Position numbers and translations under genes: made by a program
In this document: positions 1-64,000 of the stretch, in pieces
Position numbering within the stretch: position 1 is the first letter of the stretch
Layout of the letters: each line of letters opens with the position of its first letter
Origin: Tomitella fengzijianii
GTDB lineage: Bacteria > Actinomycetota > Actinomycetes > Mycobacteriales > Mycobacteriaceae
NCBI RefSeq assembly: GCF_007559025.1
Contig: NZ_CP041765.1
Span: 1,174,679 to 1,238,678 of the forward strand
DNA: 64,000 bases
Reading direction: 5' to 3'
The notes under the pieces: generated by a model
The model's database searches: none
Told to the model about the DNA's origin: nothing
Seen by the model: the letters and a program-made list of their open reading frames with translations, nothing else

Positions 1-409
1 CGACTCGGCGGAAACGGTCCACGGGCGAGAAGCCCAGGGCCACCGCGGCCTCGCGCTGGGGCACCGGCACCGCGCCCAGCGAGCCGCGTACCACCTCGGC
101 CCCGTAGGCCCCGTAGTTGAGGCCCAGCGCGAGGATGCCGCACAGCATCGGCGAGATCTCCACGCCGAGCTGGGGCAGGACGTAGAACAGCCAGAACATC
201 TGGACGACAAGGGATGTTCCGCGAAAGAACTCGATCACCACACGGGCCGCGCCGCGGACGACGACCGCGGGCGAGGTGGATGCCAGGCCCAGCGTGAACG
301 CCAGGATGAACATCAGAACCGTACCGCCCGCGGTCAACTCCAGGGTGACTACGAGACCGTGCTGGAAATCCGGAAGGTGGTCGAGTACAGCGTCGAGCTG
401 GTCTCCCAT
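1..409 (-). CDS. ehuC: ectoine/amino-acid ABC transporter permease, EhuC-like (3' end beyond window)
   Basis: This is the inner-membrane permease of a polar amino-acid/ectoine importer, working with the binding protein encoded just upstream. About 136 codons are visible, beginning MGDQLDAVLDHLPDFQHGL. Two hydrophobic segments follow, around residues 18-45 and 60-85. The typical EAA cytoplasmic-loop motif that docks the ATPase (REAAVALGFSPVDRFRRV) lies at the window edge. The ATG at 407-409 sits 5 bases after the binding-protein stop, so the two are co-transcribed. The remaining third of the protein, and presumably the partner permease and ATPase, lie outside the window. The ectoine assignment rests mainly on the neighbour; a general HisM-type amino-acid permease is the alternative. 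Confidence 0.75.
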   Translation of the reverse strand, partial: MGDQLDAVLDHLPDFQHGLVVTLELTAGGTVLMFILAFTLGLASTSPAVVVRGAARVVIEFFRGTSLVVQMFWLFYVLPQLGVEISPMLCGILALGLNYGAYGAEVVRGSLGAVPVPQREAAVALGFSPVDRFRRV

Positions 410-414
410 ACCGC

Positions 415-1332
415 TTACGGCAGCTTCCCGTCGCAGAACGCCTGCGTGGTCCAATCCGGGTCGGGCATCTCCGCCTCGCTGAAGCCGAAGTCACTGACCA
501 GCGAGAGGTAGCGTTGCTTGTCGGTGACGATGGGGCGGACCTTCTCGTTGAAGGCGTCGACCAGTTCGGTGTCGCCCTGGCGGAACGTCGCTGCGCCGCC
601 GCTGATCTGCGGGACGCCGTCGATGGCCTGGACGAACGAGGGCGTGACGTCCACGGGCGCATCCGGTTGCTGCTTCTTCATGTAGTGCAACGACACGCCG
701 GTGAGCGCGAAGGCGTCGACGCGGCCCGAGGTGACCGCGTCCATGCCGTCCTGCGCGGTGTCCACCGAGGTCTTGTTGATCCCCAGCTTGTCGCAGTATC
801 CGCTCTCGAGCGCACCCGCCATCACGGCGATGTTGGCGCCCTTGGCGGCCGCATCGTCGAGGTTCATCAGCCCCATCGGGTTGCCCGGCGGGGTCATCAG
901 CGCCGTGGTGTAGCGGAAGGTGGGGGTGGAGAAGGCCACCTCCTTGCAGCGCTCCGGCAGGATCGACATGTCGGCGCTGACGGCGTCGAACCGCCCCGCT
1001 TTGAGCCCGGGAATGAGCCCGCCCCAATCGACCAGCACGCCCTCGACCTTGTCGATGCCGAGCTCCTTGTAGGCGGCGCTGTCGATGGCGATCGCTGCGC
1101 CCGTGAGCTTCCCGTCCTCCTTGAAGCTGTGCGGCCGCTCGCCCGCGAAGCCGACGGTGATCTTGCCGGCGTCCTGCGCCTTCTGCAGCGTGTTCCCCGA
1201 CGCCGTGTCGCTTCCGCACCCTGCGAGCGTGAAGCCGGTGGCGGCCACGAGGCCCACTCCGCCGGCCCCCGCCAGGAATCCGCGCCGCGTAAAGCCCTGC
1301 GTAAGCGGCGTTGTCAATGACTGTCTGCTCAT
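415..1332 (-). CDS. ehuB: ectoine/hydroxyectoine-type ABC transporter substrate-binding lipoprotein, EhuB-like
   Basis: A 305-residue solute-binding protein of family 3. The chosen ATG (1330-1332) has GAGGAG 7 bases upstream; an in-frame ATG 10 codons earlier has no such site. The N-terminus carries a twin-arginine stretch (TRRGFLAG, RR at 16-17) and a lipobox LAGC with Cys39, so the mature protein should be exported, possibly by Tat, and lipid-anchored outside the membrane. EGVLVDWGGLIPGLKAGRFD and the later GRVDAFALT segment resemble EhuB ectoine-binding proteins. That resemblance, and the adjacent permease, suggest uptake of ectoine or a related compatible solute. Substrate identity is inferred, and another polar amino acid is possible. 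Confidence 0.72.
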   Translation of the reverse strand: MSRQSLTTPLTQGFTRRGFLAGAGGVGLVAATGFTLAGCGSDTASGNTLQKAQDAGKITVGFAGERPHSFKEDGKLTGAAIAIDSAAYKELGIDKVEGVLVDWGGLIPGLKAGRFDAVSADMSILPERCKEVAFSTPTFRYTTALMTPPGNPMGLMNLDDAAAKGANIAVMAGALESGYCDKLGINKTSVDTAQDGMDAVTSGRVDAFALTGVSLHYMKKQQPDAPVDVTPSFVQAIDGVPQISGGAATFRQGDTELVDAFNEKVRPIVTDKQRYLSLVSDFGFSEAEMPDPDWTTQAFCDGKLP

Positions 1333-1450
1333 GATCGCGCTCCTCGCCGCGGCGGCCGGCACGCGGGCGCCACTCGTCGGTTGCTTCCGTGCCTTCGGTC
1401 GAATGTGACCTTATAGGTAATTCGCCCCCGATGTGATCGGCACCCCGGAA

Positions 1451-3013
1451 TCACGCCTCGGGGGAGATGCGATCGTGATGTGGCGTTCGCCCCTGTGCGC
1501 CGCGTCCACCGCGTGCGGGCTTCGGGATCAGCAGCGCCACCGCACATGCCAGGGCGGCGGCGCCTGCGGCGGCGTAGTACGCGGTGTCGAAGGCGCCCGG
1601 CGCAGGCAGATGCGCCAGGGACCCGGGCACGCCGCCCGCCTGCCCGGCCGCGAGGTCGGCCGCGGTCACGGTCATCGCGGTGAGCAGCGCCGCCACCACC
1701 GCGCTGGCAGTGGACGTGCCGATGGACCGGAGCAGCGAGTTGAGCCCGTTCGCGGAGGCGGTCTCGGTGCGCGGGACGGACTCCATGATGAGCATCGGCA
1801 TCGACGAGTACGTGATGGCGGTGCCGATGCTGACGAACATGGCCCCGAGCACGATGAAAGCGACCGAATGGTCCAGCTGGGTCCGCGCGAGGTACGCGAC
1901 GGCCATGACGGCCGCACCGACGAACAGCGTGGTGCGGGGCCCACGGCGGTTGGTGATGTACGCGGAGAACGGCGAGAACAATGCCATCGCCATGCCGCCG
2001 GGGATCATCGCGAAGCCGGCGGCCATGACGGACAGCCCGAACCCGTGGGCGAGGGAGTCCGGAAGCTGGAGCTGCTGCGTGGTCAGCAGCATGTTCGCGT
2101 ACATGGAGAAACCGACGAGAGCGGACGCGGCGTTGGTGAGCAGGACCGGCCTGCGGGTGGAGGTGCGCAGGTCCACCAGCGGGTTGGTGACCCGCCGCTC
2201 GAACGGGATCCAGACGACGAGCAACGCCGCGGCAAGCGCGAAGGTGGCCAGGGTGCCGGGGCTCGACCAGCCCCATGCGCCGCCCTTCGTGATCGCCATG
2301 AGCAGCGCGGTCAAGGCGCCGGACAGGAGGAGCGCGCCGAACCAGTCGAAGCGTCCGCCGGTGCGCACCGGCGACTCCGGTACGACGATGCGCACCGCCA
2401 CGAGCATGATCGCGCCGAACGCCGCGGGCACCCAGAAGATCCCCTGCCAGCCGATCGCGGCGTCGATCATCCCGGCGAGGGGCAGGGCGAGCGCGCTGCC
2501 GATTCCGAGGGTCGCGCTCATCAGGGCGGTCGCCCCGGCAACCTTGCGGGCCGGCAGGTGGTCGCGGAGCAGCGAGATGCCCACGGGGATCAGTGCGATG
2601 GCGAATCCCTGCAGCCCGCGGCCGACGACGGCCGCGGCGAAAGACGCGGACACGGCGGGCAGCGCGGAGCCTGTCACCATGAACGCCAGCGACACCTGCA
2701 GCATCCGCTTCTTGCCCACCATGTCGGCGAGCCGGGAGATCAACGGCGTCCCCACGGCGGCCGTGAGCAGGGTGATGGTGATCAGCCAGGAGGCGTCGTC
2801 CGCGCGAACGCCGAAGATCGTCGGGAACTCCGGCAGGATCGGCACCACCATCGTCTGCAGCAACGCCACCGACGTGCCGGTGAGGCACAGGACGAGCGTG
2901 ATGAGCGACGGCGATCGGTGGGGCGCGGCCGCCACCTCGCCGCCCGGCGCGGGCGGCGATGGGGGCCCCGGCAGCTCCGGGGCGCCGGCCTCCGCCGCGC
3001 GCCGCCGGATCAC
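1451..3013 (-). CDS. MFS drug/metabolite exporter, DHA2 type
   Basis: A 520-residue major facilitator protein with about 14 hydrophobic segments. It has the loop 2-3 signature region SRLADMVGKKRM (motif A-like) and an LPLAGMIDAAIGWQGIFWV segment typical of the drug:H+ antiporter-2 group. It should pump a hydrophobic compound out across the cytoplasmic membrane by proton antiport. The GTG start (3011-3013) overlaps the TGA of the upstream phosphodiesterase as GTGA, so the two are translationally coupled. The N-terminal 35 residues are Pro/Ala-rich and cytoplasmic. The substrate is unknown; coupling to a phosphodiesterase does not reveal it. Confidence 0.82.
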   Translation of the reverse strand: MIRRRAAEAGAPELPGPPSPPAPGGEVAAAPHRSPSLITLVLCLTGTSVALLQTMVVPILPEFPTIFGVRADDASWLITITLLTAAVGTPLISRLADMVGKKRMLQVSLAFMVTGSALPAVSASFAAAVVGRGLQGFAIALIPVGISLLRDHLPARKVAGATALMSATLGIGSALALPLAGMIDAAIGWQGIFWVPAAFGAIMLVAVRIVVPESPVRTGGRFDWFGALLLSGALTALLMAITKGGAWGWSSPGTLATFALAAALLVVWIPFERRVTNPLVDLRTSTRRPVLLTNAASALVGFSMYANMLLTTQQLQLPDSLAHGFGLSVMAAGFAMIPGGMAMALFSPFSAYITNRRGPRTTLFVGAAVMAVAYLARTQLDHSVAFIVLGAMFVSIGTAITYSSMPMLIMESVPRTETASANGLNSLLRSIGTSTASAVVAALLTAMTVTAADLAAGQAGGVPGSLAHLPAPGAFDTAYYAAAGAAALACAVALLIPKPARGGRGAQGRTPHHDRISPEA

Positions 3014-4257
3014 CGGAACCCCAGAAGCGGGATCTCGCGTTCGACGGGGGTCAGAGCTCCGTGGTGCCCGATGAGCCGAGACTGCAGCGGCTCGTGCGAC
3101 CGGCGGATGAGCGCCGACGTCCCGGTGGCGACGGCCAGCACGTCGCCGATGCGCCTGCGCGCATCGTCGGTGACGACGGGGCCGAACCAGCCGCGCGCGA
3201 TGGCGTCGTCGCGCTCGACGACGGTGAACCGCTGCTCCGGCCGGCCGGCCGCGCGCGCGGCCAGCGTTTCCGACCAGCGGTCACGCACGTCCGGGGCCGC
3301 GCCGTCGCGCGTGTAGACGTGCCTGTCGCGGGGCTCGCCGCCGATCAGCCGCACGCCGTCGAGCATGTCGGACTCCGCGTCGTGGTCGTCGATGTCCAGC
3401 GGGTCGTCGATCGCGAGCATGCCGTGATCGGCGGTGACGATGAGCGCCGCGTCGTCCGGCAGGTCGCGGACGATCGAGGCGGCCAGCAGGTCCACCTGGG
3501 CGAGCTCGTCGCGCCAGGAGTCGGAGTCGGGCCCGCGCACGTGTCCGGTGAGGTCCAGGTCGCCGTGGTACGCGTAGACCAGCGCACGGTCGGAGGCGCC
3601 GAGCGCGGCCACGGAGCGTGCGGCGAGGTCGCCCAGGGCGAACGTCGCGTCGAACCGGCCGCCGCGCAGCGACGCCCTGGTGAGACCGGACTTCGCCTGA
3701 TACCCGGGCGCCACCCGGGTGACGGCGATGCCCGCCTCGGCGGCGCGTTCGAAGGCCGTGGCGCGGGGCTGGAACCGCTCCGGGGGCAGCTCCGCGAGCA
3801 GGTCCACGTGGTCGCCCTCGCCGTGCAGGCGCCAGCGCAGCGGATTCATCGCGCGATCAAACCCGGGGACGGCCATGAGATAACCGACCAGGCCGTGCTC
3901 GCCCGGGGGCACGCCGGTGCCCAGGGAGCTGAGGCTCACCGCGGTGGTCGACGGGAAGCCGGTCCCGATCACCCGCATCGACGCCGAGGTGGCGGGGGCG
4001 CGGCGGGTGGTCAGCAGCGGCGCCGCGTCGGCGCAGGCCGCGAGTTGGCGTGCGCCCATTCCGTCGACCAGCAGGATGCACAGCCGGCGCACCGGTGCCG
4101 GGCCCAGCAGCGACTGCAGATCCAGCCGGTCGGCCTCGCCCGGGAGTCCGAGCACGGCGAGCGCACTGGGCACGAGGTCGGCGATCGTGCCGGAACCGTA
4201 TGCGGGAGCGGGCATGGCCGGGTCGTGCGGCCGGGGAGAGGAAGTGACCGTCGCCAT
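3010..4257 (-). CDS. alkaline-phosphatase-superfamily phosphodiesterase / nucleotide pyrophosphatase
   Basis: A 415-residue type I phosphodiesterase/nucleotide pyrophosphatase-like protein. Metal-site motifs are LLVDGMG, GFPSTTAVSLSSLGTG (the Thr in the PSTT stretch is the expected nucleophile), YHGDLDLTGH, TADHGM and a final GHHG. No signal peptide or membrane segment is evident, so it is probably cytoplasmic. The ATG at 4255-4257 was chosen; the open frame continues upstream but only across the divergent regulator. The stop overlaps the start of the MFS gene. Its start lies 45 bases from the divergent TetR gene, so the two genes share a very short promoter region. The natural substrate is not determinable from sequence. 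Confidence 0.8.
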   Translation of the reverse strand: MATVTSSPRPHDPAMPAPAYGSGTIADLVPSALAVLGLPGEADRLDLQSLLGPAPVRRLCILLVDGMGARQLAACADAAPLLTTRRAPATSASMRVIGTGFPSTTAVSLSSLGTGVPPGEHGLVGYLMAVPGFDRAMNPLRWRLHGEGDHVDLLAELPPERFQPRATAFERAAEAGIAVTRVAPGYQAKSGLTRASLRGGRFDATFALGDLAARSVAALGASDRALVYAYHGDLDLTGHVRGPDSDSWRDELAQVDLLAASIVRDLPDDAALIVTADHGMLAIDDPLDIDDHDAESDMLDGVRLIGGEPRDRHVYTRDGAAPDVRDRWSETLAARAAGRPEQRFTVVERDDAIARGWFGPVVTDDARRRIGDVLAVATGTSALIRRSHEPLQSRLIGHHGALTPVEREIPLLGFR

Positions 4258-4302
4258 CACCTGAGGGTATCCGGGCGCCGTGCGCATCGTATTGTCGGCG
4301 GC

Positions 4303-4947
4303 ATGACCGGAGTCGAACCGGAAAGCGCGGACACCGCCGCGGAGGGTGGCACGCTGCGCGACCGGCAGAAGGCCGACAGGCGCCTGCGCCTCCTCGACGC
4401 GGCGGCGCGCCTGTTCGCCGACCGCGGCTACGGCGGCGTCTCGATGCGCGACCTCGGTGCTGCGGCGGACGTGAGCGGCCCGGCGGTGTACCGGCACTTC
4501 GCGAGCAAGCAGGACGTGCTCGTGGAGCTTCTCGTGGGGATCAGCGAACGGCTCCTGGCCGACGGGAAGGCGCAGGTGGCGATGGCGGACGGCCCCGAGG
4601 ACGCGCTCGAGCGCCTGGTGGCCGCGCACGCCCGGTTCGCGGTGGCCGACGAGGATCTGATCCGCATCCAGGACCGCAGCCTGGCGGTGCTCGCCCCGGA
4701 GGCCGAGCGGCGCGTCCGCCGATTGCAGCGTGAGTACGTCGAACTGTGGGCGAGCACGTTGCGCGAACTGGATGCCGGGCTGTCGGTGCGCGACGCCCGG
4801 TTTCGCGCGCACGCGGCATTCGGGCTGATGAACTCGACGCCGCACGCGCCGTCGGTGGACGCGGTCGGGGGAGACCACGCTGTGCGCCTGCTGTCGGCGA
4901 TGGCGCTGGCGGCGCTGCGCGCGCCGCTCGCCGACTGGCCGGTGTAG
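4303..4947 (+). CDS. bkaR: TetR-family repressor of the branched-chain acid operon, BkaR-like
   Basis: A 214-residue TetR regulator. Its N-terminal helix-turn-helix runs through FADRGYGGVSMRDLGAAADVSGPAVYRHFASKQ in pieces (about residues 38-70); the ligand domain is more divergent. It sits immediately upstream of acyl-CoA ligase, AccD1, AccA1, FadE19, MaoC and CitE genes, the same neighbourhood as mycobacterial Rv2506/BkaR. BkaR is known to repress a branched-chain keto-acid operon. Here it is co-oriented with its likely target, which starts 273 bases downstream behind a clear TetR-style palindrome at 5120-5134. Acyl-CoA thioesters are the probable inducers by family analogy. Confidence 0.78.
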   Translation: MTGVEPESADTAAEGGTLRDRQKADRRLRLLDAAARLFADRGYGGVSMRDLGAAADVSGPAVYRHFASKQDVLVELLVGISERLLADGKAQVAMADGPEDALERLVAAHARFAVADEDLIRIQDRSLAVLAPEAERRVRRLQREYVELWASTLRELDAGLSVRDARFRAHAAFGLMNSTPHAPSVDAVGGDHAVRLLSAMALAALRAPLADWPV

Positions 4948-5084
4948 AAGCGTCCCCGCGTTCTCGCAGGCCCCCGCCCGCCAAGCCCCTCTCCTGGGCC
5001 GTCCTGTCTCGGGTCGGCCCTCGCTCGATGATCACGCTGTCCGTGCTTACCCGGCCACGGAATGCTCGGACGTCCCAGTGATGG

Positions 5085-5113
5085 TGGACACATGGACGCC
5101 CCGGTGCTAGTCT
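5085..5113 (+). promoter_or_regulatory. sigma70-type promoter of the leucine-catabolic operon
   Basis: TGGACA (5085-5090) and TAGTCT (5108-5113) are separated by exactly 17 bases, a good vegetative promoter pair for an actinobacterium. The predicted start of transcription falls around 5120, inside the palindrome at 5120-5134, about 100 bases before the first gene. The rest of 4948-5220 shows no coding potential of its own. Confidence 0.55.
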
Positions 5114-5119
5114 CAGTTA

Positions 5120-5134
5120 TCGGTTGTTAACCGA
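5120..5134. promoter_or_regulatory. candidate BkaR operator (TCGGTT-GTT-AACCGA)
   Basis: This is a perfect inverted repeat with 6-base half-sites and a 3-base spacer. It lies just downstream of the predicted -10 box, over the expected transcription start. Position, symmetry and the adjacent TetR gene all fit an operator that blocks initiation. The half-site CGGTT/AACCG recurs with wider spacing at 13278-13294. Confidence 0.6.
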
Positions 5135-5220
5135 GTGCGGGGTCGAGGTACTGCCCGGCCCGGGCGCTTGCCGTCAGCCGGACGTCCTGCACGGAGCACC
5201 ACCGGAATCGGGAGAGCAGA

Positions 5221-6882
5221 ATGGTCGATGCGGATCGCCGCGGAGTTTCCGCGGACCGGGGGGAACTGTCGTACGCGCAGGGCGAGGGGGCGCCGCCGCT
5301 GCTGGAGCAGACGATCGGGGCGAACTTGGCCGCCACCGCCGCGCGCCACCCGGAGCACGAAGCCCTGGTGGACTGCGCCGCCGGGCTGCGCTGGACCTAC
5401 ACCGAGATGCGCACGGCGGTCCGCCGGCTGGCCGCGGGGCTGCTGCGCGCGGGCGTCGGCAAGGGGGACCGGGTGGGGATCTGGGCCCCCAACCGCTGGG
5501 AATGGGTGATCGTCCAGTTCGCCACGGCGGAGATCGGTGCCGTCCTGGTGAACATCAACCCCGCCTACCGTGCGTTCGAGCTCGAGTACGCACTCGGACA
5601 GTCCGGCATCAAGACGGTGTTCGCGGCGGAGAGCTTCAAGGACTCCGACTACCGCGCGATGCTCGACGAGGTCGCGCCCCGGTGCCCCGCCCTCGCCGAC
5701 GTCGTGTACCTGGGTTCCGCCCGGTGGGCGGAACTGGCGGACCGCCCGCTCGACGACGCCGCCGAGGCGCGGTTGGCGGAGGCGGCCGCGCAACTCGACC
5801 GGAACGACCCGATCAACATCCAGTACACCTCCGGCACCACCGGGCGGCCCAAGGGCGCCACGCTGACCCACCGCAACATCCTCAACAACGGGTTCATGGT
5901 GGGCGAGCTGATCGACTACACCGAGCACGACCGCATCTGCATCCCGGTGCCCTTCTACCACTGCTTCGGCATGGTGATGGGCAACCTGGCCGCCACCAGC
6001 CACGGCGCCGCGATGGTGATCCCCGCGCCGGGGTTCGACCCGCAGGCCACGCTGCGTGCCGTGCAGGACGAGCGCTGCACGAGCCTCTACGGGGTGCCGA
6101 CGATGTTCATCGCGGAACTGGGGCTGGCGGACTTCGACTCCTTCGATCTGTCCGGACTGCGCACCGGCATCATGGCCGGGTCGACGTGCCCGGCGGAGGT
6201 CATGCGCAAGGTCATCGACCGGATGAACATGAAGGACGTCTCGATCTGCTACGGCATGACCGAGACTTCGCCGGTGTCCACGCAGACCCGCACTGCCGAC
6301 ACGCTCGAACAGCGCGTGGGCACCGTCGGGCGTGCGGGACCCCACGTGGAGGTCAAGGTGATCGACCCGGTCGACGGTTCCACGCTGCCCCGCGGGGCTG
6401 CCGGCGAGTTCTGCAGCCGCGGATACCTCGTGATGCGGGGCTACTGGGAGGACCGGGCGAAAACCGACGAAGCCATCGATGCCGACGGCTGGATGCACAC
6501 CGGCGACCTGGCGGTGATGGACGCGGACGGCTACGTGAGCATCACGGGGCGGATCAAGGACATGGTGATCCGGGGCGGCGAGAACATCTACCCGCGCGAG
6601 ATCGAGGAGTTCCTCTACACGCACCCGGACATCGTCGACGCGCAGGTGATCGGCGTGCCGGACGAGAAGTTCGGGGAGGAGCTCATGGTGTGGGTCAAGC
6701 TGCGCGAGGGTGCGTCGCCGTTGACAGCGGACGGGCTGCGGGAGTTCTGCCGCGGCAAGCTCGCGCACTTCAAGATCCCCCGATATGTGCACATCGTCGA
6801 CGACTTCCCGATGACCGTCACCGGGAAGATCCGGAAGGTGCAGATGCGGTCCGAGGCCCTCGAGCTGATCGGGAGGAAATGA
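5221..6882 (+). CDS. acyl-CoA synthetase (AMP-binding), FadD35-like
   Basis: A 553-residue ANL-superfamily ligase that activates a carboxylic acid as acyl-AMP and then acyl-CoA in the cytoplasm. Motifs in order are [11 protein letters not shown] (P-loop, about residues 201-211), YGMTE (about 345), the hinge region TGDLAVMD...[17 protein letters not shown], and the C-terminal catalytic lysine in [10 protein letters not shown]. It is the first gene of the leucine-type operon, as FadD35 is in mycobacteria. It may therefore activate isovalerate, methylcrotonate-like or other short branched acids. AGCAGA just before ATG 5221 is a weak ribosome site. It overlaps the carboxylase gene by one base. 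Confidence 0.85.
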
Positions 6883-8555
6883 TGGCGACCACGGATACCG
6901 CGGAGCGCACCGGGAGCGCCGGCCGGAACGGCAGCGGAACGGGCAGCACCGGAACGAGCAGCGCGGGCGGGTCTTTCGGTGACCAGCACCGTGCGCTGGT
7001 CACCGAGCTGCGCGAACGGTTGGCGGCTGCGGCGCTGGGCGGCGGCGAACGCGCCCGGCAGCGGCACGTCGACCGTGGGAAGCTGCTCCCGCGCGACAGG
7101 GTGGAGCGGCTCCTGGACCCGGGCTCGCCGTTCCTCGAGATCGCTCCGCTGGCGGCCGGCGGCATGTACGACGACGAGTGCCCGGGCGCGGGCGTCATCG
7201 CCGGCGTCGGACGGGTGGCCGGCCGCGAGTGCGTGATCGTCGCGAACGACGCCACCGTCAAGGGCGGCACCTACTATCCGATGACGGTCAAGAAGCACCT
7301 GCGGGCGCAGGAGGTGGCGCTGCAGAACAATCTGCCGTGCATCTACCTCGTCGACTCGGGCGGCGCGTTCCTGCCCCGGCAGGACGAGGTGTTCCCGGAC
7401 CGCGACCACTTCGGCAGGATCTTCTACAACCAGGCGACGATGAGCGCGCGGGGCATCCCGCAGATCGCGGCGGTCATGGGCTCGTGCACGGCGGGCGGCG
7501 CCTACGTGCCTGCGATGAGCGACGAGGCCGTCATCGTCCGCGAACAGGGCACGATCTTCCTGGGCGGGCCGCCGCTGGTGAAGGCGGCGACCGGCGAGGT
7601 GGTGACCGCGGAAGAACTCGGCGGCGGTGATCTGCACTCGAAGGTCTCCGGGGTCACCGATCATCTCGCCGACGACGACGAGGACGCGCTCGAGACGGTC
7701 CGCCGCATCGCGGGCACCTTCGGCCCGCGCGCGGACACCCCGTGGGAGGTGGCCGAATCCGCACCGCCGCTCCACGATCCGGAGACCGTCTACGACGTGG
7801 TCCCGCCGGACTCCCGCATCCCGTACGACGTGCGCGAGGTCATCAGCCGCATCGTCGACGGCGGCGCCGGGCCCGGCGCCGTGGAGAACGGATTCCAGGA
7901 GTTCAAGGCGGAGTACGGCAAGACGCTCGTCACCGGGTTCGCGCGCGTGCACGGGCACCCCGTCGGCATCGTCGCCAACGCCGGCGTGCTCTTCTCCGAG
8001 TCGGCGATGAAGGGCGCCCACTTCATCGAGCTGTGCGACAAGCGGAGCATCCCGCTGCTGTTCCTGCAGAACATCTCCGGGTTCATGGTGGGCCGCGACT
8101 ACGAGGCGGGCGGGATCGCCAAGCACGGCGCCAAAATGGTCACCGCCGTCGCCTGCGCCCGGGTCCCCAAGCTCACCGTCGTCATCGGCGGCAGCTACGG
8201 CGCCGGCAACTACTCGATGTGCGGGCGGGCGTATTCGCCGCGTTTCCTGTGGATGTGGCCCAACGCGCGGATCTCCGTGATGGGCGGCGAGCAGGCCGCC
8301 TCGGTACTGGCCACGGTGCACGGCGACCGGCTCGAGTCCCAGGGGGAGAGCTGGTCCGACGAGGACATCGAGCGGTTCAAGGCCCCGCTGCGCGACCAGT
8401 ACGAGCGGCAGGGCAACCCCTACTATTCGACGGCCCGGCTGTGGGACGACGGCGTCATCGACCCCGCCGACACGCGCACCGTCGTGGGTCTGGCGCTGGC
8501 CGCAGCGGCGAACGCCCCGCTCGAGCCGGTCTCCTACGGCGTCTTCAGGATGTGA
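6882..8555 (+). CDS. accD1: methylcrotonyl-CoA carboxylase beta subunit, AccD1
   Basis: A 557-residue carboxyltransferase subunit. Both crotonase-fold halves are present. The first has [21 protein letters not shown] and [18 protein letters not shown]; the second has [20 protein letters not shown] and [15 protein letters not shown], which form acyl-CoA and carboxybiotin pockets. This pattern is typical of MCC-beta. With AccA1 it converts 3-methylcrotonyl-CoA to 3-methylglutaconyl-CoA in leucine breakdown, as shown for the mycobacterial AccA1-AccD1 complex. Of two adjacent ATGs, the second (6882) is better spaced (5 bases) from GGGAGG at 6871-6876. The first ~35 residues are a Gly/Ser/Thr-rich linker not seen in most homologs. 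Confidence 0.9.
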
Positions 8556-8563
8556 GTGAAACG

Positions 8564-10687
8564 ATGCGGAAATCCGAGCGCAAGCAGGGATTCGACACGG
8601 TCCTGGTGGCCAACCGGGGCGAGATCGCGGTGCGCGTGATGCGCACGCTGCGCCGGCTGGGCATCCGGTCGGTCGCGGTGTACAGCGACGCGGACGCCGA
8701 CGCCCGGCATGTCGCGGAGGCGGATGTGGCCGTGCACCTGGGGCCCGCCGCCGCGCGGGAGAGCTACCTGCGCATCGACAAGGTCATCGATGCGGCCGTG
8801 CGCACCGGCGCTCAGGCCGTGCATCCGGGATACGGCTTCCTGTCGGAGAACCCCGAGTTCTCCGCCGCATGCGCCGAGGCCGGCATCGCCTTCCTGGGGC
8901 CGTCGGCGCACGCGATCGAGGTGATGGGCGACAAGATCACGGCGAAGAAGGCGGTCACCGCGTTCGACGTGCCGGTGGTGCCCGGCATCGCCGAACCCGG
9001 GCTGACCGACGAGGAACTGATCGCAGCGTCCGGGGACATCGGCTTCCCCGTGCTCATCAAGCCGTCGGCGGGGGGCGGCGGCAAGGGCATGCACCTGGTG
9101 GACGAGCCCTCGGCGCTCCCGGATGCGCTGGCGACGGCGCGCCGCGAGGCGGCGTCGGCGTTCGGCGACGACACGCTGTTTCTGGAGCGGTACGTGCTGC
9201 GGCCCCGCCACATCGAGGTCCAGGTGCTCGCCGACGGCCACGGCGAGGTCGTCCACCTGGGTGAGCGCGAGTGCAGCCTCCAGCGGCGGCACCAGAAGGT
9301 CATCGAGGAGGCGCCCTCTCCGCTGCTGGACGAGGCGACCCGCGCCCGGATCGGCGCGGCCGCATGCGATACGGCGCGCAGCGTCGACTACCTCGGTGTG
9401 GGGACGGTGGAGTTCATCGTGTCCGCGGACCGCCCAGACGAGTTCTTCTTCATGGAGATGAACACGCGACTGCAGGTGGAGCATCCGGTCACCGAGCTGG
9501 TCACCGGCGTCGACCTGGTCGAATGGCAGCTGCGGGTGGCGGCGGGGGAGAAGATCGACTTCCGGCAGGAAGACGTGGTCATGACCGGTCATGCGGTGGA
9601 GGGGCGTGTCTACGCGGAGGACCCGGCGCGCGGGTTCCTCCCCACCGGCGGCACGGTGCTCGCCGCGCTGGAGCCGCACGGCGAAGGGGTGCGGATCGAC
9701 TCGTCGCTGCGCGACGGCACCGCGGTGGGCAGCGACTACGATCCGATGCTCGCGAAGGTCATCGGCTACGGCACCGACAGGGCCGAGGCCATGTCCCGGC
9801 TCGACCGCGCGCTGGCGCAGACCGCGGTGCACGGCGTGCAGACCAACATCGAGTTCCTGCGGTACCTGCTGGCCGACGACCGCGTGGCGGCGGGCGACCT
9901 GGACACCCTGCTGCTCGATGCGCGCGCCGAGGAGTTCTCGCCCGCCCCGGCGCCGGACGACACGATGGTCGCGGCCGCCCTCGTCCGCCAGCAACGCCTC
10001 ACCGCCGGCGGGCGGTCGCCCTGGGCGACGGAGATCGGTTGGCGGGTGGGCGGCACGGCGCCGGTCCGCACGCGCATGCGCAGTCCCCTGCGCGCCGAGA
10101 CCGTGTCGGTGTGGGGGAGTCCCGCTGCGGCACGGGTGCATGTGGGGGAACAGCCGCCTGTCGGCGCATCGGTACTGGACTATTCGCCGGAGCCGGGCGG
10201 CCGACTGGGTGCCGTCATCGACGGCGTGCACAGGGCCTACCGGGTCTCGGAGTCGGGGAGCGACATCTGGGTGAGCGATGACCGCGGCACCTGGCGCCTC
10301 GGCGAGGAGGAAGTGCGCAGGACCGCGCGCACCCGCGGCCCGCAGAAGGCCGAGGTGCTCAGCCCGATGCCCGGCAGCGTGATCGCCGTCGTCGCGGACA
10401 CCGGATCCACCGTGTCCGAGGGTGCACCGGTGGTCGTGGTGGAGGCGATGAAGATGGAGCACACGCTGACCGCGCCGGTGGCGGGGACGGTCGAGAACCT
10501 GGTGACGGTGGGCGAACAGGTCGGCCTGGAGCAGGTGCTCGCCCGGCTCGTGCCCGACGACACCGCGCCCGACGACACCGCGCCCGACGGCGCGGGCGCG
10601 GAAGGCGACGGCGCGGGGGACGGGCCCGGAGATGGCCCTGCGGGACAGGACGACACAGCGGAGACGATCGCACAGGAGGCATCGTGA
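8564..10687 (+). CDS. accA1: biotin-dependent acyl-CoA carboxylase alpha subunit, AccA1
   Basis: A 707-residue protein with an N-terminal biotin carboxylase ([18 protein letters not shown]-grasp [24 protein letters not shown]), a linker/BT domain, and a C-terminal biotin carrier with VVEAMKMEH (biotinyl Lys630). It forms methylcrotonyl-CoA carboxylase with AccD1. ATG 8564 was chosen; a GTG at 8552 that overlaps the accD1 stop as GTGA is an equally plausible coupled start and adds four residues. After the carrier domain the protein ends in about 45 residues of Asp/Gly/Ala/Pro-rich sequence, including a DDTAP duplication. M. tuberculosis AccA1 stops right after the domain. The stop overlaps the next gene. 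Confidence 0.92.
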
Positions 10688-11847
10688 CGACCAGCATGGC
10701 GGCGGAACTGCCGGAGGACTACCGGACGCTCAGCGACACAGTGGCGGACTTCGCCGACACCGTGGTGGCGCCGGTGTCGGCGCAGCACGACCGCGAACAC
10801 ACCTTCCCCTACAAGGTGGTGGCGCAGATGGGGGAGATGGGGCTGTTCGGCCTGCCGGTGCCCGAGCAGTACGGCGGCATGGGCGGCGACTACTTCGCGC
10901 TGGCCCTGGCGCTCGAACAGCTCGGGCGGGTCGACCAGTCGGTGGCCATCACCCTGGAGGCCGGCGTGGGGCTCGGACTGATGCCGATCTTCAAGTTCGG
11001 CACCGAGGAGCAGAAGCAGAAGTGGCTGCCGGACCTCGCCGCCGGCAGGCGTCTCGCGGGGTTCGGGCTCACCGAGCCGGGCGCGGGGTCCGATGCGGGC
11101 GCCACCAAGACCACCGCCAAGGCCGACGGCGACGACTGGGTGATCAACGGCGCCAAGCAATTCATAACGAACTCGGGCACGGACATCACCTCGCTCGTCA
11201 CCGTCACCGCAGTCACGGGCGCGCGCCCCGACGGGCGCAAGGAGATCTCCACGATCATCGTCCCTTCCGGCACTCCAGGATTCGTCGCCGAGCCCGCCTA
11301 CGACAAGGTCGGGTGGAACGCTTCGGACACGCACCCGCTGTCGTTCACCGACGCCCGGGTGCCCGCGGGGAACCTGCTCGGGGAGCGCGGCCGCGGGTAC
11401 GCCAACTTCCTGTCCATCCTCGACGAGGGGCGGGTGGCCATCGCGGCCCTGTCCACCGGCGCCGCACAGGGATGCGTGGACGAGTCGGTCAAGTACGCGC
11501 GCGAGCGGCAGTCGTTCGGCCGCTCCATCGGCGAGTACCAGGCCGTGAACTTCAAGATCGCCCGGATGGAGGCACGCGCGCACACCGCCCGGCTCGCGTA
11601 CTACGACGCGGCGGCGAGGATGCTGGCCGGCAAGCCGTTCAAGAAGGAGGCGGCGATCGCCAAGATGGTCTCGTCGGAGGCGGCGATGGACAACGCGCGC
11701 GACGCGACGCAGATCCACGGCGGCTACGGGTTCATGAACGAGTATCCGGTGGCCCGCCACTACCGCGACAGCAAGATCCTCGAGATCGGCGAGGGCACCA
11801 CGGAGGTCCAGCTGATGCTCATCGCGCGTGAGCTGGGGTTCAAGTGA
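10684..11847 (+). CDS. fadE19: acyl-CoA dehydrogenase, isovaleryl-CoA type (FadE19)
   Basis: A 387-residue FAD flavoprotein that oxidises isovaleryl-CoA to 3-methylcrotonyl-CoA. Visible motifs are [20 protein letters not shown] (FAD/substrate region), the ITNSGTD segment, [21 protein letters not shown], and the C-terminal [22 protein letters not shown] with [10 protein letters not shown]. The GTG start (10684) overlaps the accA1 stop (GTGA). Its position between the carboxylase and MaoC genes matches FadE19 of mycobacterial leucine clusters and supports the substrate. Other short branched acyl-CoAs are possible. Confidence 0.87.
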
Positions 11848-12344
11848 GCGCCGGGGACGAGGCGCAGTCCGAACCGCTGCGGGAGGTGGTGCAGCGCGGG
11901 CTGTGGTTCGAGGAGTTCGAGACCGGGGTCGTGTACAAGCACAGCCCGGGGCGGACCCTCACCGAGGCGGACAACGTGCTGTTCACGACGCTGACTATGA
12001 ACACGCAGTCGCTGCACCTGGACGCGGCATGGGCGGAGGGCCAGCAGTTCGGCCGGCGGCTGATGAACTCGATGCTCACGCTCTCCACGCTCGTCGGGCT
12101 CTCGGTCGCCCAGCTCTCGCAGGGCACCATCGTCGCCAACCTGGGCTTCTCCGAGATCGCCTTCCCCAAGCCCATGTACCACGGCGACACGCTCTACGGC
12201 GAAACCGTGGTGCTGGCCAAGCGCGAGTCGCGCAGCCGGCCGGACGAGGGCATCGTGACGCTCGAGCACGTGGGGCGCAACCAGGACGGCGACATCGTCG
12301 CCCGGGCGGTCCGTGCAACCTTGATGCAGAAACGGCCGCACTGA
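11844..12344 (+). CDS. MaoC-family (R)-enoyl-CoA hydratase
   Basis: A 166-residue hot-dog-fold protein with a MaoC-like core (SPGRTLTEADNVLFTTLTMN, then GLSVAQLSQGTIVANLGFSEIAFPKPMYHGDTL). The hydratase acts on a CoA thioester in the cytoplasm. The M. tuberculosis gene in this position (Rv2499c) works with the CitE-like lyase in itaconyl-CoA/leucine dissimilation, and the same role is inferred here. The GTG start overlaps the fadE19 stop (GTGA). Just after its 3' end there is a short tandem duplication (12322-12354). Confidence 0.85.
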   Translation: MSAGDEAQSEPLREVVQRGLWFEEFETGVVYKHSPGRTLTEADNVLFTTLTMNTQSLHLDAAWAEGQQFGRRLMNSMLTLSTLVGLSVAQLSQGTIVANLGFSEIAFPKPMYHGDTLYGETVVLAKRESRSRPDEGIVTLEHVGRNQDGDIVARAVRATLMQKRPH

Positions 12345-12390
12345 TGCAGAAACGACCCGATACACACCGCGAGACCGGAGGCCACCGACC

Positions 12391-13203
12391 GTGACAGCAC
12401 CATCCGCATTGGCGGCAGGCCCGGCGTGGCTGTTCTGCCCTGCCGATCGCCCGGAGCGCTACGCCAAGGCGGCGGCCGCGGCCGACGTCGTCATCCTGGA
12501 CCTGGAAGACGCGGTCGCACCGGGCGACAAGGCCGCGGCCCGGCGGGCGCTGATCGACAATCCGCAGGACCCGTCCCGCACCGTCGTCCGCGTCAACGCC
12601 ACGGATTCGCCGGAGCAGGCGCTGGACCTCGAGGCGCTGGCCGCGACGCGATACTCGCACGTGATGCTCGCCAAGGCGGAATCCGCGGAGCAGATCGCAG
12701 CGCTGGCACCCCGGCGTGTGATCGCGCTGGTGGAGACCCCGCGCGGCGCGGTGATGGTGCGGGAGATCGCTGCGCAGGCCGCGACGGCGGGCCTGATGTG
12801 GGGCGCGGAGGACCTGGTGGCCGGGCTCGGAGGCAGTTCCAGCAGGTCGGCCGACGGCGCGTACCGGCCGGTGGCGCAGCAGGTGCGCGGCGCGGTGCTG
12901 CTCGCCGCGAAGGCGTACGGGAGGCTTGCCCTGGACGCCGTCCACTTGGACATCAAGGATCTCGCCGGTCAACGCGCCGAGGCGCTGGACGCGGTGGCGA
13001 CGGGGTTCGACGCCTCGGTGTGCATCCATCCCGCGCAGGTCGCAGAGGTCCGGACCGCCTACCGGCCCACGGATGCGGAGACCGACTGGTCCCGCCGGGT
13101 GCTCGCGGCGGCGGAAGGCGAGCGCGGAGTATTCGCCTTCGAGGGCACCATGGTCGATTCGCCGGTGCTCCGGCACGCCGAAGCCGTCCTGCGCAGGGCG
13201 TGA
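12391..13203 (+). CDS. citE: CitE-like beta-hydroxyacyl-CoA lyase (HpcH/HpaI family)
   Basis: A 270-residue single-domain TIM-barrel aldolase. It begins PAWLFCPADRPERYAKA and carries LDLEDAVAPGDK (metal site), VRVNA, ALVETPRGAV (Glu ligand), WGAEDLVAGLGG and a C-terminal CIHPAQV. It is much shorter than true citrate lyase systems and has no CitD/CitF partners. The mycobacterial ortholog in this context (Rv2498c) cleaves (R)-3-hydroxy-3-methylglutaryl-CoA and citramalyl-CoA, completing leucine and itaconate breakdown. The GTG start has a weak site (GGAGGCCACC, 12376-12385). It is the last gene of the operon here: bkdABC, which follow in mycobacteria, are absent. Confidence 0.85.
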   Translation: MTAPSALAAGPAWLFCPADRPERYAKAAAAADVVILDLEDAVAPGDKAAARRALIDNPQDPSRTVVRVNATDSPEQALDLEALAATRYSHVMLAKAESAEQIAALAPRRVIALVETPRGAVMVREIAAQAATAGLMWGAEDLVAGLGGSSSRSADGAYRPVAQQVRGAVLLAAKAYGRLALDAVHLDIKDLAGQRAEALDAVATGFDASVCIHPAQVAEVRTAYRPTDAETDWSRRVLAAAEGERGVFAFEGTMVDSPVLRHAEAVLRRA

Positions 13204-13277
13204 ATCCGGCAGTATGACGAGGGTTACGTATTTCGGTTATTGAGATCAGTGACACCCTGCGGTGATCTGTCCCACTA

Positions 13278-13294
13278 CGGTTCGATCCGAACCG
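13278..13294. promoter_or_regulatory. inverted repeat CGGTTCG-ATC-CGAACCG upstream of the peptide-binding protein
   Basis: This is a perfect 7+7 palindrome with a 3-base centre, about 45 bases before the GTG of the next gene. Its symmetry and position suit an operator. The outer CGGTT/AACCG halves match those of the BkaR-like site at 5120-5134, but the spacing differs. Confidence 0.35.
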
Positions 13295-13339
13295 CCTCCG
13301 GGATCGGAACCCGGGGGCAATGCAACGGTGAGGACTGCA

Positions 13340-14968
13340 GTGAAAAGACCATGGATTCGTTCGAGCGTCCGGCTCGCGGCGGTCGGGGCGGCCGCGGCCC
13401 TGTTGGCGGCGGGATGCGCCTCGACTGATGACGGCGGCGCGTCGGGCTCCGGAGGCGCGACCTCCGACGGCTCGACGACGATCGGCTTCGTCGGTGCCGG
13501 CGCCGCCGATTCCGGCGAGCCCGTCGACGGCGGCACGCTGACGTTCGGCTCGTACTCGTTCCCCAGCTCGCTCGACCCCACGAAGACGCTGGCGGCCGGT
13601 TCCAACGGCGGAACGGAGATGGCCGCCGTCTACGACACGCTTGTGCGCACCGACCCGGAATCCGGCGACTTCGTTCCGCAGCTCGCGGAGAAGCTGGACC
13701 ACAACGAGGACTACACGAAGTTCACCCTGACGTTGCGCGACGGTGTGACGTTCAGCGACGGCACGCCCCTGGACTCCGCGGCCGTCAAGTGGAGCATCGA
13801 CAGGTTCGTCGACGCCGGCCGCGACGTGGCCCAGGTGTGGGCGGACATCGTCACCGGCATCGGCACGCCCGACGCGCACACCGTGGAGTTCACGCTCAAC
13901 AAGCCGTGGGCGCAGTTCCCCGTGATGCTGGCGATGGGCCCGGGCATGATCGTGGGCCAGGGCTCCGACGCGGGCGGCGACTTCACCCCCATCGGCGCCG
14001 GCCCGTACACCCTCGGCGAGTTCGCCCCCAGCGAGAAGATCGTGCTCAATGCGCGCGACGACTACTTCGCCGGCAAGCCGCACCTGGACTCGGTCACCTT
14101 CGTGCCCACCCACGGCGCGCAGCAGCAGTTCGAGTCGCTGCAGAGCGGCCAGCTTTCGATGACCTACATCAACCGCGACGCCCAGGTGATCAAGAGCGCC
14201 GTCGACGCCGGTCTTCCGGGGTACCTGGACATCCAGGGGCTCGGCAGCCTGGGATACGTCAACCAGCATGAGGGCCGTCCCGGTGCGGACGTGCGCGTGC
14301 GCAAGGCCATCGCGTACGGGATCGACCCGCAGGTGATCAACCAGCGCGTCGAGAACGGGCTGGGCATCGCAGGCTCCGAGATCGTCCCGGAGAGCTCGCG
14401 GTGGTACGACGGGGCGAAGGGCGTGCCGTTCGATCCGGCGCAGGCGAAGAAGTTCCTCGACGAGGCCAAGGCCGACGGCTACGACGGCAGTCTGCACTAC
14501 CTGTCCGGCAACGACCCCTCCGCACGGGCCGCGGCCCTGGCGGTGCAGGCGCAGCTCAACGCGGTCGGGTTCAACGTGCAGATCGACTACGCCAACAGCG
14601 TCAACGACCTCGTCCGCAAGATGTACGTCGACCACGACTTCGACATGGCGCGCGCGGCGTTGCAGCTCATGGACGACGCCCCCTATCTGCGTCTGTACGC
14701 GGGCATGGGCAGCGACTCCAAGAACAACGCCGCAGGCTATTCGGATCCCAAGATGGACGAGCTGCTCACAGCGGTGCAGACGGCCACCGACGACGACGCG
14801 AAGAAGGCGGCGATCGACGAGGTCCAGGCCCAGGCCAACGAGACCATCCCTTACGCGGTCTGGGGGCCGGCGAAGGTGCTCACCGTGTGGAACGACGACG
14901 TGCACGGCGTCAAGCGCAGCGCCGACAACATCTACCTGCTCGACTCCGCGTGGGTGACAGGATCCTGA
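13340..14968 (+). CDS. extracytoplasmic peptide-binding lipoprotein (SBP family 5)
   Basis: A 542-residue ABC-importer binding protein of the DppA/OppA type. The GTG at 13340 has GTGAGGA about 6 bases upstream; the frame is open further 5' without a ribosome site. A short positively charged n-region and lipobox LLAAGC (about Cys23) mark a lipoprotein, followed by a Gly/Ser linker. Family signatures include TLRDGVTFSDGTPLDSAAVKWS and RKAIAYGIDPQ. It should bind oligopeptides or another amphipathic solute outside the membrane. No permease or ATPase lies nearby, so it must use a transporter encoded elsewhere. It is paralogous to the next gene. Confidence 0.82.
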   Translation: MKRPWIRSSVRLAAVGAAAALLAAGCASTDDGGASGSGGATSDGSTTIGFVGAGAADSGEPVDGGTLTFGSYSFPSSLDPTKTLAAGSNGGTEMAAVYDTLVRTDPESGDFVPQLAEKLDHNEDYTKFTLTLRDGVTFSDGTPLDSAAVKWSIDRFVDAGRDVAQVWADIVTGIGTPDAHTVEFTLNKPWAQFPVMLAMGPGMIVGQGSDAGGDFTPIGAGPYTLGEFAPSEKIVLNARDDYFAGKPHLDSVTFVPTHGAQQQFESLQSGQLSMTYINRDAQVIKSAVDAGLPGYLDIQGLGSLGYVNQHEGRPGADVRVRKAIAYGIDPQVINQRVENGLGIAGSEIVPESSRWYDGAKGVPFDPAQAKKFLDEAKADGYDGSLHYLSGNDPSARAAALAVQAQLNAVGFNVQIDYANSVNDLVRKMYVDHDFDMARAALQLMDDAPYLRLYAGMGSDSKNNAAGYSDPKMDELLTAVQTATDDDAKKAAIDEVQAQANETIPYAVWGPAKVLTVWNDDVHGVKRSADNIYLLDSAWVTGS

Positions 14969-15006
14969 TCCCCGTGTGACGGGAAGGGACGCCGCCCCGA
15001 CGGGCG

Positions 15007-15058
15007 GAACACAGTGACTGCGCCCCGGCCGGAAGGCCGGGGCGCAGTCACTGTGTTC
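15007..15058. terminator. bidirectional hairpin terminator, 24-bp stem
   Basis: A perfect 24-base-pair stem with a GGAA loop lies between two convergent genes, 39 bases after one stop and 30 before the other. There is no U-run on either side, as is usual in high-GC actinobacteria. Confidence 0.8.
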
Positions 15059-15087
15059 ACCTGTGTGCTCGCCTGTTCAGGCGATGG

Positions 15088-16755
15088 TCACGAACCGCTC
15101 TTCCACGCCTCGCCCAGGAGCATGATCCCGGTGGCGGACGGCTCCACGCCATGCACGTTCTTCTGCCACGCCCAGAGGGACGGCAGCGCGCCGATCGGTG
15201 CGGATGGGACGGTGGCGTTCCAGTGCTTCTGGATCTCGCCCATCACCGCGCGGGCGTCGTCTTCGGAGGCGGTGGAACGGAACTTCGCGATCAGCGCGTC
15301 CATCTGCGGGTCGGCGTACCCGGCGGTGTTCGACGGCGAATCGCTCTGGAGCACGCCCTGCAGGCCGAGGTCCGGAATCGACTCGTAGAAGCCCAGCCCC
15401 GCGTGCGCGATGTCGAAGTCGTGCTGCACGTAGACCCCCGTGATGATGTCGGCGGCGCTCGTGGCGCCGTGCATGTTCACGGTGAACCCCACTTTCTGCA
15501 GCAGCGCCTGCACCGCCAGCGCGATGGCGTGGTCTTTCGGCTCGTTGAGGAACACGTAGTCCAGGGTGCCGTCGTAGCCGTCGGCCTTCGCCTCGTCCAG
15601 GAGCTTCTTCGCCTGGTCGGGGTCGAAGGCGACGCCTGGCACGTCGGGGTGCCAGCGGGAGGACTTCGCGAAGATGTCGGACGTGGGGATCCCCTCGCCC
15701 TTCTCGGCGCGCTGGCCGATCTGCTCCGGATTCAGCGCCATGGCGATCGCCTTGCGCACCCGCACATCCGCCCCGGCGCGCCCCTCACGGTTGTTGATGA
15801 TCTCCGCGCTGCCCGAGTTGAGGATGCCGACATAGCCGGGGAAGCCGGCGTCGACGACGTCCTTGATGGCCGGCGCGAGGCCGCGGATGTACGCGAGGTC
15901 GAGCCCACCGGACTTGAGCGAGTCGACGTTCTCCTGCGGGCCGTTGAGGGCGACCATCCGGACGGTGTCGAGCGGCGGCGGTCCGCCCCAGTAGTCGGGG
16001 TTGGCCTTGAGCACGCGTGCCTCGCCCGGACGGAACTCCTGCTCGGTGAACGGGCCGGCGCCGATCGGCTTGAAGGCGTCCCCGCTGCCTGCCGTCGGCG
16101 CCACGATCATGCCGTAGCCCAGCGCCAGCATGGACGGGAACCGGTGCCAGGGAGCCGTCAGGGTGATGGTCACGGTGAGCGGGTCTGTGGCGGTGGCGGA
16201 CTCCACGGTCTGCTTCCACAGGCCGGCGTCGGCGCCGTTCTGCTCGGTGTACCGGTCGAAGCTCGCCGCCACCGCCTGCGCGTCCATCGGTGTTCCGTCG
16301 CTGAACTTCACCCCGTCGCGCAGCTTCAGCGTCCAGGTGACGTCGTCGTCGGACGTGAGCGATTCCGCGAGCTGCGGCGTGAACTCGCCGCTGTCCGGGT
16401 CGTACTTCATGAGAACGTCGTACACGGCGGCGGCCGCGTCGCCGCCGGTTCCGCCGCGGCTCGCGCCCTGCTTGCCGGGGTCGAGGACGGGCGCCAGGGC
16501 TTGCACGCCGAAGGTCAGTGTGCCGCCGCGCACCACGTCTCCCTCCTGCGACTGCACGTTCACCAGTCCTTGCGTGAACGCGCCGGATTCGCCGGACGGC
16601 GCCGCGTTCCCGGTGCCGTCGCCGCTGCCACCGCCGTCGGAGCTTGCGCAACCGGTGACGAGGACGGCGGCCGCGAGCACGGCCAGGCCGGCACGCCCGG
16701 CGGTGCGGACGCGCCGCCTGCGCCGGCCGCCGGCCCTGTGGTCGGTCGATTCCAT
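15088..16755 (-). CDS. extracytoplasmic peptide-binding lipoprotein (SBP family 5)
   Basis: A 555-residue paralog of the convergent neighbour. It starts at ATG 16755 with GGAGGA 4 bases upstream. An Arg-rich n-region, hydrophobic core and lipobox VTGC (about Cys36) precede a Gly/Ser/Asp linker. Family signatures are TLKLRDGVKFSDGTPMDAQAVAAS in pieces and RKAIAMALNPEQIGQRAEKG. It shares the LLDEAKADGYDG-type helix with its neighbour, pointing to an old duplication followed by inversion. It would capture a peptide-like solute for an ABC importer, but no permease or ATPase gene accompanies it. A 159-base gap upstream carries no recognised site. Confidence 0.82.
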   Translation of the reverse strand: MESTDHRAGGRRRRRVRTAGRAGLAVLAAAVLVTGCASSDGGGSGDGTGNAAPSGESGAFTQGLVNVQSQEGDVVRGGTLTFGVQALAPVLDPGKQGASRGGTGGDAAAAVYDVLMKYDPDSGEFTPQLAESLTSDDDVTWTLKLRDGVKFSDGTPMDAQAVAASFDRYTEQNGADAGLWKQTVESATATDPLTVTITLTAPWHRFPSMLALGYGMIVAPTAGSGDAFKPIGAGPFTEQEFRPGEARVLKANPDYWGGPPPLDTVRMVALNGPQENVDSLKSGGLDLAYIRGLAPAIKDVVDAGFPGYVGILNSGSAEIINNREGRAGADVRVRKAIAMALNPEQIGQRAEKGEGIPTSDIFAKSSRWHPDVPGVAFDPDQAKKLLDEAKADGYDGTLDYVFLNEPKDHAIALAVQALLQKVGFTVNMHGATSAADIITGVYVQHDFDIAHAGLGFYESIPDLGLQGVLQSDSPSNTAGYADPQMDALIAKFRSTASEDDARAVMGEIQKHWNATVPSAPIGALPSLWAWQKNVHGVEPSATGIMLLGEAWKSGS

Positions 16756-16914
16756 TGAGTCCTCCGCTTCAAATGTGAACGAGTGATCCCGTGGCCGGGA
16801 GACGGCATCATCCTGGGCGAAATTGTGACGCGCAACACTGCTGGTTCCCGCCCAGCGGTACTCCCCCCGGGTGGGGCGGTGTTGCTCTGACGTACGTCCT
16901 GCAGACGGCGGCGA

Positions 16915-18162
16915 TCAGGTGAGCCCGTGGCGCTGCAATGCCCGGACCGCGAGCCATGCGAGCGCCGCCGCCTGCGTATCGAGCACGGCGTCGTCGAAGA
17001 CGATGCGCGGCGAGTGGTTGACCTCTCCGCGCGCCGATTCCGGGAGTTCGTCGGGCCGTGCACCGAGGAACAGGTAGGTGCCGGGTACGCGTTCGAGGAC
17101 CTTCGAGAAATCCTCCGACCCCATCGCCGGGTACGGCATGGTCACGATCGACTCGGCTCCGACGAGGTCGGTGAGATCGGCGACGGCGGCCTCCGTCTCC
17201 GCGGGATCGTTGAGAGTGACCGGGTAGCCGAGGTCGAAGTCCACCTCCGCGGTGCACCCGTGCGCGGCCGCCACCGCTTCGGCCACCTCCGTGATGTGCT
17301 GCGGCAGCCGGGCGGCCGCCTCGGCGGAGACCATGCGGACCGTGCCGGCGAGCTCCGCGGTGTCGGGGATGACGTTCAGCGCGTCGCCGGCGCGCATCCG
17401 GGTGATGCTCAGGACCACGGGATCGAAGGCGGGGAAACGCCGCGTCACCATGGTCTGCAGAGCGCCCACCAGCTCGGCGGCGGCCGGGATCGGGTCGTGC
17501 GCGGAGTGCGGTTGCGACCCGTGTCCGCCCGACCCGCGCACCACGATCCGCAGCTCGGCCGCGCCGGCCAGGACGGGGCCCGGGCGGGTGACGAAGGTGC
17601 CGCGGTCTCCGGGGCCCACGTGCACCGCGAAGGCCGCAGCGGGGGGTCCGGCCACCGCGAGCACGCCCTCGTCCAGCATCACCTGCGCGCCGTCGTGCCC
17701 CTCCTCGCCCGGCTGGAACATGAAGGCGACGGTGCCCGCGAGCGTGTCGCGCGCGGCGTGCAGCAGGTGTGCGGCTCCGACGAGTCCGGTGGTGTGCAGG
17801 TCGTGGCCGCACGCGTGCATCGCGTCGTTGACCGACTTGTACTCCACCTCGGCCAGTTCGGTCACGGGCAGTGCGTCCATGTCGCCGCGCAGCAGCACTG
17901 TAGGCCCCGGCCGGGCGCCGCGGAGTACGGCGACCACCGACGTCGTCGCCGAGCCGCGCACGATCTCCAGACCAGGGAGCCCGTCCAGGGCACGCAACAC
18001 GGCCTGTTGCGTGCGTGGCAGATGCAGACCCACCTCGGGGTGACGGTGCAGGTCCCGCCGCAAGGTGACCAGGTCGGGAAGCAGGGCTCGCGCGTCTTCG
18101 AGCAGGCGTGCGGGGGTGACGTCAGTGGAGGGAGCCGGATTCGGCTCCGTGGCCGCGGTCAA
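16915..18162 (-). CDS. M20-family metallo-amidohydrolase (HipO/IAA-amino-acid hydrolase type)
   Basis: A 415-residue dinuclear-metal hydrolase of N-acyl amino acids or related amides. Metal ligands are visible in MHACGHDLHTTGLVG, QPGEEGHDGAQVML and AVHVGPGD, with a late MGSEDFS. The dimerisation 'lid' is in GSGGHGSQPHSAHDPI. The only start that fits the domain is TTG at 18160-18162, which overlaps the SDR stop as TTGA, so the two are translationally coupled. No signal peptide is seen. The partner SDR suggests catabolism of an amide or hydroxy compound; the substrate is unknown. Confidence 0.83.
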   Translation of the reverse strand: MTAATEPNPAPSTDVTPARLLEDARALLPDLVTLRRDLHRHPEVGLHLPRTQQAVLRALDGLPGLEIVRGSATTSVVAVLRGARPGPTVLLRGDMDALPVTELAEVEYKSVNDAMHACGHDLHTTGLVGAAHLLHAARDTLAGTVAFMFQPGEEGHDGAQVMLDEGVLAVAGPPAAAFAVHVGPGDRGTFVTRPGPVLAGAAELRIVVRGSGGHGSQPHSAHDPIPAAAELVGALQTMVTRRFPAFDPVVLSITRMRAGDALNVIPDTAELAGTVRMVSAEAAARLPQHITEVAEAVAAAHGCTAEVDFDLGYPVTLNDPAETEAAVADLTDLVGAESIVTMPYPAMGSEDFSKVLERVPGTYLFLGARPDELPESARGEVNHSPRIVFDDAVLDTQAAALAWLAVRALQRHGLT

Positions 18163-18929
18163 CGGAGCTTCTGGCTTCCGCCGTCGACCATGAGCGTCTG
18201 GCCGGTCATGTAGCTCGCGTCGTCGGAAGCGAGGAAGACGGCGACCGGGCCGATGTCGCCCTCGGGATCGCCGTAGCGCTGCATGGGCACCGCGGAGATC
18301 AACTTGGCCGCCGTTTCCGGATGCTGCTCCATCCAATGCGCGACGCCCTCGGTGGCGGCGAGGGGACAGATGATGTTGACGTTGATGCCGTCGGCGGCCC
18401 ACTCGTTGGCGGCCACGCGGCTCACGGCGCGGATCGCCTCCTTGGCGGCGACGTACGACGCCTGCGTGCGCATTCCGTCCATCGCCGACCCGGAGCCGAA
18501 GTTGATCACGGAACCCGCTGCGTCTTTGAGATGCGGGTAGGCGGCCTGCATGAGGCGGACGGCAGGCACGAATCCGGTGCGGAACGACAGGTCGAGGATC
18601 TCCGCGGTGGTCTCCATCAGCGGAGCCTGGCGGGACGCGTGCGCGTTGTTGACGAGCACGCTCACCCCGCCGAACTCGTCCACCGCGGCCTTGACGATGC
18701 GCTCGGCCCCGTCGTCGGCGGAGATGTCGATCTCCCGGAAGGCCGCCCGCCCGGGGTGCCCGCTCGCGTCCAGTTCGTCCTGCACGGCCGCGCCGGCCTC
18801 GGCGTTGATGTCGACGAACAGCACGTTCGCGCCCGCCTTCACGAACGCGGTCACGATGCCGCGGCCGATGCCGCCGGCCCCTCCCGTGACGATCGCGTTC
18901 TTGCCCTGCAGGCGGGTCTCGGTGCTCAT
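18159..18929 (-). CDS. short-chain dehydrogenase/reductase
   Basis: A 256-residue classical SDR. The NAD(P) motif GGAGGIGRG is near the N-terminus, NNAH replaces the usual NNAG, a Ser in FGSGSAMDG precedes catalytic YVAAK, and the C-terminus is DGGSQKLR. Asp in LFVDINA after strand 2 favours NAD+. It is the first gene of a two-gene operon with the M20 hydrolase. It oxidises an alcohol or reduces a ketone; the substrate is unknown. The 275 bases upstream (18930-19204) contain only the terminator of the next gene. Confidence 0.83.
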   Translation of the reverse strand: MSTETRLQGKNAIVTGGAGGIGRGIVTAFVKAGANVLFVDINAEAGAAVQDELDASGHPGRAAFREIDISADDGAERIVKAAVDEFGGVSVLVNNAHASRQAPLMETTAEILDLSFRTGFVPAVRLMQAAYPHLKDAAGSVINFGSGSAMDGMRTQASYVAAKEAIRAVSRVAANEWAADGINVNIICPLAATEGVAHWMEQHPETAAKLISAVPMQRYGDPEGDIGPVAVFLASDDASYMTGQTLMVDGGSQKLR

Positions 18930-19150
18930 GGTGTCTCCTCACCGTCGTCGGTGGTGCGCCCGGGGGCCGTCCACCGGGGTCGAGTCGGTCGTCCGTACCT
19001 TCCGGACACACCGGGTAGTCTTCGTCACATGTGACGTGCGGGACAACCCGGCGTACCGGCCACCGGCGGTGAGCACGCCGGAAATGGGGAACAGCCACCC
19101 GTGGATGACGTTGGGCCGCCGGTTGATCCGGGCGGCAGTCGATACGGAGA

Positions 19151-19192
19151 CGACGATGCCCCGCGGCCTTCGTCGGCCGCGGGGCATCGTCG
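19151..19192 (-). terminator. hairpin terminator, 18-bp stem
   Basis: A perfect 18-base-pair stem with a six-base loop (TTCGTC) starts 12 bases beyond the stop codon of the minus-strand SDR gene. No U-run follows. Confidence 0.72.
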
Positions 19193-19204
19193 GGTACGCG
19201 GGCG

Positions 19205-20122
19205 TCACTCGGTCCGGAGCGCGTCCTTCTCGATCGCCGCGAGACTGTAGGCGGCGTAGGTGTTGTAACGGTCGCGCCCGGTGAAGTAGGCGGAAAGCTG
19301 CGCGTCCATCTCCTGCGGGGTGAACGTCCCGTCCGCGGCGACGAACTTGTGCTCGATCTTGGGCGAGTCCATCAGCGTGACCATGTTGCCGTAGACGACG
19401 AACACCTGCCCGGTGATCTCGTGGGAGGCGGGGGCGGACAGATACTGCACCAGGGTGGCGACCCGCTCAGGTGCGAGCGGGTCGAGTCCGGCCGCGGTGT
19501 TCTCGTCGAAGGTTTCCGCCGTCATCTCGGTGCGCGCACGGGGGCAGATGGCATTCGCCTTGACTCCGTACTTGTGCATCCCGTTAGCCGTGGACAGCGT
19601 GAGTGCCACGATGCCCGCCTTGGCCGCGCCGTAGTTGGGCTGGCCGGCGGGGCCGAACAGGAACGCCTCCGACGCTGTGTTGACCACCCGGCCGTACACC
19701 GGCTGCCCGGTCTCCTTCGACAGGTTCCGCCAGTGCGCCGACGCCGCGTGCGAGGTGGCGGCGTGCCCCTTGAGGTGCACGCGCAGCACGTCGTCCCACT
19801 TGTCCTCGGTGAGGTTGAAAACCATCGTGTCGCGGGTGATCCCGGCGTTGTTCACCAGGATGTCCATGGAACCGAACTCGGAGACGGCCGTGTCGATCAT
19901 CGACTGCGCCAGCGCCCAGTCGGACACGTCGCCCTTGACGGCCACCGCCTTGCCGCCGGCGCCGACGATCTCGGAGACGACCTCGTCGGCGCGGTCGGTC
20001 ATGTCGTTGATGACGACCGCGGCGCCGGCGTCGGCGAGCGCCAGCGCCTCGGACTTGCCCAGCCCTGCTCCCGCCCCGGTGACGACGGCGGCCTTGCCCG
20101 CCAAGCTCAGTTCGTCGGCCAT
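19205..20122 (-). CDS. short-chain dehydrogenase with C-terminal extension
   Basis: A 305-residue SDR, about 50 residues longer than a classical one. The cofactor motif GAGAGLGKS, NNAG, and catalytic Ser (NTASEAF) and Tyr-Lys (YGAAK) are present. The extension after the usual end (about 255-305, FVAADGTFTPQEMDAQLSAYF) resembles the tail of SDRs linked to steroid and acyl-CoA catabolism. That suggests a 3-hydroxyacyl-CoA or hydroxysteroid substrate, which is inference only. ATG 20122 was chosen because it begins directly at MADELSLAGK. It is a single gene ending in a strong hairpin; 20123-20357 upstream shows no gene. Confidence 0.8.
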   Translation of the reverse strand: MADELSLAGKAAVVTGAGAGLGKSEALALADAGAAVVINDMTDRADEVVSEIVGAGGKAVAVKGDVSDWALAQSMIDTAVSEFGSMDILVNNAGITRDTMVFNLTEDKWDDVLRVHLKGHAATSHAASAHWRNLSKETGQPVYGRVVNTASEAFLFGPAGQPNYGAAKAGIVALTLSTANGMHKYGVKANAICPRARTEMTAETFDENTAAGLDPLAPERVATLVQYLSAPASHEITGQVFVVYGNMVTLMDSPKIEHKFVAADGTFTPQEMDAQLSAYFTGRDRYNTYAAYSLAAIEKDALRTE

Positions 20123-20357
20123 GTCGGCTCCTGTCCTGTTGTCAACTGGATCACGTTCCACTGCGTCGGCCGATGCTACGTCTCCGGCGTCGGCCCGGTC
20201 GCTTCGGCGTCCCGGTCTACGGGGCCCGGCGGTGCGCGCATCCGCGGCGATGCGGTAGATGTGATGTCTCCCATACGCGTGCACCCATAGACTCGCGGAC
20301 GGGCCGCGGGCGGCACGCCCGTGCAGCCATCGGGAACGACTCGACAGGCAGGCGCAG

Positions 20358-20879
20358 ATGATGAACGGGGACGGGACGGACAGCGCGACGGCGGGGCCGG
20401 GAGAGGCGGCCGGCAGGCAGCGGCGCGGCCGGGCGATCGCGATGGGCGACGCGGAGCGGGACGCGTTCCTCGCGGCCGAGAGGACCTGCCGCGTCGCCAC
20501 CGTCGGCGCGGACGGGGCGCCCCATGTGAGCCCGCTCTGGTTCGGCTGGTCGGACGGAGCCCTGTGGTTGTTCTCGATCACGAAGAGCCGGCGATGGCGG
20601 GATCTCGAGAGTGATCCGCGCGTGTCCGTGGTCGTGGATGCGGGGGAGCAGTACGACGAACTGCGCGGCGTGGAGATCTCCGGCCACGCCCGGCAGGTGG
20701 GCGAGGTGCCGCGCACCGCCGCGCCGGACCCGGAGCTCGAGGCGGTGGAGCAGCAGTTCGCCGACAAGTACATGGGCGGAACCTTCTACGCGGACGGCCG
20801 TCACGCGTGGCTGCGCATCGTGCCGGAGAAGATCGTGAGCTGGGACTTCCGCAAACTGGCAGCGCTGCAGAAGGGCTGA
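20358..20879 (+). CDS. PPOX-class flavin/F420-dependent oxidoreductase
   Basis: A 173-residue split-barrel protein of the pyridoxamine-phosphate-oxidase-like superfamily. Core segments are CRVATVGADGAPHVSPLWFGW, a SRRWRDLESDPRVSVVVDAG strand-helix region and a C-terminal IVPEKIVSWDFRKL. The length and actinobacterial setting fit F420- or FMN-binding FDOR enzymes, which reduce diverse small molecules in the cytoplasm. The ~30-residue N-terminal extension is Gly/Ala-rich and could be trimmed if a later start is used. The sirtuin gene begins 5 bases after the stop, so the two probably share one transcript. Confidence 0.75.
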   Translation: MMNGDGTDSATAGPGEAAGRQRRGRAIAMGDAERDAFLAAERTCRVATVGADGAPHVSPLWFGWSDGALWLFSITKSRRWRDLESDPRVSVVVDAGEQYDELRGVEISGHARQVGEVPRTAAPDPELEAVEQQFADKYMGGTFYADGRHAWLRIVPEKIVSWDFRKLAALQKG

Positions 20880-20884
20880 GCGGC

Positions 20885-21709
20885 ATGGGCGTGACGGCGG
20901 ACGGCGCGACCCCGGAGATCTGCCGCGCACTGATCTCCGCCCTGCGGTCGGCGCGCCGCGTGGTGGTGCTCACCGGGGCCGGCGCCTCCGCGGAGAGCGG
21001 GATCCCCACGTTCCGTGACGCCCTGACCGGGCTGTGGGAACGGTTCGATCCCGCGCGGCTGGCCACCCCGGAGGCGTTCGCGGCGGACCCCGATCTGGTG
21101 TGGGGCTGGTACGCATGGCGACGCGATCAGTTGGCGCGGTGCCGGCCGAACCCCGCGCACGACGCGGTGGCACGACTGCAGCGCGCGGTTCGCGCGCGCG
21201 GGGGCACGGTGACAGTGGTGACGCAGAACGTGGACGATCTGCATGAGCGGGCCGGGACACAGGACGTGGTCCACCTCCACGGTTCCATCGCGCAGTCGCG
21301 TTGCGCGATGTGCGGCGAGACGGCGGAACCCGGGCAGGCGGGTGCCGACGCTGCCCTCTCCGCCGGATCCGACGGTGCGGGCGAGGGGAAGCGCATTCCG
21401 CCGCCACTGTGCGTGGGATGCGGCGGGCGGTTGCGCCCGTCCGTCGTGTGGTTCGGGGAGGAGCTTCCGGTCTCCGCGTGGCTACGAGCGCAGAACGCTG
21501 CGGAGGGCGCCGACGTGCTCATGTCCGTGGGGACGTCGTCGACGGTGTATCCGGCGGCGGAGCTGCCGCACATCGCGGGTCGCGCCGGGGCCCGGATAGT
21601 GCAGGTCAATCCATCGCCGACCGGCCTGGAGCCGATCGTGCACGACGACTTCCGCGCGAGCGCCGGCGAGGTGCTCCCGGCCCTGGTCGACGCCGCTTTC
21701 GGCCGGTAG
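20885..21709 (+). CDS. class III sirtuin, NAD-dependent protein deacylase
   Basis: A 274-residue Sir2 protein. It has GAGASAESGIPTFRD (NAD binding), QNVD (114-117), the catalytic His in HLHG (H132), four zinc cysteines (C140, C143, C176, C179) and SVGTSSTVYPAAELP. Tyr76 and Arg79 (YAWR) occupy the Y-x-x-R position that defines CobB/SIRT5-like desuccinylases. Removal of succinyl, malonyl or other acidic acyl groups from lysines is therefore likely, besides deacetylation. An insert of about 30 residues, rich in Gly/Ala/Ser/Asp, separates the two zinc cysteine pairs. It is co-transcribed with the PPOX gene. Confidence 0.87.
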   Translation: MGVTADGATPEICRALISALRSARRVVVLTGAGASAESGIPTFRDALTGLWERFDPARLATPEAFAADPDLVWGWYAWRRDQLARCRPNPAHDAVARLQRAVRARGGTVTVVTQNVDDLHERAGTQDVVHLHGSIAQSRCAMCGETAEPGQAGADAALSAGSDGAGEGKRIPPPLCVGCGGRLRPSVVWFGEELPVSAWLRAQNAAEGADVLMSVGTSSTVYPAAELPHIAGRAGARIVQVNPSPTGLEPIVHDDFRASAGEVLPALVDAAFGR

Positions 21710-21949
21710 CTGCACACCCGACCGCGCAGTTCACCCGCACGAACCGGCCATGGCGTCCATACTCGAGAGACGATATGTGACGGATCACAGTGTGATCGCG
21801 CATGTGCGGTGTGACCGGGTCGGCGATCGGGTCGCGTACGGGGCGGCGTCGGCGACGGGGAAGTGGGTTGACCGGCGTGTTTGCGGCTCCGCGGCGGGTA
21901 TCGGTGAGTGGGAGCGTGCTGGCGTTTCCGGGCGAACACTGCATGTCCG

Positions 21950-21979
21950 TTGATTCGAGAGGTGGGTCACTGCTACAGT
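21950..21979 (+). promoter_or_regulatory. promoter of the IclR gene
   Basis: TTGATT (21950-21955) and TACAGT (21974-21979) are 18 bases apart, followed at 21983-22000 by an AT-rich inverted repeat, AGAAT-N8-ATTCT, that would sit at the transcription start and may be an autoregulatory site. This is the only clear signal in the 474-base gap 21710-22183. The first part of the gap holds overlapping short palindromes around 21776-21797 and no gene. Confidence 0.45.
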
Positions 21980-22183
21980 TTGAGAATCAATTCCAATTCT
22001 GCGGTGCGGCACCCACTGGTTCCGGCATCCTCCTCGGCTTTACCAGCGTCGGCAACGCCGACGCGGGTATCGCCCGCGGCCCCCGGCGCGGACGCTCGCA
22101 CGCGCCCGGCGGGACCTGCGGACAGGAGGCGGACCCCGGTCGTCCACCACGGATTGCAACGCCGTCACCCGATGGAGGCACCG

Positions 22184-23068
22184 ATGTCATCTGTGGACAC
22201 CCGTTCGCTCGAGGCCGCCCCGCGCCCCGCCGACGACCAGAAGCCGCTGCCGCCGTCGATGGTCGAACGCATGACCTTGATCCTGGACGCATTCGAGCGG
22301 CGCTCGAGTCGCCTCAACCTCGAAGAGGTCGCCCAGCGCACCCGGCTGCCGCGCTCGACCGCGCACCGGATCCTCGACCAGCTGGTCAAGCTCGACTGGC
22401 TGGACCACGGCTCGCTCGGCTACGGATTGGGACGGCGCGCACTGGGCTTCGGAGACAGCGGCAACAACCATGCGGAGTTGCGCAGCGTCGCCAACCCGTA
22501 CCTCCACGAGCTGCACATGCGCACCGGAATGGTCGTGCACCTGTCAGCCCTCGACGGCGCCGACGAGATCTTCCTCGACAAGATCGGCGGCCGTTTCGCC
22601 GGCAAGCTCGCCTCGAAGGTCGGCGGCCGCTGCGGCGCACACTGGAACAGCGGCGGCCGCGCCATGCTGGCCGCGCTCACTCCGGAAGAGGTCGACGACC
22701 TGGTCGGCGAGCGCATCCGCGCGCACCGCGGCGAGGAGGGCTGGTCGCTCCCGGAACTCCATCAGGAGCTCAACCGGATCCGCCAGCACTACGGACTGTC
22801 GATCGACCGCTCCGGGCGTCGGTCGATGGGTCTGATCAGCGTGGGCGCCGCCATCGTCGGCCCGGAGGGGCCGGAGGCCGCCGTGTGCCTGTGCCCGCCC
22901 TCGAACGCCGTGCCGCTCGAGCGCTACGCGCCGCTGGTGCTGGCGACCACGCGGGAGATCTCGAACGAGATGTACCCGGAGCTGCAGCGCCTCGCGGGCC
23001 AGCGCGGGGGGCGCTCCGGCGCACCGCGTGTAGCAGGTGGCCACCGGCGCGTGCTGCGCACCGCCTGA
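22184..23068 (+). CDS. IclR-family transcriptional regulator
   Basis: A 294-residue regulator with an N-terminal winged helix (MTLILDAFERRSSRLNLEE, then RLPRSTAHRILDQLVKLDWL) and a C-terminal effector domain (HLSALDGADEIFLDKIGG, and VGAAIVGPEGPEAAVCLCPP). ATG 22184 was chosen because GGAGG lies 5 bases upstream; an ATG four codons earlier lacks a site. It precedes a meta-cleavage hydrolase and an HsaA-like monooxygenase on the same strand, so control of that aromatic-ring pathway is likely. The C-terminal 20 residues are Gly/Arg-rich. Confidence 0.83.
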   Translation: MSSVDTRSLEAAPRPADDQKPLPPSMVERMTLILDAFERRSSRLNLEEVAQRTRLPRSTAHRILDQLVKLDWLDHGSLGYGLGRRALGFGDSGNNHAELRSVANPYLHELHMRTGMVVHLSALDGADEIFLDKIGGRFAGKLASKVGGRCGAHWNSGGRAMLAALTPEEVDDLVGERIRAHRGEEGWSLPELHQELNRIRQHYGLSIDRSGRRSMGLISVGAAIVGPEGPEAAVCLCPPSNAVPLERYAPLVLATTREISNEMYPELQRLAGQRGGRSGAPRVAGGHRRVLRTA

Positions 23069-23207
23069 CGTGATCGGAGAGGCGTTCCGGTGATCGGGAC
23101 TCCCGCAATCCGTCGCGTTCACCGGGGATAATTTCCGGTATGCGCAGAGGAAGTTCCGGCACGCACGCATGATCGGGCAAGGCGCCTCGAGGACGGGAGC
23201 ACGCTAG

Positions 23208-24089
23208 ATGGTGGACGTCGATTACGAGGGTTCCCGCAGGGAGCTGCAGACCGATGCGGGGGTGCTGCGCTACCACGAAGTCGGCGACGGGCCGCCGTTG
23301 CTGCTTTTGCACGGTTCGGGGCCGGGCGTCACGGGGTGGCAGAACTACCGCGGTGTGGTGGGCGACCTGGGCGAGCGGTTCCGCTGCCTGATCCTGGAGT
23401 TCCCCGGTTTCGGCGTGTCCGACCCGGGGGAGGGCCATCCGATGATGATGGCCGGCGCCTCCATCGGCCGCTTCCTCGACGGTCTCGGACTGGACAGGGT
23501 CGACATGGTCGGCAACTCGATGGGCGGCATCGTGGCGGTGAATGCGGCGATCGCCGCGCCGCAGCGGGTGCGCCGCCTGGTGACCGTCGGCGGCCCGGGA
23601 AAGGCGCTGTTCAGCCACGGCCCCAGCGAGGGGATCAAGCTACTCTGCGAGTTCACGGACAACCCCACCCGTGAGGGACTCGTCCGATGGCTGCACTCGA
23701 TGGTCTACGACCCCGCGGTCGTCACCGAGGAGATGCTCGAGGAGCGGTGGCGTCTGGCCACCGACCCGACCACGCTCGCGATCGCCAAGCGCATGTACAG
23801 CACCGAGGCGTTCGCTGCCACCATGGCTGCGGCGAAGAACTCCAAGGTGCCGCCCTACTGGTCGCGTCTGGACAAGGTCCAGGCACCGACACTGCTCACC
23901 TGGGGGAGGGACGACCGCGTAAGCCCTCTGGACATGGCGATGCTGCCCATGCGCGACATCCCGCGCGCCGAGCTGCACGTGCTGCCGGACTGCGGGCACT
24001 GGACCATGATCGAGGCGCGTGAGGCATGGTTGTCTGCGGCGCTCGCGTTCCTGACCCGTCCGGAATCGGCCGACCGACTGCCCGGATGA
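23208..24089 (+). CDS. alpha/beta hydrolase, meta-cleavage product hydrolase (HsaD/MhpC/BphD type)
   Basis: A 293-residue hydrolase that cleaves C-C bonds in ring-opened aromatic intermediates. The oxyanion motif LLHGSGPG is present, with nucleophile Ser in VGNSMGG, acid Asp in GRDDRVSP and catalytic His in DCGHW. The PTREGLVRWLHSMVYD stretch closely parallels the lid of HsaD, which acts on a seco-steroid in cholesterol degradation. It lies 76 bases before the HsaA-like gene, a pairing also seen in hsa clusters, but the extradiol dioxygenase (HsaC) and flavin reductase (HsaB) are missing here. The substrate may be a steroid or another hydroxylated phenylalkanoate. Confidence 0.82.
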   Translation: MVDVDYEGSRRELQTDAGVLRYHEVGDGPPLLLLHGSGPGVTGWQNYRGVVGDLGERFRCLILEFPGFGVSDPGEGHPMMMAGASIGRFLDGLGLDRVDMVGNSMGGIVAVNAAIAAPQRVRRLVTVGGPGKALFSHGPSEGIKLLCEFTDNPTREGLVRWLHSMVYDPAVVTEEMLEERWRLATDPTTLAIAKRMYSTEAFAATMAAAKNSKVPPYWSRLDKVQAPTLLTWGRDDRVSPLDMAMLPMRDIPRAELHVLPDCGHWTMIEAREAWLSAALAFLTRPESADRLPG

Positions 24090-24165
24090 TCCCGGGCGCG
24101 CTACGGGGGAGACCCGCATCGCGCCGAATAGAACAAGCGACCAACCGATCCGGAATCGAGGAAAC

Positions 24166-25344
24166 ATGACCAAGGCGCTCGACTACATAATGGAGCGGGC
24201 GGACGAGATCCGCGGGAACTCCGCCGAGAACGAGAAGCTGATGCGCGTCGCCGACTCGTCGGCGGACGTCCTGCGCAAGTCCGGCATCATGCGGCTGCTC
24301 CAGCCGAAGACGCACGGCGGCGACGAGGCGCACCCGCGCGAGTTCGCGGAGACGGTCATGGCCACCGCCTCGCTCGACGGGGCCACCGGCTGGCTCGGCG
24401 GCATCGTGGGCGTGCACCCGTGGGAGCTCGCCGTGGCGGACCCCAAGGTGCAGGAGGAGATCTGGGGCGAGGACCCGGATGTCTGGATGGCTTCGCCGTA
24501 CGCGCCGATGGGCGTCGCGGTGCCCACCGACGGCGGCTTCATCCTCAACGGCCGCTGGTCGTTCTCGTCCGGCACCGACCACTGCCGCTGGCTGTTCATC
24601 GGCGCCATGGTGGGCGACAAGGACGGGAAGCCGTTGATGCCGCCGCAGATGATGCACGTGCTGGTCCCGTGGGGCGACTACGAGATCGACCATGAGAGCT
24701 GGGACGTCGTCGGCCTGCGCGGCACGGGGTCGAAGGACGTCGTGGTCAAGAACGCGTTCATCCCCACCCACCGCACGCTGGACGCTCCGAAGGTGATGAG
24801 CGGCGAGGCGGCCAAGGAGATGGGCCTGACCCAGACCCTTTACAACATGCCGTACTGGAACGTCTTCCCGCTGGGCATCACCGCAGCCGTGATCGGCATC
24901 GCCGAAGGCGCCATGCACGCGCACGTCGAGGCGCAGAAGAACCGCGTGGCGATCACCGGGCAGCCGATCAAGGAGGACCCGTACGTCCTCTACGCCATCA
25001 GCGAGGCGGCCGCGGAGATCCAGGCGTCGCGCTCCGCTCTCATCGAAACCACCTGCCGCTTCTACGACAAGGTGGACGCCGGCAAGGAGGTCACGTTCGA
25101 GGAGCGGGCCATCGGCCGCCGGACCCAGATCCGCGCCGCGCACCGCGCTGTGCGTGCCGTCGACGAGATCATGGACCGCTCGGGCGGCGGCGCGCTGCAC
25201 CTGCGCCACCCGTTGCAGCGGTTCTGGCGCGACGCGCACGCCGGCGTGGTCCACGCGGTCCACGTGCCCGGCCAGATCTACCACGCGAGCGCGTTCACGC
25301 AGCTCGGCGGCGAGCCGCAGGGCAGGATGGCCAGCCAGATCTAG
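24166..25344 (+). CDS. flavin-dependent aromatic monooxygenase, HsaA-like
   Basis: A 392-residue group-D flavin monooxygenase with an acyl-CoA dehydrogenase fold. Segments shared with HsaA of cholesterol catabolism include QEEIWGEDP...YAPMG, VVGLRGTGS, VVKNAFIPTHR and the C-terminal LQRFWRDAHAGVVHA. It would hydroxylate a phenolic ring using reduced flavin from a separate reductase. No HsaB-like reductase is in the window. GAGGAAAC precedes the ATG (24166), a good ribosome site. Alternative substrates such as hydroxyphenylacetate-type phenols cannot be excluded. Confidence 0.82.
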   Translation: MTKALDYIMERADEIRGNSAENEKLMRVADSSADVLRKSGIMRLLQPKTHGGDEAHPREFAETVMATASLDGATGWLGGIVGVHPWELAVADPKVQEEIWGEDPDVWMASPYAPMGVAVPTDGGFILNGRWSFSSGTDHCRWLFIGAMVGDKDGKPLMPPQMMHVLVPWGDYEIDHESWDVVGLRGTGSKDVVVKNAFIPTHRTLDAPKVMSGEAAKEMGLTQTLYNMPYWNVFPLGITAAVIGIAEGAMHAHVEAQKNRVAITGQPIKEDPYVLYAISEAAAEIQASRSALIETTCRFYDKVDAGKEVTFEERAIGRRTQIRAAHRAVRAVDEIMDRSGGGALHLRHPLQRFWRDAHAGVVHAVHVPGQIYHASAFTQLGGEPQGRMASQI

Positions 25345-25392
25345 ATCAGGCGCACCGCGCCCCGCCGGATTCCGGCTCAGGCGAACCGACGC

Positions 25393-25424
25393 CGCGCCCC
25401 CGCCTCACCGCAGGCGGGGGCGCG
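25393..25424 (+). terminator. hairpin terminator after the HsaA-like gene
   Basis: A 13-base-pair all-matching GC stem with loop CACCGC lies 48 bases past the stop codon. Confidence 0.65.
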
Positions 25425-25592
25425 ACGTCGTCGTCGGGCCGGAACCGGGCATGCGCACGCCGGGCGCGTCGACCGGTGCCATGGCCCGCGCCATGATGAA
25501 CGCGTCGGCCTGGCCTGCGGGTTGATGAACGCGATGGGCGCCGCGGTGATGAATAGGCCACGGTGGCGGTGGGCGCTGCCTACGATTGATCT

Positions 25593-26027
25593 GTGACCCG
25601 GCAACTCTCGGAGTGGAGCATCGGACGCCTGCTGATGACGGCGTCCCGGCTGATGCAGCATGCCTGGGAGCAACTGCTGCGCGAACACGGGGTCAGCCAC
25701 GCCGGGTTCATCATCCTGGAGAGTCTGCGGGACGGCCCGCTTCCGCAGCGCAGCGTCGCACGCTACTGCCGGGTCACCGACCAGACGATCAGCCGCAGCA
25801 TCGAGCGGCTCGAGCGGCACGGCATGGTCACGCGCGCCACCGATCCTCAGGACGAGCGGCGCCAACTGGTCACCATCACCGAGCGGGGCCGGGAACTGCA
25901 CGCGAGGATCACGGAGCGGGTGGAATCTGACCCCTTGATCACCGGCGCGATCAAGGATCCGGAACAGTTCCGGGCGGCCCTGCTCGAGCTGATCGCGAAC
26001 CTGGAGGAAAAGTACGAACAGCGCTGA
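25593..26027 (+). CDS. MarR-family transcriptional regulator
   Basis: A 144-residue winged-helix regulator. The recognition region is RSVARYCRVTDQTISRSIERLERHG, and the wing DPQDERRQLVTITERG is a classic MarR DxRxxxxxLT element. The GTG at 25593 was taken as start. It lies between the HsaA-like gene and the convergent SDR-KshA operon, so it may govern either. Small phenolic ligands are common for this family. Upstream, 25425-25592 has no clear operator. Confidence 0.82.
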   Translation: MTRQLSEWSIGRLLMTASRLMQHAWEQLLREHGVSHAGFIILESLRDGPLPQRSVARYCRVTDQTISRSIERLERHGMVTRATDPQDERRQLVTITERGRELHARITERVESDPLITGAIKDPEQFRAALLELIANLEEKYEQR

Positions 26028-26059
26028 GACGCTGCGACACGGCGGCGGGGAGGAAGACG

Positions 26060-26095
26060 GCGGCGGGGAGGATCCGTGAGGATCCTCCCCGCCGC
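26060..26095. terminator. bidirectional hairpin terminator, 16-bp stem
   Basis: A perfect 16-base-pair stem closed by GTGA lies between the convergent MarR and SDR genes, starting 33 bases after the MarR stop. Confidence 0.75.
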
Positions 26096-26152
26096 TTCGT
26101 CGTAGGCCCCGCCACTACCGGGGCCGTGCCGTGGCGCGCGGTGCGGCCGCAG

Positions 26153-26941
26153 TCAGCGACCCATCAGCTTGCGCAGCGCCGCGGCGTGGCCGGCGACGAG
26201 CTTGTCCCGGGGGAAGCCCGACTGCAACTCGGCGCCCTTCTGGTTGCCGTCCGCCACCCACACCGGGCCGTCGGCGATGTGCTCGAGGCCCTCGCGCGCA
26301 ACGGTCAGCGGATCGGACACGCGCATGCCGGGAACGTCGAAGTTCAGGCCGGCGCGCTCCATCGCCGGAGTGCGGGTGACGCCCAGAACCAGCTGGACGA
26401 CGTCGACGCCGCGGTCCTTCATCTCCAGCCACAGGCCCTCGGTGAAGATGCGGCTGAACGCCTTGGACGCGGAGTAGATGCTCTGCTGCTCGGAACCCAG
26501 GTAGCCGGACAGCGAGCCCAGCAGGATGATGCCGCCGCGGCCACGCTCGGCCATCGGCTTGCCGTAGAGCTGGGCCAGCTCCAGCTGGCGGTCGACATTG
26601 AGCGTGATGACCCCGCGGAAGCCGTCCATGTCACCGGTGACGAACTCGTGGCCGTAGGTGTTGGCGCCGGCGTTGAAGACGAGCAGGCCCACCTCCAGAC
26701 CCTCCGTGACCTCGGCGATGTTGGCCACCGCGTCGTCGGTGAGCAGGTCCTGCGCGAGCGTCCGCACCTCGACCCCGTGCTTGCGCACGGCCTCGGCGGT
26801 CTCCTCGAGGGGGCCGGCCTTGCGGGCGACGAGGACGAGGTTGATGCCGGCCTGGGCCAGCTCGTCCGCGAACGCGGCGCCCACGCCCTCGGAGCCGCCG
26901 GCGATGACGGCCCAGGGGCCGTACTTGTTGGTGTCGATCAT
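26153..26941 (-). CDS. short-chain dehydrogenase/reductase
   Basis: A 262-residue SDR with GGSEGVGAA (cofactor), NAGANTYG in place of NNAG, catalytic Ser in LLGSLSGYLG and YSASK. Arg after strand 2 (LVARKAG) favours NADPH. It is the last gene of a three-gene operon with KshA and the four-cysteine protein, separated by 49 bases from the latter. A hydroxy- or keto-steroid-like substrate is inferred from that context only. Confidence 0.82.
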   Translation of the reverse strand: MIDTNKYGPWAVIAGGSEGVGAAFADELAQAGINLVLVARKAGPLEETAEAVRKHGVEVRTLAQDLLTDDAVANIAEVTEGLEVGLLVFNAGANTYGHEFVTGDMDGFRGVITLNVDRQLELAQLYGKPMAERGRGGIILLGSLSGYLGSEQQSIYSASKAFSRIFTEGLWLEMKDRGVDVVQLVLGVTRTPAMERAGLNFDVPGMRVSDPLTVAREGLEHIADGPVWVADGNQKGAELQSGFPRDKLVAGHAAALRKLMGR

Positions 26942-26990
26942 CGGTGTGTGAGTCCTTTGCTTGAAGTGGCGGGCGGTGTGCGCGGCGCGG

Positions 26991-27290
26991 TCAGCCGTCC
27001 AGCCGCTCGGTGGCCGCCTCGCCGGGCGAACCGAGTCCCGGAATGGTGCGGTCGTCGTCCTCAGGCACGGCGAGCCTGCCTTCGATCACGGCACGCTCGA
27101 TGCTCGCACGCAACGCGGGGCACGAGTGCGCCTCCGGCTCGAGGCGCTTGCCCTCGGACGCCGCCGACTGCAGAAGCTCGCAGTTCTGGGCCGCCTGGCC
27201 GCTCCACTGCACCGAAGTCTGGTGGAAGCTGGACTTGTGCACCAGCACCTCGGTGCCGCAACGGTCGCAGCTGACGGGGTGGAAGTCCAT
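26991..27290 (-). CDS. small four-cysteine protein of unknown function
   Basis: A 99-residue protein beginning MDFHPVSCDRCGTEVLVHK. It contains a CxxC pair (C8, C11) and two further cysteines around 38 and 57, suggesting a metal or Fe-S site. The tail is hydrophilic. There is no signal peptide or membrane span. The start follows the kshA stop by 4 bases, so it is translated with the Rieske oxygenase. KshA needs an electron donor; a redox or assembly accessory is one possibility, but the spacing does not match a known ferredoxin. I do not recognise the family beyond this. Confidence 0.65.
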   Translation of the reverse strand: MDFHPVSCDRCGTEVLVHKSSFHQTSVQWSGQAAQNCELLQSAASEGKRLEPEAHSCPALRASIERAVIEGRLAVPEDDDRTIPGLGSPGEAATERLDG

Positions 27291-27294
27291 GGTG

Positions 27295-28440
27295 CTACCC
27301 CTGTGCCCCGGCGGTCTCGCGGGCGGCCATGTTCTCGGCGATCTGGGCGCGCCAGGACTTCATCGGCTTCGAGGTGTCGATCTCGAACTCGAAGCGGTCG
27401 GTCATCTCGTCGGTGACGTCGGCGCGGTCCACGTAGAACTGCTCGTACCAGCGGCGCAGCTGGTAGACGGGACCGTCTTCCTCGCTGAGCAGCGGGTTGT
27501 CGATGCGCGTCTTGGAACGCCAGATGGCCACGTCCTGCTCGAAGCCCTTGGTGATGAACTGGACGTTGGTGGCGGCGATCTTCTCGGCCTTGCCGGCGGG
27601 GATGTCGGCGGTCTTGCGCACCGTCGCGCCGTACATGAGCACGAAACGGTCCGGGCTGATCGGGTAGTGGCAGTTGATCAGCTTGGTCTCCACGTCGAAG
27701 TCCGCGTAGTGGTAGCAGAGCTCGTCGACCATGAAGGACGGCCCGTAGTAGGAGGCCACCGACGAGTTGCCCTGTGCAACGTGGGCCGGGTTGGCGCCCG
27801 GCGGAATCATGTCCTCGCGGCCCTCGCCGTTCATGTACTGGGTGGCGGTGACGCCCTCGAAGACGTTCTTGAAGTACGTCGGCAGCGCGTAGTGCACATA
27901 GAAGAAGTGCGCCATGTCCACCACGTTGTCGACGATCTCACGGCAGTTGGTGTCGATGATGATCGTCTTCCACTGCCACTCGGTCCACTCGTCGTCGCCG
28001 GTGCGGATGACGGGGATGTAGTCTTCCGGCTCGCTGTTCTCCGGGTCGTTCCACACGAAGAGCAGGCCGTCGCGCTCCAACGTGGTCCAGGACTGGGTGC
28101 GGGCGCGCATCGGCACACGCTTGGCGTAGGGGATCTCCTTGCACTTGCCGTCGCCGCCCCAGCGCCAGTCGTGGAACGGGCAGGCGATCTCGTCGCCCTT
28201 GACCGTGCCCTGGGAGAGATCGCCCCCCATGTGCCGGCAGTACGAGTCGAGGACCTTGATATCGCCCTTGGTGTCCTGCCAGATGACGAGCTTGCCGCCG
28301 AACGCCTCGACGGAGTGGGGCTTGCCGTCGCGGTAGTCTTCGGCCAGCCCCAGGCAGTGCCAGCCGCGGGCGAAGCGCGCCGGGGCGGGGCCCGAGTCGA
28401 TCATGCGGGCCGAGTTGGTGCCGTCTGCGGTGATAGTCAT
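27295..28440 (-). CDS. kshA: 3-ketosteroid 9-alpha-hydroxylase oxygenase component
   Basis: A 381-residue Rieske non-haem iron oxygenase. The Rieske ligands are C68, H70 (CRH) and C87, H90 (CPFH). The mononuclear iron histidines are in VVDMAHFFYVH (H178, H183). Length and sequence (SGPAPARFARGWHCLG, PTYFKNVFEG, PISPDRFVLMYG) match KshA, which 9-alpha-hydroxylates 3-ketosteroids and so triggers ring B opening. It needs the reductase KshB, not encoded in this window. ATG 28440 was chosen because it aligns with KshA starts; the frame is open further. It heads a three-gene operon, and 28441-28688 separates it from a divergent TetR gene that may control it. Confidence 0.9.
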   Translation of the reverse strand: MTITADGTNSARMIDSGPAPARFARGWHCLGLAEDYRDGKPHSVEAFGGKLVIWQDTKGDIKVLDSYCRHMGGDLSQGTVKGDEIACPFHDWRWGGDGKCKEIPYAKRVPMRARTQSWTTLERDGLLFVWNDPENSEPEDYIPVIRTGDDEWTEWQWKTIIIDTNCREIVDNVVDMAHFFYVHYALPTYFKNVFEGVTATQYMNGEGREDMIPPGANPAHVAQGNSSVASYYGPSFMVDELCYHYADFDVETKLINCHYPISPDRFVLMYGATVRKTADIPAGKAEKIAATNVQFITKGFEQDVAIWRSKTRIDNPLLSEEDGPVYQLRRWYEQFYVDRADVTDEMTDRFEFEIDTSKPMKSWRAQIAENMAARETAGAQG

Positions 28441-28688
28441 GACGTCCGTCCTCGATGCGGGTGTGCTGAGTTGAGGCCACGGTATGGCGGCACCTATACG
28501 CGCTGGTAGCCCTTCCCGGAGAGCGAGACCTCCGGCGGTGCCTGCGATCCCCGGGTTCCGGTGAGCGGACGGGCGATCGGCGCGGAATACGCCTTTGTCA
28601 CACGATGGCGTGGCCGGAGTCACCGCGTGGATCGCATTGCAGGAGCCGCCGGCACACGGACGACTACTGAAATGGGGTGCGGAGGGGA

Positions 28689-29327
28689 ATGCCACGTATC
28701 GCTGAGGCGCGGGTGCCCGCCGAGCCGAGTTCGAAGCTGCAGTGGGAGAAGTACCGCCGCATGCTCGACACGGCCACTGAGCTGGCCGAAGAGCACGAGT
28801 TCGAGCGCGTGCAGATGCATGACGTGGCGAAGCAGGCAGGGATCGCCATCGGCACCCTGTACCGGTATTTTCCGTCCAAGACGCACCTGTTCGTCGGCGT
28901 CATGGCGCGTGAGGTCGAGGACATGCGGTCGAGCTACCGGGTGGCCGCAGACCCCTGCCGGTCGCCCCAGGAGGCGGTGGCGGCGCTGTCCACGCGGGCG
29001 TTGCGGGCGTTGATGCGCAAGCCGCTGCTGGCCTCGGCGATGGTGCGGTCGATCAACACGGCCCATGTGGACACGGTCCTCGACTCGGCGCGTGTCGATG
29101 CGGCCTTCGACGACGCGGTACTCGAGGCGGCGCGCATCGACACGCCGACCGAGCGTGACGAACAGCTGCTGCGTCTGCTCAACCAGCAGTGGCTGGGCGT
29201 GCTGCAGTCGTGCCTCAACGGCCATGTCTCGCAGAAGACCGCGGAGGCGGACCTGCAGGCGTTCTGCCTGATCCTGCTCGGGACGCTCTCCAGCGCCGTC
29301 GCCTGGAAGGAGTCGCATGGTGCCTGA
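28689..29327 (+). CDS. TetR-family regulator, KstR-like N-terminus
   Basis: A 212-residue TetR protein. The DNA-binding domain FERVQMHDVAKQAGIAIGTLYRYFPSKTHLF in pieces resembles that of KstR, the cholesterol-catabolism repressor. The C-terminal ligand domain is different. ATG 28689 follows GGAGG by 3 bases; a GTG four codons upstream (28677) is the alternative. It is divergent from kshA, 248 bases away, and overlaps the thioesterase gene by 11 bases. Regulation of the kshA operon in response to a steroid-CoA or similar ligand is inferred. I could not identify a convincing operator in 28441-28688. Confidence 0.8.
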   Translation: MPRIAEARVPAEPSSKLQWEKYRRMLDTATELAEEHEFERVQMHDVAKQAGIAIGTLYRYFPSKTHLFVGVMAREVEDMRSSYRVAADPCRSPQEAVAALSTRALRALMRKPLLASAMVRSINTAHVDTVLDSARVDAAFDDAVLEAARIDTPTERDEQLLRLLNQQWLGVLQSCLNGHVSQKTAEADLQAFCLILLGTLSSAVAWKESHGA

Positions 29328-29970
29328 AGCGCGGCCCCCGCGGATGGGCGAGTACCCGGACGGCACGGTCCTCACCTCGACGCGCGGAGACGCGGCCATC
29401 GACAGGGCGACACACGCGGCGCGGCGCCTCATCGACGCTCTGCTGCGCGCCGACCGGGACGGCACCGATCTGTCCGGCGTGGCGGAGCGTCTCGAATCCG
29501 TCGTGGACGACCTGGATGCGCAGGCGCCGGCGGTGCAGGACCGGCTGGTGGACATGTGGTCGGGCGAAGGCATAACGCGCCACGACCCGGTGACGGGGCC
29601 GGAGAACGCGATAGCCCCGCCGCTCACCCTGTCCGGCCGCGCGGACGGCAGCGTGGACGGCGAAGTGACCATGACCATCCCGTACCAGGGGCCGCCGACC
29701 TGCGTCCATGGCGGGGTGTCGGCGTTGCTGCTCGACCACACCCTGGGCGTGGCCAACTCGTGGGCCGGCAGGGACGGCATGACGGCGCAGCTGACGCTGC
29801 AATACCACCGTCCCACGCCGCTGTTCCGCGCGCTGACGGTGTCTGCGCGTCAGGAAAGGACCGAGGGGCGCAAGATCTGGACCGTCGGGGAGATCCGGGA
29901 CGACGAAGGGCAACTGTGCGTGTCCGCGGAAGGGCTGTTCATCGACAAGAAGGTGCCCCGGCCCCGCTGA
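29317..29970 (+). CDS. PaaI-family hot-dog thioesterase
   Basis: A 217-residue acyl-CoA thioesterase-like protein. The hot-dog core is in the C-terminal half (VTMTIPYQGPPTCVHGGVSA, LLLDHTLGVAN, LTLQYHRPTPL), with the HGGV motif as catalytic region. The N-terminal ~90 residues are helical and variable. It should release CoA from stalled or toxic acyl-CoA intermediates in the cytoplasm. It starts inside the TetR gene (11-base overlap), indicating co-translation. It ends 40 bases before a convergent amidohydrolase. Confidence 0.82.
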   Translation: MVPEARPPRMGEYPDGTVLTSTRGDAAIDRATHAARRLIDALLRADRDGTDLSGVAERLESVVDDLDAQAPAVQDRLVDMWSGEGITRHDPVTGPENAIAPPLTLSGRADGSVDGEVTMTIPYQGPPTCVHGGVSALLLDHTLGVANSWAGRDGMTAQLTLQYHRPTPLFRALTVSARQERTEGRKIWTVGEIRDDEGQLCVSAEGLFIDKKVPRPR

Positions 29971-30001
29971 GAGCTGTGAGCGGGTGCAGGGTGCGGAGAC
30001 G

Positions 30002-30021
30002 GGCCCCCGTCAGCGGGGGCC
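30002..30021. terminator. short GC hairpin at convergent gene ends
   Basis: An 8-base-pair stem GGCCCCCG/CGGGGGCC with loop TCAG overlaps the stop codon of the minus-strand amidohydrolase and lies 31 bases beyond the thioesterase stop. Confidence 0.5.
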
Positions 30022-30927
30022 GATGCCGAACAGGCGCGCGGCGTTGTGGAATGCGACATCCCGGAGCCAGTCGTCGCCCAGGTCCAGGCGTGCCAGGGCG
30101 TCGAGCGACTCGGCGTAGGGGTAGGGGATGTTGGGGAAGTCCGACCCGTGCAGGATTTTGCCCTGCAGCCCGATCAAACGAGGGCGTTCGGCCGGGTTGA
30201 AGGGGATCTGCTCCTCGGTGAATTCAGTGAACGCCATCGTGGTGTCCAGATGGACGTTGTCGTACTCGTCGGCGAGATCCATGAACTCCGAGTACTCGGG
30301 CATTCCCATGTGCGCGATGATCAGCGGCAGCCGGGGGAAACGGGCCAGCAGGCGCGCCACCGGCCCGGGCCCGGTGAACCTGCCGGGCGCGGGGCCCGAA
30401 CCGCAGTGGATGACGGTGGGCACGCATGCGTCGCTGAGCAGGCCCCACACGGCGTCCAGCCGCGGGTCGTCGGGGGAGTAGTCGCCCACCTGCACATGCG
30501 ACTTGAAGATGCGGGCACCGGCCCGCAGCGCATCCGATACGTATTCCCCGGCGCCCGGCTCGGGGTAGAACGTGGCCGTGTGCAGGCAGTCGGGCGTGCG
30601 GGCGGCGAAGTCGGCGGCCCAGGAGTTGAGCCAGGCCGCCATGTCCGGCTTGTGCGGGTAGAGCATCGACGAGAACGCCCTGACGCCGAATCCGCGCAGG
30701 GTGTCGATGCGGGTGGCCTCGTCGTGCCGGTAGGCGATCGGCCACGGCCGGCCCACCAGGGGGCCGGCCGAGTCGAAGTACTGCCACACCTTGTCCAGCA
30801 CGCGGGCGGGCATGAAGTGGGTGTGGACGTCGATCAGACCGGGCAGGCCCAGCCGTCGCCAGAAATCCACGACCTCCGCGGATTCCGCCGCGGCTGCGTC
30901 TTCTTCTGGCTCAGGCCGGTGCTGCAA
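30010..30927 (-). CDS. amidohydrolase-2 family metal-dependent hydrolase/decarboxylase
   Basis: A 305-residue TIM-barrel protein. Metal ligands are visible in IDVHTHFMP, a central His in VIHCGSGP, a further one in IIAHMGMPEY and Asp in LHGSDFPNIPYP. The family includes aminocarboxymuconate-semialdehyde decarboxylase-like and lactone/amide hydrolases. The start is uncertain: TTG 30927 agrees with the N-terminal length expected of relatives; GTG 30870 with GGAGG close by is an alternative. It follows an acyl-CoA ligase by 17 bases and is co-transcribed with it, suggesting a role in activating or opening an acid substrate. Confidence 0.75.
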   Translation of the reverse strand: MQHRPEPEEDAAAAESAEVVDFWRRLGLPGLIDVHTHFMPARVLDKVWQYFDSAGPLVGRPWPIAYRHDEATRIDTLRGFGVRAFSSMLYPHKPDMAAWLNSWAADFAARTPDCLHTATFYPEPGAGEYVSDALRAGARIFKSHVQVGDYSPDDPRLDAVWGLLSDACVPTVIHCGSGPAPGRFTGPGPVARLLARFPRLPLIIAHMGMPEYSEFMDLADEYDNVHLDTTMAFTEFTEEQIPFNPAERPRLIGLQGKILHGSDFPNIPYPYAESLDALARLDLGDDWLRDVAFHNAARLFGIGPR

Positions 30928-30944
30928 GGTCCGATCACGCTCCT

Positions 30945-32591
30945 CTACACGGTCGGGATGGCGATCTCCCGGCGCACGATCTTGCCTGTGGCATTGCGCG
31001 GCAGCGGGTTCTCCGTGATCCGCCAGCGCACCGGGCGCTTGAAGTAGGCGAGCCGCTCCGAGACCCACCCTCCCAGACCCTCCCTGGTGACGTCCGCGCC
31101 GGGTTCGGTGACCACGATGGCGACGGGAACCTGGCCGAAGTCGTCGTCGGGCGCACCCAGCACGACGCATTCGCGCACGCCGGGGTAGTCGTCCAGGCAC
31201 TGTTCGACCTCGGTCGGGTAGATGTTCTCGCCGCCGCGGACGATCAGGTCGGACCGGCGCGAGGTGAGGAACAGCAGGCCGTCCTTCATCATGCCGATGT
31301 CGCCGGTGTGCAGCCAGCGGTCCTCGTCGAAGGCGGCCGAATTGGCTTCATCGTTGTTCCAGTAGCCGATCATGATGTATTGGGCGCGGGCGCACACCTC
31401 TCCCTCGACGCCGTCCTCGACCTTCTCGTTGAACGCGTCGCGGATCTCCATCTCCACCGTCAGCGTGGGGCGGCCCACCGTGGTGGGTTGCGCGGCCAGG
31501 TCGGGCGGGGTGGCCACGGCGATGCCGCCGCAGCTTTCGGTGAGCCCGTAGCTGTTGACGAGGCTGTTCTGCGCGAAGGGCACATGCTCGCGCAGCTGCT
31601 GCTGGAACGACGGGGAGGACGGGGCCGATGCCAGGGCGAAGGCCTTGAGCGACGACGTGTCGTACTTGCCGAAGTCGCCGTCCGAGATCAGGCGCTTGGC
31701 CATGGTGGGTACCGCGCCCCAGTTGGTGATCTTCTCCTTCTCGATGAGGGAGAGAACCTTGTTGGCGTCGAACTTGCCCTGGTAGATGACCATCTTGGTG
31801 CCCGTGGCGAGTCGCGGTACGACGATGTTGTGCAGGCTCGCGATGTGGAACATGGGCGAGGTCACCAGGTAGACGTGGTCCGCGTCGGCATCATCGCCGG
31901 CGAACGCCTCGAGGATCGAATCGTTGAACACGTGGAACCCGGTGACGGCGATGGCATTGCGGTTGGAGTGCACCGCGCCCTTCGGCTTGCCCGAGGTGCC
32001 GGACGTGAACAGGATGATCGCCGGGTCGTCCTCGTCGATCTCCACGGACGGCGCGGCCGCCTCGGGGTGTGCCGCCGCCAGCCGGGGGACGTCTTCCTCG
32101 AGCGAGAGCAGCGGCACGTCGACCTCGCCGAGCAGCGAGGCCCGCTTGGTGTCGACGAGCAGCAGCTTCGGCTCGCTCAGCTCCATGCCGTTGGTGACCT
32201 CCATCGGCGCCCACCAGGCGTTGAAACCCACGGCGATCGCACCCAGCAGCTGCGTGGCCCAGAACGCCTCCACCCACTCGGGGCTGTTGGCCCCGAGGAT
32301 CGCGACGCGGTCGCCCTTGCCGATCCCGTATTCGTCCGCGAACACCTTGGCGATCGAGCGGACGTCCCGGGCGTGCTGCGCGAACGTGATCCGCTGGCTC
32401 TCGGTGACCATGTACTCGGCGTCGCCGTGCCGTTCGGAGTCGACGAGCATCTGCGCGAGCGAACCGATCCTGTTCTTGAACACGGTCATGGGGGCGCCCA
32501 GCACGTCCTCCCGGGCGAGCTCGTGCGGCCCTCCCGGGCCGGTCAGCCGTCCGATCAGCTGTGCGTAGGCGGCCTGCGCGTCGACGGGCAT
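30945..32591 (-). CDS. acyl-CoA synthetase (AMP-binding)
   Basis: A 548-residue ANL ligase. Motifs are [44 protein letters not shown] and the catalytic lysine in PRNATGKIVRREI. It is clearly paralogous to the enzyme at 34527-36056 (GDAEYMVTESQRITF versus GDAEYLVADGQRVGF; both have a W-A-P-EV substrate-loop region). It activates an unknown carboxylic acid to its CoA ester. It is divergent from the FadD17-like gene across 208 bases holding two palindromes, and is co-transcribed with the amidohydrolase. Confidence 0.85.
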   Translation of the reverse strand: MPVDAQAAYAQLIGRLTGPGGPHELAREDVLGAPMTVFKNRIGSLAQMLVDSERHGDAEYMVTESQRITFAQHARDVRSIAKVFADEYGIGKGDRVAILGANSPEWVEAFWATQLLGAIAVGFNAWWAPMEVTNGMELSEPKLLLVDTKRASLLGEVDVPLLSLEEDVPRLAAAHPEAAAPSVEIDEDDPAIILFTSGTSGKPKGAVHSNRNAIAVTGFHVFNDSILEAFAGDDADADHVYLVTSPMFHIASLHNIVVPRLATGTKMVIYQGKFDANKVLSLIEKEKITNWGAVPTMAKRLISDGDFGKYDTSSLKAFALASAPSSPSFQQQLREHVPFAQNSLVNSYGLTESCGGIAVATPPDLAAQPTTVGRPTLTVEMEIRDAFNEKVEDGVEGEVCARAQYIMIGYWNNDEANSAAFDEDRWLHTGDIGMMKDGLLFLTSRRSDLIVRGGENIYPTEVEQCLDDYPGVRECVVLGAPDDDFGQVPVAIVVTEPGADVTREGLGGWVSERLAYFKRPVRWRITENPLPRNATGKIVRREIAIPTV

Positions 32592-32607
32592 CTCGTTCTC
32601 CTTCTAG

Positions 32608-32698
32608 ATCCGGACTGCCGGATGTGATCCACGTTGCACGGTGCCGACAGTGTGCCGTGCCGTACCCGTGATGCGGCGCGGAATCTTCCGATGATCGG
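32608..32698. promoter_or_regulatory. two palindromes between divergent acyl-CoA ligase genes
   Basis: ATCCGG-ACTG-CCGGAT lies at 32608-32623 and CCGAT-G-ATCGG at 32688-32698. They occupy the 208-base region between genes at 32591 (minus) and 32800 (plus), where a shared operator would be expected. The regulator is unknown. Confidence 0.35.
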
Positions 32699-32799
32699 GA
32701 CATCGCACCCCCGGCACGGACAGGCGGCTAGCTTCAGAGTAAGAGTGCCCGTGCCGCGACCGCAGGGCGCCCGTCCGAGAACGGTCACCTGGAAGGGGA

Positions 32800-34530
32800 A
32801 TGAGAGTGGCGGAATCCGGGCGGGAAGGCGGCGCTGCGGCGCGAGTCGACCGCACGACCATCGCGCAACTGCTGCTGGACCGTGCAGACGATCCGCACCC
32901 CGGGGTCCGCACCCGTGAACGCACCTGGTCGTGGGCGGAGACGGTGCGCGAAAGCGCTGCCCGAGGCGCGTTGGCCGCCGCCGCTTTAGCCGAAGGTCCG
33001 CGCCACATCGGCGTCCTGCTGGACAACGATCCGGAATACCTGTTCTGGCTCGGCGGCGCGGCGTTGACCGGGGCCGCGATCGTCGGCATCAACTCCACCC
33101 GCAGGGGAAGCATGCTCGAGGCGGAGATCCGCTTCGCCGACTGCCGGATCATCGTCACCGACACCGCCGGGCTCGCGCTGCTCGAGGGGCTCGACGTCGG
33201 CGTGCCGTCCGACCGGATCTTCGTCGTCGACGGTCCCGGTTACGCGGAGGCCGTCGACGCGCATCGCGGACCGGTGGAGGGCGGTGTGCAGGCGGATCCG
33301 GCAGCCGGCGAGGACTCGCTGATGCTGCTCCTGTTCACCTCCGGCACCACCGGCATGTCGAAGGCCGTCAAGTGCAGCCAGGGCAGGCTGGCCCGCCTCG
33401 GCTACCAGTTGGGCCGCAAGTTCGAGGTGGGGCGTGAGGACGTCTGCTACTGCTGCATGCCGCTGTTCCACGGGAACGCGTTGATGTCGCTGTGGGCGCC
33501 GGCGCTCGCGGCCGGGGCGACAGTGTGCCTCACGCCCAAGTTCACCGCGTCCGGCTTCCTCGGCGATGTCAGGTACTTCGGCGCCACGTTCTTCACGTAT
33601 GTCGGCAAGGCGCTCGGGTACCTGATGCTCACGCCCGAGCGGCCCGACGACGCGGACAACACGCTCACCCACGGGTTCGGCACCGAGGCGTCGCCGGACG
33701 ACCAGGCCGAGTTCCGCCGCCGCTTCGGCGCCGTGCTCTACGAGGGCTACGGCTCGTCGGAGGGCTCCGGCAGCGTGCGCAGGGCGCCCGACGCGCCGGA
33801 GGGGGCGCTCGGCCGGCCGGCGCACGACGACATCGTCATCGTCGACCCGGACACGCTCGAGGCGAAGAAGCCCGCGCTCCTGGACGGATACGGGCGGGTG
33901 CAGAACCCGGACGAGGCGATCGGCGAGATCGTCGACAAGCGGGGCGCCCGCGCATTCGAGGGCTACTACAAGAACGACGCCGCCGACGCGGAACGGCTGA
34001 GGCACGGCTGGTACTGGACCGGGGACCTCGGCTACGTCGACGACGGCGGGTTCATGTACTTCGCCGGGCGCAAGGGCGACTGGATCCGGGTCGACGGGGA
34101 GAACACCTCGGCGCTGCTGATCGAGCGGATCCTGCGCCGGCATCCCCAGGTCGCCACCGCCGTCGCTTTCGCGGTGCCCGACCCGCGCTCCGGCGACCAG
34201 GTGATGGCCGCCGTGGAGATCGAGCCCGGCGCGGAGTTCGACGCCGACGAGTTCGTGGGCTTCCTCGCCGCCCAGAACGACCTGGGGACCAAGGCCACTC
34301 CCCGGCTGCTGCGCGTGTCGCGGGGCCTGCCGACGACGGGATCCAACAAGGTCCAGAAGAAGGTCGTCGCCCAGCAGGCATGGCGGTGCGATGAACCCGT
34401 CTACCGGTGGGCCGGCCGAGGGGCTGTGGACTACGAACTGATGACGAACGAGCAGATGGACGCGCACGAGGCGGAGTTCGCGGAGCACGGGCGCGTGCGC
34501 CTGCTGCCGCCGGGGGCGGTGGGGGCGTGA
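32800..34530 (+). CDS. FadD17-like acyl-CoA synthetase
   Basis: A 576-residue ANL ligase resembling FadD17/FadD19, which activate steroid side-chain acids. The phosphate-binding loop is LLFTSGTTGMSKAVKCSQG, with the FACS-like YGSSEGSG, WTGDLGYVDDGGFMYFAGRKGDWIRVDGEN in pieces and catalytic Lys in TTGSNKVQKK. The GINSTRRG segment recurs as GINPTRRG in the paralog at 37884-39485. The extended C-terminus (about 540-576) is normal for this group. GGAAGG precedes ATG 32800 closely; GTG 32806 is possible. The stop overlaps the next ligase as GTGA. Confidence 0.84.
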   Translation: MRVAESGREGGAAARVDRTTIAQLLLDRADDPHPGVRTRERTWSWAETVRESAARGALAAAALAEGPRHIGVLLDNDPEYLFWLGGAALTGAAIVGINSTRRGSMLEAEIRFADCRIIVTDTAGLALLEGLDVGVPSDRIFVVDGPGYAEAVDAHRGPVEGGVQADPAAGEDSLMLLLFTSGTTGMSKAVKCSQGRLARLGYQLGRKFEVGREDVCYCCMPLFHGNALMSLWAPALAAGATVCLTPKFTASGFLGDVRYFGATFFTYVGKALGYLMLTPERPDDADNTLTHGFGTEASPDDQAEFRRRFGAVLYEGYGSSEGSGSVRRAPDAPEGALGRPAHDDIVIVDPDTLEAKKPALLDGYGRVQNPDEAIGEIVDKRGARAFEGYYKNDAADAERLRHGWYWTGDLGYVDDGGFMYFAGRKGDWIRVDGENTSALLIERILRRHPQVATAVAFAVPDPRSGDQVMAAVEIEPGAEFDADEFVGFLAAQNDLGTKATPRLLRVSRGLPTTGSNKVQKKVVAQQAWRCDEPVYRWAGRGAVDYELMTNEQMDAHEAEFAEHGRVRLLPPGAVGA

Positions 34531-36056
34531 ACCTGGCCCGGCTGCTGGAGGACTCGGCCGGGCGCGGCGACGCCGAGTACCTGGTGGCGGACGGCCAAAG
34601 GGTGGGATTCCGCGAAAACCATGAGCGTGCGCACGCGCTCGCAGCAGCGTTGCGCCGCGAGTACGGGATCGGCCGGGGAGACCGGGTGGCGATCCTCGCC
34701 GCGAACGGGATTCCCTGGATCACCGCGTTCTGGGCGGTGACGGCGCTGGGCGGGGTCGCCGTGGCGATGAACGCGCGGTGGGCGGCGCCGGAGGTGGAGC
34801 ATGCGCTCCGGCTGACCGAGCCCGCGCTCGTGCTTGCGGATGAACGACGGCGCCGGCTCATGCCTCGCACCGGCGACGATGCCGTGCCGGTGTGCGCGAT
34901 CGAGTCCGTCGAGACGATGGTGGCGGCCGGCGCGGGCGGCGTCGTATCCGGCGGGTTGCGTGCGCAGTCGGAGGATCCGGCGACGATCCTGTTCACCTCG
35001 GGCACCACAGGCAGGGCCAAGGGGGTCGTGCACCCGCAGCGGAGCCTGATCGCCACCGTCGACCACCAGCGCGCGTCCCGCGTCGACGACCCGGCCCCGC
35101 GGCGCTATCTGCTCGCCACCCCGCTGTTCCACGTGGCCGCGCTGCACAATCTGACGGTGCCGCGGCTGGTGGTCGGCGATGCGGCGGTGCTGTGGGAGGG
35201 ACGGTTCGACATCGACGGCGTGACGCGACTGATCGAGGGGGAGTCGGTGACGCACTGGAGCGCGGTGCCGACGATGGCGGCGCGGCTGCTCGACCTGCTC
35301 GAGGAGCATCCGGAAGCCGCGGAGCGGTTGCGGACCCTGCGGGCGTTGTCACTGATCACCGCCCCCGCGTCGCCCGCGATGCAGGACAGGCTGCGGGCGC
35401 TGGTGCCGACTGTGCGGACCTCGCTCGCCGCCACCTACGGCCTCACGGAGACGGCATGCCCGGTCACCGCGGCCACGGACTCGGACCTGGCGGCGGATCC
35501 GCTGTGCGTCGGCACTCCGGTGCCGCGGATGGAAGTGCAGATCCGCGAGGGGCGGCGCCCCGCCGCCGGCGTGGGCGAGATCTGGGCCCGCGGGCCGCAC
35601 CTGATGAGTGGATACTGGCGTGACCGCGAGGCGACCGGCGCGGCGTTCGACGCGGACGGTTGGTTGCGGACCGGGGACGTGGGCGAGTTCGTCGAAGGCC
35701 GGCTCCGGGTGCACAGCCGCCGCACGGATCTGATCATCCGCGGCGGCGAGAACGTCTACCCGGCCGAGGTGGAGGCCGTCGTCGAGTCGCATCCGGCGGT
35801 GGCCGAGTGCATGGTGCACGGCGCCGCGCATCCGGAATGGGGCCAGGAGGTGTGCGCGGTGGTCGTGCCGGCGGACTGGAGTGCCGGCACGCTAGGGGGT
35901 GCGGATCCGGCGCTGCCCGACGGTCTTGTCCGGTTCGCCTCCGAACGGCTCGCCGCCTACAAGGTGCCCGTCCGGTGGACGGTGCGGGACGCGCCGCTGC
36001 CACGCAACGCCTCCGGCAAGGTGGTGCGCGGCGAGGTGCTCCGGCGCGGAGCGTGA
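34527..36056 (+). CDS. acyl-CoA synthetase (AMP-binding)
   Basis: A 509-residue ANL ligase. Motifs are LFTSGTTGRAKGVVHP, YGLTETACP, LRTGDVGEF, RGGENVYPAEVEA and the terminal lysine in PRNASGKVVRGEV. It is a paralog of the ligase at 30945-32591, about 40 residues shorter at the N-terminus. The GTG start at 34527 overlaps the FadD17-like stop, so the two ligases are made from one message. Substrate is unknown; the island suggests alicyclic or steroid-derived acids. Confidence 0.84.
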   Translation: MNLARLLEDSAGRGDAEYLVADGQRVGFRENHERAHALAAALRREYGIGRGDRVAILAANGIPWITAFWAVTALGGVAVAMNARWAAPEVEHALRLTEPALVLADERRRRLMPRTGDDAVPVCAIESVETMVAAGAGGVVSGGLRAQSEDPATILFTSGTTGRAKGVVHPQRSLIATVDHQRASRVDDPAPRRYLLATPLFHVAALHNLTVPRLVVGDAAVLWEGRFDIDGVTRLIEGESVTHWSAVPTMAARLLDLLEEHPEAAERLRTLRALSLITAPASPAMQDRLRALVPTVRTSLAATYGLTETACPVTAATDSDLAADPLCVGTPVPRMEVQIREGRRPAAGVGEIWARGPHLMSGYWRDREATGAAFDADGWLRTGDVGEFVEGRLRVHSRRTDLIIRGGENVYPAEVEAVVESHPAVAECMVHGAAHPEWGQEVCAVVVPADWSAGTLGGADPALPDGLVRFASERLAAYKVPVRWTVRDAPLPRNASGKVVRGEVLRRGA

Positions 36057-36221
36057 TTCGGAGTCGGACGTGCGGCATCGCCGGGTGTGCTCCGGCACAG
36101 ACCTGGCGTGGTCCTTCCTGCTGGGCCCGGGCCGTGGCCGGGTGACGGGCATGCGTCGACCACGCGCATCGATCTGCGCGCGACGCACATCGCGAGGTGG
36201 CCGACGCGGTCGACCGCGGTG

Positions 36222-37748
36222 CTATTCCGGGGGCGGCTGGGCGCCACCGTCGGAGTCGATCCATTGCAGTGACAGCGAGTGTCCGGCCGGCGCCCGGAAC
36301 CGCGGCCGTCTCGTAGCGGCGTCGACCTTGACCGTCCACCCGTGATGGTGCACCGACCGGTGGTGCTCGGTGCACAGACCGACGAGGTTGTCCATATCGG
36401 TGGGGCCGCCGTCCGCCCAGTGGTGCACGTGGTGCGCGACGCACCAGGCGGGCGGGCGGTCGCACCGGGGGAAGGCGCAGCCGTGGTCGCGGGCGGCGAG
36501 TGCGCGGCGCTGCGCCACCGTCGCCAGGCGCCGGCTGCGGCCGACGTTCAACGGCGCGCCGTGGCCGTCGACGCCGACCGGGGTGACCGCGGCGTCGCAA
36601 GCCAGGCGCCGCGCGGCGGAGACCGGCAGGGCGGCGAACCAGTCGGTCATGCCGTGGGGCAGGTTGTCGAACACCTCCCCGTACCGGCCGGCGGAGATCA
36701 GCCCCGCGCGCACGTCGTGATCGGCGTCGGTGTCCGCGAGGTCGCGAAGCCCGATGTGCACCGACAGCGTCGTACCGGTGCCGGCTCCGCCGCCGAAGTC
36801 GTGCATGCCGCCCGCTGCTCCGGCACCGCCGCGCGCAGGTTCCGCTCCGGGCGACTCCTGCGCGTCGGCGGCGGAGCACGTGGTGTGTCGGCGCAGGTAT
36901 TCGGCGAGCCCGTCGGCCCGGCGTTTGGAGGCGCTGCGGCGGTCGCTCGTGCCGTCCGGCTCGGGCCGCGGCGCGGAGTACGGCGACAGGGCGACGCTCA
37001 GCCGCTCGCCGGTCTCGGCGTCGAGATCGCCGCGCAGCACGTAGCGTCCGCCGAGGGTGCGGGACAGGAAAAGGGTGTTGCGGGTGGTGTCGTCGCCGCC
37101 GAAGGTGTCGCTGCGGCGGCGCAGCGGCCAGGGGACGCCCTGCCCGCTCTCATCGCCGCCGGCCGCAGAGCCGCCGTCCCCGCCGCCGGAATCGTCCCCG
37201 CCGCCGCCGTCGGAGTGTTCGCCTGTGGGTCCCGCCTCGGGATCGACGGGCGGCTCGGTGTAGTGCTCACGGATGCCGTCGATCGTGGCGGACAGCTCGG
37301 CCTGCTTGTGGGTGCGCACGAACTCGACGAGCACCGACTCGGCGGTGGCGACCTCGTCGGCGGGCATGTCCGGCGGCGGGTCGTCGAGGAAGTCCATGAT
37401 CAGCGTCGCGGCGGGCTTGGAGATCTGCTCACCCGCGTAGGCCTCGAACACGAGCGGCCTGTCATGCAGACGCCGGGCGAAGGCGACCAGGTTGCGCGCC
37501 AGGTACAGGGACATCGTGGTGCGTTCTGCGACCATGCTCGCGACGTGGGCCGGATTGCCGACGTCGCTGCCGCGTCCCGAAAGCTCGGCGATCAGGCGCA
37601 GCATCTCGACCTCGCGGGCGAACAGCGAGTGGACGGCGTCGTCGAGGCCTTCGACGAGTTCCGGCTCGGTGCGGCGCCACAGGCTCGCGGTCATCGGTGA
37701 GGCCGAAGCCCCGCCCGCGCCGGTGTTGCGGCCCCGCCTGCGCCCCAT
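36222..37748 (-). CDS. 13E12-repeat (DUF222) protein with C-terminal HNH nuclease
   Basis: A 508-residue protein. An N-terminal DUF222 helical region (about 20-160) is followed by Gly/Asp/Ser-rich linkers (about 175-210 and 305-330). A C-terminal HNH domain has zinc cysteines in CAFPRCDRPPAWCVAHHVHHW and catalytic histidines in AHHVHHWADGG...LCTEHH. Such genes are multicopy in mycobacteriales; function is unproven, though some 13E12 genes belong to the SOS regulon. ATG 37748 follows a purine-rich GGGGGGCGG; ATG 37799 or GTG 37838 are longer options, but the upstream SOS-like boxes favour starts at or below 37799. Confidence 0.82.
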   Translation of the reverse strand: MGRRRGRNTGAGGASASPMTASLWRRTEPELVEGLDDAVHSLFAREVEMLRLIAELSGRGSDVGNPAHVASMVAERTTMSLYLARNLVAFARRLHDRPLVFEAYAGEQISKPAATLIMDFLDDPPPDMPADEVATAESVLVEFVRTHKQAELSATIDGIREHYTEPPVDPEAGPTGEHSDGGGGDDSGGGDGGSAAGGDESGQGVPWPLRRRSDTFGGDDTTRNTLFLSRTLGGRYVLRGDLDAETGERLSVALSPYSAPRPEPDGTSDRRSASKRRADGLAEYLRRHTTCSAADAQESPGAEPARGGAGAAGGMHDFGGGAGTGTTLSVHIGLRDLADTDADHDVRAGLISAGRYGEVFDNLPHGMTDWFAALPVSAARRLACDAAVTPVGVDGHGAPLNVGRSRRLATVAQRRALAARDHGCAFPRCDRPPAWCVAHHVHHWADGGPTDMDNLVGLCTEHHRSVHHHGWTVKVDAATRRPRFRAPAGHSLSLQWIDSDGGAQPPPE

Positions 37749-37801
37749 CGTTCCGCCCCCCGGTTTCCTTCTGCAGCCCCCCGCTGCAGAATCCACCATA
37801 C

Positions 37802-37817
37802 GGGAACGATTGTTCGA
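37802..37817 (-). promoter_or_regulatory. imperfect SOS (LexA) box
   Basis: On the minus strand this reads TCGAAC-AATC-GTTCCC, matching 10 of 12 positions of the actinobacterial LexA box TCGAAC-N4-GTTCGA. It lies just upstream of the 13E12/HNH gene. Confidence 0.5.
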
Positions 37818-37842
37818 TGTCATGGAATTGACGAACACAAAA

Positions 37843-37858
37843 TCGAATCGACGTTCGA
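37843..37858. promoter_or_regulatory. SOS (LexA) box
   Basis: TCGAAT-CGAC-GTTCGA matches 11 of 12 defined positions of the LexA consensus, in the gap between the ligase stop (37884) and the 13E12/HNH gene. It is the better of two tandem sites. Confidence 0.62.
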
Positions 37859-37883
37859 TGACGTCCGGGCATTCCGCGACTGC

Positions 37884-39485
37884 TTACATCTCGCGGAAGG
37901 CGAGCTCCTTGCCGTCGCGGACGAACACCCGGTCCGTCACGTCGTGCCCCTCCGCCTGCAGCTGCCGCTTGATCACCTTGCTGGTCGTGGTGCGGGGGAG
38001 GGCCGCGGAGATGCGCACGTACTTCGGCGCCCACTTGGTACCCAGGTCCGGCTGCTCTGCCAGGAACAGGCCGAAGGCGTCCGGTTCGAACTCGACGCCC
38101 GGGTAGAGCTCCACCGCGACCATGACCTGGTCGCCCACCGCCTCGTCGGGAACGGCGTACACCGCGACGTGGTTGAAGGCGGGGAAGCGGGCCACGATGC
38201 GTTCGACCGGGGCGGCCGCGAAGTTCTCGCCGTCCACGCGCAGACGGTCGGAGGTGCGGCCGGCGAAGTACCAGTACCCGTCGGCATCGCGGTACGCCAT
38301 GTCGCCGGACCAGAGGATGCCGTGCCGCACGCGCTCCTCGTCGGCCTCCTGGTTGCCGTAGTAGCCCTCGAACTGGTTCACATTGCGGGTGTTGGCGATC
38401 TCCCCGATCGCCTTCTCCGCGTTGATCAGACGACCCTGCCCGTCGAACTCGGCGCGTGGGCATTCCTCGAGCGTGTCGGGGTCGATGACTGCGGTGCCCT
38501 CGTCGGCCAGCCCCAGCGACCCGGCGGGCATTCCTGGGATCCTGTTGATCCGCATCCCGCCCTCGGAGGTGCCGTACGAGTCGATCACCTCGCACCCGAA
38601 ACGCCGCGAGAACGTGTCGATGTCCTTCTCGTTCGCCTCGTTGCCGAAGGCGATCCGCAGCGGGTTGTCGGCATCGTCGGGGCTCTCGGGGGTGGCCAGG
38701 ATGTAGTTGAGCGGCTTGCCCACGTAGTTGAAGAACGTGGCCTTGTAGCGTCGGATGTCGTCCAGCCACGCCGAGGCGGAGAACTTCCTGCGCAGCGCGA
38801 TGCAGCCGCCGGCGCTGACGGCGGGGGCGATACCGGCCATGATGGCGTTCGAGTGGAACATCGGCATGGCGACGTAGAAGACGTCGTCGGCGCCGAGGCC
38901 CCGGCGCTCCTGCTGCTGGCGGGAGATGGTGCCCAGACGGCCCTGCGAGCAGATCACCGCCTTGGGGGCGGAGGTGGTGCCGGAGGTGAACACGAGCGAG
39001 AAGATCGTCGCCGGATCGGGAAGTGCAAACCCGCCGCCACCGCGTTGTGCGGACAGCAGATCGCCGAATCCGGGCGCGTCGCTGGTGAGGATGCGCTCGG
39101 GCGGGCAGGTGAGTTCGACGCCGTCGAGGAGCGGCCGGTGCGCCTGATCGGTGACGATGAGTTGGATGTCGGTGAAGTCGATGTCACGCACAAGTTCGGC
39201 GCCGCGGCGGGTGGGGTTGATGCCCACGATGGTGGCCCCGGACAGGCCGGCGGCGAGGACCCAGAACAGGTTCTCCGGCGAGTTCTCCATGAGCAGGCCG
39301 ATGTGCCACGGCCCGTCCACCCGCATGCTCCGGGCGAGTTCCGCCCGCGCCTGCGCTTCGGCGACGACCTCGCGCCACGACCATTCGCGGTCCTCGAACC
39401 GCAGGCCGGGGTTGTCGTCCTCCGCACGCGCCGCGATGAGCGACGCGAACGGGTCGGCCTTCGTCCAGATCGTGTCGGTGCGCAT
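37884..39485 (-). CDS. FadD17-like acyl-CoA synthetase
   Basis: A 533-residue paralog of the ligase at 32800-34530. It has LVFTSGTTSAPKAVICSQG (phosphate loop), YGTSEGG, WSGDMAYRDADGYWYFAGR, RLRVDGENFAAAPVERI and TTTSKVIKRQ with the catalytic Lys. FadD17 activates C26 steroid side-chain acids in cholesterol degradation; the same or an analogous role is inferred. The start ATG (39483-39485) shares one base with the SDR stop (TGATG), so expression is coupled. It is the last gene of a two-gene operon; the downstream neighbour on this strand (13E12) is under separate control. Confidence 0.84.
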   Translation of the reverse strand: MRTDTIWTKADPFASLIAARAEDDNPGLRFEDREWSWREVVAEAQARAELARSMRVDGPWHIGLLMENSPENLFWVLAAGLSGATIVGINPTRRGAELVRDIDFTDIQLIVTDQAHRPLLDGVELTCPPERILTSDAPGFGDLLSAQRGGGGFALPDPATIFSLVFTSGTTSAPKAVICSQGRLGTISRQQQERRGLGADDVFYVAMPMFHSNAIMAGIAPAVSAGGCIALRRKFSASAWLDDIRRYKATFFNYVGKPLNYILATPESPDDADNPLRIAFGNEANEKDIDTFSRRFGCEVIDSYGTSEGGMRINRIPGMPAGSLGLADEGTAVIDPDTLEECPRAEFDGQGRLINAEKAIGEIANTRNVNQFEGYYGNQEADEERVRHGILWSGDMAYRDADGYWYFAGRTSDRLRVDGENFAAAPVERIVARFPAFNHVAVYAVPDEAVGDQVMVAVELYPGVEFEPDAFGLFLAEQPDLGTKWAPKYVRISAALPRTTTSKVIKRQLQAEGHDVTDRVFVRDGKELAFREM

Positions 39486-40279
39486 CAGCGGGCCTCCTCG
39501 CCGCGGGTGACCAGGTAGCGGCCCGGGAACTCGCCGCCGCCGTGTACGGCCAGGTCGGTCCCGGTCAGGTAGGACGCGAGGTCGCTGCTGAAGAACAGGC
39601 ACGCCTTCGCCACGTCCTCGGGCACCGCCATCCGCTGCATGGGAATGATCGACGCCACCGCCGCGCCGCCGTCGTCGCCGTAGACCTCGGCGGCGGCCTC
39701 CGTGCGGATGAGGCCGGTGGTGATGTGGTTGACGCGCACCTTCGGCGCCCATTCGAGCGCCAGGGCCTGGCTGAACATGAGCAGGCCCGCCTTGGCGGCC
39801 GAGTACGCGGCCGTGCCGGGCTGGGGGTCGTGCGCGGAGACGCTGCCGATGTTGATGATGGACCCGCCCGAGTCCTGCTGCTGCATGACGGCGTTGGCCG
39901 CCTGCGCCAGGTAGAACGGGGCGAGCATGTTCAGTGCCACGATCTTGTCGACGAATCGGGTGGACACAGTGGCGGAGTCGGCGTCGGGGGAGCCGCCGGC
40001 GTTGTTGACGAGGATGTCCAGGCGGCCGTGGCTCTGCTCGACGTCCTGCACCATCGCCTTGGCGCTCTCCGCGTCGCGCACGTCCAGGGCACGGAACTGC
40101 GCGGTGCGGCCGCCCGCGGCGGGCAGCGATTCCGGTTCGGTCCTGCCGCACACTGTGACCTGGGCCCCGGCGGCCAGCAGCGTCTTTGCGATGACGAAGC
40201 CGATGCCCTTGGTGCCGCCGGTGACGATCGCCACCCGGCCGCTCAGATCGATCGTGCTCGTGGGGTCGGGGGAGCTCAT
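39485..40279 (-). CDS. short-chain dehydrogenase/reductase
   Basis: A 264-residue classical SDR with GGTKGIGFV, NNAGGSPD, catalytic Ser in INIGSVSAHD and YSAAK. Arg in VCGRTEP suggests NADP(H). It heads an operon with the FadD17-like ligase, consistent with a hydroxyacyl- or hydroxysteroid dehydrogenase in the same pathway. ATG 40279 was chosen. It faces another SDR (40474) across a divergent promoter region with a TetR-type palindrome. Confidence 0.84.
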   Translation of the reverse strand: MSSPDPTSTIDLSGRVAIVTGGTKGIGFVIAKTLLAAGAQVTVCGRTEPESLPAAGGRTAQFRALDVRDAESAKAMVQDVEQSHGRLDILVNNAGGSPDADSATVSTRFVDKIVALNMLAPFYLAQAANAVMQQQDSGGSIINIGSVSAHDPQPGTAAYSAAKAGLLMFSQALALEWAPKVRVNHITTGLIRTEAAAEVYGDDGGAAVASIIPMQRMAVPEDVAKACLFFSSDLASYLTGTDLAVHGGGEFPGRYLVTRGEEAR

Positions 40280-40394
40280 GCGGTCCTCGCTTCCGGGCGT
40301 CGGCATGCCCTGCGTGCCTGCGTGTTCTGGTGCGTCGCCGTGCAGAGTGCTGCGGAGCTGTGCGTCGGCGTACTCCGTATATCGGGATGAGGCT

Positions 40395-40412
40395 ACCAAG
40401 CACTTGCTAGGT
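40395..40412. promoter_or_regulatory. TetR-type operator palindrome, ACCAAGCA-CT-TGCTAGGT
   Basis: Two 8-base arms match at 7 of 8 positions around a CT centre. This is the CAAGCA/TGCTTG style of operator common for TetR repressors of acyl-CoA genes in mycobacteriales. It lies centrally between two divergent SDR genes. A second repeat, GGGTA-GCTAA-TACCC (40437-40451), is 22 bases before the plus-strand start. Confidence 0.55.
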
Positions 40413-40473
40413 TGATTACCCTGGTGGTCACTGAACGGGTAGCTAATACCCACCGACACTTGGGAGCGCATCG

Positions 40474-41235
40474 ATGGGCACATTGGACGGCAAGGTCGCG
40501 CTGATCACCGGCGCCGGTCAGGGCGTGGGCGAGGGGATCGCCTTCGCGCTCGCGAAGGAGGGCGCGAGCATCGCGGCGCTGGGACGCACCAAGGCCAAGG
40601 TGGACGAGACGGCGGAGGCCATCCGCGCCCTGGGCGGCACCGCGATCGCGGTCGAGTGCGACGTGGCCAAGGAGGACCAGCTGGCGCCGGCGGTCGACGA
40701 GGTGGTGACCGCTCTCGGCGGGATCGACATCCTCGTCAACAACGCCAACTACAGCGTCCTGGGTCCCATCGCCCAGATCAAGCGGCACCACGTGGAGAAG
40801 GCCCTCGCGGTCGGTCCGCTGGCGGCGCTCTCGCTCATGCAGCTGTGCCATCCGGTGATGAAGGAGCGCGGCGGCGGGGCCGTCATCAATATGGTCACCT
40901 CCGCGGCCGTGCGGTGGGACACGTCGAACTACGGCGGATACGCGGCGGCCAAGGAGGCCCTGCGTTCGCTGACGCGCGCGGCCGCCTCGGAGTGGGGGCG
41001 CGACAACATCCGCGTCAACGCCGTCGCGCCGCACGCGCTGTCGCCCGGCCTCAAGGGCTGGATCGAGCACAACCCCGAGGAGGCCGCGGAGTTCGTCGCC
41101 ACCATTCCGATGGGGCGCATCGGCGAGTGCGAGGAGGACATCGGCCGCGCCGTCGCATTCCTCGTCGGCCCCGACGCGCGCTACCTCACGGGTGCGACGA
41201 TCCCCCTCGACGGGGGGCAGGCCCGCTGGGTGTAG
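40474..41235 (+). CDS. short-chain dehydrogenase/reductase
   Basis: A 253-residue SDR with GAGQGVGEG, NNANYS in place of NNAG, Ser in NMVTSAAVRW, and YAAAK. Arg in ALGRTKAK suggests NADP(H). Its PHALSPGLKGWIEHNPEEAAEF region resembles the ICPLAATEGVAHWMEQHPETAAK region of the SDR at 18159-18929, so the two are close paralogs. It is a single gene ending in a strong hairpin and divergent from the SDR-ligase operon. The substrate is unknown. Confidence 0.84.
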   Translation: MGTLDGKVALITGAGQGVGEGIAFALAKEGASIAALGRTKAKVDETAEAIRALGGTAIAVECDVAKEDQLAPAVDEVVTALGGIDILVNNANYSVLGPIAQIKRHHVEKALAVGPLAALSLMQLCHPVMKERGGGAVINMVTSAAVRWDTSNYGGYAAAKEALRSLTRAAASEWGRDNIRVNAVAPHALSPGLKGWIEHNPEEAAEFVATIPMGRIGECEEDIGRAVAFLVGPDARYLTGATIPLDGGQARWV

Positions 41236-41254
41236 TCGGCCCGCAGCACCTCAG

Positions 41255-41293
41255 ACGGCACCGGCCGGCCCTGATGGGGCCGGCCGGTGCCGT
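41255..41293. terminator. bidirectional hairpin terminator, 17-bp stem
   Basis: A perfect 17-base-pair stem with a 5-base loop lies between a plus-strand SDR and a minus-strand lipoprotein gene; the latter's stop is 4 bases away. Confidence 0.75.
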
Positions 41294-41296
41294 TCG

Positions 41297-41974
41297 TCAT
41301 CGCAGCGACAGCGCGACGTCCAGCGGTGTCCCGTCGATGTCGACATCCACCGTGTCCACATTGGGAAACTGCAGCGCCGGCTCGGTGAGCTGCGCGCGGA
41401 CCCGGGGGATGTCGCATTCGCCGCCCATCGTCAGGTCGCCGGTGAGGTGGACCGTCGCATGGCCGTCGGAGATCGTCGCGGACTGGTACGTGAGGTCGGA
41501 CGCCGCAAGCGCGTTGTACAGCCCTGACGCGCCGTAATCGCGTTCGCGGGTCCCGAGCTGGGCCCGGTACACCTCACCGAGCGGTGCGATCGTCGTCGTG
41601 GTGACAGTGACCGGAACTGCGCTGTCGCCGCAGCCCACCGGCATTCCCGATGCGCCGCCGTCGCCCAACGCGATGAATGTCAGCGAGTGCTGGTGCGACG
41701 CGGGGACGCCCGCCGAGGTCCCCGAGTCGGGGGCGCCCGTCGGCGCGGCCTCGGCATCGGGCTCGGCGGATGCGGCCGGGCCGCCCGCCGCCGGCGACTG
41801 CGCGGCAGGGGACCGGGTCGCCGGAGGAGTCGCCGCTGAAGCCGCCGGCGAAGCCGTGCCCGGGGCGGGTGCTGCGGTGGACGCGCTCGGGGAGGAGCCG
41901 CCGCAGGCCGCGGCAGCCAGCGGCAGTACGGCGGCGGCCGCAACGGCGGCGATGGTGCGTGACGTGCGGTGCAT
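41297..41974 (-). CDS. GerMN-domain lipoprotein
   Basis: A 225-residue secreted lipoprotein. The signal peptide ends in LAAAAC (about Cys24). A Pro/Ala/Ser-rich linker spans about 25-100. The C-terminal ~125 residues form a GerMN-like domain (TTTIAPLGEVYRAQLG, LTYQSATISDGHATVHLTGD, VDIDGTPLDVALSLR). GerMN domains occur in cell-envelope proteins such as LpqB. This copy stands alone, without MtrAB. GAGGAG lies 8 bases before ATG 41974. It is likely anchored to the outer face of the membrane; function is unknown. Confidence 0.75.
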   Translation of the reverse strand: MHRTSRTIAAVAAAAVLPLAAAACGGSSPSASTAAPAPGTASPAASAATPPATRSPAAQSPAAGGPAASAEPDAEAAPTGAPDSGTSAGVPASHQHSLTFIALGDGGASGMPVGCGDSAVPVTVTTTTIAPLGEVYRAQLGTRERDYGASGLYNALAASDLTYQSATISDGHATVHLTGDLTMGGECDIPRVRAQLTEPALQFPNVDTVDVDIDGTPLDVALSLR

Positions 41975-42184
41975 GGCTCGGCTCCTCGATACCTTGTGAC
42001 CGTGACATCGTGTGCAGCTGCGGCAGCGTTGCGCGCTACGGCCTCATCCCGGCCCGCGCATTGTTCGCTGCGCCCTCTTCGGCCCCGTTCTCGTATGACT
42101 GCCGCCAGGTGGCGAGTGACGCTCAGCAACCTTTCGACCACAGGTTGGATCTATCCGCTTTGCTCGCACCTGCCGGTCGCCACG

Positions 42185-43299
42185 ATGTTGTGCGGGGTGG
42201 AACTGTCGCGTGGCCGGCTGGCGGAGGCGGTCATGGCCCGTTGCCGCAACGACTTCGTCGAGCCGCCCGCCCCGGCTAAGGTCCGGCGCCTGGTGGGCAA
42301 GGCGGTCCGGGACTTCGATACGCGGTTCTGCCGTATTACCGTGGACCACGCGACCCGCTCGCGGCTGGAGGACCTGGTCGCGGGCAGCAAGGACGGCGAC
42401 GAGGAGCCGACTGAAGACCAGGCGCCGGCCGGGGGGTGGGGCCGGTCGCTCTTCACCGAGCTCAAGGCCGACCCGGGAGCCCCGGGGCTGGAAGGCGTGT
42501 TCGCGGAGGTGGACAAGCTCCAGCGGGTACGGAAGCCGGATCTTTGGGCCGACCTGTTCGCGGACGTGTCGGAGAAGAAGGTCGACAAGGAGCTGACCGG
42601 CGAGCTGAAGAAGGTGCGGGGCGCGGAGGCGATGATGCTCCGGGTCGCCGAGGCGGCCTTGTCTGAGCCCTCCGGCACGGTCCGCGAGGTGATCTACCCC
42701 GTCGTCGGCGGGGAGAAGACGCTCAAGGTCCTCGCCGCAGAGGCCGCGGCGAACGAGGCCAAGTACAAGGCGCGTATCCGCGCCGTGCTGCGATCGGTGT
42801 ACTCGGCGCGCTGACGGCGGATGCGCACCGCGCTGCTGAAGGCGTTGACGCTCAAGTGCAACAACACCGCCTACCGGCCGGTGATGAACGCCATCGACCT
42901 GCTCCAGCGGTACCTGGAGCAGCCGCTGAAGGAGGGTGCGTTCTCGAACTCCGACCTGTTCTCCGGCAAGGACGGTGACCTGACGGGTGCGAACAAGGAG
43001 AGCCAGGAGGTCCCGATGCTTGCTCGGCACCTTTTGCAGAGCAGTCTCGTGCATGTCGACCTTGCTCGTTCGTTCAGCAGGTTCTGGCCGATCCGAAGTG
43101 GGCGGACACGCTCACCGAGACGGACCGGCGGGGGCTGTCTCCGCCGTTCTGGGCCCATTTGAACCCGTGTGGAAGATTCGAACCGGATATCAACAGCCGT
43201 CTCGACCCGGGCCTTGCGGCCACCGGAGCCACGATGCCCGGCCCGCGCGCTCCGCAGGTCGAGGCAGCGGCAGTTCCGGCACGGGAAGCTGTGTCATAG
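42185..43299 (+). pseudogene. Tn3-family transposase remnant (tnpA)
   Basis: Pieces of a Tn3-type transposase in order. N-terminal domain sequence runs from about 42185 to 42811 (MARCRNDFVEPPAPAKVRRL, GEKTLKVLAAEA, AVLRSVYSAR). An in-frame TGA (42812-42814) is followed in the same frame by RRMRTALLKALTLKCNNTAYRPVMNAIDLLQRYLEQP. The catalytic DDE core is missing. The C-terminus resumes around 42960 (GKDGDLTGANKESQEV, HLLQSSLVHV), loses frame near 43058, and continues in another frame as QQVLADPKWADTLTETDRRG to a TAG at 43297. The damage is one nonsense codon, an internal deletion and two frameshifts. The left boundary is uncertain. No terminal inverted repeats or resolvase were seen. Confidence 0.75.
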
Positions 43300-43322
43300 C
43301 CCCGGAGCGACTCTTGTCGTGA

Positions 43323-43342
43323 CCGGGTGAGCCGTCACCCGG
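43323..43342. terminator. hairpin CCGGGTGA-GCCG-TCACCCGG
   Basis: An 8-base-pair stem with a 4-base loop lies between the transposase remnant and the leader ORF. It could insulate the cassette from upstream transcription. Confidence 0.45.
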
Positions 43343-43417
43343 GGCTCGACAGTCGAATCATGTGATATGCTGCCGAAGGACTTTTCGGCTTGTGACTATT
43401 CGAGGGAGGTGAGGTTA

Positions 43418-43486
43418 ATGATCGCGGCAGAGACCGCTGCTGTCGGCAGCGCCCGGACCATCCTCACGTCCCGGGTCCCGGTCTGA
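43418..43486 (+). CDS. 22-residue leader peptide upstream of the RsgA-like gene
   Basis: A short ORF (ATG 43418, TGA 43484-43486) with a near-perfect Shine-Dalgarno, GGAGGTGA at 43405-43412, 5 bases upstream. That is stronger than the ribosome site of almost any other gene in the window. The peptide starts MIAAETAAVG and ends RTILTSRVPV. The GTGAGG in its ribosome site can pair with CCTCAC at 43462-43467 inside the ORF. It ends 91 bases before a TTG-initiated gene with a weak site. This layout is that of attenuation leaders of ribosome-targeting antibiotic-resistance genes. Its regulatory role is inferred; the ORF and ribosome site are directly visible. Confidence 0.68.
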   Translation: MIAAETAAVGSARTILTSRVPV

Positions 43487-43577
43487 ATCCGTTTCCCTCC
43501 ATCCTGCTGTGAGCGTGCTTGCTCGCGCGGTGGTCGTGTGACGTCCTGACGGGGCCCCCATCCAAAGGTCTCTCAAG

Positions 43578-44693
43578 TTGTCATCCTTCTTCTCCACCTC
43601 TTCCACCTCTAGCTCGTCGTCCGGGTCGGCCGGTTCAACGCTGGCCGAATTCGGGTGGGACGATGCGTTCGACCGCGCCTTCGCCGCGCATCGCTCCGCC
43701 GGTCTGGTGCCGGCCAGGATCGTGCGTGTGGACCGTGGTCAGTGCGACGTCGCCACCGAGTCCGGCCCGGTACGGGCAGGCTCCTCGGCGGTCGCCTCAC
43801 CGGATCCCGTCCATTCCCCGTGCACTGGCGACTGGGCCGCCCTGCGCACCGGCTCCGATCCGCAGCTGGTGGCCCTGTTGCCGCGCCGTAGCGCCATCGT
43901 GCGCTCCGGCGCCGACCGCTCCTCGCGCGGGCAGGCACTCGCTGCCAACATCGACACCGCGGTCGTCGCCGTCTCGCTCGCGGACCCGCTCAACCCGGGC
44001 CGGATCGAGCGGCTGCTCGCGTTGGCGTGGGACAGCGGCGCCCGGCCAGTGCTCGCCCTCACCAAGCAGGACCTTGCGGACCCGTCCGGCGCCGACGCCG
44101 TGCAGGCCGAGGTCGCCGCTCTGGCGCCGGGCGTGGACACCGTGGTCACCAGCGCCGCCACCGGTGTGGGCCTGGACGTCCTGACCGCGGTGGCGTACGG
44201 CACCACGGTGCTGCTCGGCCCCTCGGGCGCGGGCAAGTCCACGTTGGCCAACGCGCTACTCGGCGACGAAGTCCTGGCGACCGGCGCGGTGCGGGCCCAG
44301 GACGGCAAGGGTCGGCACACCACCGTTCACCGCGAACTCCTCCTGCTGCCCGGCGGGGGCGTCCTCATCGACACCCCGGGGCTGCGCGGGATCGGCCTGC
44401 AGGACGCCGCCGACGGTCTGGAGCAGGTCTTCGCCGAGATCGAGCAGCTCGCTCAGGAGTGCGCTTTCCGGGACTGCGGCCACGGCGCCGAGCCCGACTG
44501 CGCGGTCCAGCGGGCGATCCACACCGGTCAGCTGAGCGAACGCCGCCTGGACAGCTACCGCAAGCTGCTGCGCGAGAGCTCCTGGGCGGCCTCCCGCAGC
44601 GACGCCCGCATGCGGGCCGGCCGCACCGACCAGCAGAAATCCATCACCCGGCATCTGCGCGCGACCTATCGCTTCCGCGAGCGTCGGCAGTGA
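43578..44693 (+). CDS. ribosome small-subunit-dependent GTPase, RsgA/YjeQ-like (extra copy)
   Basis: A 371-residue circularly permuted GTPase. It has an N-terminal OB-like domain, G4 TKQD (162-165), G5 TSAA (191-194), G1 GPSGAGKS (214-221), the switch KGRHTTVHRE (244-253), G3 DTPG (265-268) and a zinc module C295, C300, H302, C308. RsgA checks 30S maturation; some relatives are recruited for drug tolerance. The TTG start gives an unusual Ser/Thr-rich first 20 residues. Mycobacteriales carry a housekeeping rsgA near aroA, so this copy, next to a Tn3 remnant and behind a leader peptide, is probably acquired. A GNAT gene follows. Confidence 0.85.
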   Translation: MSSFFSTSSTSSSSSGSAGSTLAEFGWDDAFDRAFAAHRSAGLVPARIVRVDRGQCDVATESGPVRAGSSAVASPDPVHSPCTGDWAALRTGSDPQLVALLPRRSAIVRSGADRSSRGQALAANIDTAVVAVSLADPLNPGRIERLLALAWDSGARPVLALTKQDLADPSGADAVQAEVAALAPGVDTVVTSAATGVGLDVLTAVAYGTTVLLGPSGAGKSTLANALLGDEVLATGAVRAQDGKGRHTTVHRELLLLPGGGVLIDTPGLRGIGLQDAADGLEQVFAEIEQLAQECAFRDCGHGAEPDCAVQRAIHTGQLSERRLDSYRKLLRESSWAASRSDARMRAGRTDQQKSITRHLRATYRFRERRQ

Positions 44694-44761
44694 CGGCGTA
44701 CGACCGTGCCACTCAGACCTCCACCCCTCTGTGCCTCTACGAAACGGACCGGCCTCTCCTC

Positions 44762-45277
44762 ATGAACAACCCCCTCACCTGGACCACCCGCCCCGAAACC
44801 GCCGACGACATCGCCGCGATCCGTGCGGTCAACCTCGCCGCGTTCCCGACCCCGCTGGAAGCCGACCTGGTCGAGGCCCTGCGCACCGACCCGGCCTGGA
44901 TTGACGGCCTCTCCCTGGTCGCACAGACCCCGGACGGCACCATCGCAGGCTTCGCGCTGCTGACCCGCTGCCACATCGACGACAGCCCCGCCCTCGTGCT
45001 GGGCCCGTGCGCGGTGCTTCCCGCCTACCAGAAGACGGGAGCAGGATCCGCCGCAGTCCGCGCGGCCCTCGACGCCGCCCGCGCCCAGGGCGAGAATCTC
45101 GTCACCTGCTTGGGGCACCCCGGCTACTACCCGCGCTTCGGGTTCACCCCGGCCTCACGCCACGGCATCCGCCCCACCTTCGAGGTGCCCGACGAGGCCA
45201 TGATGGTCCTCGCCCTGGATGTCAATGCTCCCGCCCCGAAGGGCACCATCCACTACCCGGCACCCTTCGGAGTCTGA
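44762..45277 (+). CDS. GNAT-family N-acetyltransferase (YhbS-like)
   Basis: A 171-residue acetyltransferase. Acetyl-CoA motif A is LGPCAVLPAYQKTGAGSAAVRAAL (Q/R-x-x-G-x-G/A variant QKTGAG), followed by LVTCLGHPGYYPRFGFTPAS, typical of YhbS-type proteins. A GTG at 44690 that overlaps the RsgA stop as GTGA would add 24 residues; ATG 44762 puts the start right at the domain. In either case it is in one operon with the RsgA-like gene. It could acetylate a small molecule, perhaps an antibiotic, or a protein; the substrate is unknown. Confidence 0.82.
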   Translation: MNNPLTWTTRPETADDIAAIRAVNLAAFPTPLEADLVEALRTDPAWIDGLSLVAQTPDGTIAGFALLTRCHIDDSPALVLGPCAVLPAYQKTGAGSAAVRAALDAARAQGENLVTCLGHPGYYPRFGFTPASRHGIRPTFEVPDEAMMVLALDVNAPAPKGTIHYPAPFGV

Positions 45278-45292
45278 CGGACCCGCATCCGG

Positions 45293-45324
45293 CCGGCCCA
45301 TCGCACACGACGGCGATGGGCCGG
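45293..45324 (+). terminator. hairpin terminator after the GNAT gene
   Basis: A 12-base-pair stem (CCGGCCCATCGC with its complement) and 8-base loop begin 15 bases after the stop. The remainder of the gap to 45637 has no recognisable gene. Confidence 0.65.
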
Positions 45325-45524
45325 TGCCGGCCGTGGCGTCCCGCGCGAGTCTCGGCACTCCACCTTCTCTCAAACAGTCCTTTGCGCGAGCAAGATCAAA
45401 CAGAACCCGACGGAGACCGCCGGGAAGCCGATCTCGTCGAATGCCACCCGCCCACGCGGGCGAGCAGCCGCGCCACCGCCCCGTTGCCATCGCCACCCGC
45501 AGTCCCCGCGACGAATGCTCGGTA

Positions 45525-45580
45525 TCGACATAGTAGGTAGTCCTAGTATATTCTCCATGTAGCGGAGGTCACACCTCCGC
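45525..45580 (+). promoter_or_regulatory. promoter and small palindrome of the mms operon
   Basis: TCGACA (45525-45530) and TATATT (45547-45552) are 16 bases apart in the only AT-rich stretch of the gap. They are followed by a GCGGAGGT-CAC-ACCTCCGC palindrome (45562-45580) that could be an operator or 5' hairpin. The mmsA start is 57 bases further on. Confidence 0.5.
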
Positions 45581-45637
45581 CCGGCAGCGTCGGCCGTGTT
45601 CGCCACGGCCGCATCGGGGAAGGCAGGGAACGGCATC

Positions 45638-47140
45638 ATGGTTCACGAACTCGCGCATTTCATCGGCGGACGTCGGGTGCCCGGCGCAAGCGGGGAGTTC
45701 GCCGACGTCTACAACCCGAGCGAGGGCGCGGTGCAGGCCCGGGTGCCGTTGGCGAGCGTCGACGAGGTGTCCGCAGCCGTCGGGGACGCCGCTGCGGCGC
45801 AGAAGGAGTGGGCGACGTGGAACCCACAGCGGCGCGCGCGGGTGATGATGAGGTTCGCGCAGCTGGTGCGCGACGATGCCGACGAGCTTGCGCGGCTGCT
45901 GGCCTCGGAGCACGGCAAGACCATCGCCGACGCCCACGGCGACGTGGCGCGCGGGCTCGACGTCGTCGAGTTCGCGATGGGTATCCCGCACCTGCTCAAG
46001 GGCGAGTACACCGAGGGTGCGGGCACCGGGATCGACGTCTATTCGGTGCGCCAGCCGCTCGGCGTGGTCGCCGGGATCACGCCGTTCAACTTCCCGGCCA
46101 TGATCCCGCTGTGGAAGGCCGCGCCGGCGATCGCCTGCGGCAACGCGTTCATCCTCAAGCCCTCGGAACGCGACCCCTCCGTGCCACTGCGGCTCGCTGA
46201 GCTGTTCATCGAGGCCGGGCTGCCCGCGGGGATCTTCAACGTGGTCAACGGCGACAAGGTGGCGGTGGACGCCATCCTGGAGGATCCGCGCGTCAAGGCG
46301 GTGGGCTTCGTCGGTTCGTCGGACATCGCCGAGTACATCTACTCCGGCGCGACCTCGCGGGGCAAGCGCGCACAGTGCTTCGGCGGCGCCAAGAACCACA
46401 TGATCATCATGCCGGACGCCGACCTCGACGACGTGGCCGACGCGCTGGTCGGCGCCGCCTACGGCTCTGCAGGTGAGCGCTGCATGGCGCTGTCCGTCGC
46501 GGTGCCCGTCGGCCAGGAGACCGCGGACCGGTTGCGGGAGAAGCTCATCGCCCGCATGGACAAGCTCCGGATCGGGGCATTCGACGATCCGGACGTGGAC
46601 TACGGCCCGCTCGTCAGCGCCGCCGCCGTCGACCGTGTGCGCGACTACATCCAGGCAGGGATCGACTCCGGCGCGGAGCTGGTGGTCGACGGTCGCGAGA
46701 TCACCGTCGCCGGGCACGAGAACGGCTTCTTCCTGGGCAGCACGCTGTTCGACAACGTCACCAAGGACATGTCGATCTACCGGGAGGAGATCTTCGGCCC
46801 GGTGCTGTGCATCGTCCGCGCGCACGACTACGAGGAGGCGCTGGATCTGCCGTCGAGCCACGAGTACGGCAACGGGGTGTCGATCTTCACCCGCGACGGC
46901 GACACCGCGCGCAACTTCGCGAGCCGCGTGGACACCGGCATGGTCGGCGTCAACGTGCCGATCCCGGTGCCGGTCGCTTACCACACCTTCGGCGGGTGGA
47001 AGCGCTCCGGATTCGGCGACCTCAATCAGCATGGGCCGGACTCCATCCGCTTCTACACCAAGACCAAGACGGTCACGCAGCGTTGGCAGACCGGCTTCAA
47101 GGAGAACGCCGACCACTTCGTGCTGCCGGTGATGGAATGA
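45638..47140 (+). CDS. mmsA: methylmalonate-semialdehyde dehydrogenase (acylating)
   Basis: A 500-residue CoA-acylating aldehyde dehydrogenase. It has [42 protein letters not shown], catalytic Cys282 in [10 protein letters not shown], and the C-terminal [18 protein letters not shown]. It converts methylmalonate semialdehyde to propionyl-CoA in valine (and myo-inositol or thymine) catabolism. ATG 45638 gives the usual family length; the frame extends 14 codons upstream without a better start. It leads the operon mmsA, acyl-CoA dehydrogenase, mmsB, enoyl-CoA hydratase, with an ATGA overlap to the next gene. The mycobacterial Rv0753c-Rv0751c cluster has the same order. Confidence 0.92.
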
Positions 47141-48300
47141 CGGTGCAGTCGGCGCCGGCGGCGGGTGTGTTCGCGCTCAGCGAGGACGAACGCGCGATCA
47201 TCGACACCGCACGGGATTTCGCATCCGGAAACGTCGCGCCGCATGCCCTGGACTGGGACCGCGACAAGCACTTCCCGGTGGATGTCATGCGCACGGGCGC
47301 CGCGATGGGCCTCGGCGGCATCTACGTCCGTGAGGACGTGGGCGGTTCCGGCCTGCGGCGGGTCGATGCGGCGCGCATCTTCACCGAGATCGCGGCCGCG
47401 TGCCCCGCCACCGCGGGCTTCATCTCAATCCACAACATGGTGGCGTGGATGATCGACTCCTACGGGAACGACGAGCAGCGCCGGCGTTGGCTGCCGGGGC
47501 TCTGTGCGATGGACCTGCTGGGCAGCTACTGCCTCACCGAACCGGGTGCCGGTTCCGACGCGGCGGCGCTGCGCACGCGTGCGGTGCGCGAGGGCGATCA
47601 CTACGTCCTCGACGGCGTGAAACAGTTCATCTCCGGTGCGGGGGTCTCCGACGTCTACATCGTCATGGCCCGCACCGGGGAGGCCGGGCCGCGGGGGATC
47701 TCCGCCTTCGTCGTCGAGAAGGGCGCAGACGGGCTGAGCTTCGGCGCGAACGAGGCCAAGATGGGGTGGAACTGCCAGCCCACCCGGCAGGTCATCCTGG
47801 AGGGCGTCCGCGTTCCGGCGGCGAGCCTCCTGGGCGGAGAGGGCGCGGGCTTCGCCATCGCGATGAACGGGCTCAACGGCGGGCGCATCAACATCGCGGC
47901 CTGCTCGCTCGGCGGCGCCCGGGCGGCGTTCGAGAAGTCCGCCGCGTACCTGCGCGAGCGCGAGGCCTTCGGTGCGCTGCTCAGCGGCTCGCCGGTGTTG
48001 CAGGCCGAGCTTGCCGACATGGCCACCGGCCTCGAAGCGGCCCGGCTGATGCTGTGGCGCGCAGCGGACGCGCTCGATCACGACGCGCCGGACAAGGTGA
48101 CTCTGTGCGCGATGGCCAAGAGGTACGTGACCGACACGGGCTTCGAGATCGCGAACAAGGCGCTGCAGCTGCACGGCGGCTACGGCTATCTGAGCGAGTA
48201 CGGGCTGGAGAAGATCGTGCGCGACCTGCGCGTACATCAGATTCTGGAGGGAACCAACGAGATCATGCGGATGATCGTCGGCAGGACGGTGGCGTCGTGA
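47137..48300 (+). CDS. fadE9: acyl-CoA dehydrogenase, isobutyryl-CoA type (FadE9)
   Basis: A 387-residue flavoprotein with [71 protein letters not shown] and the EGTNEIMRMI end. Placed between mmsA and mmsB, as FadE9 is in mycobacteria, it should oxidise isobutyryl-CoA to methacrylyl-CoA in valine breakdown. The ATG overlaps the mmsA stop (ATGA). A 55-base spacer follows before mmsB. Confidence 0.88.
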   Translation: MTVQSAPAAGVFALSEDERAIIDTARDFASGNVAPHALDWDRDKHFPVDVMRTGAAMGLGGIYVREDVGGSGLRRVDAARIFTEIAAACPATAGFISIHNMVAWMIDSYGNDEQRRRWLPGLCAMDLLGSYCLTEPGAGSDAAALRTRAVREGDHYVLDGVKQFISGAGVSDVYIVMARTGEAGPRGISAFVVEKGADGLSFGANEAKMGWNCQPTRQVILEGVRVPAASLLGGEGAGFAIAMNGLNGGRINIAACSLGGARAAFEKSAAYLREREAFGALLSGSPVLQAELADMATGLEAARLMLWRAADALDHDAPDKVTLCAMAKRYVTDTGFEIANKALQLHGGYGYLSEYGLEKIVRDLRVHQILEGTNEIMRMIVGRTVAS

Positions 48301-48355
48301 CCGTGGGCGGCGACCCCTCACCCGCGGCCGTGCGCGCCGCTGAAAGGACTGACTC

Positions 48356-49249
48356 GTGAGCACAATCGCATTTCTGGGCCTGGGGCACATGGGCGGCCCC
48401 ATGGCGGCCAACCTCGTGCAGGCCGGCCACACCGTCCGCGGCTTCGACCCGGTGCCCGCCGCGCAGGAGGCGGCCGCGTCCGCGGGAGTGGGGATGGAGT
48501 CCGCCGCGGCCGACGCGGTCGCCGGTGCGGACATCGTGATCACCATGCTGCCCAACGGGGCTCTGGTGCTGGAGCTGTACGCCGAGATCCTTCCGGCGGC
48601 CGGGCCCGGGACTCTGTTCATCGACAGCTCCACGATCGACGTGGCCGACGCGCGGAATGCGCACGACCAGGCGGTGGCCGCAGGACACGCCATGATCGAC
48701 GCGCCGGTGTCCGGCGGCGTGGTGGGCGCCGAGGCGGGCACGCTCGCGTTCATGGTCGGCGGTGACGAGGCCACGTTCGAGCGCGCCAAGCCGGTTCTGG
48801 AGGACATGGGCCGCAAGATCGTGCATTGCGGCGCGCCCGGCAACGGCCAGGCGGCGAAGCTGTGCAACAACATGATCCTCGCGATCTCCATGGACGCGGT
48901 CAGCGAGGCTTTCGTCCTGGGCGAGGCACTGGGGCTGTCGCATCAGGCGCTGTACGACGTCGCGTCCAACGCGTCCGGCCAATGCTGGGCGCTCACGACG
49001 AACTGCCCTGTGCCCGGCCCGGTGCCGGGAAGCCCCGCCAACCGCGACTACGAGGCGGGTTTCGCGGTGGGACTCATGGCCAAGGACCTGGGGCTGGCGG
49101 CGAACGCGCTGCGCGAGCACGGCGTCGCGGGGGAGCTGGGCCTGCGCATGGCCGAGCGCTACGCGGAGATGCGCGACGCGGGCCGCGCCGCCAACGACTT
49201 CTCCGACATCATCAACGACATCCGGGACAAGTCCAGGAAGGGAAACTGA
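48356..49249 (+). CDS. mmsB: 3-hydroxyisobutyrate dehydrogenase
   Basis: A 297-residue NAD-dependent beta-hydroxyacid dehydrogenase. The Rossmann motif [15 protein letters not shown] is N-terminal, with the substrate signature [36 protein letters not shown] containing the catalytic Lys, and KDLGLA. It oxidises 3-hydroxyisobutyrate to methylmalonate semialdehyde, feeding MmsA. The GTG start (48356) is preceded by GAAAGGA. Four bases separate it from the enoyl-CoA hydratase gene. Confidence 0.92.
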
Positions 49250-49253
49250 ACCA

Positions 49254-50030
49254 GTGGGCGATTACGAGACCATCCTCCTCGACCGCAGCGGCCGCGTCGG
49301 TCTGATCACGCTGAACCGGCCGAAGGCCCTCAACGCGCTCAACTCCGCGGTCATGCGCGAGGTGATCGACGCGGTGGCGGGTCTGGACGCGGACCCGGGC
49401 ATCGGCGCGATCGTCGTCACCGGATCGGAGAAGGCCTTCGCGGCGGGTGCGGACATCAAGGAGATGGCGGACCTGGGCTTCGCCGACGTGCACGGCAGGG
49501 AGACCTTCTCCGGGTGGGACGCGCTGACGCGGGCGCGCACCCCGATCATCGCGGCCGTCGCCGGCTACGCGCTGGGCGGCGGGTGCGAGCTGGCGATGAT
49601 GTGCGACATGATCATCGCCGCCGACACCGCGAAGTTCGGCCAGCCGGAGATCACCCTCGGCGTCATCCCCGGCATGGGCGGCTCGCAGCGGCTGACCCGC
49701 GCCGTCGGCAAGGCGAAGGCGATGGACCTGTGCCTGACGGGGCGGCAGATGGGCGCCGACGAGGCGGAGCGCGCCGGCCTGGTGGCGCGCGTGGTGCCGG
49801 CGGCCGAGTTGCTCGACACCGCGATGGCGGCGGCGGGCACGATTGCGGGCATGGCGAAGACGACGGCGATCATGGCGAAGGACGCGGTGAACGCGGCCTT
49901 CGAGACCACCCTGGCGGAGGGGGTGAAGACCGAACGCCGGATCTTCTACTCCACCTTCGCGACCGACGATCAGACGGAGGGGATGGCCGCGTTCATCGCC
50001 AAGCGCAAGCCGGAGTTCAACAAGAGCTGA
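49254..50030 (+). CDS. enoyl-CoA hydratase (crotonase family)
   Basis: A 258-residue crotonase. The oxyanion-hole segments are [11 protein letters not shown] and [15 protein letters not shown]. Catalytic glutamates are in [18 protein letters not shown]. It matches short-chain EchA8-type hydratases. In this operon it most likely hydrates methacrylyl-CoA to 3-hydroxyisobutyryl-CoA. A separate 3-hydroxyisobutyryl-CoA hydrolase is not seen, so that step must be elsewhere. GTG 49254 follows the mmsB stop by four bases. It is convergent with the carbonic anhydrase gene 30 bases away, and no terminator hairpin is evident there. Confidence 0.87.
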
Positions 50031-50060
50031 GCCAGTAGCCGGCACCCGGCCCGGTCGTCA

Positions 50061-50585
50061 TCATTCACCGGCGGGGAGGGCGCCGTCGGCGTGGCGCCGG
50101 GCCAGGTCGCGGTAGGTGCGGGGGTTGTTGTCCACCCACCAGACGGCGCTGCCGCTGAGCGGCCCGCGCACCGTCGCCGGTGTGCCCGTGGCGACGGTTT
50201 CCGCGGGGATCCGTGTGCCGGGCGTGACGACGGCGCCCGCGGCGACCAGCGCCCGGTCGCCGATCACGGCCCCGTCCTGCACCACCGCGCCGTTGCCGAT
50301 GAGCGCCTGCGCGCCGACCTCGGCGCCGTGCACCACGCACGAGTGGCCGACGGTGGCGCCCGGGCCGATCACCGTGGCCTCCTCGCCTCCGTGCACCACC
50401 GAGCAGTCCTGCACGTTCGCGCCGGCCCGCACGATGATCGGGCCGAAGTCGGCGCGCAGTACGGCGTTGTACCAGACGGATGCACCCTCCTCGACGTGCA
50501 CGTCGCCGACGAGCGTGGCGGTGGGGGCGATCCACGCGCCGGGATGGACCTCGGGCGAGGCGCCCTCGAAGCTGAACAGCGGCAT
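50061..50585 (-). CDS. gamma-carbonic anhydrase-like hexapeptide protein
   Basis: A 174-residue left-handed beta-helix protein (repeats such as GPGATVG, GAEVGAQALIGNGAVV, GDRALVAAGAVV). The candidate zinc histidines are in VVHGGEE and VGHSCVVHG, arranged as in CamH/YrdA-type gamma-carbonic anhydrases. It may hydrate CO2 or act as a metal-binding trimer. ATG 50585 begins directly at MPLFSFEG, the normal family start; the longer open frame upstream lacks support. It stands alone. Confidence 0.85.
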   Translation of the reverse strand: MPLFSFEGASPEVHPGAWIAPTATLVGDVHVEEGASVWYNAVLRADFGPIIVRAGANVQDCSVVHGGEEATVIGPGATVGHSCVVHGAEVGAQALIGNGAVVQDGAVIGDRALVAAGAVVTPGTRIPAETVATGTPATVRGPLSGSAVWWVDNNPRTYRDLARRHADGALPAGE

Positions 50586-50764
50586 GTGCGGAATGTAGCG
50601 CGTCCGCCGCGGATCGGCACGGACCCTGCCGCGGCGACGACCCTGCCGCGGCGACGACCCTGCTCCGGCGGCGCGCGGATTGCGGTGGGAAAGCCGGTTC
50701 ACGGCTGCCGCGCAGCGCGGCGGGGCTACTGTGACGATACTGTTCCGCAGCCGGCGAGGTGGCC

Positions 50765-51211
50765 ATGTCGAGAGCGCAGCATCCAGCCCTGGTGCGCGGC
50801 GCCGTCTGCGCGGCGGTCGCGGCGTCGGCGGCGGCTCTCGCCGTGGCCGCGGCGGCCAACGCCGCGGCGACGCCGCCGTCCGGTGTCATTCCTGTGCCCC
50901 TCGGCACGGTGAATATCGGCGGCACCGATCTCACCGCGCGCGTCATCGTGTTCTCTCCGAGCGGCACGACGGGGTGGCACACGCACGACGGCGATGTGCC
51001 CGGGATCGTCACCGGCGGATTCATCACCCGCACGCTCGAGGATTGCTCCGTCTACACGGCCGGCCCCGGCGACCCGATGTCCGGCGGTGGCGCCGCGCAC
51101 GTCGGCGCCAACACCGGCGACACCACTGCGTTCCTGTGGAGCCTGTACATCGACCAGGCCGGGGATCCCCCGGCGATCGACGCGCCTGCGGCGGACTGCC
51201 CGGGGCGATAG
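50765..51211 (+). CDS. secreted cupin-domain protein
   Basis: A 148-residue protein with an Ala-rich signal peptide (about 1-37, cleavage near ANAAA) and no lipobox, so probably released or wall-associated. The rest is a single small cupin barrel: GWHTHDGDVPGIVTGG carries the metal histidines, and two cysteines (in EDCSVY and ADCPGR) could form a disulphide. GAGG lies 6 bases before ATG 50765. Function is unknown. It precedes a secreted glycosidase by 82 bases, possibly on the same transcript. Confidence 0.72.
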   Translation: MSRAQHPALVRGAVCAAVAASAAALAVAAAANAAATPPSGVIPVPLGTVNIGGTDLTARVIVFSPSGTTGWHTHDGDVPGIVTGGFITRTLEDCSVYTAGPGDPMSGGGAAHVGANTGDTTAFLWSLYIDQAGDPPAIDAPAADCPGR

Positions 51212-51293
51212 CACGGAGCCGGCCCCCGGAGCCGTAGCCGCAGGGTTCCGCGGAACCGCGCCGAACGCTCGTCCAGGGTGCTAGCTTCCAGGC

Positions 51294-52595
51294 ATGCTGA
51301 AGCGGGTTGCAGTGCGGGTGGCCGGTGCGGCGGTGATGCTCGTCGGGCTCATCGCGGTGCCGCAGAACATCGCCGCGGCGGAGGGCGTCCCGGCGATGGG
51401 CGACGACTTCCACTGGGGCGTGGCGATGTCGGAGTTCCAGTCCGGCGGATTCTTCCCGGACAGCAACTGGACGCGGTACGCGCAGGAATCGGCCGATCCG
51501 TACTTGAACTCCGTCGATTTCCGCCACCTCTACCGCGAGGACATTCAGCTCGCGGCGGAGATGGGCGTGAACACCTTCCGGCTGTCGATCGAGTGGGCAC
51601 GCCTGGAGCCGGCGCCGGGGCGGTGGGATGAGAAGGCCTTCGAGTACTACGACGACGTGCTGCGCGCGATCGTCGACGCGGGCATGCGCCCGATGCTCAC
51701 GCTCGATCACTGGGTGTATCCGGGCTGGGTGGCGGACCGGGGCGGCTGGGCGAATCCGGACATCGTCGACCAATGGCTCACGAACGCCCGCAAGGTGGTG
51801 GACCGCTACGCGCATCTCGATCCCCTGTGGGTCACCTTCAACGAGGGCACCGCCTACGTGATGCAGGAGGTCAAGCACGGCGGGCTGTCGCCGGTGGACG
51901 TCCCCGTCATGTTCGACCGCATGGCGCAGGCGCACCGATCCATTTACGACTACATCCACGCCGTTCAGCCCGGCGCCATGGTCACCACCAACGCGTCGTA
52001 CATCCCCACGGTCGAGCCGGTGATGGACGCGCAGCTCATCGACAAGGTGGCGGGCCGGCTCGACTTCGTCGGCATCGACTACTACTACGGCGTGTCGCCC
52101 GCCAACCCGACGGCGGTCTACGCGCTGCTCGACGAGCACTGGAAGGCCACCCTGGAGCCCGAGGGGATCTACTACGCGCTGCGGTATTACGCACGCAAGT
52201 TCCCGGGCAAGCCGCTCTACATCGTGGAGAACGGGATGCCCACCGACAACGGAGCGCCGCGCGAGGACGGTCAGACGCGCGCCGCGGCGCTGCGCGACGA
52301 CGTCTACTGGATCCAGCGCGCCAAAGCCGACGGGATGAACGTGATCGGCTACAACTACTGGTCGCTGACCGACAACTACGAATGGGGCACCTACGCGCCC
52401 CGATTCGGGCTGTACACCGTCGACGTGCTCACCGATCCGACGCTGACCCGGCGCCCCACCGACGGTGTGGACGCCTACCGGCAGATCATCAGCACCGGCG
52501 GAGTGCCGGACGCCTACGTGCCCAGCCGCGCCCCGGCGGGGTGCTCGCTGGTGGACGCGCCGTCGAGCTGCCTGGACCCCGTGACGGTGGACTAG
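51294..52595 (+). CDS. secreted glycoside hydrolase family 1 protein
   Basis: A 433-residue GH1 enzyme with an N-terminal signal peptide (about 1-29, cleavage after AAA). The acid/base is Glu184 in TFNEG and the nucleophile Glu312 in IVENGMP. NYWSLTDNYEWGTYAPRFGLY forms the typical C-terminal aglycone loop. The conserved Pro after the acid/base Glu (TFNEP) is Gly here, as in some divergent GH1 members. Secretion is unusual for bacterial GH1, which are mostly cytoplasmic. Two C-terminal cysteines may form a disulphide. It likely releases sugars from beta-glycosides or glycolipids outside the cell. Confidence 0.85.
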   Translation: MLKRVAVRVAGAAVMLVGLIAVPQNIAAAEGVPAMGDDFHWGVAMSEFQSGGFFPDSNWTRYAQESADPYLNSVDFRHLYREDIQLAAEMGVNTFRLSIEWARLEPAPGRWDEKAFEYYDDVLRAIVDAGMRPMLTLDHWVYPGWVADRGGWANPDIVDQWLTNARKVVDRYAHLDPLWVTFNEGTAYVMQEVKHGGLSPVDVPVMFDRMAQAHRSIYDYIHAVQPGAMVTTNASYIPTVEPVMDAQLIDKVAGRLDFVGIDYYYGVSPANPTAVYALLDEHWKATLEPEGIYYALRYYARKFPGKPLYIVENGMPTDNGAPREDGQTRAAALRDDVYWIQRAKADGMNVIGYNYWSLTDNYEWGTYAPRFGLYTVDVLTDPTLTRRPTDGVDAYRQIISTGGVPDAYVPSRAPAGCSLVDAPSSCLDPVTVD

Positions 52596-52643
52596 CGGCA
52601 CGGGACCGACGATTCGGGGACTGACGGCACCTGGAACGGCGGA

Positions 52644-53084
52644 TCAGTCGGCGTCCACGCGGATCATCGTCGCGACCATCGTGGCGCAGTGCGTCTCGCT
52701 CGCACCCGCCACGCCGAAAACGTCGGCCTGGCACACGGTGATGGTGCGGCCGGAGCGGACGACGCGGCCGCGGGCGACGATCCGGTCTCCGCGTGCGGGC
52801 GCGAGCAGGTTGGTCTTGAACTCGACGGAGAGCACCTCCGAGCCTGGGGCCATCAGCGTCAGCGCCGCGTAGCCGCACGCGGTGTCGGCCACTGCCGTCG
52901 TCACGCCGGCGTGGACGTATCCGGCCTGCTGGGTGAGCGCGTCGGCGAACGGCACAGCGATGTCGACCCGCCCGGGTTCCACGCGTTCGAGTAGCGCCCC
53001 ATAGGTGGTCATCAGGCCCTGCCGCGCGAACGAGTCGCGGACGGTCTGCTCGAACCCGGGATTGCGCACCACATGTTCCGGCAT
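52644..53084 (-). CDS. PaaI-family hot-dog thioesterase
   Basis: A 146-residue acyl-CoA thioesterase-like protein with QAGYVHAGVTTAVADTACGYAAL (catalytic HAG-type motif) and SVEFKTNLLAPARGDRI. It is a single gene, convergent with GH1 and divergent from the metallo-beta-lactamase gene by 51 bases. It is shorter than the thioesterase at 29317 and not closely related. It should hydrolyse small aromatic or aliphatic acyl-CoAs in the cytoplasm. Confidence 0.85.
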   Translation of the reverse strand: MPEHVVRNPGFEQTVRDSFARQGLMTTYGALLERVEPGRVDIAVPFADALTQQAGYVHAGVTTAVADTACGYAALTLMAPGSEVLSVEFKTNLLAPARGDRIVARGRVVRSGRTITVCQADVFGVAGASETHCATMVATMIRVDAD

Positions 53085-53135
53085 CTCGACAGATTGTCAT
53101 ACCGGCAGGCGCCACCGGGTGGCACCATCGGTTCC

Positions 53136-53990
53136 GTGAGCGATCATCCGATCTGCGCGACCTGCGGGGTGCAGTTCCCCCGCGGCCACGATCTCGAGCG
53201 TTGCCCGGTGTGCGACGAGGAACGCCAGTACGTCGGTTACGGCGGACAGCAGTGGACCACGCTCGAGGCGCTCCGCGGCGACCATGCGAACGTGCTGCGC
53301 CAGGAGCCGCGCGGGCTGTGGGGCGTGGGCACGGAGCCGTGGTTCGGCATCGGCCAGCGGGCGCTCATCGTTCCGGGCGAGGACGCCGACGGCGCTCCCG
53401 CGAACCTGCTGTGGGACTGCATCAGCCTGGTCGACGACGACACCGTCCGGCGTATCGGGGAGCTGGGGGGACTGGCGGCGATCGCGATCTCGCACCCGCA
53501 CTACTACAGCGCGATGCTCGAATGGTCCGAGGCCTTCGGCGGCATCCCTGTATACGTGCACGCCGACGACGCGCGATGGGTGGAGCACTGCGTGCGGGGG
53601 AGGGCGGACCCGGTGCGACTGTGGGAGGGGGACGCGTTCGAGGTGCTGCCCGGTCGCACGCTGCTCAACCTGCGCGTGCACTTCGCCGGCGGCACGGTGG
53701 TGCACTGGCCGGGCTCCGACGGCCGCGGCGCGGTGTGTTCCGGCGACATCCTCCAGGTGGTGTCCGACCGCCGCTGGGTGAGCTTCATGTACAGCTACCC
53801 CAACCTGATTCCGGAGCACCCCGACACAGTGCGCCGCGCGGTGCGGATGCTCGAACCTTACGATTTCGACATGGTCTACGGCGCGTGGTGGGGCAAGATC
53901 CTCGACGGGGCGCAGGTCGAGGGCGGCGCGAAGGTGGCGGTGCGCCGTTCGGCCGAACGCTACTTGCGGCACCTCGGGGAGGCGCTATGA
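53136..53990 (+). CDS. zinc-ribbon metallo-beta-lactamase-fold protein
   Basis: A 284-residue protein with an N-terminal zinc ribbon (CATC...CPVC, about residues 7-28), then a metallo-hydrolase-like domain: ISHPHYYSAM in place of a full HxHxDH, VHADDARWV, FAGGTVVHWPGSDGRGAVCSGD. Several canonical metal ligands are altered, so the active site may be atypical. The GTG start (53136) is taken at MSDHPICATC. The stop overlaps the AlkZ-like gene as ATGA, which couples the two. Function is unknown; a nuclease, lactonase or thioesterase role is possible. Confidence 0.75.
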   Translation: MSDHPICATCGVQFPRGHDLERCPVCDEERQYVGYGGQQWTTLEALRGDHANVLRQEPRGLWGVGTEPWFGIGQRALIVPGEDADGAPANLLWDCISLVDDDTVRRIGELGGLAAIAISHPHYYSAMLEWSEAFGGIPVYVHADDARWVEHCVRGRADPVRLWEGDAFEVLPGRTLLNLRVHFAGGTVVHWPGSDGRGAVCSGDILQVVSDRRWVSFMYSYPNLIPEHPDTVRRAVRMLEPYDFDMVYGAWWGKILDGAQVEGGAKVAVRRSAERYLRHLGEAL

Positions 53991-55063
53991 GTGGCGCGAC
54001 GGCGGCGCAGTCGCGGGAGATCGCCCGCCTGAGGCTGGCCGCGCAGCGGCTGGTGGGCGAGGGGCTGCCGGATGCCGCCTCCGCCGTCCGTCACATGTCC
54101 GCGATGCAGGGCCAGGACCTGCCCGGTGCGATGACGTCGGTCGCCCTGCGGGTGGACGGCCGCTCACGGCAGGACGTCGTGGACGCGATGAACGCGGGCG
54201 GCATCGTGCGGACGTGGCCGATGCGCGGCACGCTGCACCTGATCCCCGCGGAGGACCTGGGCTGGATCCTCTCGCTCACCGGTGAGCGGACGCTGCGGGC
54301 GACCGCCCGCAATCGCGAACTCCGCGGTGTGGACGACGCGCTGGTGGACCGGGCCCGCATGACGGCATTCGAGGCGCTCGCCGAGCGCGGCGCGCTCTCG
54401 CGGGACGAGCTGATGGCGCTGTGGACGGAGGCGGGCGTGATGAGCGACGGCGGCCAGGGGTACCGCCTGCTGTTCACGCTCGCGGTCGGCGGCGACGTCT
54501 GCTTCGGGCCGTTCGAGGACGGCGGGCAGCGCATCGTCGCGGTGGCCGACTGGATCCGGACGACGCCGCTGCCGGACCCCGACGAGGCGCTGGCCCAGTG
54601 GGTCCTGCGCTATTTCCGCAGCCACGGGCCGGCGACGGTGCGGGACTTCGCGTGGTGGACCAAGTTGCCGCTGAGCGCGATCCGCGCGGCGGTGGCCGAG
54701 GCCGCCGACGGCCTCGAGGCGTGGGCGGTGGGCGGCACCGAGTACTTGATGGCACCCGAGACCCCGGAGTTGCTCGCCGGGGCCGGGCGCGCTGCGGGCG
54801 GGACGCTGCTGCTTCCCGGATTCGACGAGTTCCTGCTGGGCTACGGGGAGCGCGGGGCGGCTCTGCCCGACGAGCACGCCGGCAAGGTGGTCCCCGGAAA
54901 CAACGGGATGTTCCGCGGAACCGTCGTGTCGGGCGGCCGCGTCGTCGGCACCTGGAAACGCAAGGGCAGCGGCCGCGCCGTCCGCATCGACGCCGAGCCG
55001 TTCACCTCGTTCGCCAAGGCGGTGGCGACGGCGCTGCCCCGCCGGTTCGCCGCCCTGCCGTGA
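53987..55063 (+). CDS. winged-helix DNA-binding protein, AlkZ/YcaQ-like (HTH_42)
   Basis: A 358-residue member of the HTH_42 superfamily that includes AlkZ and YcaQ DNA glycosylases acting on alkylated or crosslinked DNA. The candidate catalytic QxQ/QxD-type motif is in SAMQGQDLPGA near residue 41. WPMRGTLHLIPAEDLGW and LPGFDEFLLGYGER are further family hallmarks. It is translationally coupled to the zinc-ribbon MBL gene. By homology it may remove damaged or self-alkylated bases; activity is unproven for this subgroup. It ends 4 bases before a convergent VOC gene. Confidence 0.8.
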   Translation: MSGATAAQSREIARLRLAAQRLVGEGLPDAASAVRHMSAMQGQDLPGAMTSVALRVDGRSRQDVVDAMNAGGIVRTWPMRGTLHLIPAEDLGWILSLTGERTLRATARNRELRGVDDALVDRARMTAFEALAERGALSRDELMALWTEAGVMSDGGQGYRLLFTLAVGGDVCFGPFEDGGQRIVAVADWIRTTPLPDPDEALAQWVLRYFRSHGPATVRDFAWWTKLPLSAIRAAVAEAADGLEAWAVGGTEYLMAPETPELLAGAGRAAGGTLLLPGFDEFLLGYGERGAALPDEHAGKVVPGNNGMFRGTVVSGGRVVGTWKRKGSGRAVRIDAEPFTSFAKAVATALPRRFAALP

Positions 55064-55067
55064 AGCG

Positions 55068-55487
55068 TCAACTCCGCGGCACCGGTTCGCCGCGGTAGGG
55101 GCCGAAGCTCCACTTGTTGCCCTCCGGGTCGCGCACGGCGAACTCCCGGTTGCCGTAGTCCTGGTCGGCGAGCGGGCGCATGATGTCGGACCCCGCGGCC
55201 CGCACCTTCTCGTAGAGTCCGTCGACGTCGTCGGTGACCACGTAGGCCCCGAACGATCCGGGTTCCAGCGCCCATTCGGCCCCGGGCTTGTGGTCGCCCA
55301 GCATGATTCCGCCGCCCTCCGGCCAGGCGAGCTGGGCATGGGCGACGCGCCCGCCGTCGGTGTAGCAGGCGGCCTCGATGAAGCCGAGCGTGCCGACGAG
55401 CCAGTCGATGAGGGCCCGGGCGTCGCGTGCCTGCAGCGACGGCCACACGGTGGGCGCCGGGGTGGTGGTGTCGTCTCTCGTGTTCAT
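55068..55487 (-). CDS. VOC/glyoxalase-superfamily protein
   Basis: A 139-residue protein with two beta-alpha-beta-beta-beta modules. The core is LIDWLVGTLGFIEAACYTDGGRVAHAQL and YVVTDDVDGLYEKVRAAGSDIM, ending in DPEGNKWSFGPYRGE. Relatives include glyoxalases and bleomycin-type binding proteins. The stop precedes the convergent AlkZ-like stop by 4 bases, and the start lies 5 bases after the AraC gene, so it is in an operon with the AraC regulator. No function can be assigned. Confidence 0.82.
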   Translation of the reverse strand: MNTRDDTTTPAPTVWPSLQARDARALIDWLVGTLGFIEAACYTDGGRVAHAQLAWPEGGGIMLGDHKPGAEWALEPGSFGAYVVTDDVDGLYEKVRAAGSDIMRPLADQDYGNREFAVRDPEGNKWSFGPYRGEPVPRS

Positions 55488-55492
55488 GCCGC

Positions 55493-56347
55493 TCAGTCTC
55501 CCGCGCGGCGGTGGCCCCCGGCTTGGATGTTTCCGATCTCCTCGTCCACGAACGCGCTGGGCGAGGTGTCGGTGAAGCGCCGGAACTCGCGTGCCAGGTG
55601 TGCCTGGTCGTAGAACCCGGCGGCGGTGGCGACGTCGGCCAGCAGAGGACGGCGGCCGTCGCGCACCGCGCGAGTGAGCGTGGCGAACGCGGCGTCGAAA
55701 CGCATCAGCCGCCCGAGGTCGCGCGGGGTCACGCCGAGTTCCCGACGCACCACTACCGCCAGCTGCCGTTCGCTCAGGCAGGTGTCCCGGGCCAGTGCGG
55801 ACACGGGGATCGCGCCGTCCGCCACGGCCAGCCGCACCCAGGCGGTGCGCACCTCGTCGCGCGGGCGGAACCGGGACCGTGCGTCGGACAGGCGGGCGCG
55901 CAGATAGCCCTCCACGGCATCGAACCGGCCGTCCCAACCGGGGATCTCGTGAAGTTGTTCGCGCAGCCGTGCGACGCCCGGGCCCAGTATTTCCTCGGCC
56001 TGCCAGGTGCGCTGGTCAAGTTCTCCGGTGGGAACGCCGAACAGCGCGGGCGCCGCCAGAGGGTGCACGGACACCTGGATGCCGCGCTGCCGCACGGGCT
56101 GCCGGATGTAGGCGGGAGCGATGTGCAGTCCGGCGACGAGGGTGTCGAAGGCGGTCAGGCGTCCCGCGTTCCAGTGCGGAAGAGTGTCGGCGCCCTCCAC
56201 CGGGTCGTCCATGCTGAGGATGAAGGTGAGTCCCCGCGAAGGGATCCCGCGGTGCAGCCCGGCCTCCAGCCCGTCCGCCGCGTACCCGTACAGCGCGAGC
56301 ACGCCGGGCACCTGCGAATCGCGGTGGACGAACTCGCGTGTGCTCAC
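55493..56347 (-). CDS. AraC-family transcriptional regulator
   Basis: A 284-residue regulator with an N-terminal sensor domain (about 1-140) and two C-terminal helix-turn-helices (VSALARDTCLSERQLAVVVRRELGVTP; ADVATAAGFYDQAHLAREFRRFT). The GTG at 56345-56347 was chosen; it lies 17 bases after the upstream MarR stop. It forms a MarR-AraC-VOC operon. Control of its own operon is likely, but the effector is unknown. Confidence 0.83.
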   Translation of the reverse strand: MSTREFVHRDSQVPGVLALYGYAADGLEAGLHRGIPSRGLTFILSMDDPVEGADTLPHWNAGRLTAFDTLVAGLHIAPAYIRQPVRQRGIQVSVHPLAAPALFGVPTGELDQRTWQAEEILGPGVARLREQLHEIPGWDGRFDAVEGYLRARLSDARSRFRPRDEVRTAWVRLAVADGAIPVSALARDTCLSERQLAVVVRRELGVTPRDLGRLMRFDAAFATLTRAVRDGRRPLLADVATAAGFYDQAHLAREFRRFTDTSPSAFVDEEIGNIQAGGHRRAGD

Positions 56348-56364
56348 GGCGGCGCACCCGGCGC

Positions 56365-56880
56365 TCAGGTTTCGACGAAGTCGCCGGCGTCGCGACGCAG
56401 CTCGGTGAGTACCGATACGAGCTGCTCGACCGCCGGCCCGGCGAGTCCGGGGTCTGCGAAGACCTCGTCGTTGAGCCTCCCGGTGGCGATGCGGGCGAGC
56501 TCCCGGCCCTCGTCGGTGACTTCGACCAGCGTGGTGCGGCGGTCGCTGGGGTGCGGCAGCCGACGGACCATCCCGGCGGCCTCGAGGCGGTCGACGACGT
56601 TGGTGATGCTGGTGGGGTGCACCTGCAGCCGGGCGCTGGCCTTGTTCATGGGCAGGGCCCCGTGCCGGGCGAAGACCAGGAGCATGAGCATCTCGTACCG
56701 CGCGAACGTCAGCCCGTGGGGGCGCAGCACCTTCTCGACGCGGCTGAGCATGATCTGATGCGCGCGCATCACGGAGGTCACGGCGGCCATGCCGTCCGCC
56801 ACCGGCCCCCAGCCGTGCGCGACCCACTGTCGACGGGCCTCCGCGATGGGGTCCTCGGGCAGGGGGGTCGGCGGACTCAT
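56365..56880 (-). CDS. MarR-family transcriptional regulator
   Basis: A 171-residue MarR protein with the recognition helix LQVHPTSITNVVDRLEAAG and the wing PSDRRTTLVEVTDEG. ATG 56880 is used; ATG 56892 four codons upstream is possible. A perfect 11-base palindrome, CCGAT-T-ATCGG, lies 29 bases before the start (56909-56919) and is a likely autoregulatory operator. It heads an operon with AraC and VOC genes. Confidence 0.83.
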   Translation of the reverse strand: MSPPTPLPEDPIAEARRQWVAHGWGPVADGMAAVTSVMRAHQIMLSRVEKVLRPHGLTFARYEMLMLLVFARHGALPMNKASARLQVHPTSITNVVDRLEAAGMVRRLPHPSDRRTTLVEVTDEGRELARIATGRLNDEVFADPGLAGPAVEQLVSVLTELRRDAGDFVET

Positions 56881-56908
56881 GACACCGATCATACCGATTG
56901 CGGAGAGG

Positions 56909-56919
56909 CCGATTATCGG
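56909..56919. promoter_or_regulatory. palindrome CCGAT-T-ATCGG, candidate MarR operator
   Basis: A perfect inverted repeat upstream of the marR gene. A sister sequence, CCGAT-G-ATCGG, occurs at 32688-32698 between divergent acyl-CoA ligase genes. Confidence 0.45.
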
Positions 56920-57168
56920 AAGGCCACGGACCTTCCGGCTCCGCCGACAGGCGTCGGCAGGTCGGCCCCGGCTGCGTCGCGGATCGGATCCCACCCGGAC
57001 GGGGGTGGCCGACGGGGACGCGGGAGGGTATACGTCTATCGGGATGCGGCGGGATGCGGGACTGTCCTATCGTTGAATGTGACGGGTGTCTCGTTGCGAG
57101 TCCTGCCCGGCGGCGAGCGGCCTGCGGGCGCGTTCGCGGGCCCGCGAAGTTTCAGGTGAGGAGTACAG

Positions 57169-58038
57169 GTGGCACACGACGATCGCGTGGCCATTCGTGA
57201 CGCCGTCGGTCGGCTGCACAGGGAGTCAGGCCTGCCGATGGTCTTCGGCGGAGCGATCACGGGCAGGGACAGACTCCAGATCACGGAGTTCGTGGGCGCC
57301 AAGAGTGGAACCATGCGCGGCCTGCGCGTGCAGGCGGGCTCCGGTCTGGGCGGCAAGGCCATGGCCATGCGGCGGCCCGTGCTGGTCAACGACTACGCCC
57401 GGGCGGATGCGATCACGCACGATTACGACGAGGCCGTCACCGGCGAGGGCATCCGCACGATGGTCGGCGTTCCGGTGCTCGTGGGGCGGTCCGTGCGCGG
57501 GGTCCTCTACGGCGCGCTGCGGGGCACCGTCGCGATCGGCGACCGGGTGGTCGATTCGATGGTCACGGTGAGCCGCGTGCTCGAGCAGGATCTGGCGGTG
57601 CGCGACGCCATGGAGCGCCGGCACCCGTCCAGTGCGATCTTCCCGCTGCCGGAGGAGCATGCCCTGGAACAGGCGCCGCCGGAGATCCGCCGGCGGCTGC
57701 TCGACCTGGCGGGCCGCGTGGACGATCCCGACGTGCGCGACGAACTCATGGATGTGGTGGCGCATCTCGCCGGCAATGACGGAGCCACCCCCGAAGCGCA
57801 CCTCGAGGAGGTGCCTGCCGCGGCATCCGGTTCGGTGGTGCCACGCGTGCGGCTGAGCCCGCGCGAACGGGAGGTCCTCGCCCAGGTGGCGATGGGGCAT
57901 ACCAACGCCCTCATCGGCGAGCGTCTCGGCGTGGGCGCCGAGACGGTCAAGAGTTATCTACGCACCGCGATGCGCAAGCTGGGTGCCAACAACCGGATCG
58001 AGGCCGTGGTCGCGGCGCGACGATTCGGCGCGCTCTGA
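57169..58038 (+). CDS. GAF-domain LuxR-family regulator
   Basis: A 289-residue protein with an N-terminal GAF-like sensor (FGGAITGRDRLQITEFVG, RTMVGVPVLVGRSVRGVLYGAL) and a C-terminal LuxR helix-turn-helix (LSPREREVLAQVAMGHTNALIG, VKSYLRTAMRKLGANNR). There is no receiver domain. GAGGAG precedes GTG 57169. It is followed after 8 bases by the GMC oxidoreductase, so it probably regulates that gene or shares its signal. The GAF ligand, perhaps a small aromatic or nucleotide, is unknown. Confidence 0.84.
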   Translation: MAHDDRVAIRDAVGRLHRESGLPMVFGGAITGRDRLQITEFVGAKSGTMRGLRVQAGSGLGGKAMAMRRPVLVNDYARADAITHDYDEAVTGEGIRTMVGVPVLVGRSVRGVLYGALRGTVAIGDRVVDSMVTVSRVLEQDLAVRDAMERRHPSSAIFPLPEEHALEQAPPEIRRRLLDLAGRVDDPDVRDELMDVVAHLAGNDGATPEAHLEEVPAAASGSVVPRVRLSPREREVLAQVAMGHTNALIGERLGVGAETVKSYLRTAMRKLGANNRIEAVVAARRFGAL

Positions 58039-58046
58039 GCAGCGGC

Positions 58047-59540
58047 GTGGTCCCGCGGGCCGCCGACGTCGTCATCGTGGGCGGCGGCTCCTGCGGGTCG
58101 GTGCTCGCGGCCCGGCTGAGCGAGGACCCGGCCTGCTCGGTCCTGCTGATCGAATCCGGTGCCGGAGACCCGGTGCCCGCCTCCCCGACGCCGGCGCACA
58201 TCCTGCCGATCGGCCCCGGATCGCCGCGCGTACGCCTTTACTCGACGACCTTGCGGCGCGGCCTGGCGGGGACGCTGGTGCGCGGCCGGGGTCCGGGCGG
58301 GTCCGGTGCCGTCAACGGCGCATACTTCGTCCGCGCCACGCCGGCGGACCTCGAGTCGTGGGGGAGTACGATCGGCGGTGGCCCGGGCCGGACCGGCTGG
58401 TCCTACGGCGACGCGCTCCCGTACTTCCGGCGCTCGGAGAACGACCGCGACTTCGGTTCGTCGTCCGCGCACGGTGCCGCCGGGCCGGTCCCGGTGTCGC
58501 GCCGCCCCGCGGGGGAGTGGAGCACGACGACGGCGCGGTTCGTGGCGGCGGCCGAGGCCATGGGATTCCCCGGCGAGCCGGACAAGAATGCCGGCGGGCC
58601 CCCGGGCATCGGCCCCGTGCCATGCAATATCGATCGCGGCATGCGCGTCGATCCCGGCTCCGCGTACCTCGCGGCCGCGGCGGAGCGCCCCAACCTGACC
58701 GTCTGGACGGGAGCGACCGTCGCGGGGCTGCAGTCCACGGCGGGCGCCGTGCGCGCGGTGCAGGTGATTCGGGACGGGGAATCGCTGCTGGTGGAGGCGG
58801 GCACCGCGGTGGTGGCGGCGGGGGCCATCGAGACGCCCGCACTGCTGTGGCGCTCCGGCATCGGCGATCCGCGGATTCTCGGGGCGGCGACGGTGCATCC
58901 GCTGCCGGGGGTGGGACGCGAGTTCTCGGACCACCCGGAGATCACGGTCCCCTACGATCCGGTCCCGCGACGGCCGGCTGCCGATCCGCTCGTCGCAGAG
59001 CGTGTCCCGCCGCCGATCCTCGAGGCCTGCCTCAACCTGAACTCCGGTGACGGCGCCGTGGAGATCCGTCCCTACACGGCGTCCTTCGGCGACGCGGTGC
59101 CGGGGAACCCGCGCATGCCGCCGGTGCTGGGCGCCGCACTCATGGCACCGCGGGGGAGAGGCCGGATGGTTCCGCACCCGACGGACCCGCTGGGCGCACC
59201 CCGGATCGAACACCACTATCTGTCGGATCCGCGGGACAAGGCGGCCGCTGTCGCGGCGGTGGACCTGGCCCGAGGGCTGTTGGACGCGTCGGGCATCGGC
59301 GCGCCGATCGATGGGATGACGCCGCACCTGGGCACCTCGCAGCATCTCAGCGGAACTTGCCCGATGGGCTCCGACGTCGGCACGTCGGTGGTGGATCAGT
59401 GCTGCCGGGTGCACGGAATCGCGGGGCTCTACATCGTCGACACCTCGGTGTTCCCGCGGGTGCCCAGTAGGGGACCGCACGCGACGGCGGTGATGCTCGC
59501 CGAGCGTGCCGCGGAGTTCATCGCGTCCGGATTCCCCTGA
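58047..59540 (+). CDS. GMC-family oxidoreductase, MftG-like
   Basis: A 497-residue FAD-dependent GMC enzyme. The dinucleotide motif is VVIVGGGSCGSVLAARLSE, with the GMC signature around GRGPGGSGAVNGAYFVRA and the C-terminal SQHLSGTCPMG and HATAVMLAERAAEF segments. The LPIGPGSP, EIRPYTASFGD and ALMAPRGRGRM stretches resemble MftG, the mycofactocin-linked dehydrogenase that hands electrons to the respiratory chain. No mycofactocin genes are in this window, so the assignment depends on genome context. It is co-transcribed with a GAF-LuxR regulator. Choline- or alcohol-oxidising GMC enzymes are the alternative. Confidence 0.72.
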   Translation: MVPRAADVVIVGGGSCGSVLAARLSEDPACSVLLIESGAGDPVPASPTPAHILPIGPGSPRVRLYSTTLRRGLAGTLVRGRGPGGSGAVNGAYFVRATPADLESWGSTIGGGPGRTGWSYGDALPYFRRSENDRDFGSSSAHGAAGPVPVSRRPAGEWSTTTARFVAAAEAMGFPGEPDKNAGGPPGIGPVPCNIDRGMRVDPGSAYLAAAAERPNLTVWTGATVAGLQSTAGAVRAVQVIRDGESLLVEAGTAVVAAGAIETPALLWRSGIGDPRILGAATVHPLPGVGREFSDHPEITVPYDPVPRRPAADPLVAERVPPPILEACLNLNSGDGAVEIRPYTASFGDAVPGNPRMPPVLGAALMAPRGRGRMVPHPTDPLGAPRIEHHYLSDPRDKAAAVAAVDLARGLLDASGIGAPIDGMTPHLGTSQHLSGTCPMGSDVGTSVVDQCCRVHGIAGLYIVDTSVFPRVPSRGPHATAVMLAERAAEFIASGFP

Positions 59541-59557
59541 CGGCGCCCTCGGGCGTT

Positions 59558-59585
59558 CCCGGCCGGCCCCGTACTTCCGGCCGGG
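59558..59585. terminator. hairpin terminator, 9-bp stem
   Basis: CCCGGCCGG and its complement are separated by 10 bases, between the GMC gene and the convergent NTF2-fold gene. Confidence 0.55.
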
Positions 59586-59592
59586 CCGCACC

Positions 59593-59988
59593 TCAGCGCG
59601 GGCGGACCACCCGGTAGTCGGAAGTGTGCCAGAACGCCTGCATGCTCGTGATCCTCGCGTCCTCGTCGAACGTCATGACGTCGATGGGGGTGACTTCGAC
59701 GGTGCGCTCGGGCAGCGTCGTGGTGATGCGGAACCGGAAGGCGGCGTTGTCGCCGGAAATGCGGCAGTCCAGCAGTTCCGACTCGTTGTGGTATCCGGCG
59801 GACTTCGCGTAGAACGCGGCGATGGCGTCTCTGCCCCGGTGCGCATCGGTGCCCACCGGGTCCTCCACGGTGGCGTCCGGCGCGTAGAGGGCCAGCACCG
59901 CATCAGGATCGGTCGCGCCGACGGCGTCGACGTAGGCCTGGACTGTTGCACGGATCGCTTCGCGCTTCACGGAATCGTCGACGGCCAC
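59593..59988 (-). CDS. NTF2-fold protein, ketosteroid-isomerase-like
   Basis: A 131-residue SnoaL/ketosteroid isomerase-type protein. The N-terminal helix AYVDAVGATDPDAVLALYAPDATVEDPVGT is characteristic of delta5-3-ketosteroid isomerases, with RGRDAIAAFY next and MTFDEDARITSMQAFW at the end. It may isomerise 3-ketosteroids, which would connect it to KshA, but the fold is used for many functions. It is a single gene upstream of, and divergent from, the B12 riboswitch of metE. Confidence 0.75.
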   Translation of the reverse strand: MAVDDSVKREAIRATVQAYVDAVGATDPDAVLALYAPDATVEDPVGTDAHRGRDAIAAFYAKSAGYHNESELLDCRISGDNAAFRFRITTTLPERTVEVTPIDVMTFDEDARITSMQAFWHTSDYRVVRPR

Positions 59989-60121
59989 TGTTCCTCCTGC
60001 GTGTTGCGGCGTGTGCTTCCTTGGAACGTTATTCCAGGCCGCGGGCCATTGCGATGGACACGCCGCAGAACCGCGGACCGGGAACTCAAAGGACGGTGTT
60101 CCCTTTTAGTCGGTGGGGCCG

Positions 60122-60127
60122 TATGCT
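60122..60127 (+). promoter_or_regulatory. candidate -10 box of metE
   Basis: TATGCT sits just before the riboswitch; transcription would begin about 60134. No convincing -35 box is visible at the usual distance. Confidence 0.3.
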
Positions 60128-60134
60128 GGCGACT

Positions 60135-60368
60135 GCAGCTGGTTCGCCCGCCGCGGTCGCAAGGAGCCCCGAGGACCGCGCCGGGCGTCGAAACCCCTGT
60201 GCCGCAACGGCACGGGCGGCGAGAGGGAACCCGGTGGGAATCCGGGACTGTCCCGCAGCGGTGAGTGGGAACGAACCCCGCCAATGAGCACTGGGCGTAC
60301 GCCCGGGAAGCGGCGGGCAGTAGGTGCGGCCGACGCCGCGGGCCCGCGAGTCCGAAGACCTGCCGGCC
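60135..60368 (+). ncRNA. cobalamin (B12) riboswitch controlling metE
   Basis: The conserved B12-box core is readable: GGGAACCCGGTGGGAATCC (60225-60243), then GACTGTCCCGCAGCGGTGAG (60246-60265). CACTGG...GGGAAGCGGCGGGCAGTAGG follows, and the closing AGTCCGAAGACCTGCC is at 60349-60364. When adenosylcobalamin is plentiful it should fold and switch off the B12-independent methionine synthase downstream. The 5' boundary is approximate. Confidence 0.88.
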
Positions 60369-60370
60369 GT

Positions 60371-60391
60371 GACGGGCACGCCGTGCCCGTC
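60371..60391 (+). promoter_or_regulatory. inverted repeat GACGGGCACG-C-CGTGCCCGTC
   Basis: A perfect 10+10 repeat directly after the riboswitch aptamer, positioned to be part of the expression platform. Confidence 0.45.
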
Positions 60392-60455
60392 GGACCACCG
60401 CCTCGGGGAATGGGCGTGTCGACAGGCTCGTGTCACAGTGCAGGGAGAACTGCAC

Positions 60456-60506
60456 GGCAGCGGGACTGCAGCGGATCCCGGATCCGCATCGCAGTCCGGT
60501 GCTGCC
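60456..60506 (+). promoter_or_regulatory. long interrupted hairpin before metE
   Basis: Three matching arms are stacked: GGCAGC/GCTGCC, GGACTGC/GCAGTCC and GCGGATCC/GGATCCGC, separated by 1-3 unpaired bases. It lies between the B12 aptamer and the metE start (60573) and may be a terminator or control structure. There is no U-run. Confidence 0.5.
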
Positions 60507-60572
60507 AGGGGCTCGGGGCGTGCGCACGTACCTCCGGCGGTGGTGACACCGACGTTCCTACTGGAGACACAC

Positions 60573-62834
60573 GTGAACACGACATTCACAGCGACAGTTC
60601 TGGGCTCACCGCGCATCGGCCCCCGGCGTGAGCTGAAGAAGGCGGTCGAGGCCTATTGGGCGGGCCGCATCGACGCCGACGAGCTACTGGCCACCGGGGC
60701 CGCGTTGCGCGCGGACATGTGGTCGCAGCAACGGGCCGCGGGGCTGGACTCCATCCCGGTCGGCACCTTCTCCCTCTACGACCAGGTGCTGGACACCGCG
60801 GCCATGCTGGGAGCACTCCCGGAACGGGTCGCGGGAATCGCCGACCCGCTCGACCGCTACTTCGCGGCCGCGCGCGGCAACGACACGGTCGCCCCGCTGG
60901 AGATGACCAAGTGGTTCGACACCAACTACCACTACCTGGTCCCCGAGATCTCCCCGCAGACGCGGTTCGCGCTGGATCCGTCGAAACCGCTGGGCGAACT
61001 CGCCGAGGCGCGGGCTCAGGGCGTGCCGGCGCGCCCGGTGGTGATCGGGCCGGTCACGTTCCTGCTGCTGTCCAAACAGGTCGACGCGTCAGGCCCGCTG
61101 CTGGACCGCATCGACGAGCTGCTTCCGTTGTACGCCGAGCTGCTGGGACTGCTCGCCGAGGCGGGCGCGGAATGGGTGCAGATCGACGAACCCGCGCTGG
61201 TCGGCGACCGCACCGACGACGAGATCGCCGTCGCCCGCCGCATCTACGACGAGTTGGCGGCCCTGACGCAACGCCCGGCGATCCTCGTCGCCTCGTACTT
61301 CGGCAGCCTCGGTGACGCGCTGCCGGCTCTGGCCGCCACGGGCATCGAAGGCATCGCCGTGGACCTGGTGGCGGGATCGGACGCGCCCGCATGGGTGCCG
61401 GGCCTGGCGCGCAAGCATGTCGTGGCGGGCGTCGTCGACGGCCGCAACGTGTGGCGCACAGACCTGGAAGCCGCCCTGGGCACGCTCGTGACACTGCTGG
61501 GCAGCGTCGGGTCGCTGGCGGTGTCCACCTCGTGCTCGCTGCTGCACGTGCCGTACACGCTCGAAGCGGAGTCCGGACTGGAGGAGCCGCTGCGTTCCTG
61601 GCTCGCGTTCGGCGCGGAGAAGACCGGCGAGGTCGTGACGCTGGCGACCGCCCTGAGCCGGGGGCGTGACGCCGTGGCGGGCGCGGTCGAGGCCGGCGGC
61701 TCCGCGGTGCGGTCACGGCGCGAGGACCCGCGCCTGCACGACGAGACGCTGCGCGCGCGGATCGACGCGCTGACCTCGGGGACCAGGGGCAGGAGCGAAG
61801 CCGACGTCCGCCGGCGGGCCCAGCAGGGCCTCGGCCTGCCCGTGCTGCCGACCACCACGATCGGTTCGTACCCGCAGACCCGGGAGATCAGGCTCGCGCG
61901 CGCCGCGCTGCGCAAGGGCGAGATCGACCAGGCGGAGTACCTGCGCCGCATGCGGAGTGAGATCGGCGACGTGGTGGCGCTGCAGGAGGAGCTGGGCCTG
62001 GACGTGCTGGTGCACGGCGAGCCGGAGCGCAACGACATGGTGCAGTACTTCGCCGAGCAACTGGACGGATTCTTCGCCACGCAGAACGGCTGGGTGCAGT
62101 CCTACGGCAGCCGATGCGTGCGCCCGCCGATCCTCTACGGCGACGTGCGGCGGCCGAGCCCGATGACGACCGAGTGGATCACCTACGCCCAGTCGCTCAC
62201 CGGCAAGCCCGTCAAGGGGATGCTCACCGGCCCGGTGACCATCCTGGCGTGGTCGTTCGTGCGCGACGACCAGCCGCTGGCGGAGACCGCCGACCAGGTG
62301 GCGCTGGCGATCCGCGACGAGACGGTGGATCTGCAGGCCGCCGGCATCCGGATCATCCAGGTGGACGAGCCGGCCCTGCGGGAGCTTCTGCCGCTGCGCG
62401 CCGCGGAGCAACAGGCCTACCTGGACTGGGCGGTGGGGGCGTTCCGGCTCGCCACGTCGGGCGTGGCCGACTCCACGCAGATCCACACGCACCTGTGCTA
62501 TTCGGAGTTCGGTCAGGTGATCGGCGCCATCGCCGGACTGGACGCGGACGTCACGTCCATCGAGGCGGCCCGCTCGCACATGGAGGTGCTGGGCGACCTC
62601 AACGAGGTGGGCTTCGACCTGGGGGTCGGGCCCGGGGTGTACGACATCCACTCGCCACGGGTACCGGGTGTGGACGAGATCGAGGAGCTGCTGAAGGAGG
62701 CGCTGGCGGCCGTGCCCGCGGAGCGCCTGTGGGTCAATCCCGACTGCGGGCTCAAGACCCGCGGAACCGAGGAGACGACGGCTTCGCTCCGCAACCTGGT
62801 CGAGGCGACGCGACGGGTGCGCGCCCGGCTGTAG
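60573..62834 (+). CDS. metE: cobalamin-independent methionine synthase
   Basis: A 753-residue 5-methyltetrahydropteroyltriglutamate-homocysteine methyltransferase. The N-terminal barrel begins [19 protein letters not shown]. The C-terminal catalytic barrel starts around [16 protein letters not shown]. Zinc ligands are in HTHLCYSEF and the Cys of [22 protein letters not shown] binds homocysteine. It transfers a methyl group from methyl-THF-triglutamate to homocysteine. GTG 60573 follows GGAG by 8 bases. The B12 riboswitch upstream implies that a B12-dependent MetH also exists in this organism. Confidence 0.96.
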
Positions 62835-62878
62835 CGGATGGGGCGCATCCCGCCCCGATCCGAGAGCCCTCTGCACGG

Positions 62879-62923
62879 GCCGAGCACCGGTTCCCCGGGT
62901 TTCCGGGAGAACCGGTGCTCGGC
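62879..62923. terminator. bidirectional hairpin terminator, 14-bp outer stem
   Basis: A perfect 14-base-pair outer stem, with an imperfect GC-rich inner stem, lies between convergent metE and pyruvate carboxylase genes. Confidence 0.75.
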
Positions 62924-62938
62924 TCGCAGGGGTCGCCG

Positions 62939-64000
62939 CTAGTGTGCGTCCGGCTCGATCACCGCCAGCAGGTCGCCGCCCTCGACCTGGGCGATCCCGG
63001 CGACCGCGATGCGGCCCACGGTGCCCGCCACGGGCGCGGTGATCGCGGCCTCCATCTTCATCGCCTCGATGCTCGCGATCGGTTCGCCCGCGGCGACGTG
63101 GTTCCCGACACCGACCGCGAGCGTGACGACCCCCGCGAACGGGGCCGGCACCTGGCCCGGCTGCGCCGGATCGGCCTTCTCCGCCCGGGGCCGCTCGTCG
63201 ACGATCGACTCGTCGCGCACCTCGATCGGCCGCAGCTGCCCGTTGAGCGTGCACATCACCGTGCGCATGCCGCGCTGGTCGGCCTCGGAGATCGACTCGA
63301 GACCGACGATCAGCGTCTTACCCGGCTCGAGCTCGATGCGGTGCTCCACGCCGGGGATGAGCCCGTAGAAGAACTCCGCCGACCCCAGCACCGACGTGTC
63401 GCCGAACTCCCCGCGGTGTGCGGCGAAGTCGCGCGCGGGTGCGGGGAAGAGCAACTCGGACAGACGGTGCCGGCGCAGCCTGCCGGGCGAGGCGAGCATT
63501 GCACGGTCGTCCACGCTCAGCGGCGACTGCGGCTCCGCGGCACGCCTGCCGGTGAGGGCGCTGCCGCGCAGCGGCTCGGGCCAGCCGCCTGCGGGCTCGC
63601 CCAGCTCGCCGCGCAGGAAGCCCGTCACCGAGTCCGGAATGTCGAAGCCCGCCGGATCGGCCGCGAACTGCTCGGCGGTGGCCCCGGCCCCCACCAGGGC
63701 GAGCGCGAGGTCGCCGACGACCTTCGACGACGGGGTGACCTTGATCAGCCGGCCCAACACCCTGTCGGCGCCCGCGTAGGCGTCCTCGATGGTCTCGAAC
63801 CGGTCGGCCAGCCCGAGCGCCGCTGCCTGGCTGCGCAGGTTCGACAGCTGCCCGCCGGGGATCTCGTGGCGGTACACCCGCCCCGTCGGCGCCCCGATCC
63901 CCGTCTCGAACGGCGCGTACAGGCCGCGCAGCGCCTCCCAGTACGGCTCGAGCGCGCACACCGCGGCGAGGTCCAGGCCCGTCTCGTACTCCGTGTGGGC
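62939..64000 (-). CDS. pyc: pyruvate carboxylase, C-terminal part (5' end beyond window)
   Basis: 353 codons of the C-terminal region. They include the end of the carboxyltransferase barrel (AHTEYETGLDLAAVCALEPYW, RHEIPGGQLSNLRSQAAALGL), the PYC/OADA linker domain (SVLGSAEFFYGLIPGVEH), and the biotin carrier with IEAMKMEAAI (biotinyl Lys). The full enzyme (about 1,130 residues) makes oxaloacetate from pyruvate and bicarbonate for anaplerosis. The stop is TAG at 62939-62941. The start lies outside the window. Confidence 0.93.
   Translation of the reverse strand, partial: AHTEYETGLDLAAVCALEPYWEALRGLYAPFETGIGAPTGRVYRHEIPGGQLSNLRSQAAALGLADRFETIEDAYAGADRVLGRLIKVTPSSKVVGDLALALVGAGATAEQFAADPAGFDIPDSVTGFLRGELGEPAGGWPEPLRGSALTGRRAAEPQSPLSVDDRAMLASPGRLRRHRLSELLFPAPARDFAAHRGEFGDTSVLGSAEFFYGLIPGVEHRIELEPGKTLIVGLESISEADQRGMRTVMCTLNGQLRPIEVRDESIVDERPRAEKADPAQPGQVPAPFAGVVTLAVGVGNHVAAGEPIASIEAMKMEAAITAPVAGTVGRIAVAGIAQVEGGDLLAVIEPDAH

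Follow-up and report, generated by a model that had tools for sequence, protein, structure and literature searches.

The window, a stretch of 64,000 nucleotides from Tomitella fengzijianii (contig NZ_CP041765.1), contains a cassette of a short leader ORF, a paralog of the GTPase RsgA (RsgA2) and a GNAT acetyltransferase. This cassette is probably a Tn3-associated, horizontally acquired and leader-attenuated set of translation-stress genes; we infer both its function and its mechanism. Attenuation by the position or the availability of ribosomes on the leader is the best reading of its predicted control, and for rsgA2 in the window we favour translational attenuation via a putative pairing between the end of the leader ORF and the region in front of the GTPase gene.

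All genes and leader elements are on the plus strand. A putative TG-extended -10 element (TATGCT, 43366-43371), positioned as in the -10-like elements of relatives, is followed by the near-perfect Shine-Dalgarno (SD) sequence GGAGGTGA at 43405-43412 and by the leader ORF at 43418-43486, which has an ATG start, 22 codons (MIAAETAAVGSARTILTSRVPV) and a TGA stop; the earlier note, made from the sequence alone, had described just such a 22-codon ORF with a near-perfect ribosome site. Element A (43404-43414) is the leader SD, able to pair with the complementary C-rich codons of element C (43462-43472), and element B (43436-43450) is a hairpin within the leader ORF. Element D (43473-43483) is the end of the leader ORF and is predicted to pair with element E (43548-43557), the segment immediately 5' of the rsgA2 SD (AAAGG, 43564-43568, aligned with relatives). 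RsgA2 is encoded at 43578-44693 (371 aa, TTG start) and the GNAT at 44762-45277 (171 aa, ATG start). The acetyltransferase had been described as coupled to the GTPase: it is present (Pfam PF00583, E 3.8e-8), but 'coupled' is only loosely right, because its most likely start, the ATG at 44762, which fits the homologues, leaves a gap of 68 nt after rsgA2; an alternative in-frame GTG start overlaps the rsgA2 stop. The flanking hairpins exist as well, one a palindrome with an 8-bp stem between the Tn3 remains and the promoter (43323-43342) and the other 3' of the GNAT with a 13-bp stem (about 45292-45325); neither scored as an intrinsic terminator.

By profile cut-offs, motifs and predicted fold, RsgA2 is a member of the RsgA/YjeQ GTPase family, and the claim of an extra RsgA-like GTPase with a TTG start thus holds. 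Its score for Pfam RsgA_GTPase (PF03193) is 151.9 bits versus a cut-off of 30 (E 2e-44) and its score for TIGR00157 is above the curated cut-off (142.4 versus 100 bits); it stays below the cut-offs of two narrower NCBIfam RsgA models (156 and 117.6 bits versus 360 and 483). What we take to be the G motifs are present in circularly permuted order (TK.D 162-165, GPSGAGKS 214-221, KGRH 244-247, DTPG 265-268), as are the presumed zinc-finger residues (C295, C300, H302 and C308). The structure model has a mean pLDDT of 81.3, its best 15 PDB matches are all RsgA/YjeQ/YloQ structures (top E 5.9e-24), and a long C-terminal helix of 50 residues (321-370) is predicted.

RsgA is the 30S assembly and checkpoint GTPase, and an RsgA match of some kind was found in 99 of the 101 genomes searched (own included). 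The RsgA2 type is present in 40 of them (own included; rows listed with E < 1e-60). As the earlier note had anticipated, the genome of the window has a second, housekeeping-type rsgA elsewhere (C1:3027118-3027993), with 40% identity to RsgA2. In a tree of 49 rows (midpoint root, four long branches flagged), RsgA2 belongs to the 38-row side of a branch with 100/99 support, with the housekeeping rows on the other side; to judge from this split, RsgA2 is not an orthologue of housekeeping RsgA. The 11 leader-bearing rows form a single group (support 99/96), and the RsgA2 proteins of the window and of its congener G002 are not grouped together. RsgA2 shares fold, motifs and zinc finger with housekeeping RsgA/YjeQ proteins (PDB 6h4d, 7boi, 5no2) and differs from them by its separate tree group, its low identity to the housekeeping copy of its own genome, its accessory distribution, its link to the leader and its predicted C-terminal helix.

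The leader is not restricted to the window. A short ORF with a strong SD was found upstream in 17 of 30 RsgA2 loci (own included), compared with 20 of 974 control windows. A covariance model was built from 14 leaders; the window's leader is among them, and its E-value of 1e-16 in the window is therefore no independent test. Within the own family, the model matched 45 of 401 genomes from 11 of 31 genera; of these, 11 had supplied leaders to the model and 34 had not. The family f18 had matches in 84 of 394 genomes, and a sample of the phylum in 8 of 396 (among them a false match, the window's own match and G041, likewise a model member). The expectation that homologous loci conserve the leader was thus borne out. 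One match (L147, E 9.6e-4) was discarded as false as it had no leader-like ORF. The only Rfam family to respond to the leader was Guanidine-III, with 18.4 bits versus a gathering score of 36.

We examined 55 leaders, namely 52 model matches plus L012, L137 and L138. For 42 of these, the locus has an rsgA2 match (only a partial one in L157 and L158), and in 24 of the 42 a GNAT was also seen, the loci being short; in the reverse direction, a GNAT homologue adjoins RsgA2 in 7 of 30 RsgA2 loci (own included). The other 13 leaders stand in front of a GNAT without rsgA (8), a methyltransferase-GNAT fusion (1) or methyltransferases (4). Gene company in f18 was determined for 30 loci out of 87 leader matches: 20 have a GNAT only, 3 rsgA and GNAT, 2 methyltransferase and GNAT, 2 rsgA and methyltransferase, 1 rsgA alone, 1 a methyltransferase alone and 1 none of these. 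Some of the f18 rsgA2 copies look truncated, and L204, L209 and L211 retain the first part of rsgA2. Three methyltransferases were scanned; above cut-off, they matched general class I domains and nothing more specific.

RNA pairings were evaluated by comparing cognate with shuffled sequences and by 2000 permutations (within genera in the main and held-out sets). The main set consisted of 43 loci (12 of the 55 leaders were dropped for want of a recognised gene start) and the held-out set of the 29 loci outside the 14 in which the D:E pairing was first seen. Further sets were 26 GNAT-only loci, taken from 38 because their GNAT begins 30-260 nt beyond the leader, and 10 f18 loci, the other 20 of the 30 having no recognised gene start. 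The D:E pairing has a cognate energy of -21.94 kcal/mol, versus -16.17 for shuffled sequences; it beats the shuffles in 42 of 43 loci, with 12 of 2000 permutations as good, and in all 29 held-out loci (50/2000). It is absent from the GNAT-only cassettes (8/26 beat shuffles, 492/2000) and weak in f18 (8/10, 160/2000). The end of the leader thus appears to pair 5' of the next gene in cassettes with rsgA or methyltransferase, and not in those with GNAT only.

The pairing of the leader SD with codons 13-20 (A:C) behaves differently from D:E: it is strong in the GNAT-only cassettes (25/26 beat shuffles, 0/2000) and not significant within genera in the main set (35/43, 189/2000); among the held-out loci 24 of 29 beat shuffles with 725 of 2000 permutations as good, and in f18 all 10 beat shuffles, yet the pairing is not cognate-specific (1561/2000). 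The element B hairpin scores in the main set (36/43, 0/2000) and among the held-out loci (24/29, 0/2000), holds in f18 (7/10, 27/2000) and is not supported in the GNAT-only cassettes (13/26, 504/2000). Three control pairings beat shuffles in 14, 19 and 21 of 43 loci, with 1824, 1670 and 76 of 2000 permutations as good, the 76 being reached by the control A x D; codons 13-20 paired with the rsgA SD did better than shuffles in 37 of 43 loci but had no cognate support (892/2000 within genera). Because these two also score, beating shuffles alone is weak evidence. Two further candidates were rejected: a pairing of the leader SD with the rsgA ribosome site (1180/2000 within genera, no cognate support) and an SD-sequestering CCTT/AAGG hairpin at rsgA (1701/2000). 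The window's leader RNA folds with a z-score of -2.51, and A:C and D:E coexist in the predicted folded state, so that a mutually exclusive switch would be conjectural.

In our reading, the shared sensor would be the leader ORF with the pairing of its own SD, and the downstream part would be gene-specific. The folded leader would hide its own SD in the C-rich codons (A:C) and also hide the region before rsgA2 in the leader end (D:E). When a translation inhibitor slows or stalls ribosomes on the leader, A:C and D:E could not form; with the pairings lost, RsgA2 would be made, and likewise the GNAT behind it. RsgA2 might then act where RsgA binds, on 30S subunits that are under stress or carry a drug, and the GNAT may acetylate the drug itself or else a component of the ribosome.

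A serious rival to translational attenuation via D:E, which we nevertheless consider unlikely, is Rho-dependent attenuation of the kind described for the DUF1127 uORF of Sinorhizobium meliloti. According to the accessible part of the report (PMC12218461), that attenuator is Rho-dependent and senses translation inhibition or ribosome availability. Applied to our leader, the translated, exposed C-rich codons would recruit Rho unless a stalled ribosome or the leader SD masked them, and the downstream pairing would be secondary. The proposal in the same part of PMC12218461 that the C-rich uORF codons are masked by pairing with the uORF's own ribosome site has a direct parallel in A:C, and it also speaks for Rho that A:C is strong precisely in the GNAT-only cassettes, where D:E is absent. 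Furthermore, C exceeds G from codon 13 to 30 nt after the stop, with a median skew of 0.24 compared with a background of 0.00 (sd 0.15); this skew is modest, however, as 284 of 4923 background windows are equally high. What Rho leaves unexplained is the D:E pairing before rsgA2 and the methyltransferases: pairing between the leader end and the next gene is an addition of the present leader in the rsgA and methyltransferase cassettes, and the S. meliloti system is from another phylum and precedes another gene, with Rho-dependence being a result of its own data (PMC12218461, accessible part). Translational attenuation via D:E stays our favoured model for rsgA2 in the window.

A connection of RsgA paralogs to translation inhibitors is already known: the accessible part of PMC7157823 links the Streptomyces coelicolor RsgA/EngC paralogs SCO6149 and SCO5211 to WblC (WhiB7) and so ties an RsgA paralog to translation-inhibitor stress. 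A paralog of RsgA that is broadly of this type is therefore on record, although the earlier note knew of none; the likeness of RsgA2 to SCO6149 is by description, and orthology is not assumed. A leader attenuator before rsgA is not described in that part of PMC7157823, and we found no description of the leader or of the cassette in the open-licence literature searched.

Promoters were scanned with the published WblC/WhiB7 motif (GAAAWY-N3-TKGMNN-16..19-TANNNT). Like the WblC/WhiB7 regulon, 22 of 45 loci from whiB7-positive relatives fit the motif with at most two mismatches, 5 of them with no mismatch, while 23 lack a good motif; at the same threshold it was found in none of 3 whiB7-negative, 5 f18 and 2 plasmid-collection loci and in none of 3733 background windows, which overlap and are mostly coding. 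A count of AT-boxes gave 37 of 44 whiB7-positive versus 0 of 3 whiB7-negative loci (one-sided Fisher 0.0074, only indicative because the loci are related); the published motif gives the fairer scan, because the AT-box scan rewards AT-rich boxes. Of 101 relatives, 86 have whiB7 (E 1.6e-30 or better), and so do 38 of another 39 genomes with the leader. The gene is absent from all five genomes of the window's genus: the best match in the window's genome has an E-value of 1.5e-9, and none of the four WhiB proteins of this genome ends in an RGRP tail. The window's promoter has no WblC/WhiB7 box either, its best fit having five mismatches. The cassette of the window stands outside the WblC/WhiB7 regulon on both counts, box and whiB7 in the genome, and control in this organism would rest on the leader together with a further promoter input.

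The promoter motifs of the relatives and the WblC link of the S. coelicolor paralog pair, in the accessible part of PMC7157823, support a role under translation inhibitors; the link of RsgA2 to such inhibitors would draw in addition on the leader and on the gene company. The interpretation of the cassette as ribosome-protecting is thus partly supported as a whole; whether RsgA2 itself would protect the ribosome directly is, in our estimation, about evenly balanced. It is rather improbable, somewhat more so than Rho-dependent attenuation, that RsgA2 is instead an assembly-stress factor (for cold or ribosome assembly defects) with no part in resistance and that the leader senses a shortage of ribosomes. 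Such a function would agree with the RsgA features retained by RsgA2, namely all those tested in GTPase motifs, zinc finger and fold, and a leader that reads ribosome availability would agree with conservation at the nucleotide level; the accessory distribution, the company of GNAT and methyltransferases and the WblC-type promoters nevertheless point to antibiotics.

The translational attenuators of erm and cat genes consist of a short ORF with a strong SD in front of a ribosome-related resistance gene, and the present leader resembles them in having a short, strong-SD ORF upstream of a ribosome-related gene. It differs in what is conserved. In 46 distinct 22-codon sequences, the entropies of codon positions 1 to 3 are 0.751, 0.833 and 0.784 bits (the leader starts of this set were chosen partly by closeness to 22 codons); because the three positions vary about equally, with no excess of third-position variation, selection appears to act on nucleotides and not on the peptide. 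Sensing of one drug class by a nascent peptide that stalls and opens the mRNA, as for ErmC, is for this reason very improbable, even if 47 of 55 leaders have exactly 22 codons when the SD alone decides the start, and even if the C-terminal sequence can be recognised from leader to leader: residue 10 varies freely between R, C, G, H and S. On this evidence the leader does not resemble a peptide-specific drug sensor.

The DNA around the cassette suggests how it arrived. The region 42002-43210 (plus strand) contains fragments of a Tn3-family transposase: 42002-42811 matches NF033527 (E 8.6e-11, profile positions 112-232 of 954, 40.6 bits versus a cut-off of 500), pieces within 42189-42947 have 83% DNA identity to the Tn3 transposase region of a Streptomyces plasmid and 42945-43210 has 70% identity to the gene annotated as Tn3 transposase in L138, within the 3' part of that gene. 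No intact Tn3 transposase was found at the locus, in line with the dead Tn3 element that the earlier note had seen beside the cassette. G003 and G004, out of four congeners, were compared for an empty site. G003 aligns to 33817-41690 and 45633-53314 of the window, with about 480 bp between the two blocks, and G004 shows the same alignment, with no cassette between the collinear flanks. The segment 41697-45518 (approximate edges, right edge 45518-45633) has no counterpart at this site in these two and is therefore an insertion; the locus is not a conserved chromosomal site. RsgA2 is present in two of the five genomes of the genus, and one of the three genomes without it is 81% complete. In congener G002, it is at another site, beside a gene that we take to be der, and the compared stretch shows no further similarity to the window.

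Among the nearest matches in the plasmid collection are Nonomuraea gerenzanensis (68%), with leader and GNAT there too, and a plasmid of Streptomyces sp. NBC_00842, where the same leader precedes rsgA; by annotation, the latter has the order Tn3 transposase, rsgA, methyltransferase-acetyltransferase fusion, a hypothetical gene on the opposite strand and recombinase. Carriage by phages was not indicated: there was no relative among the pattern matches in viral_contigs, and the 29 phage records that matched were all below 60% identity, with none covering 80% of the query. In the best reading, horizontal transfer brought in a Tn3-associated copy of a translation-stress cassette that occurs in Actinomycetes under the control of a leader. 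We give the least credence to a functionless, degenerate remnant of the dead element, since, Tn3 pieces and seemingly truncated f18 rsgA2 copies notwithstanding, neither gene in the window is shortened, both retain conserved motifs, and nothing is missing from the leader or its pairing partners.

A wider interpretation, which we offer tentatively and hold to be somewhat short of an even chance, is that the leader is a portable, gene-independent sensor of ribosome status that works via the pairing of its own SD and that has been recombined in front of RsgA2, GNATs and unlike methyltransferases across actinomycete orders. Jointly, these genes would make up a programme, so far undescribed, that protects against a single class of inhibitors acting on the 30S subunit, and the programme would be WhiB7-independent in the genus of the window. 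As the leader is common to several unlike genes, one reporter may serve to test what it senses and which drug class it answers to. With a mobile, leader-controlled paralog, RsgA would, if this is true, become a candidate for a ribosome-protection factor of the same sort as HflX or TetM.

An ORF at the insertion's left edge (41297-41974 of the window, reverse strand) encodes a lipoprotein-like protein that has a Germane domain. Between the Tn3 remains and the promoter, the Rfam family Guanidine-III matches the reverse strand at 43306-43362 with a score below threshold (18.4 bits vs the gathering score of 36), and the source of this match is probably the palindrome with its 8-bp stem at 43323..43342.

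Three loci of bacterial family f18 (L204, L209 and L211) have retained the leader with an apparently truncated rsgA2, and the GNAT acetyltransferase gene is still present downstream in two of them. Many of the cassettes that have the leader directly before GNAT, with no rsgA2 (L142, L214, L216, L219 and others), have in common a pre-start segment of their own, like CACGAACACCACCATGAAACGGATC, and this segment shows no pairing with the leader end. Other RsgA2 lineages, from Streptomyces, family f12 and Arthrobacter, have distinct and dissimilar short leader ORFs with strong Shine-Dalgarno sequences (loci L057, L060, L139, L021-L023 and L068).

The whiB7 gene was found in 86 of the 101 genomes searched; it is absent from all five genomes of the genus, these being the whole genome of T. 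fengzijianii and four congeners (G001-G004).

On the plasmid of Streptomyces sp. NBC_00842 (L138), the same leader-rsgA2 unit lies immediately 3' of an annotated Tn3 transposase and is followed by a methyltransferase-acetyltransferase fusion and, farther along, a recombinase. Plasmids of Roseomonas, Brevibacillus, Deinococcus, Stenotrophomonas and Lysinibacillus encode RsgA-like proteins with about 40-46% identity, and thus plasmid-borne RsgA is not confined to actinobacteria.
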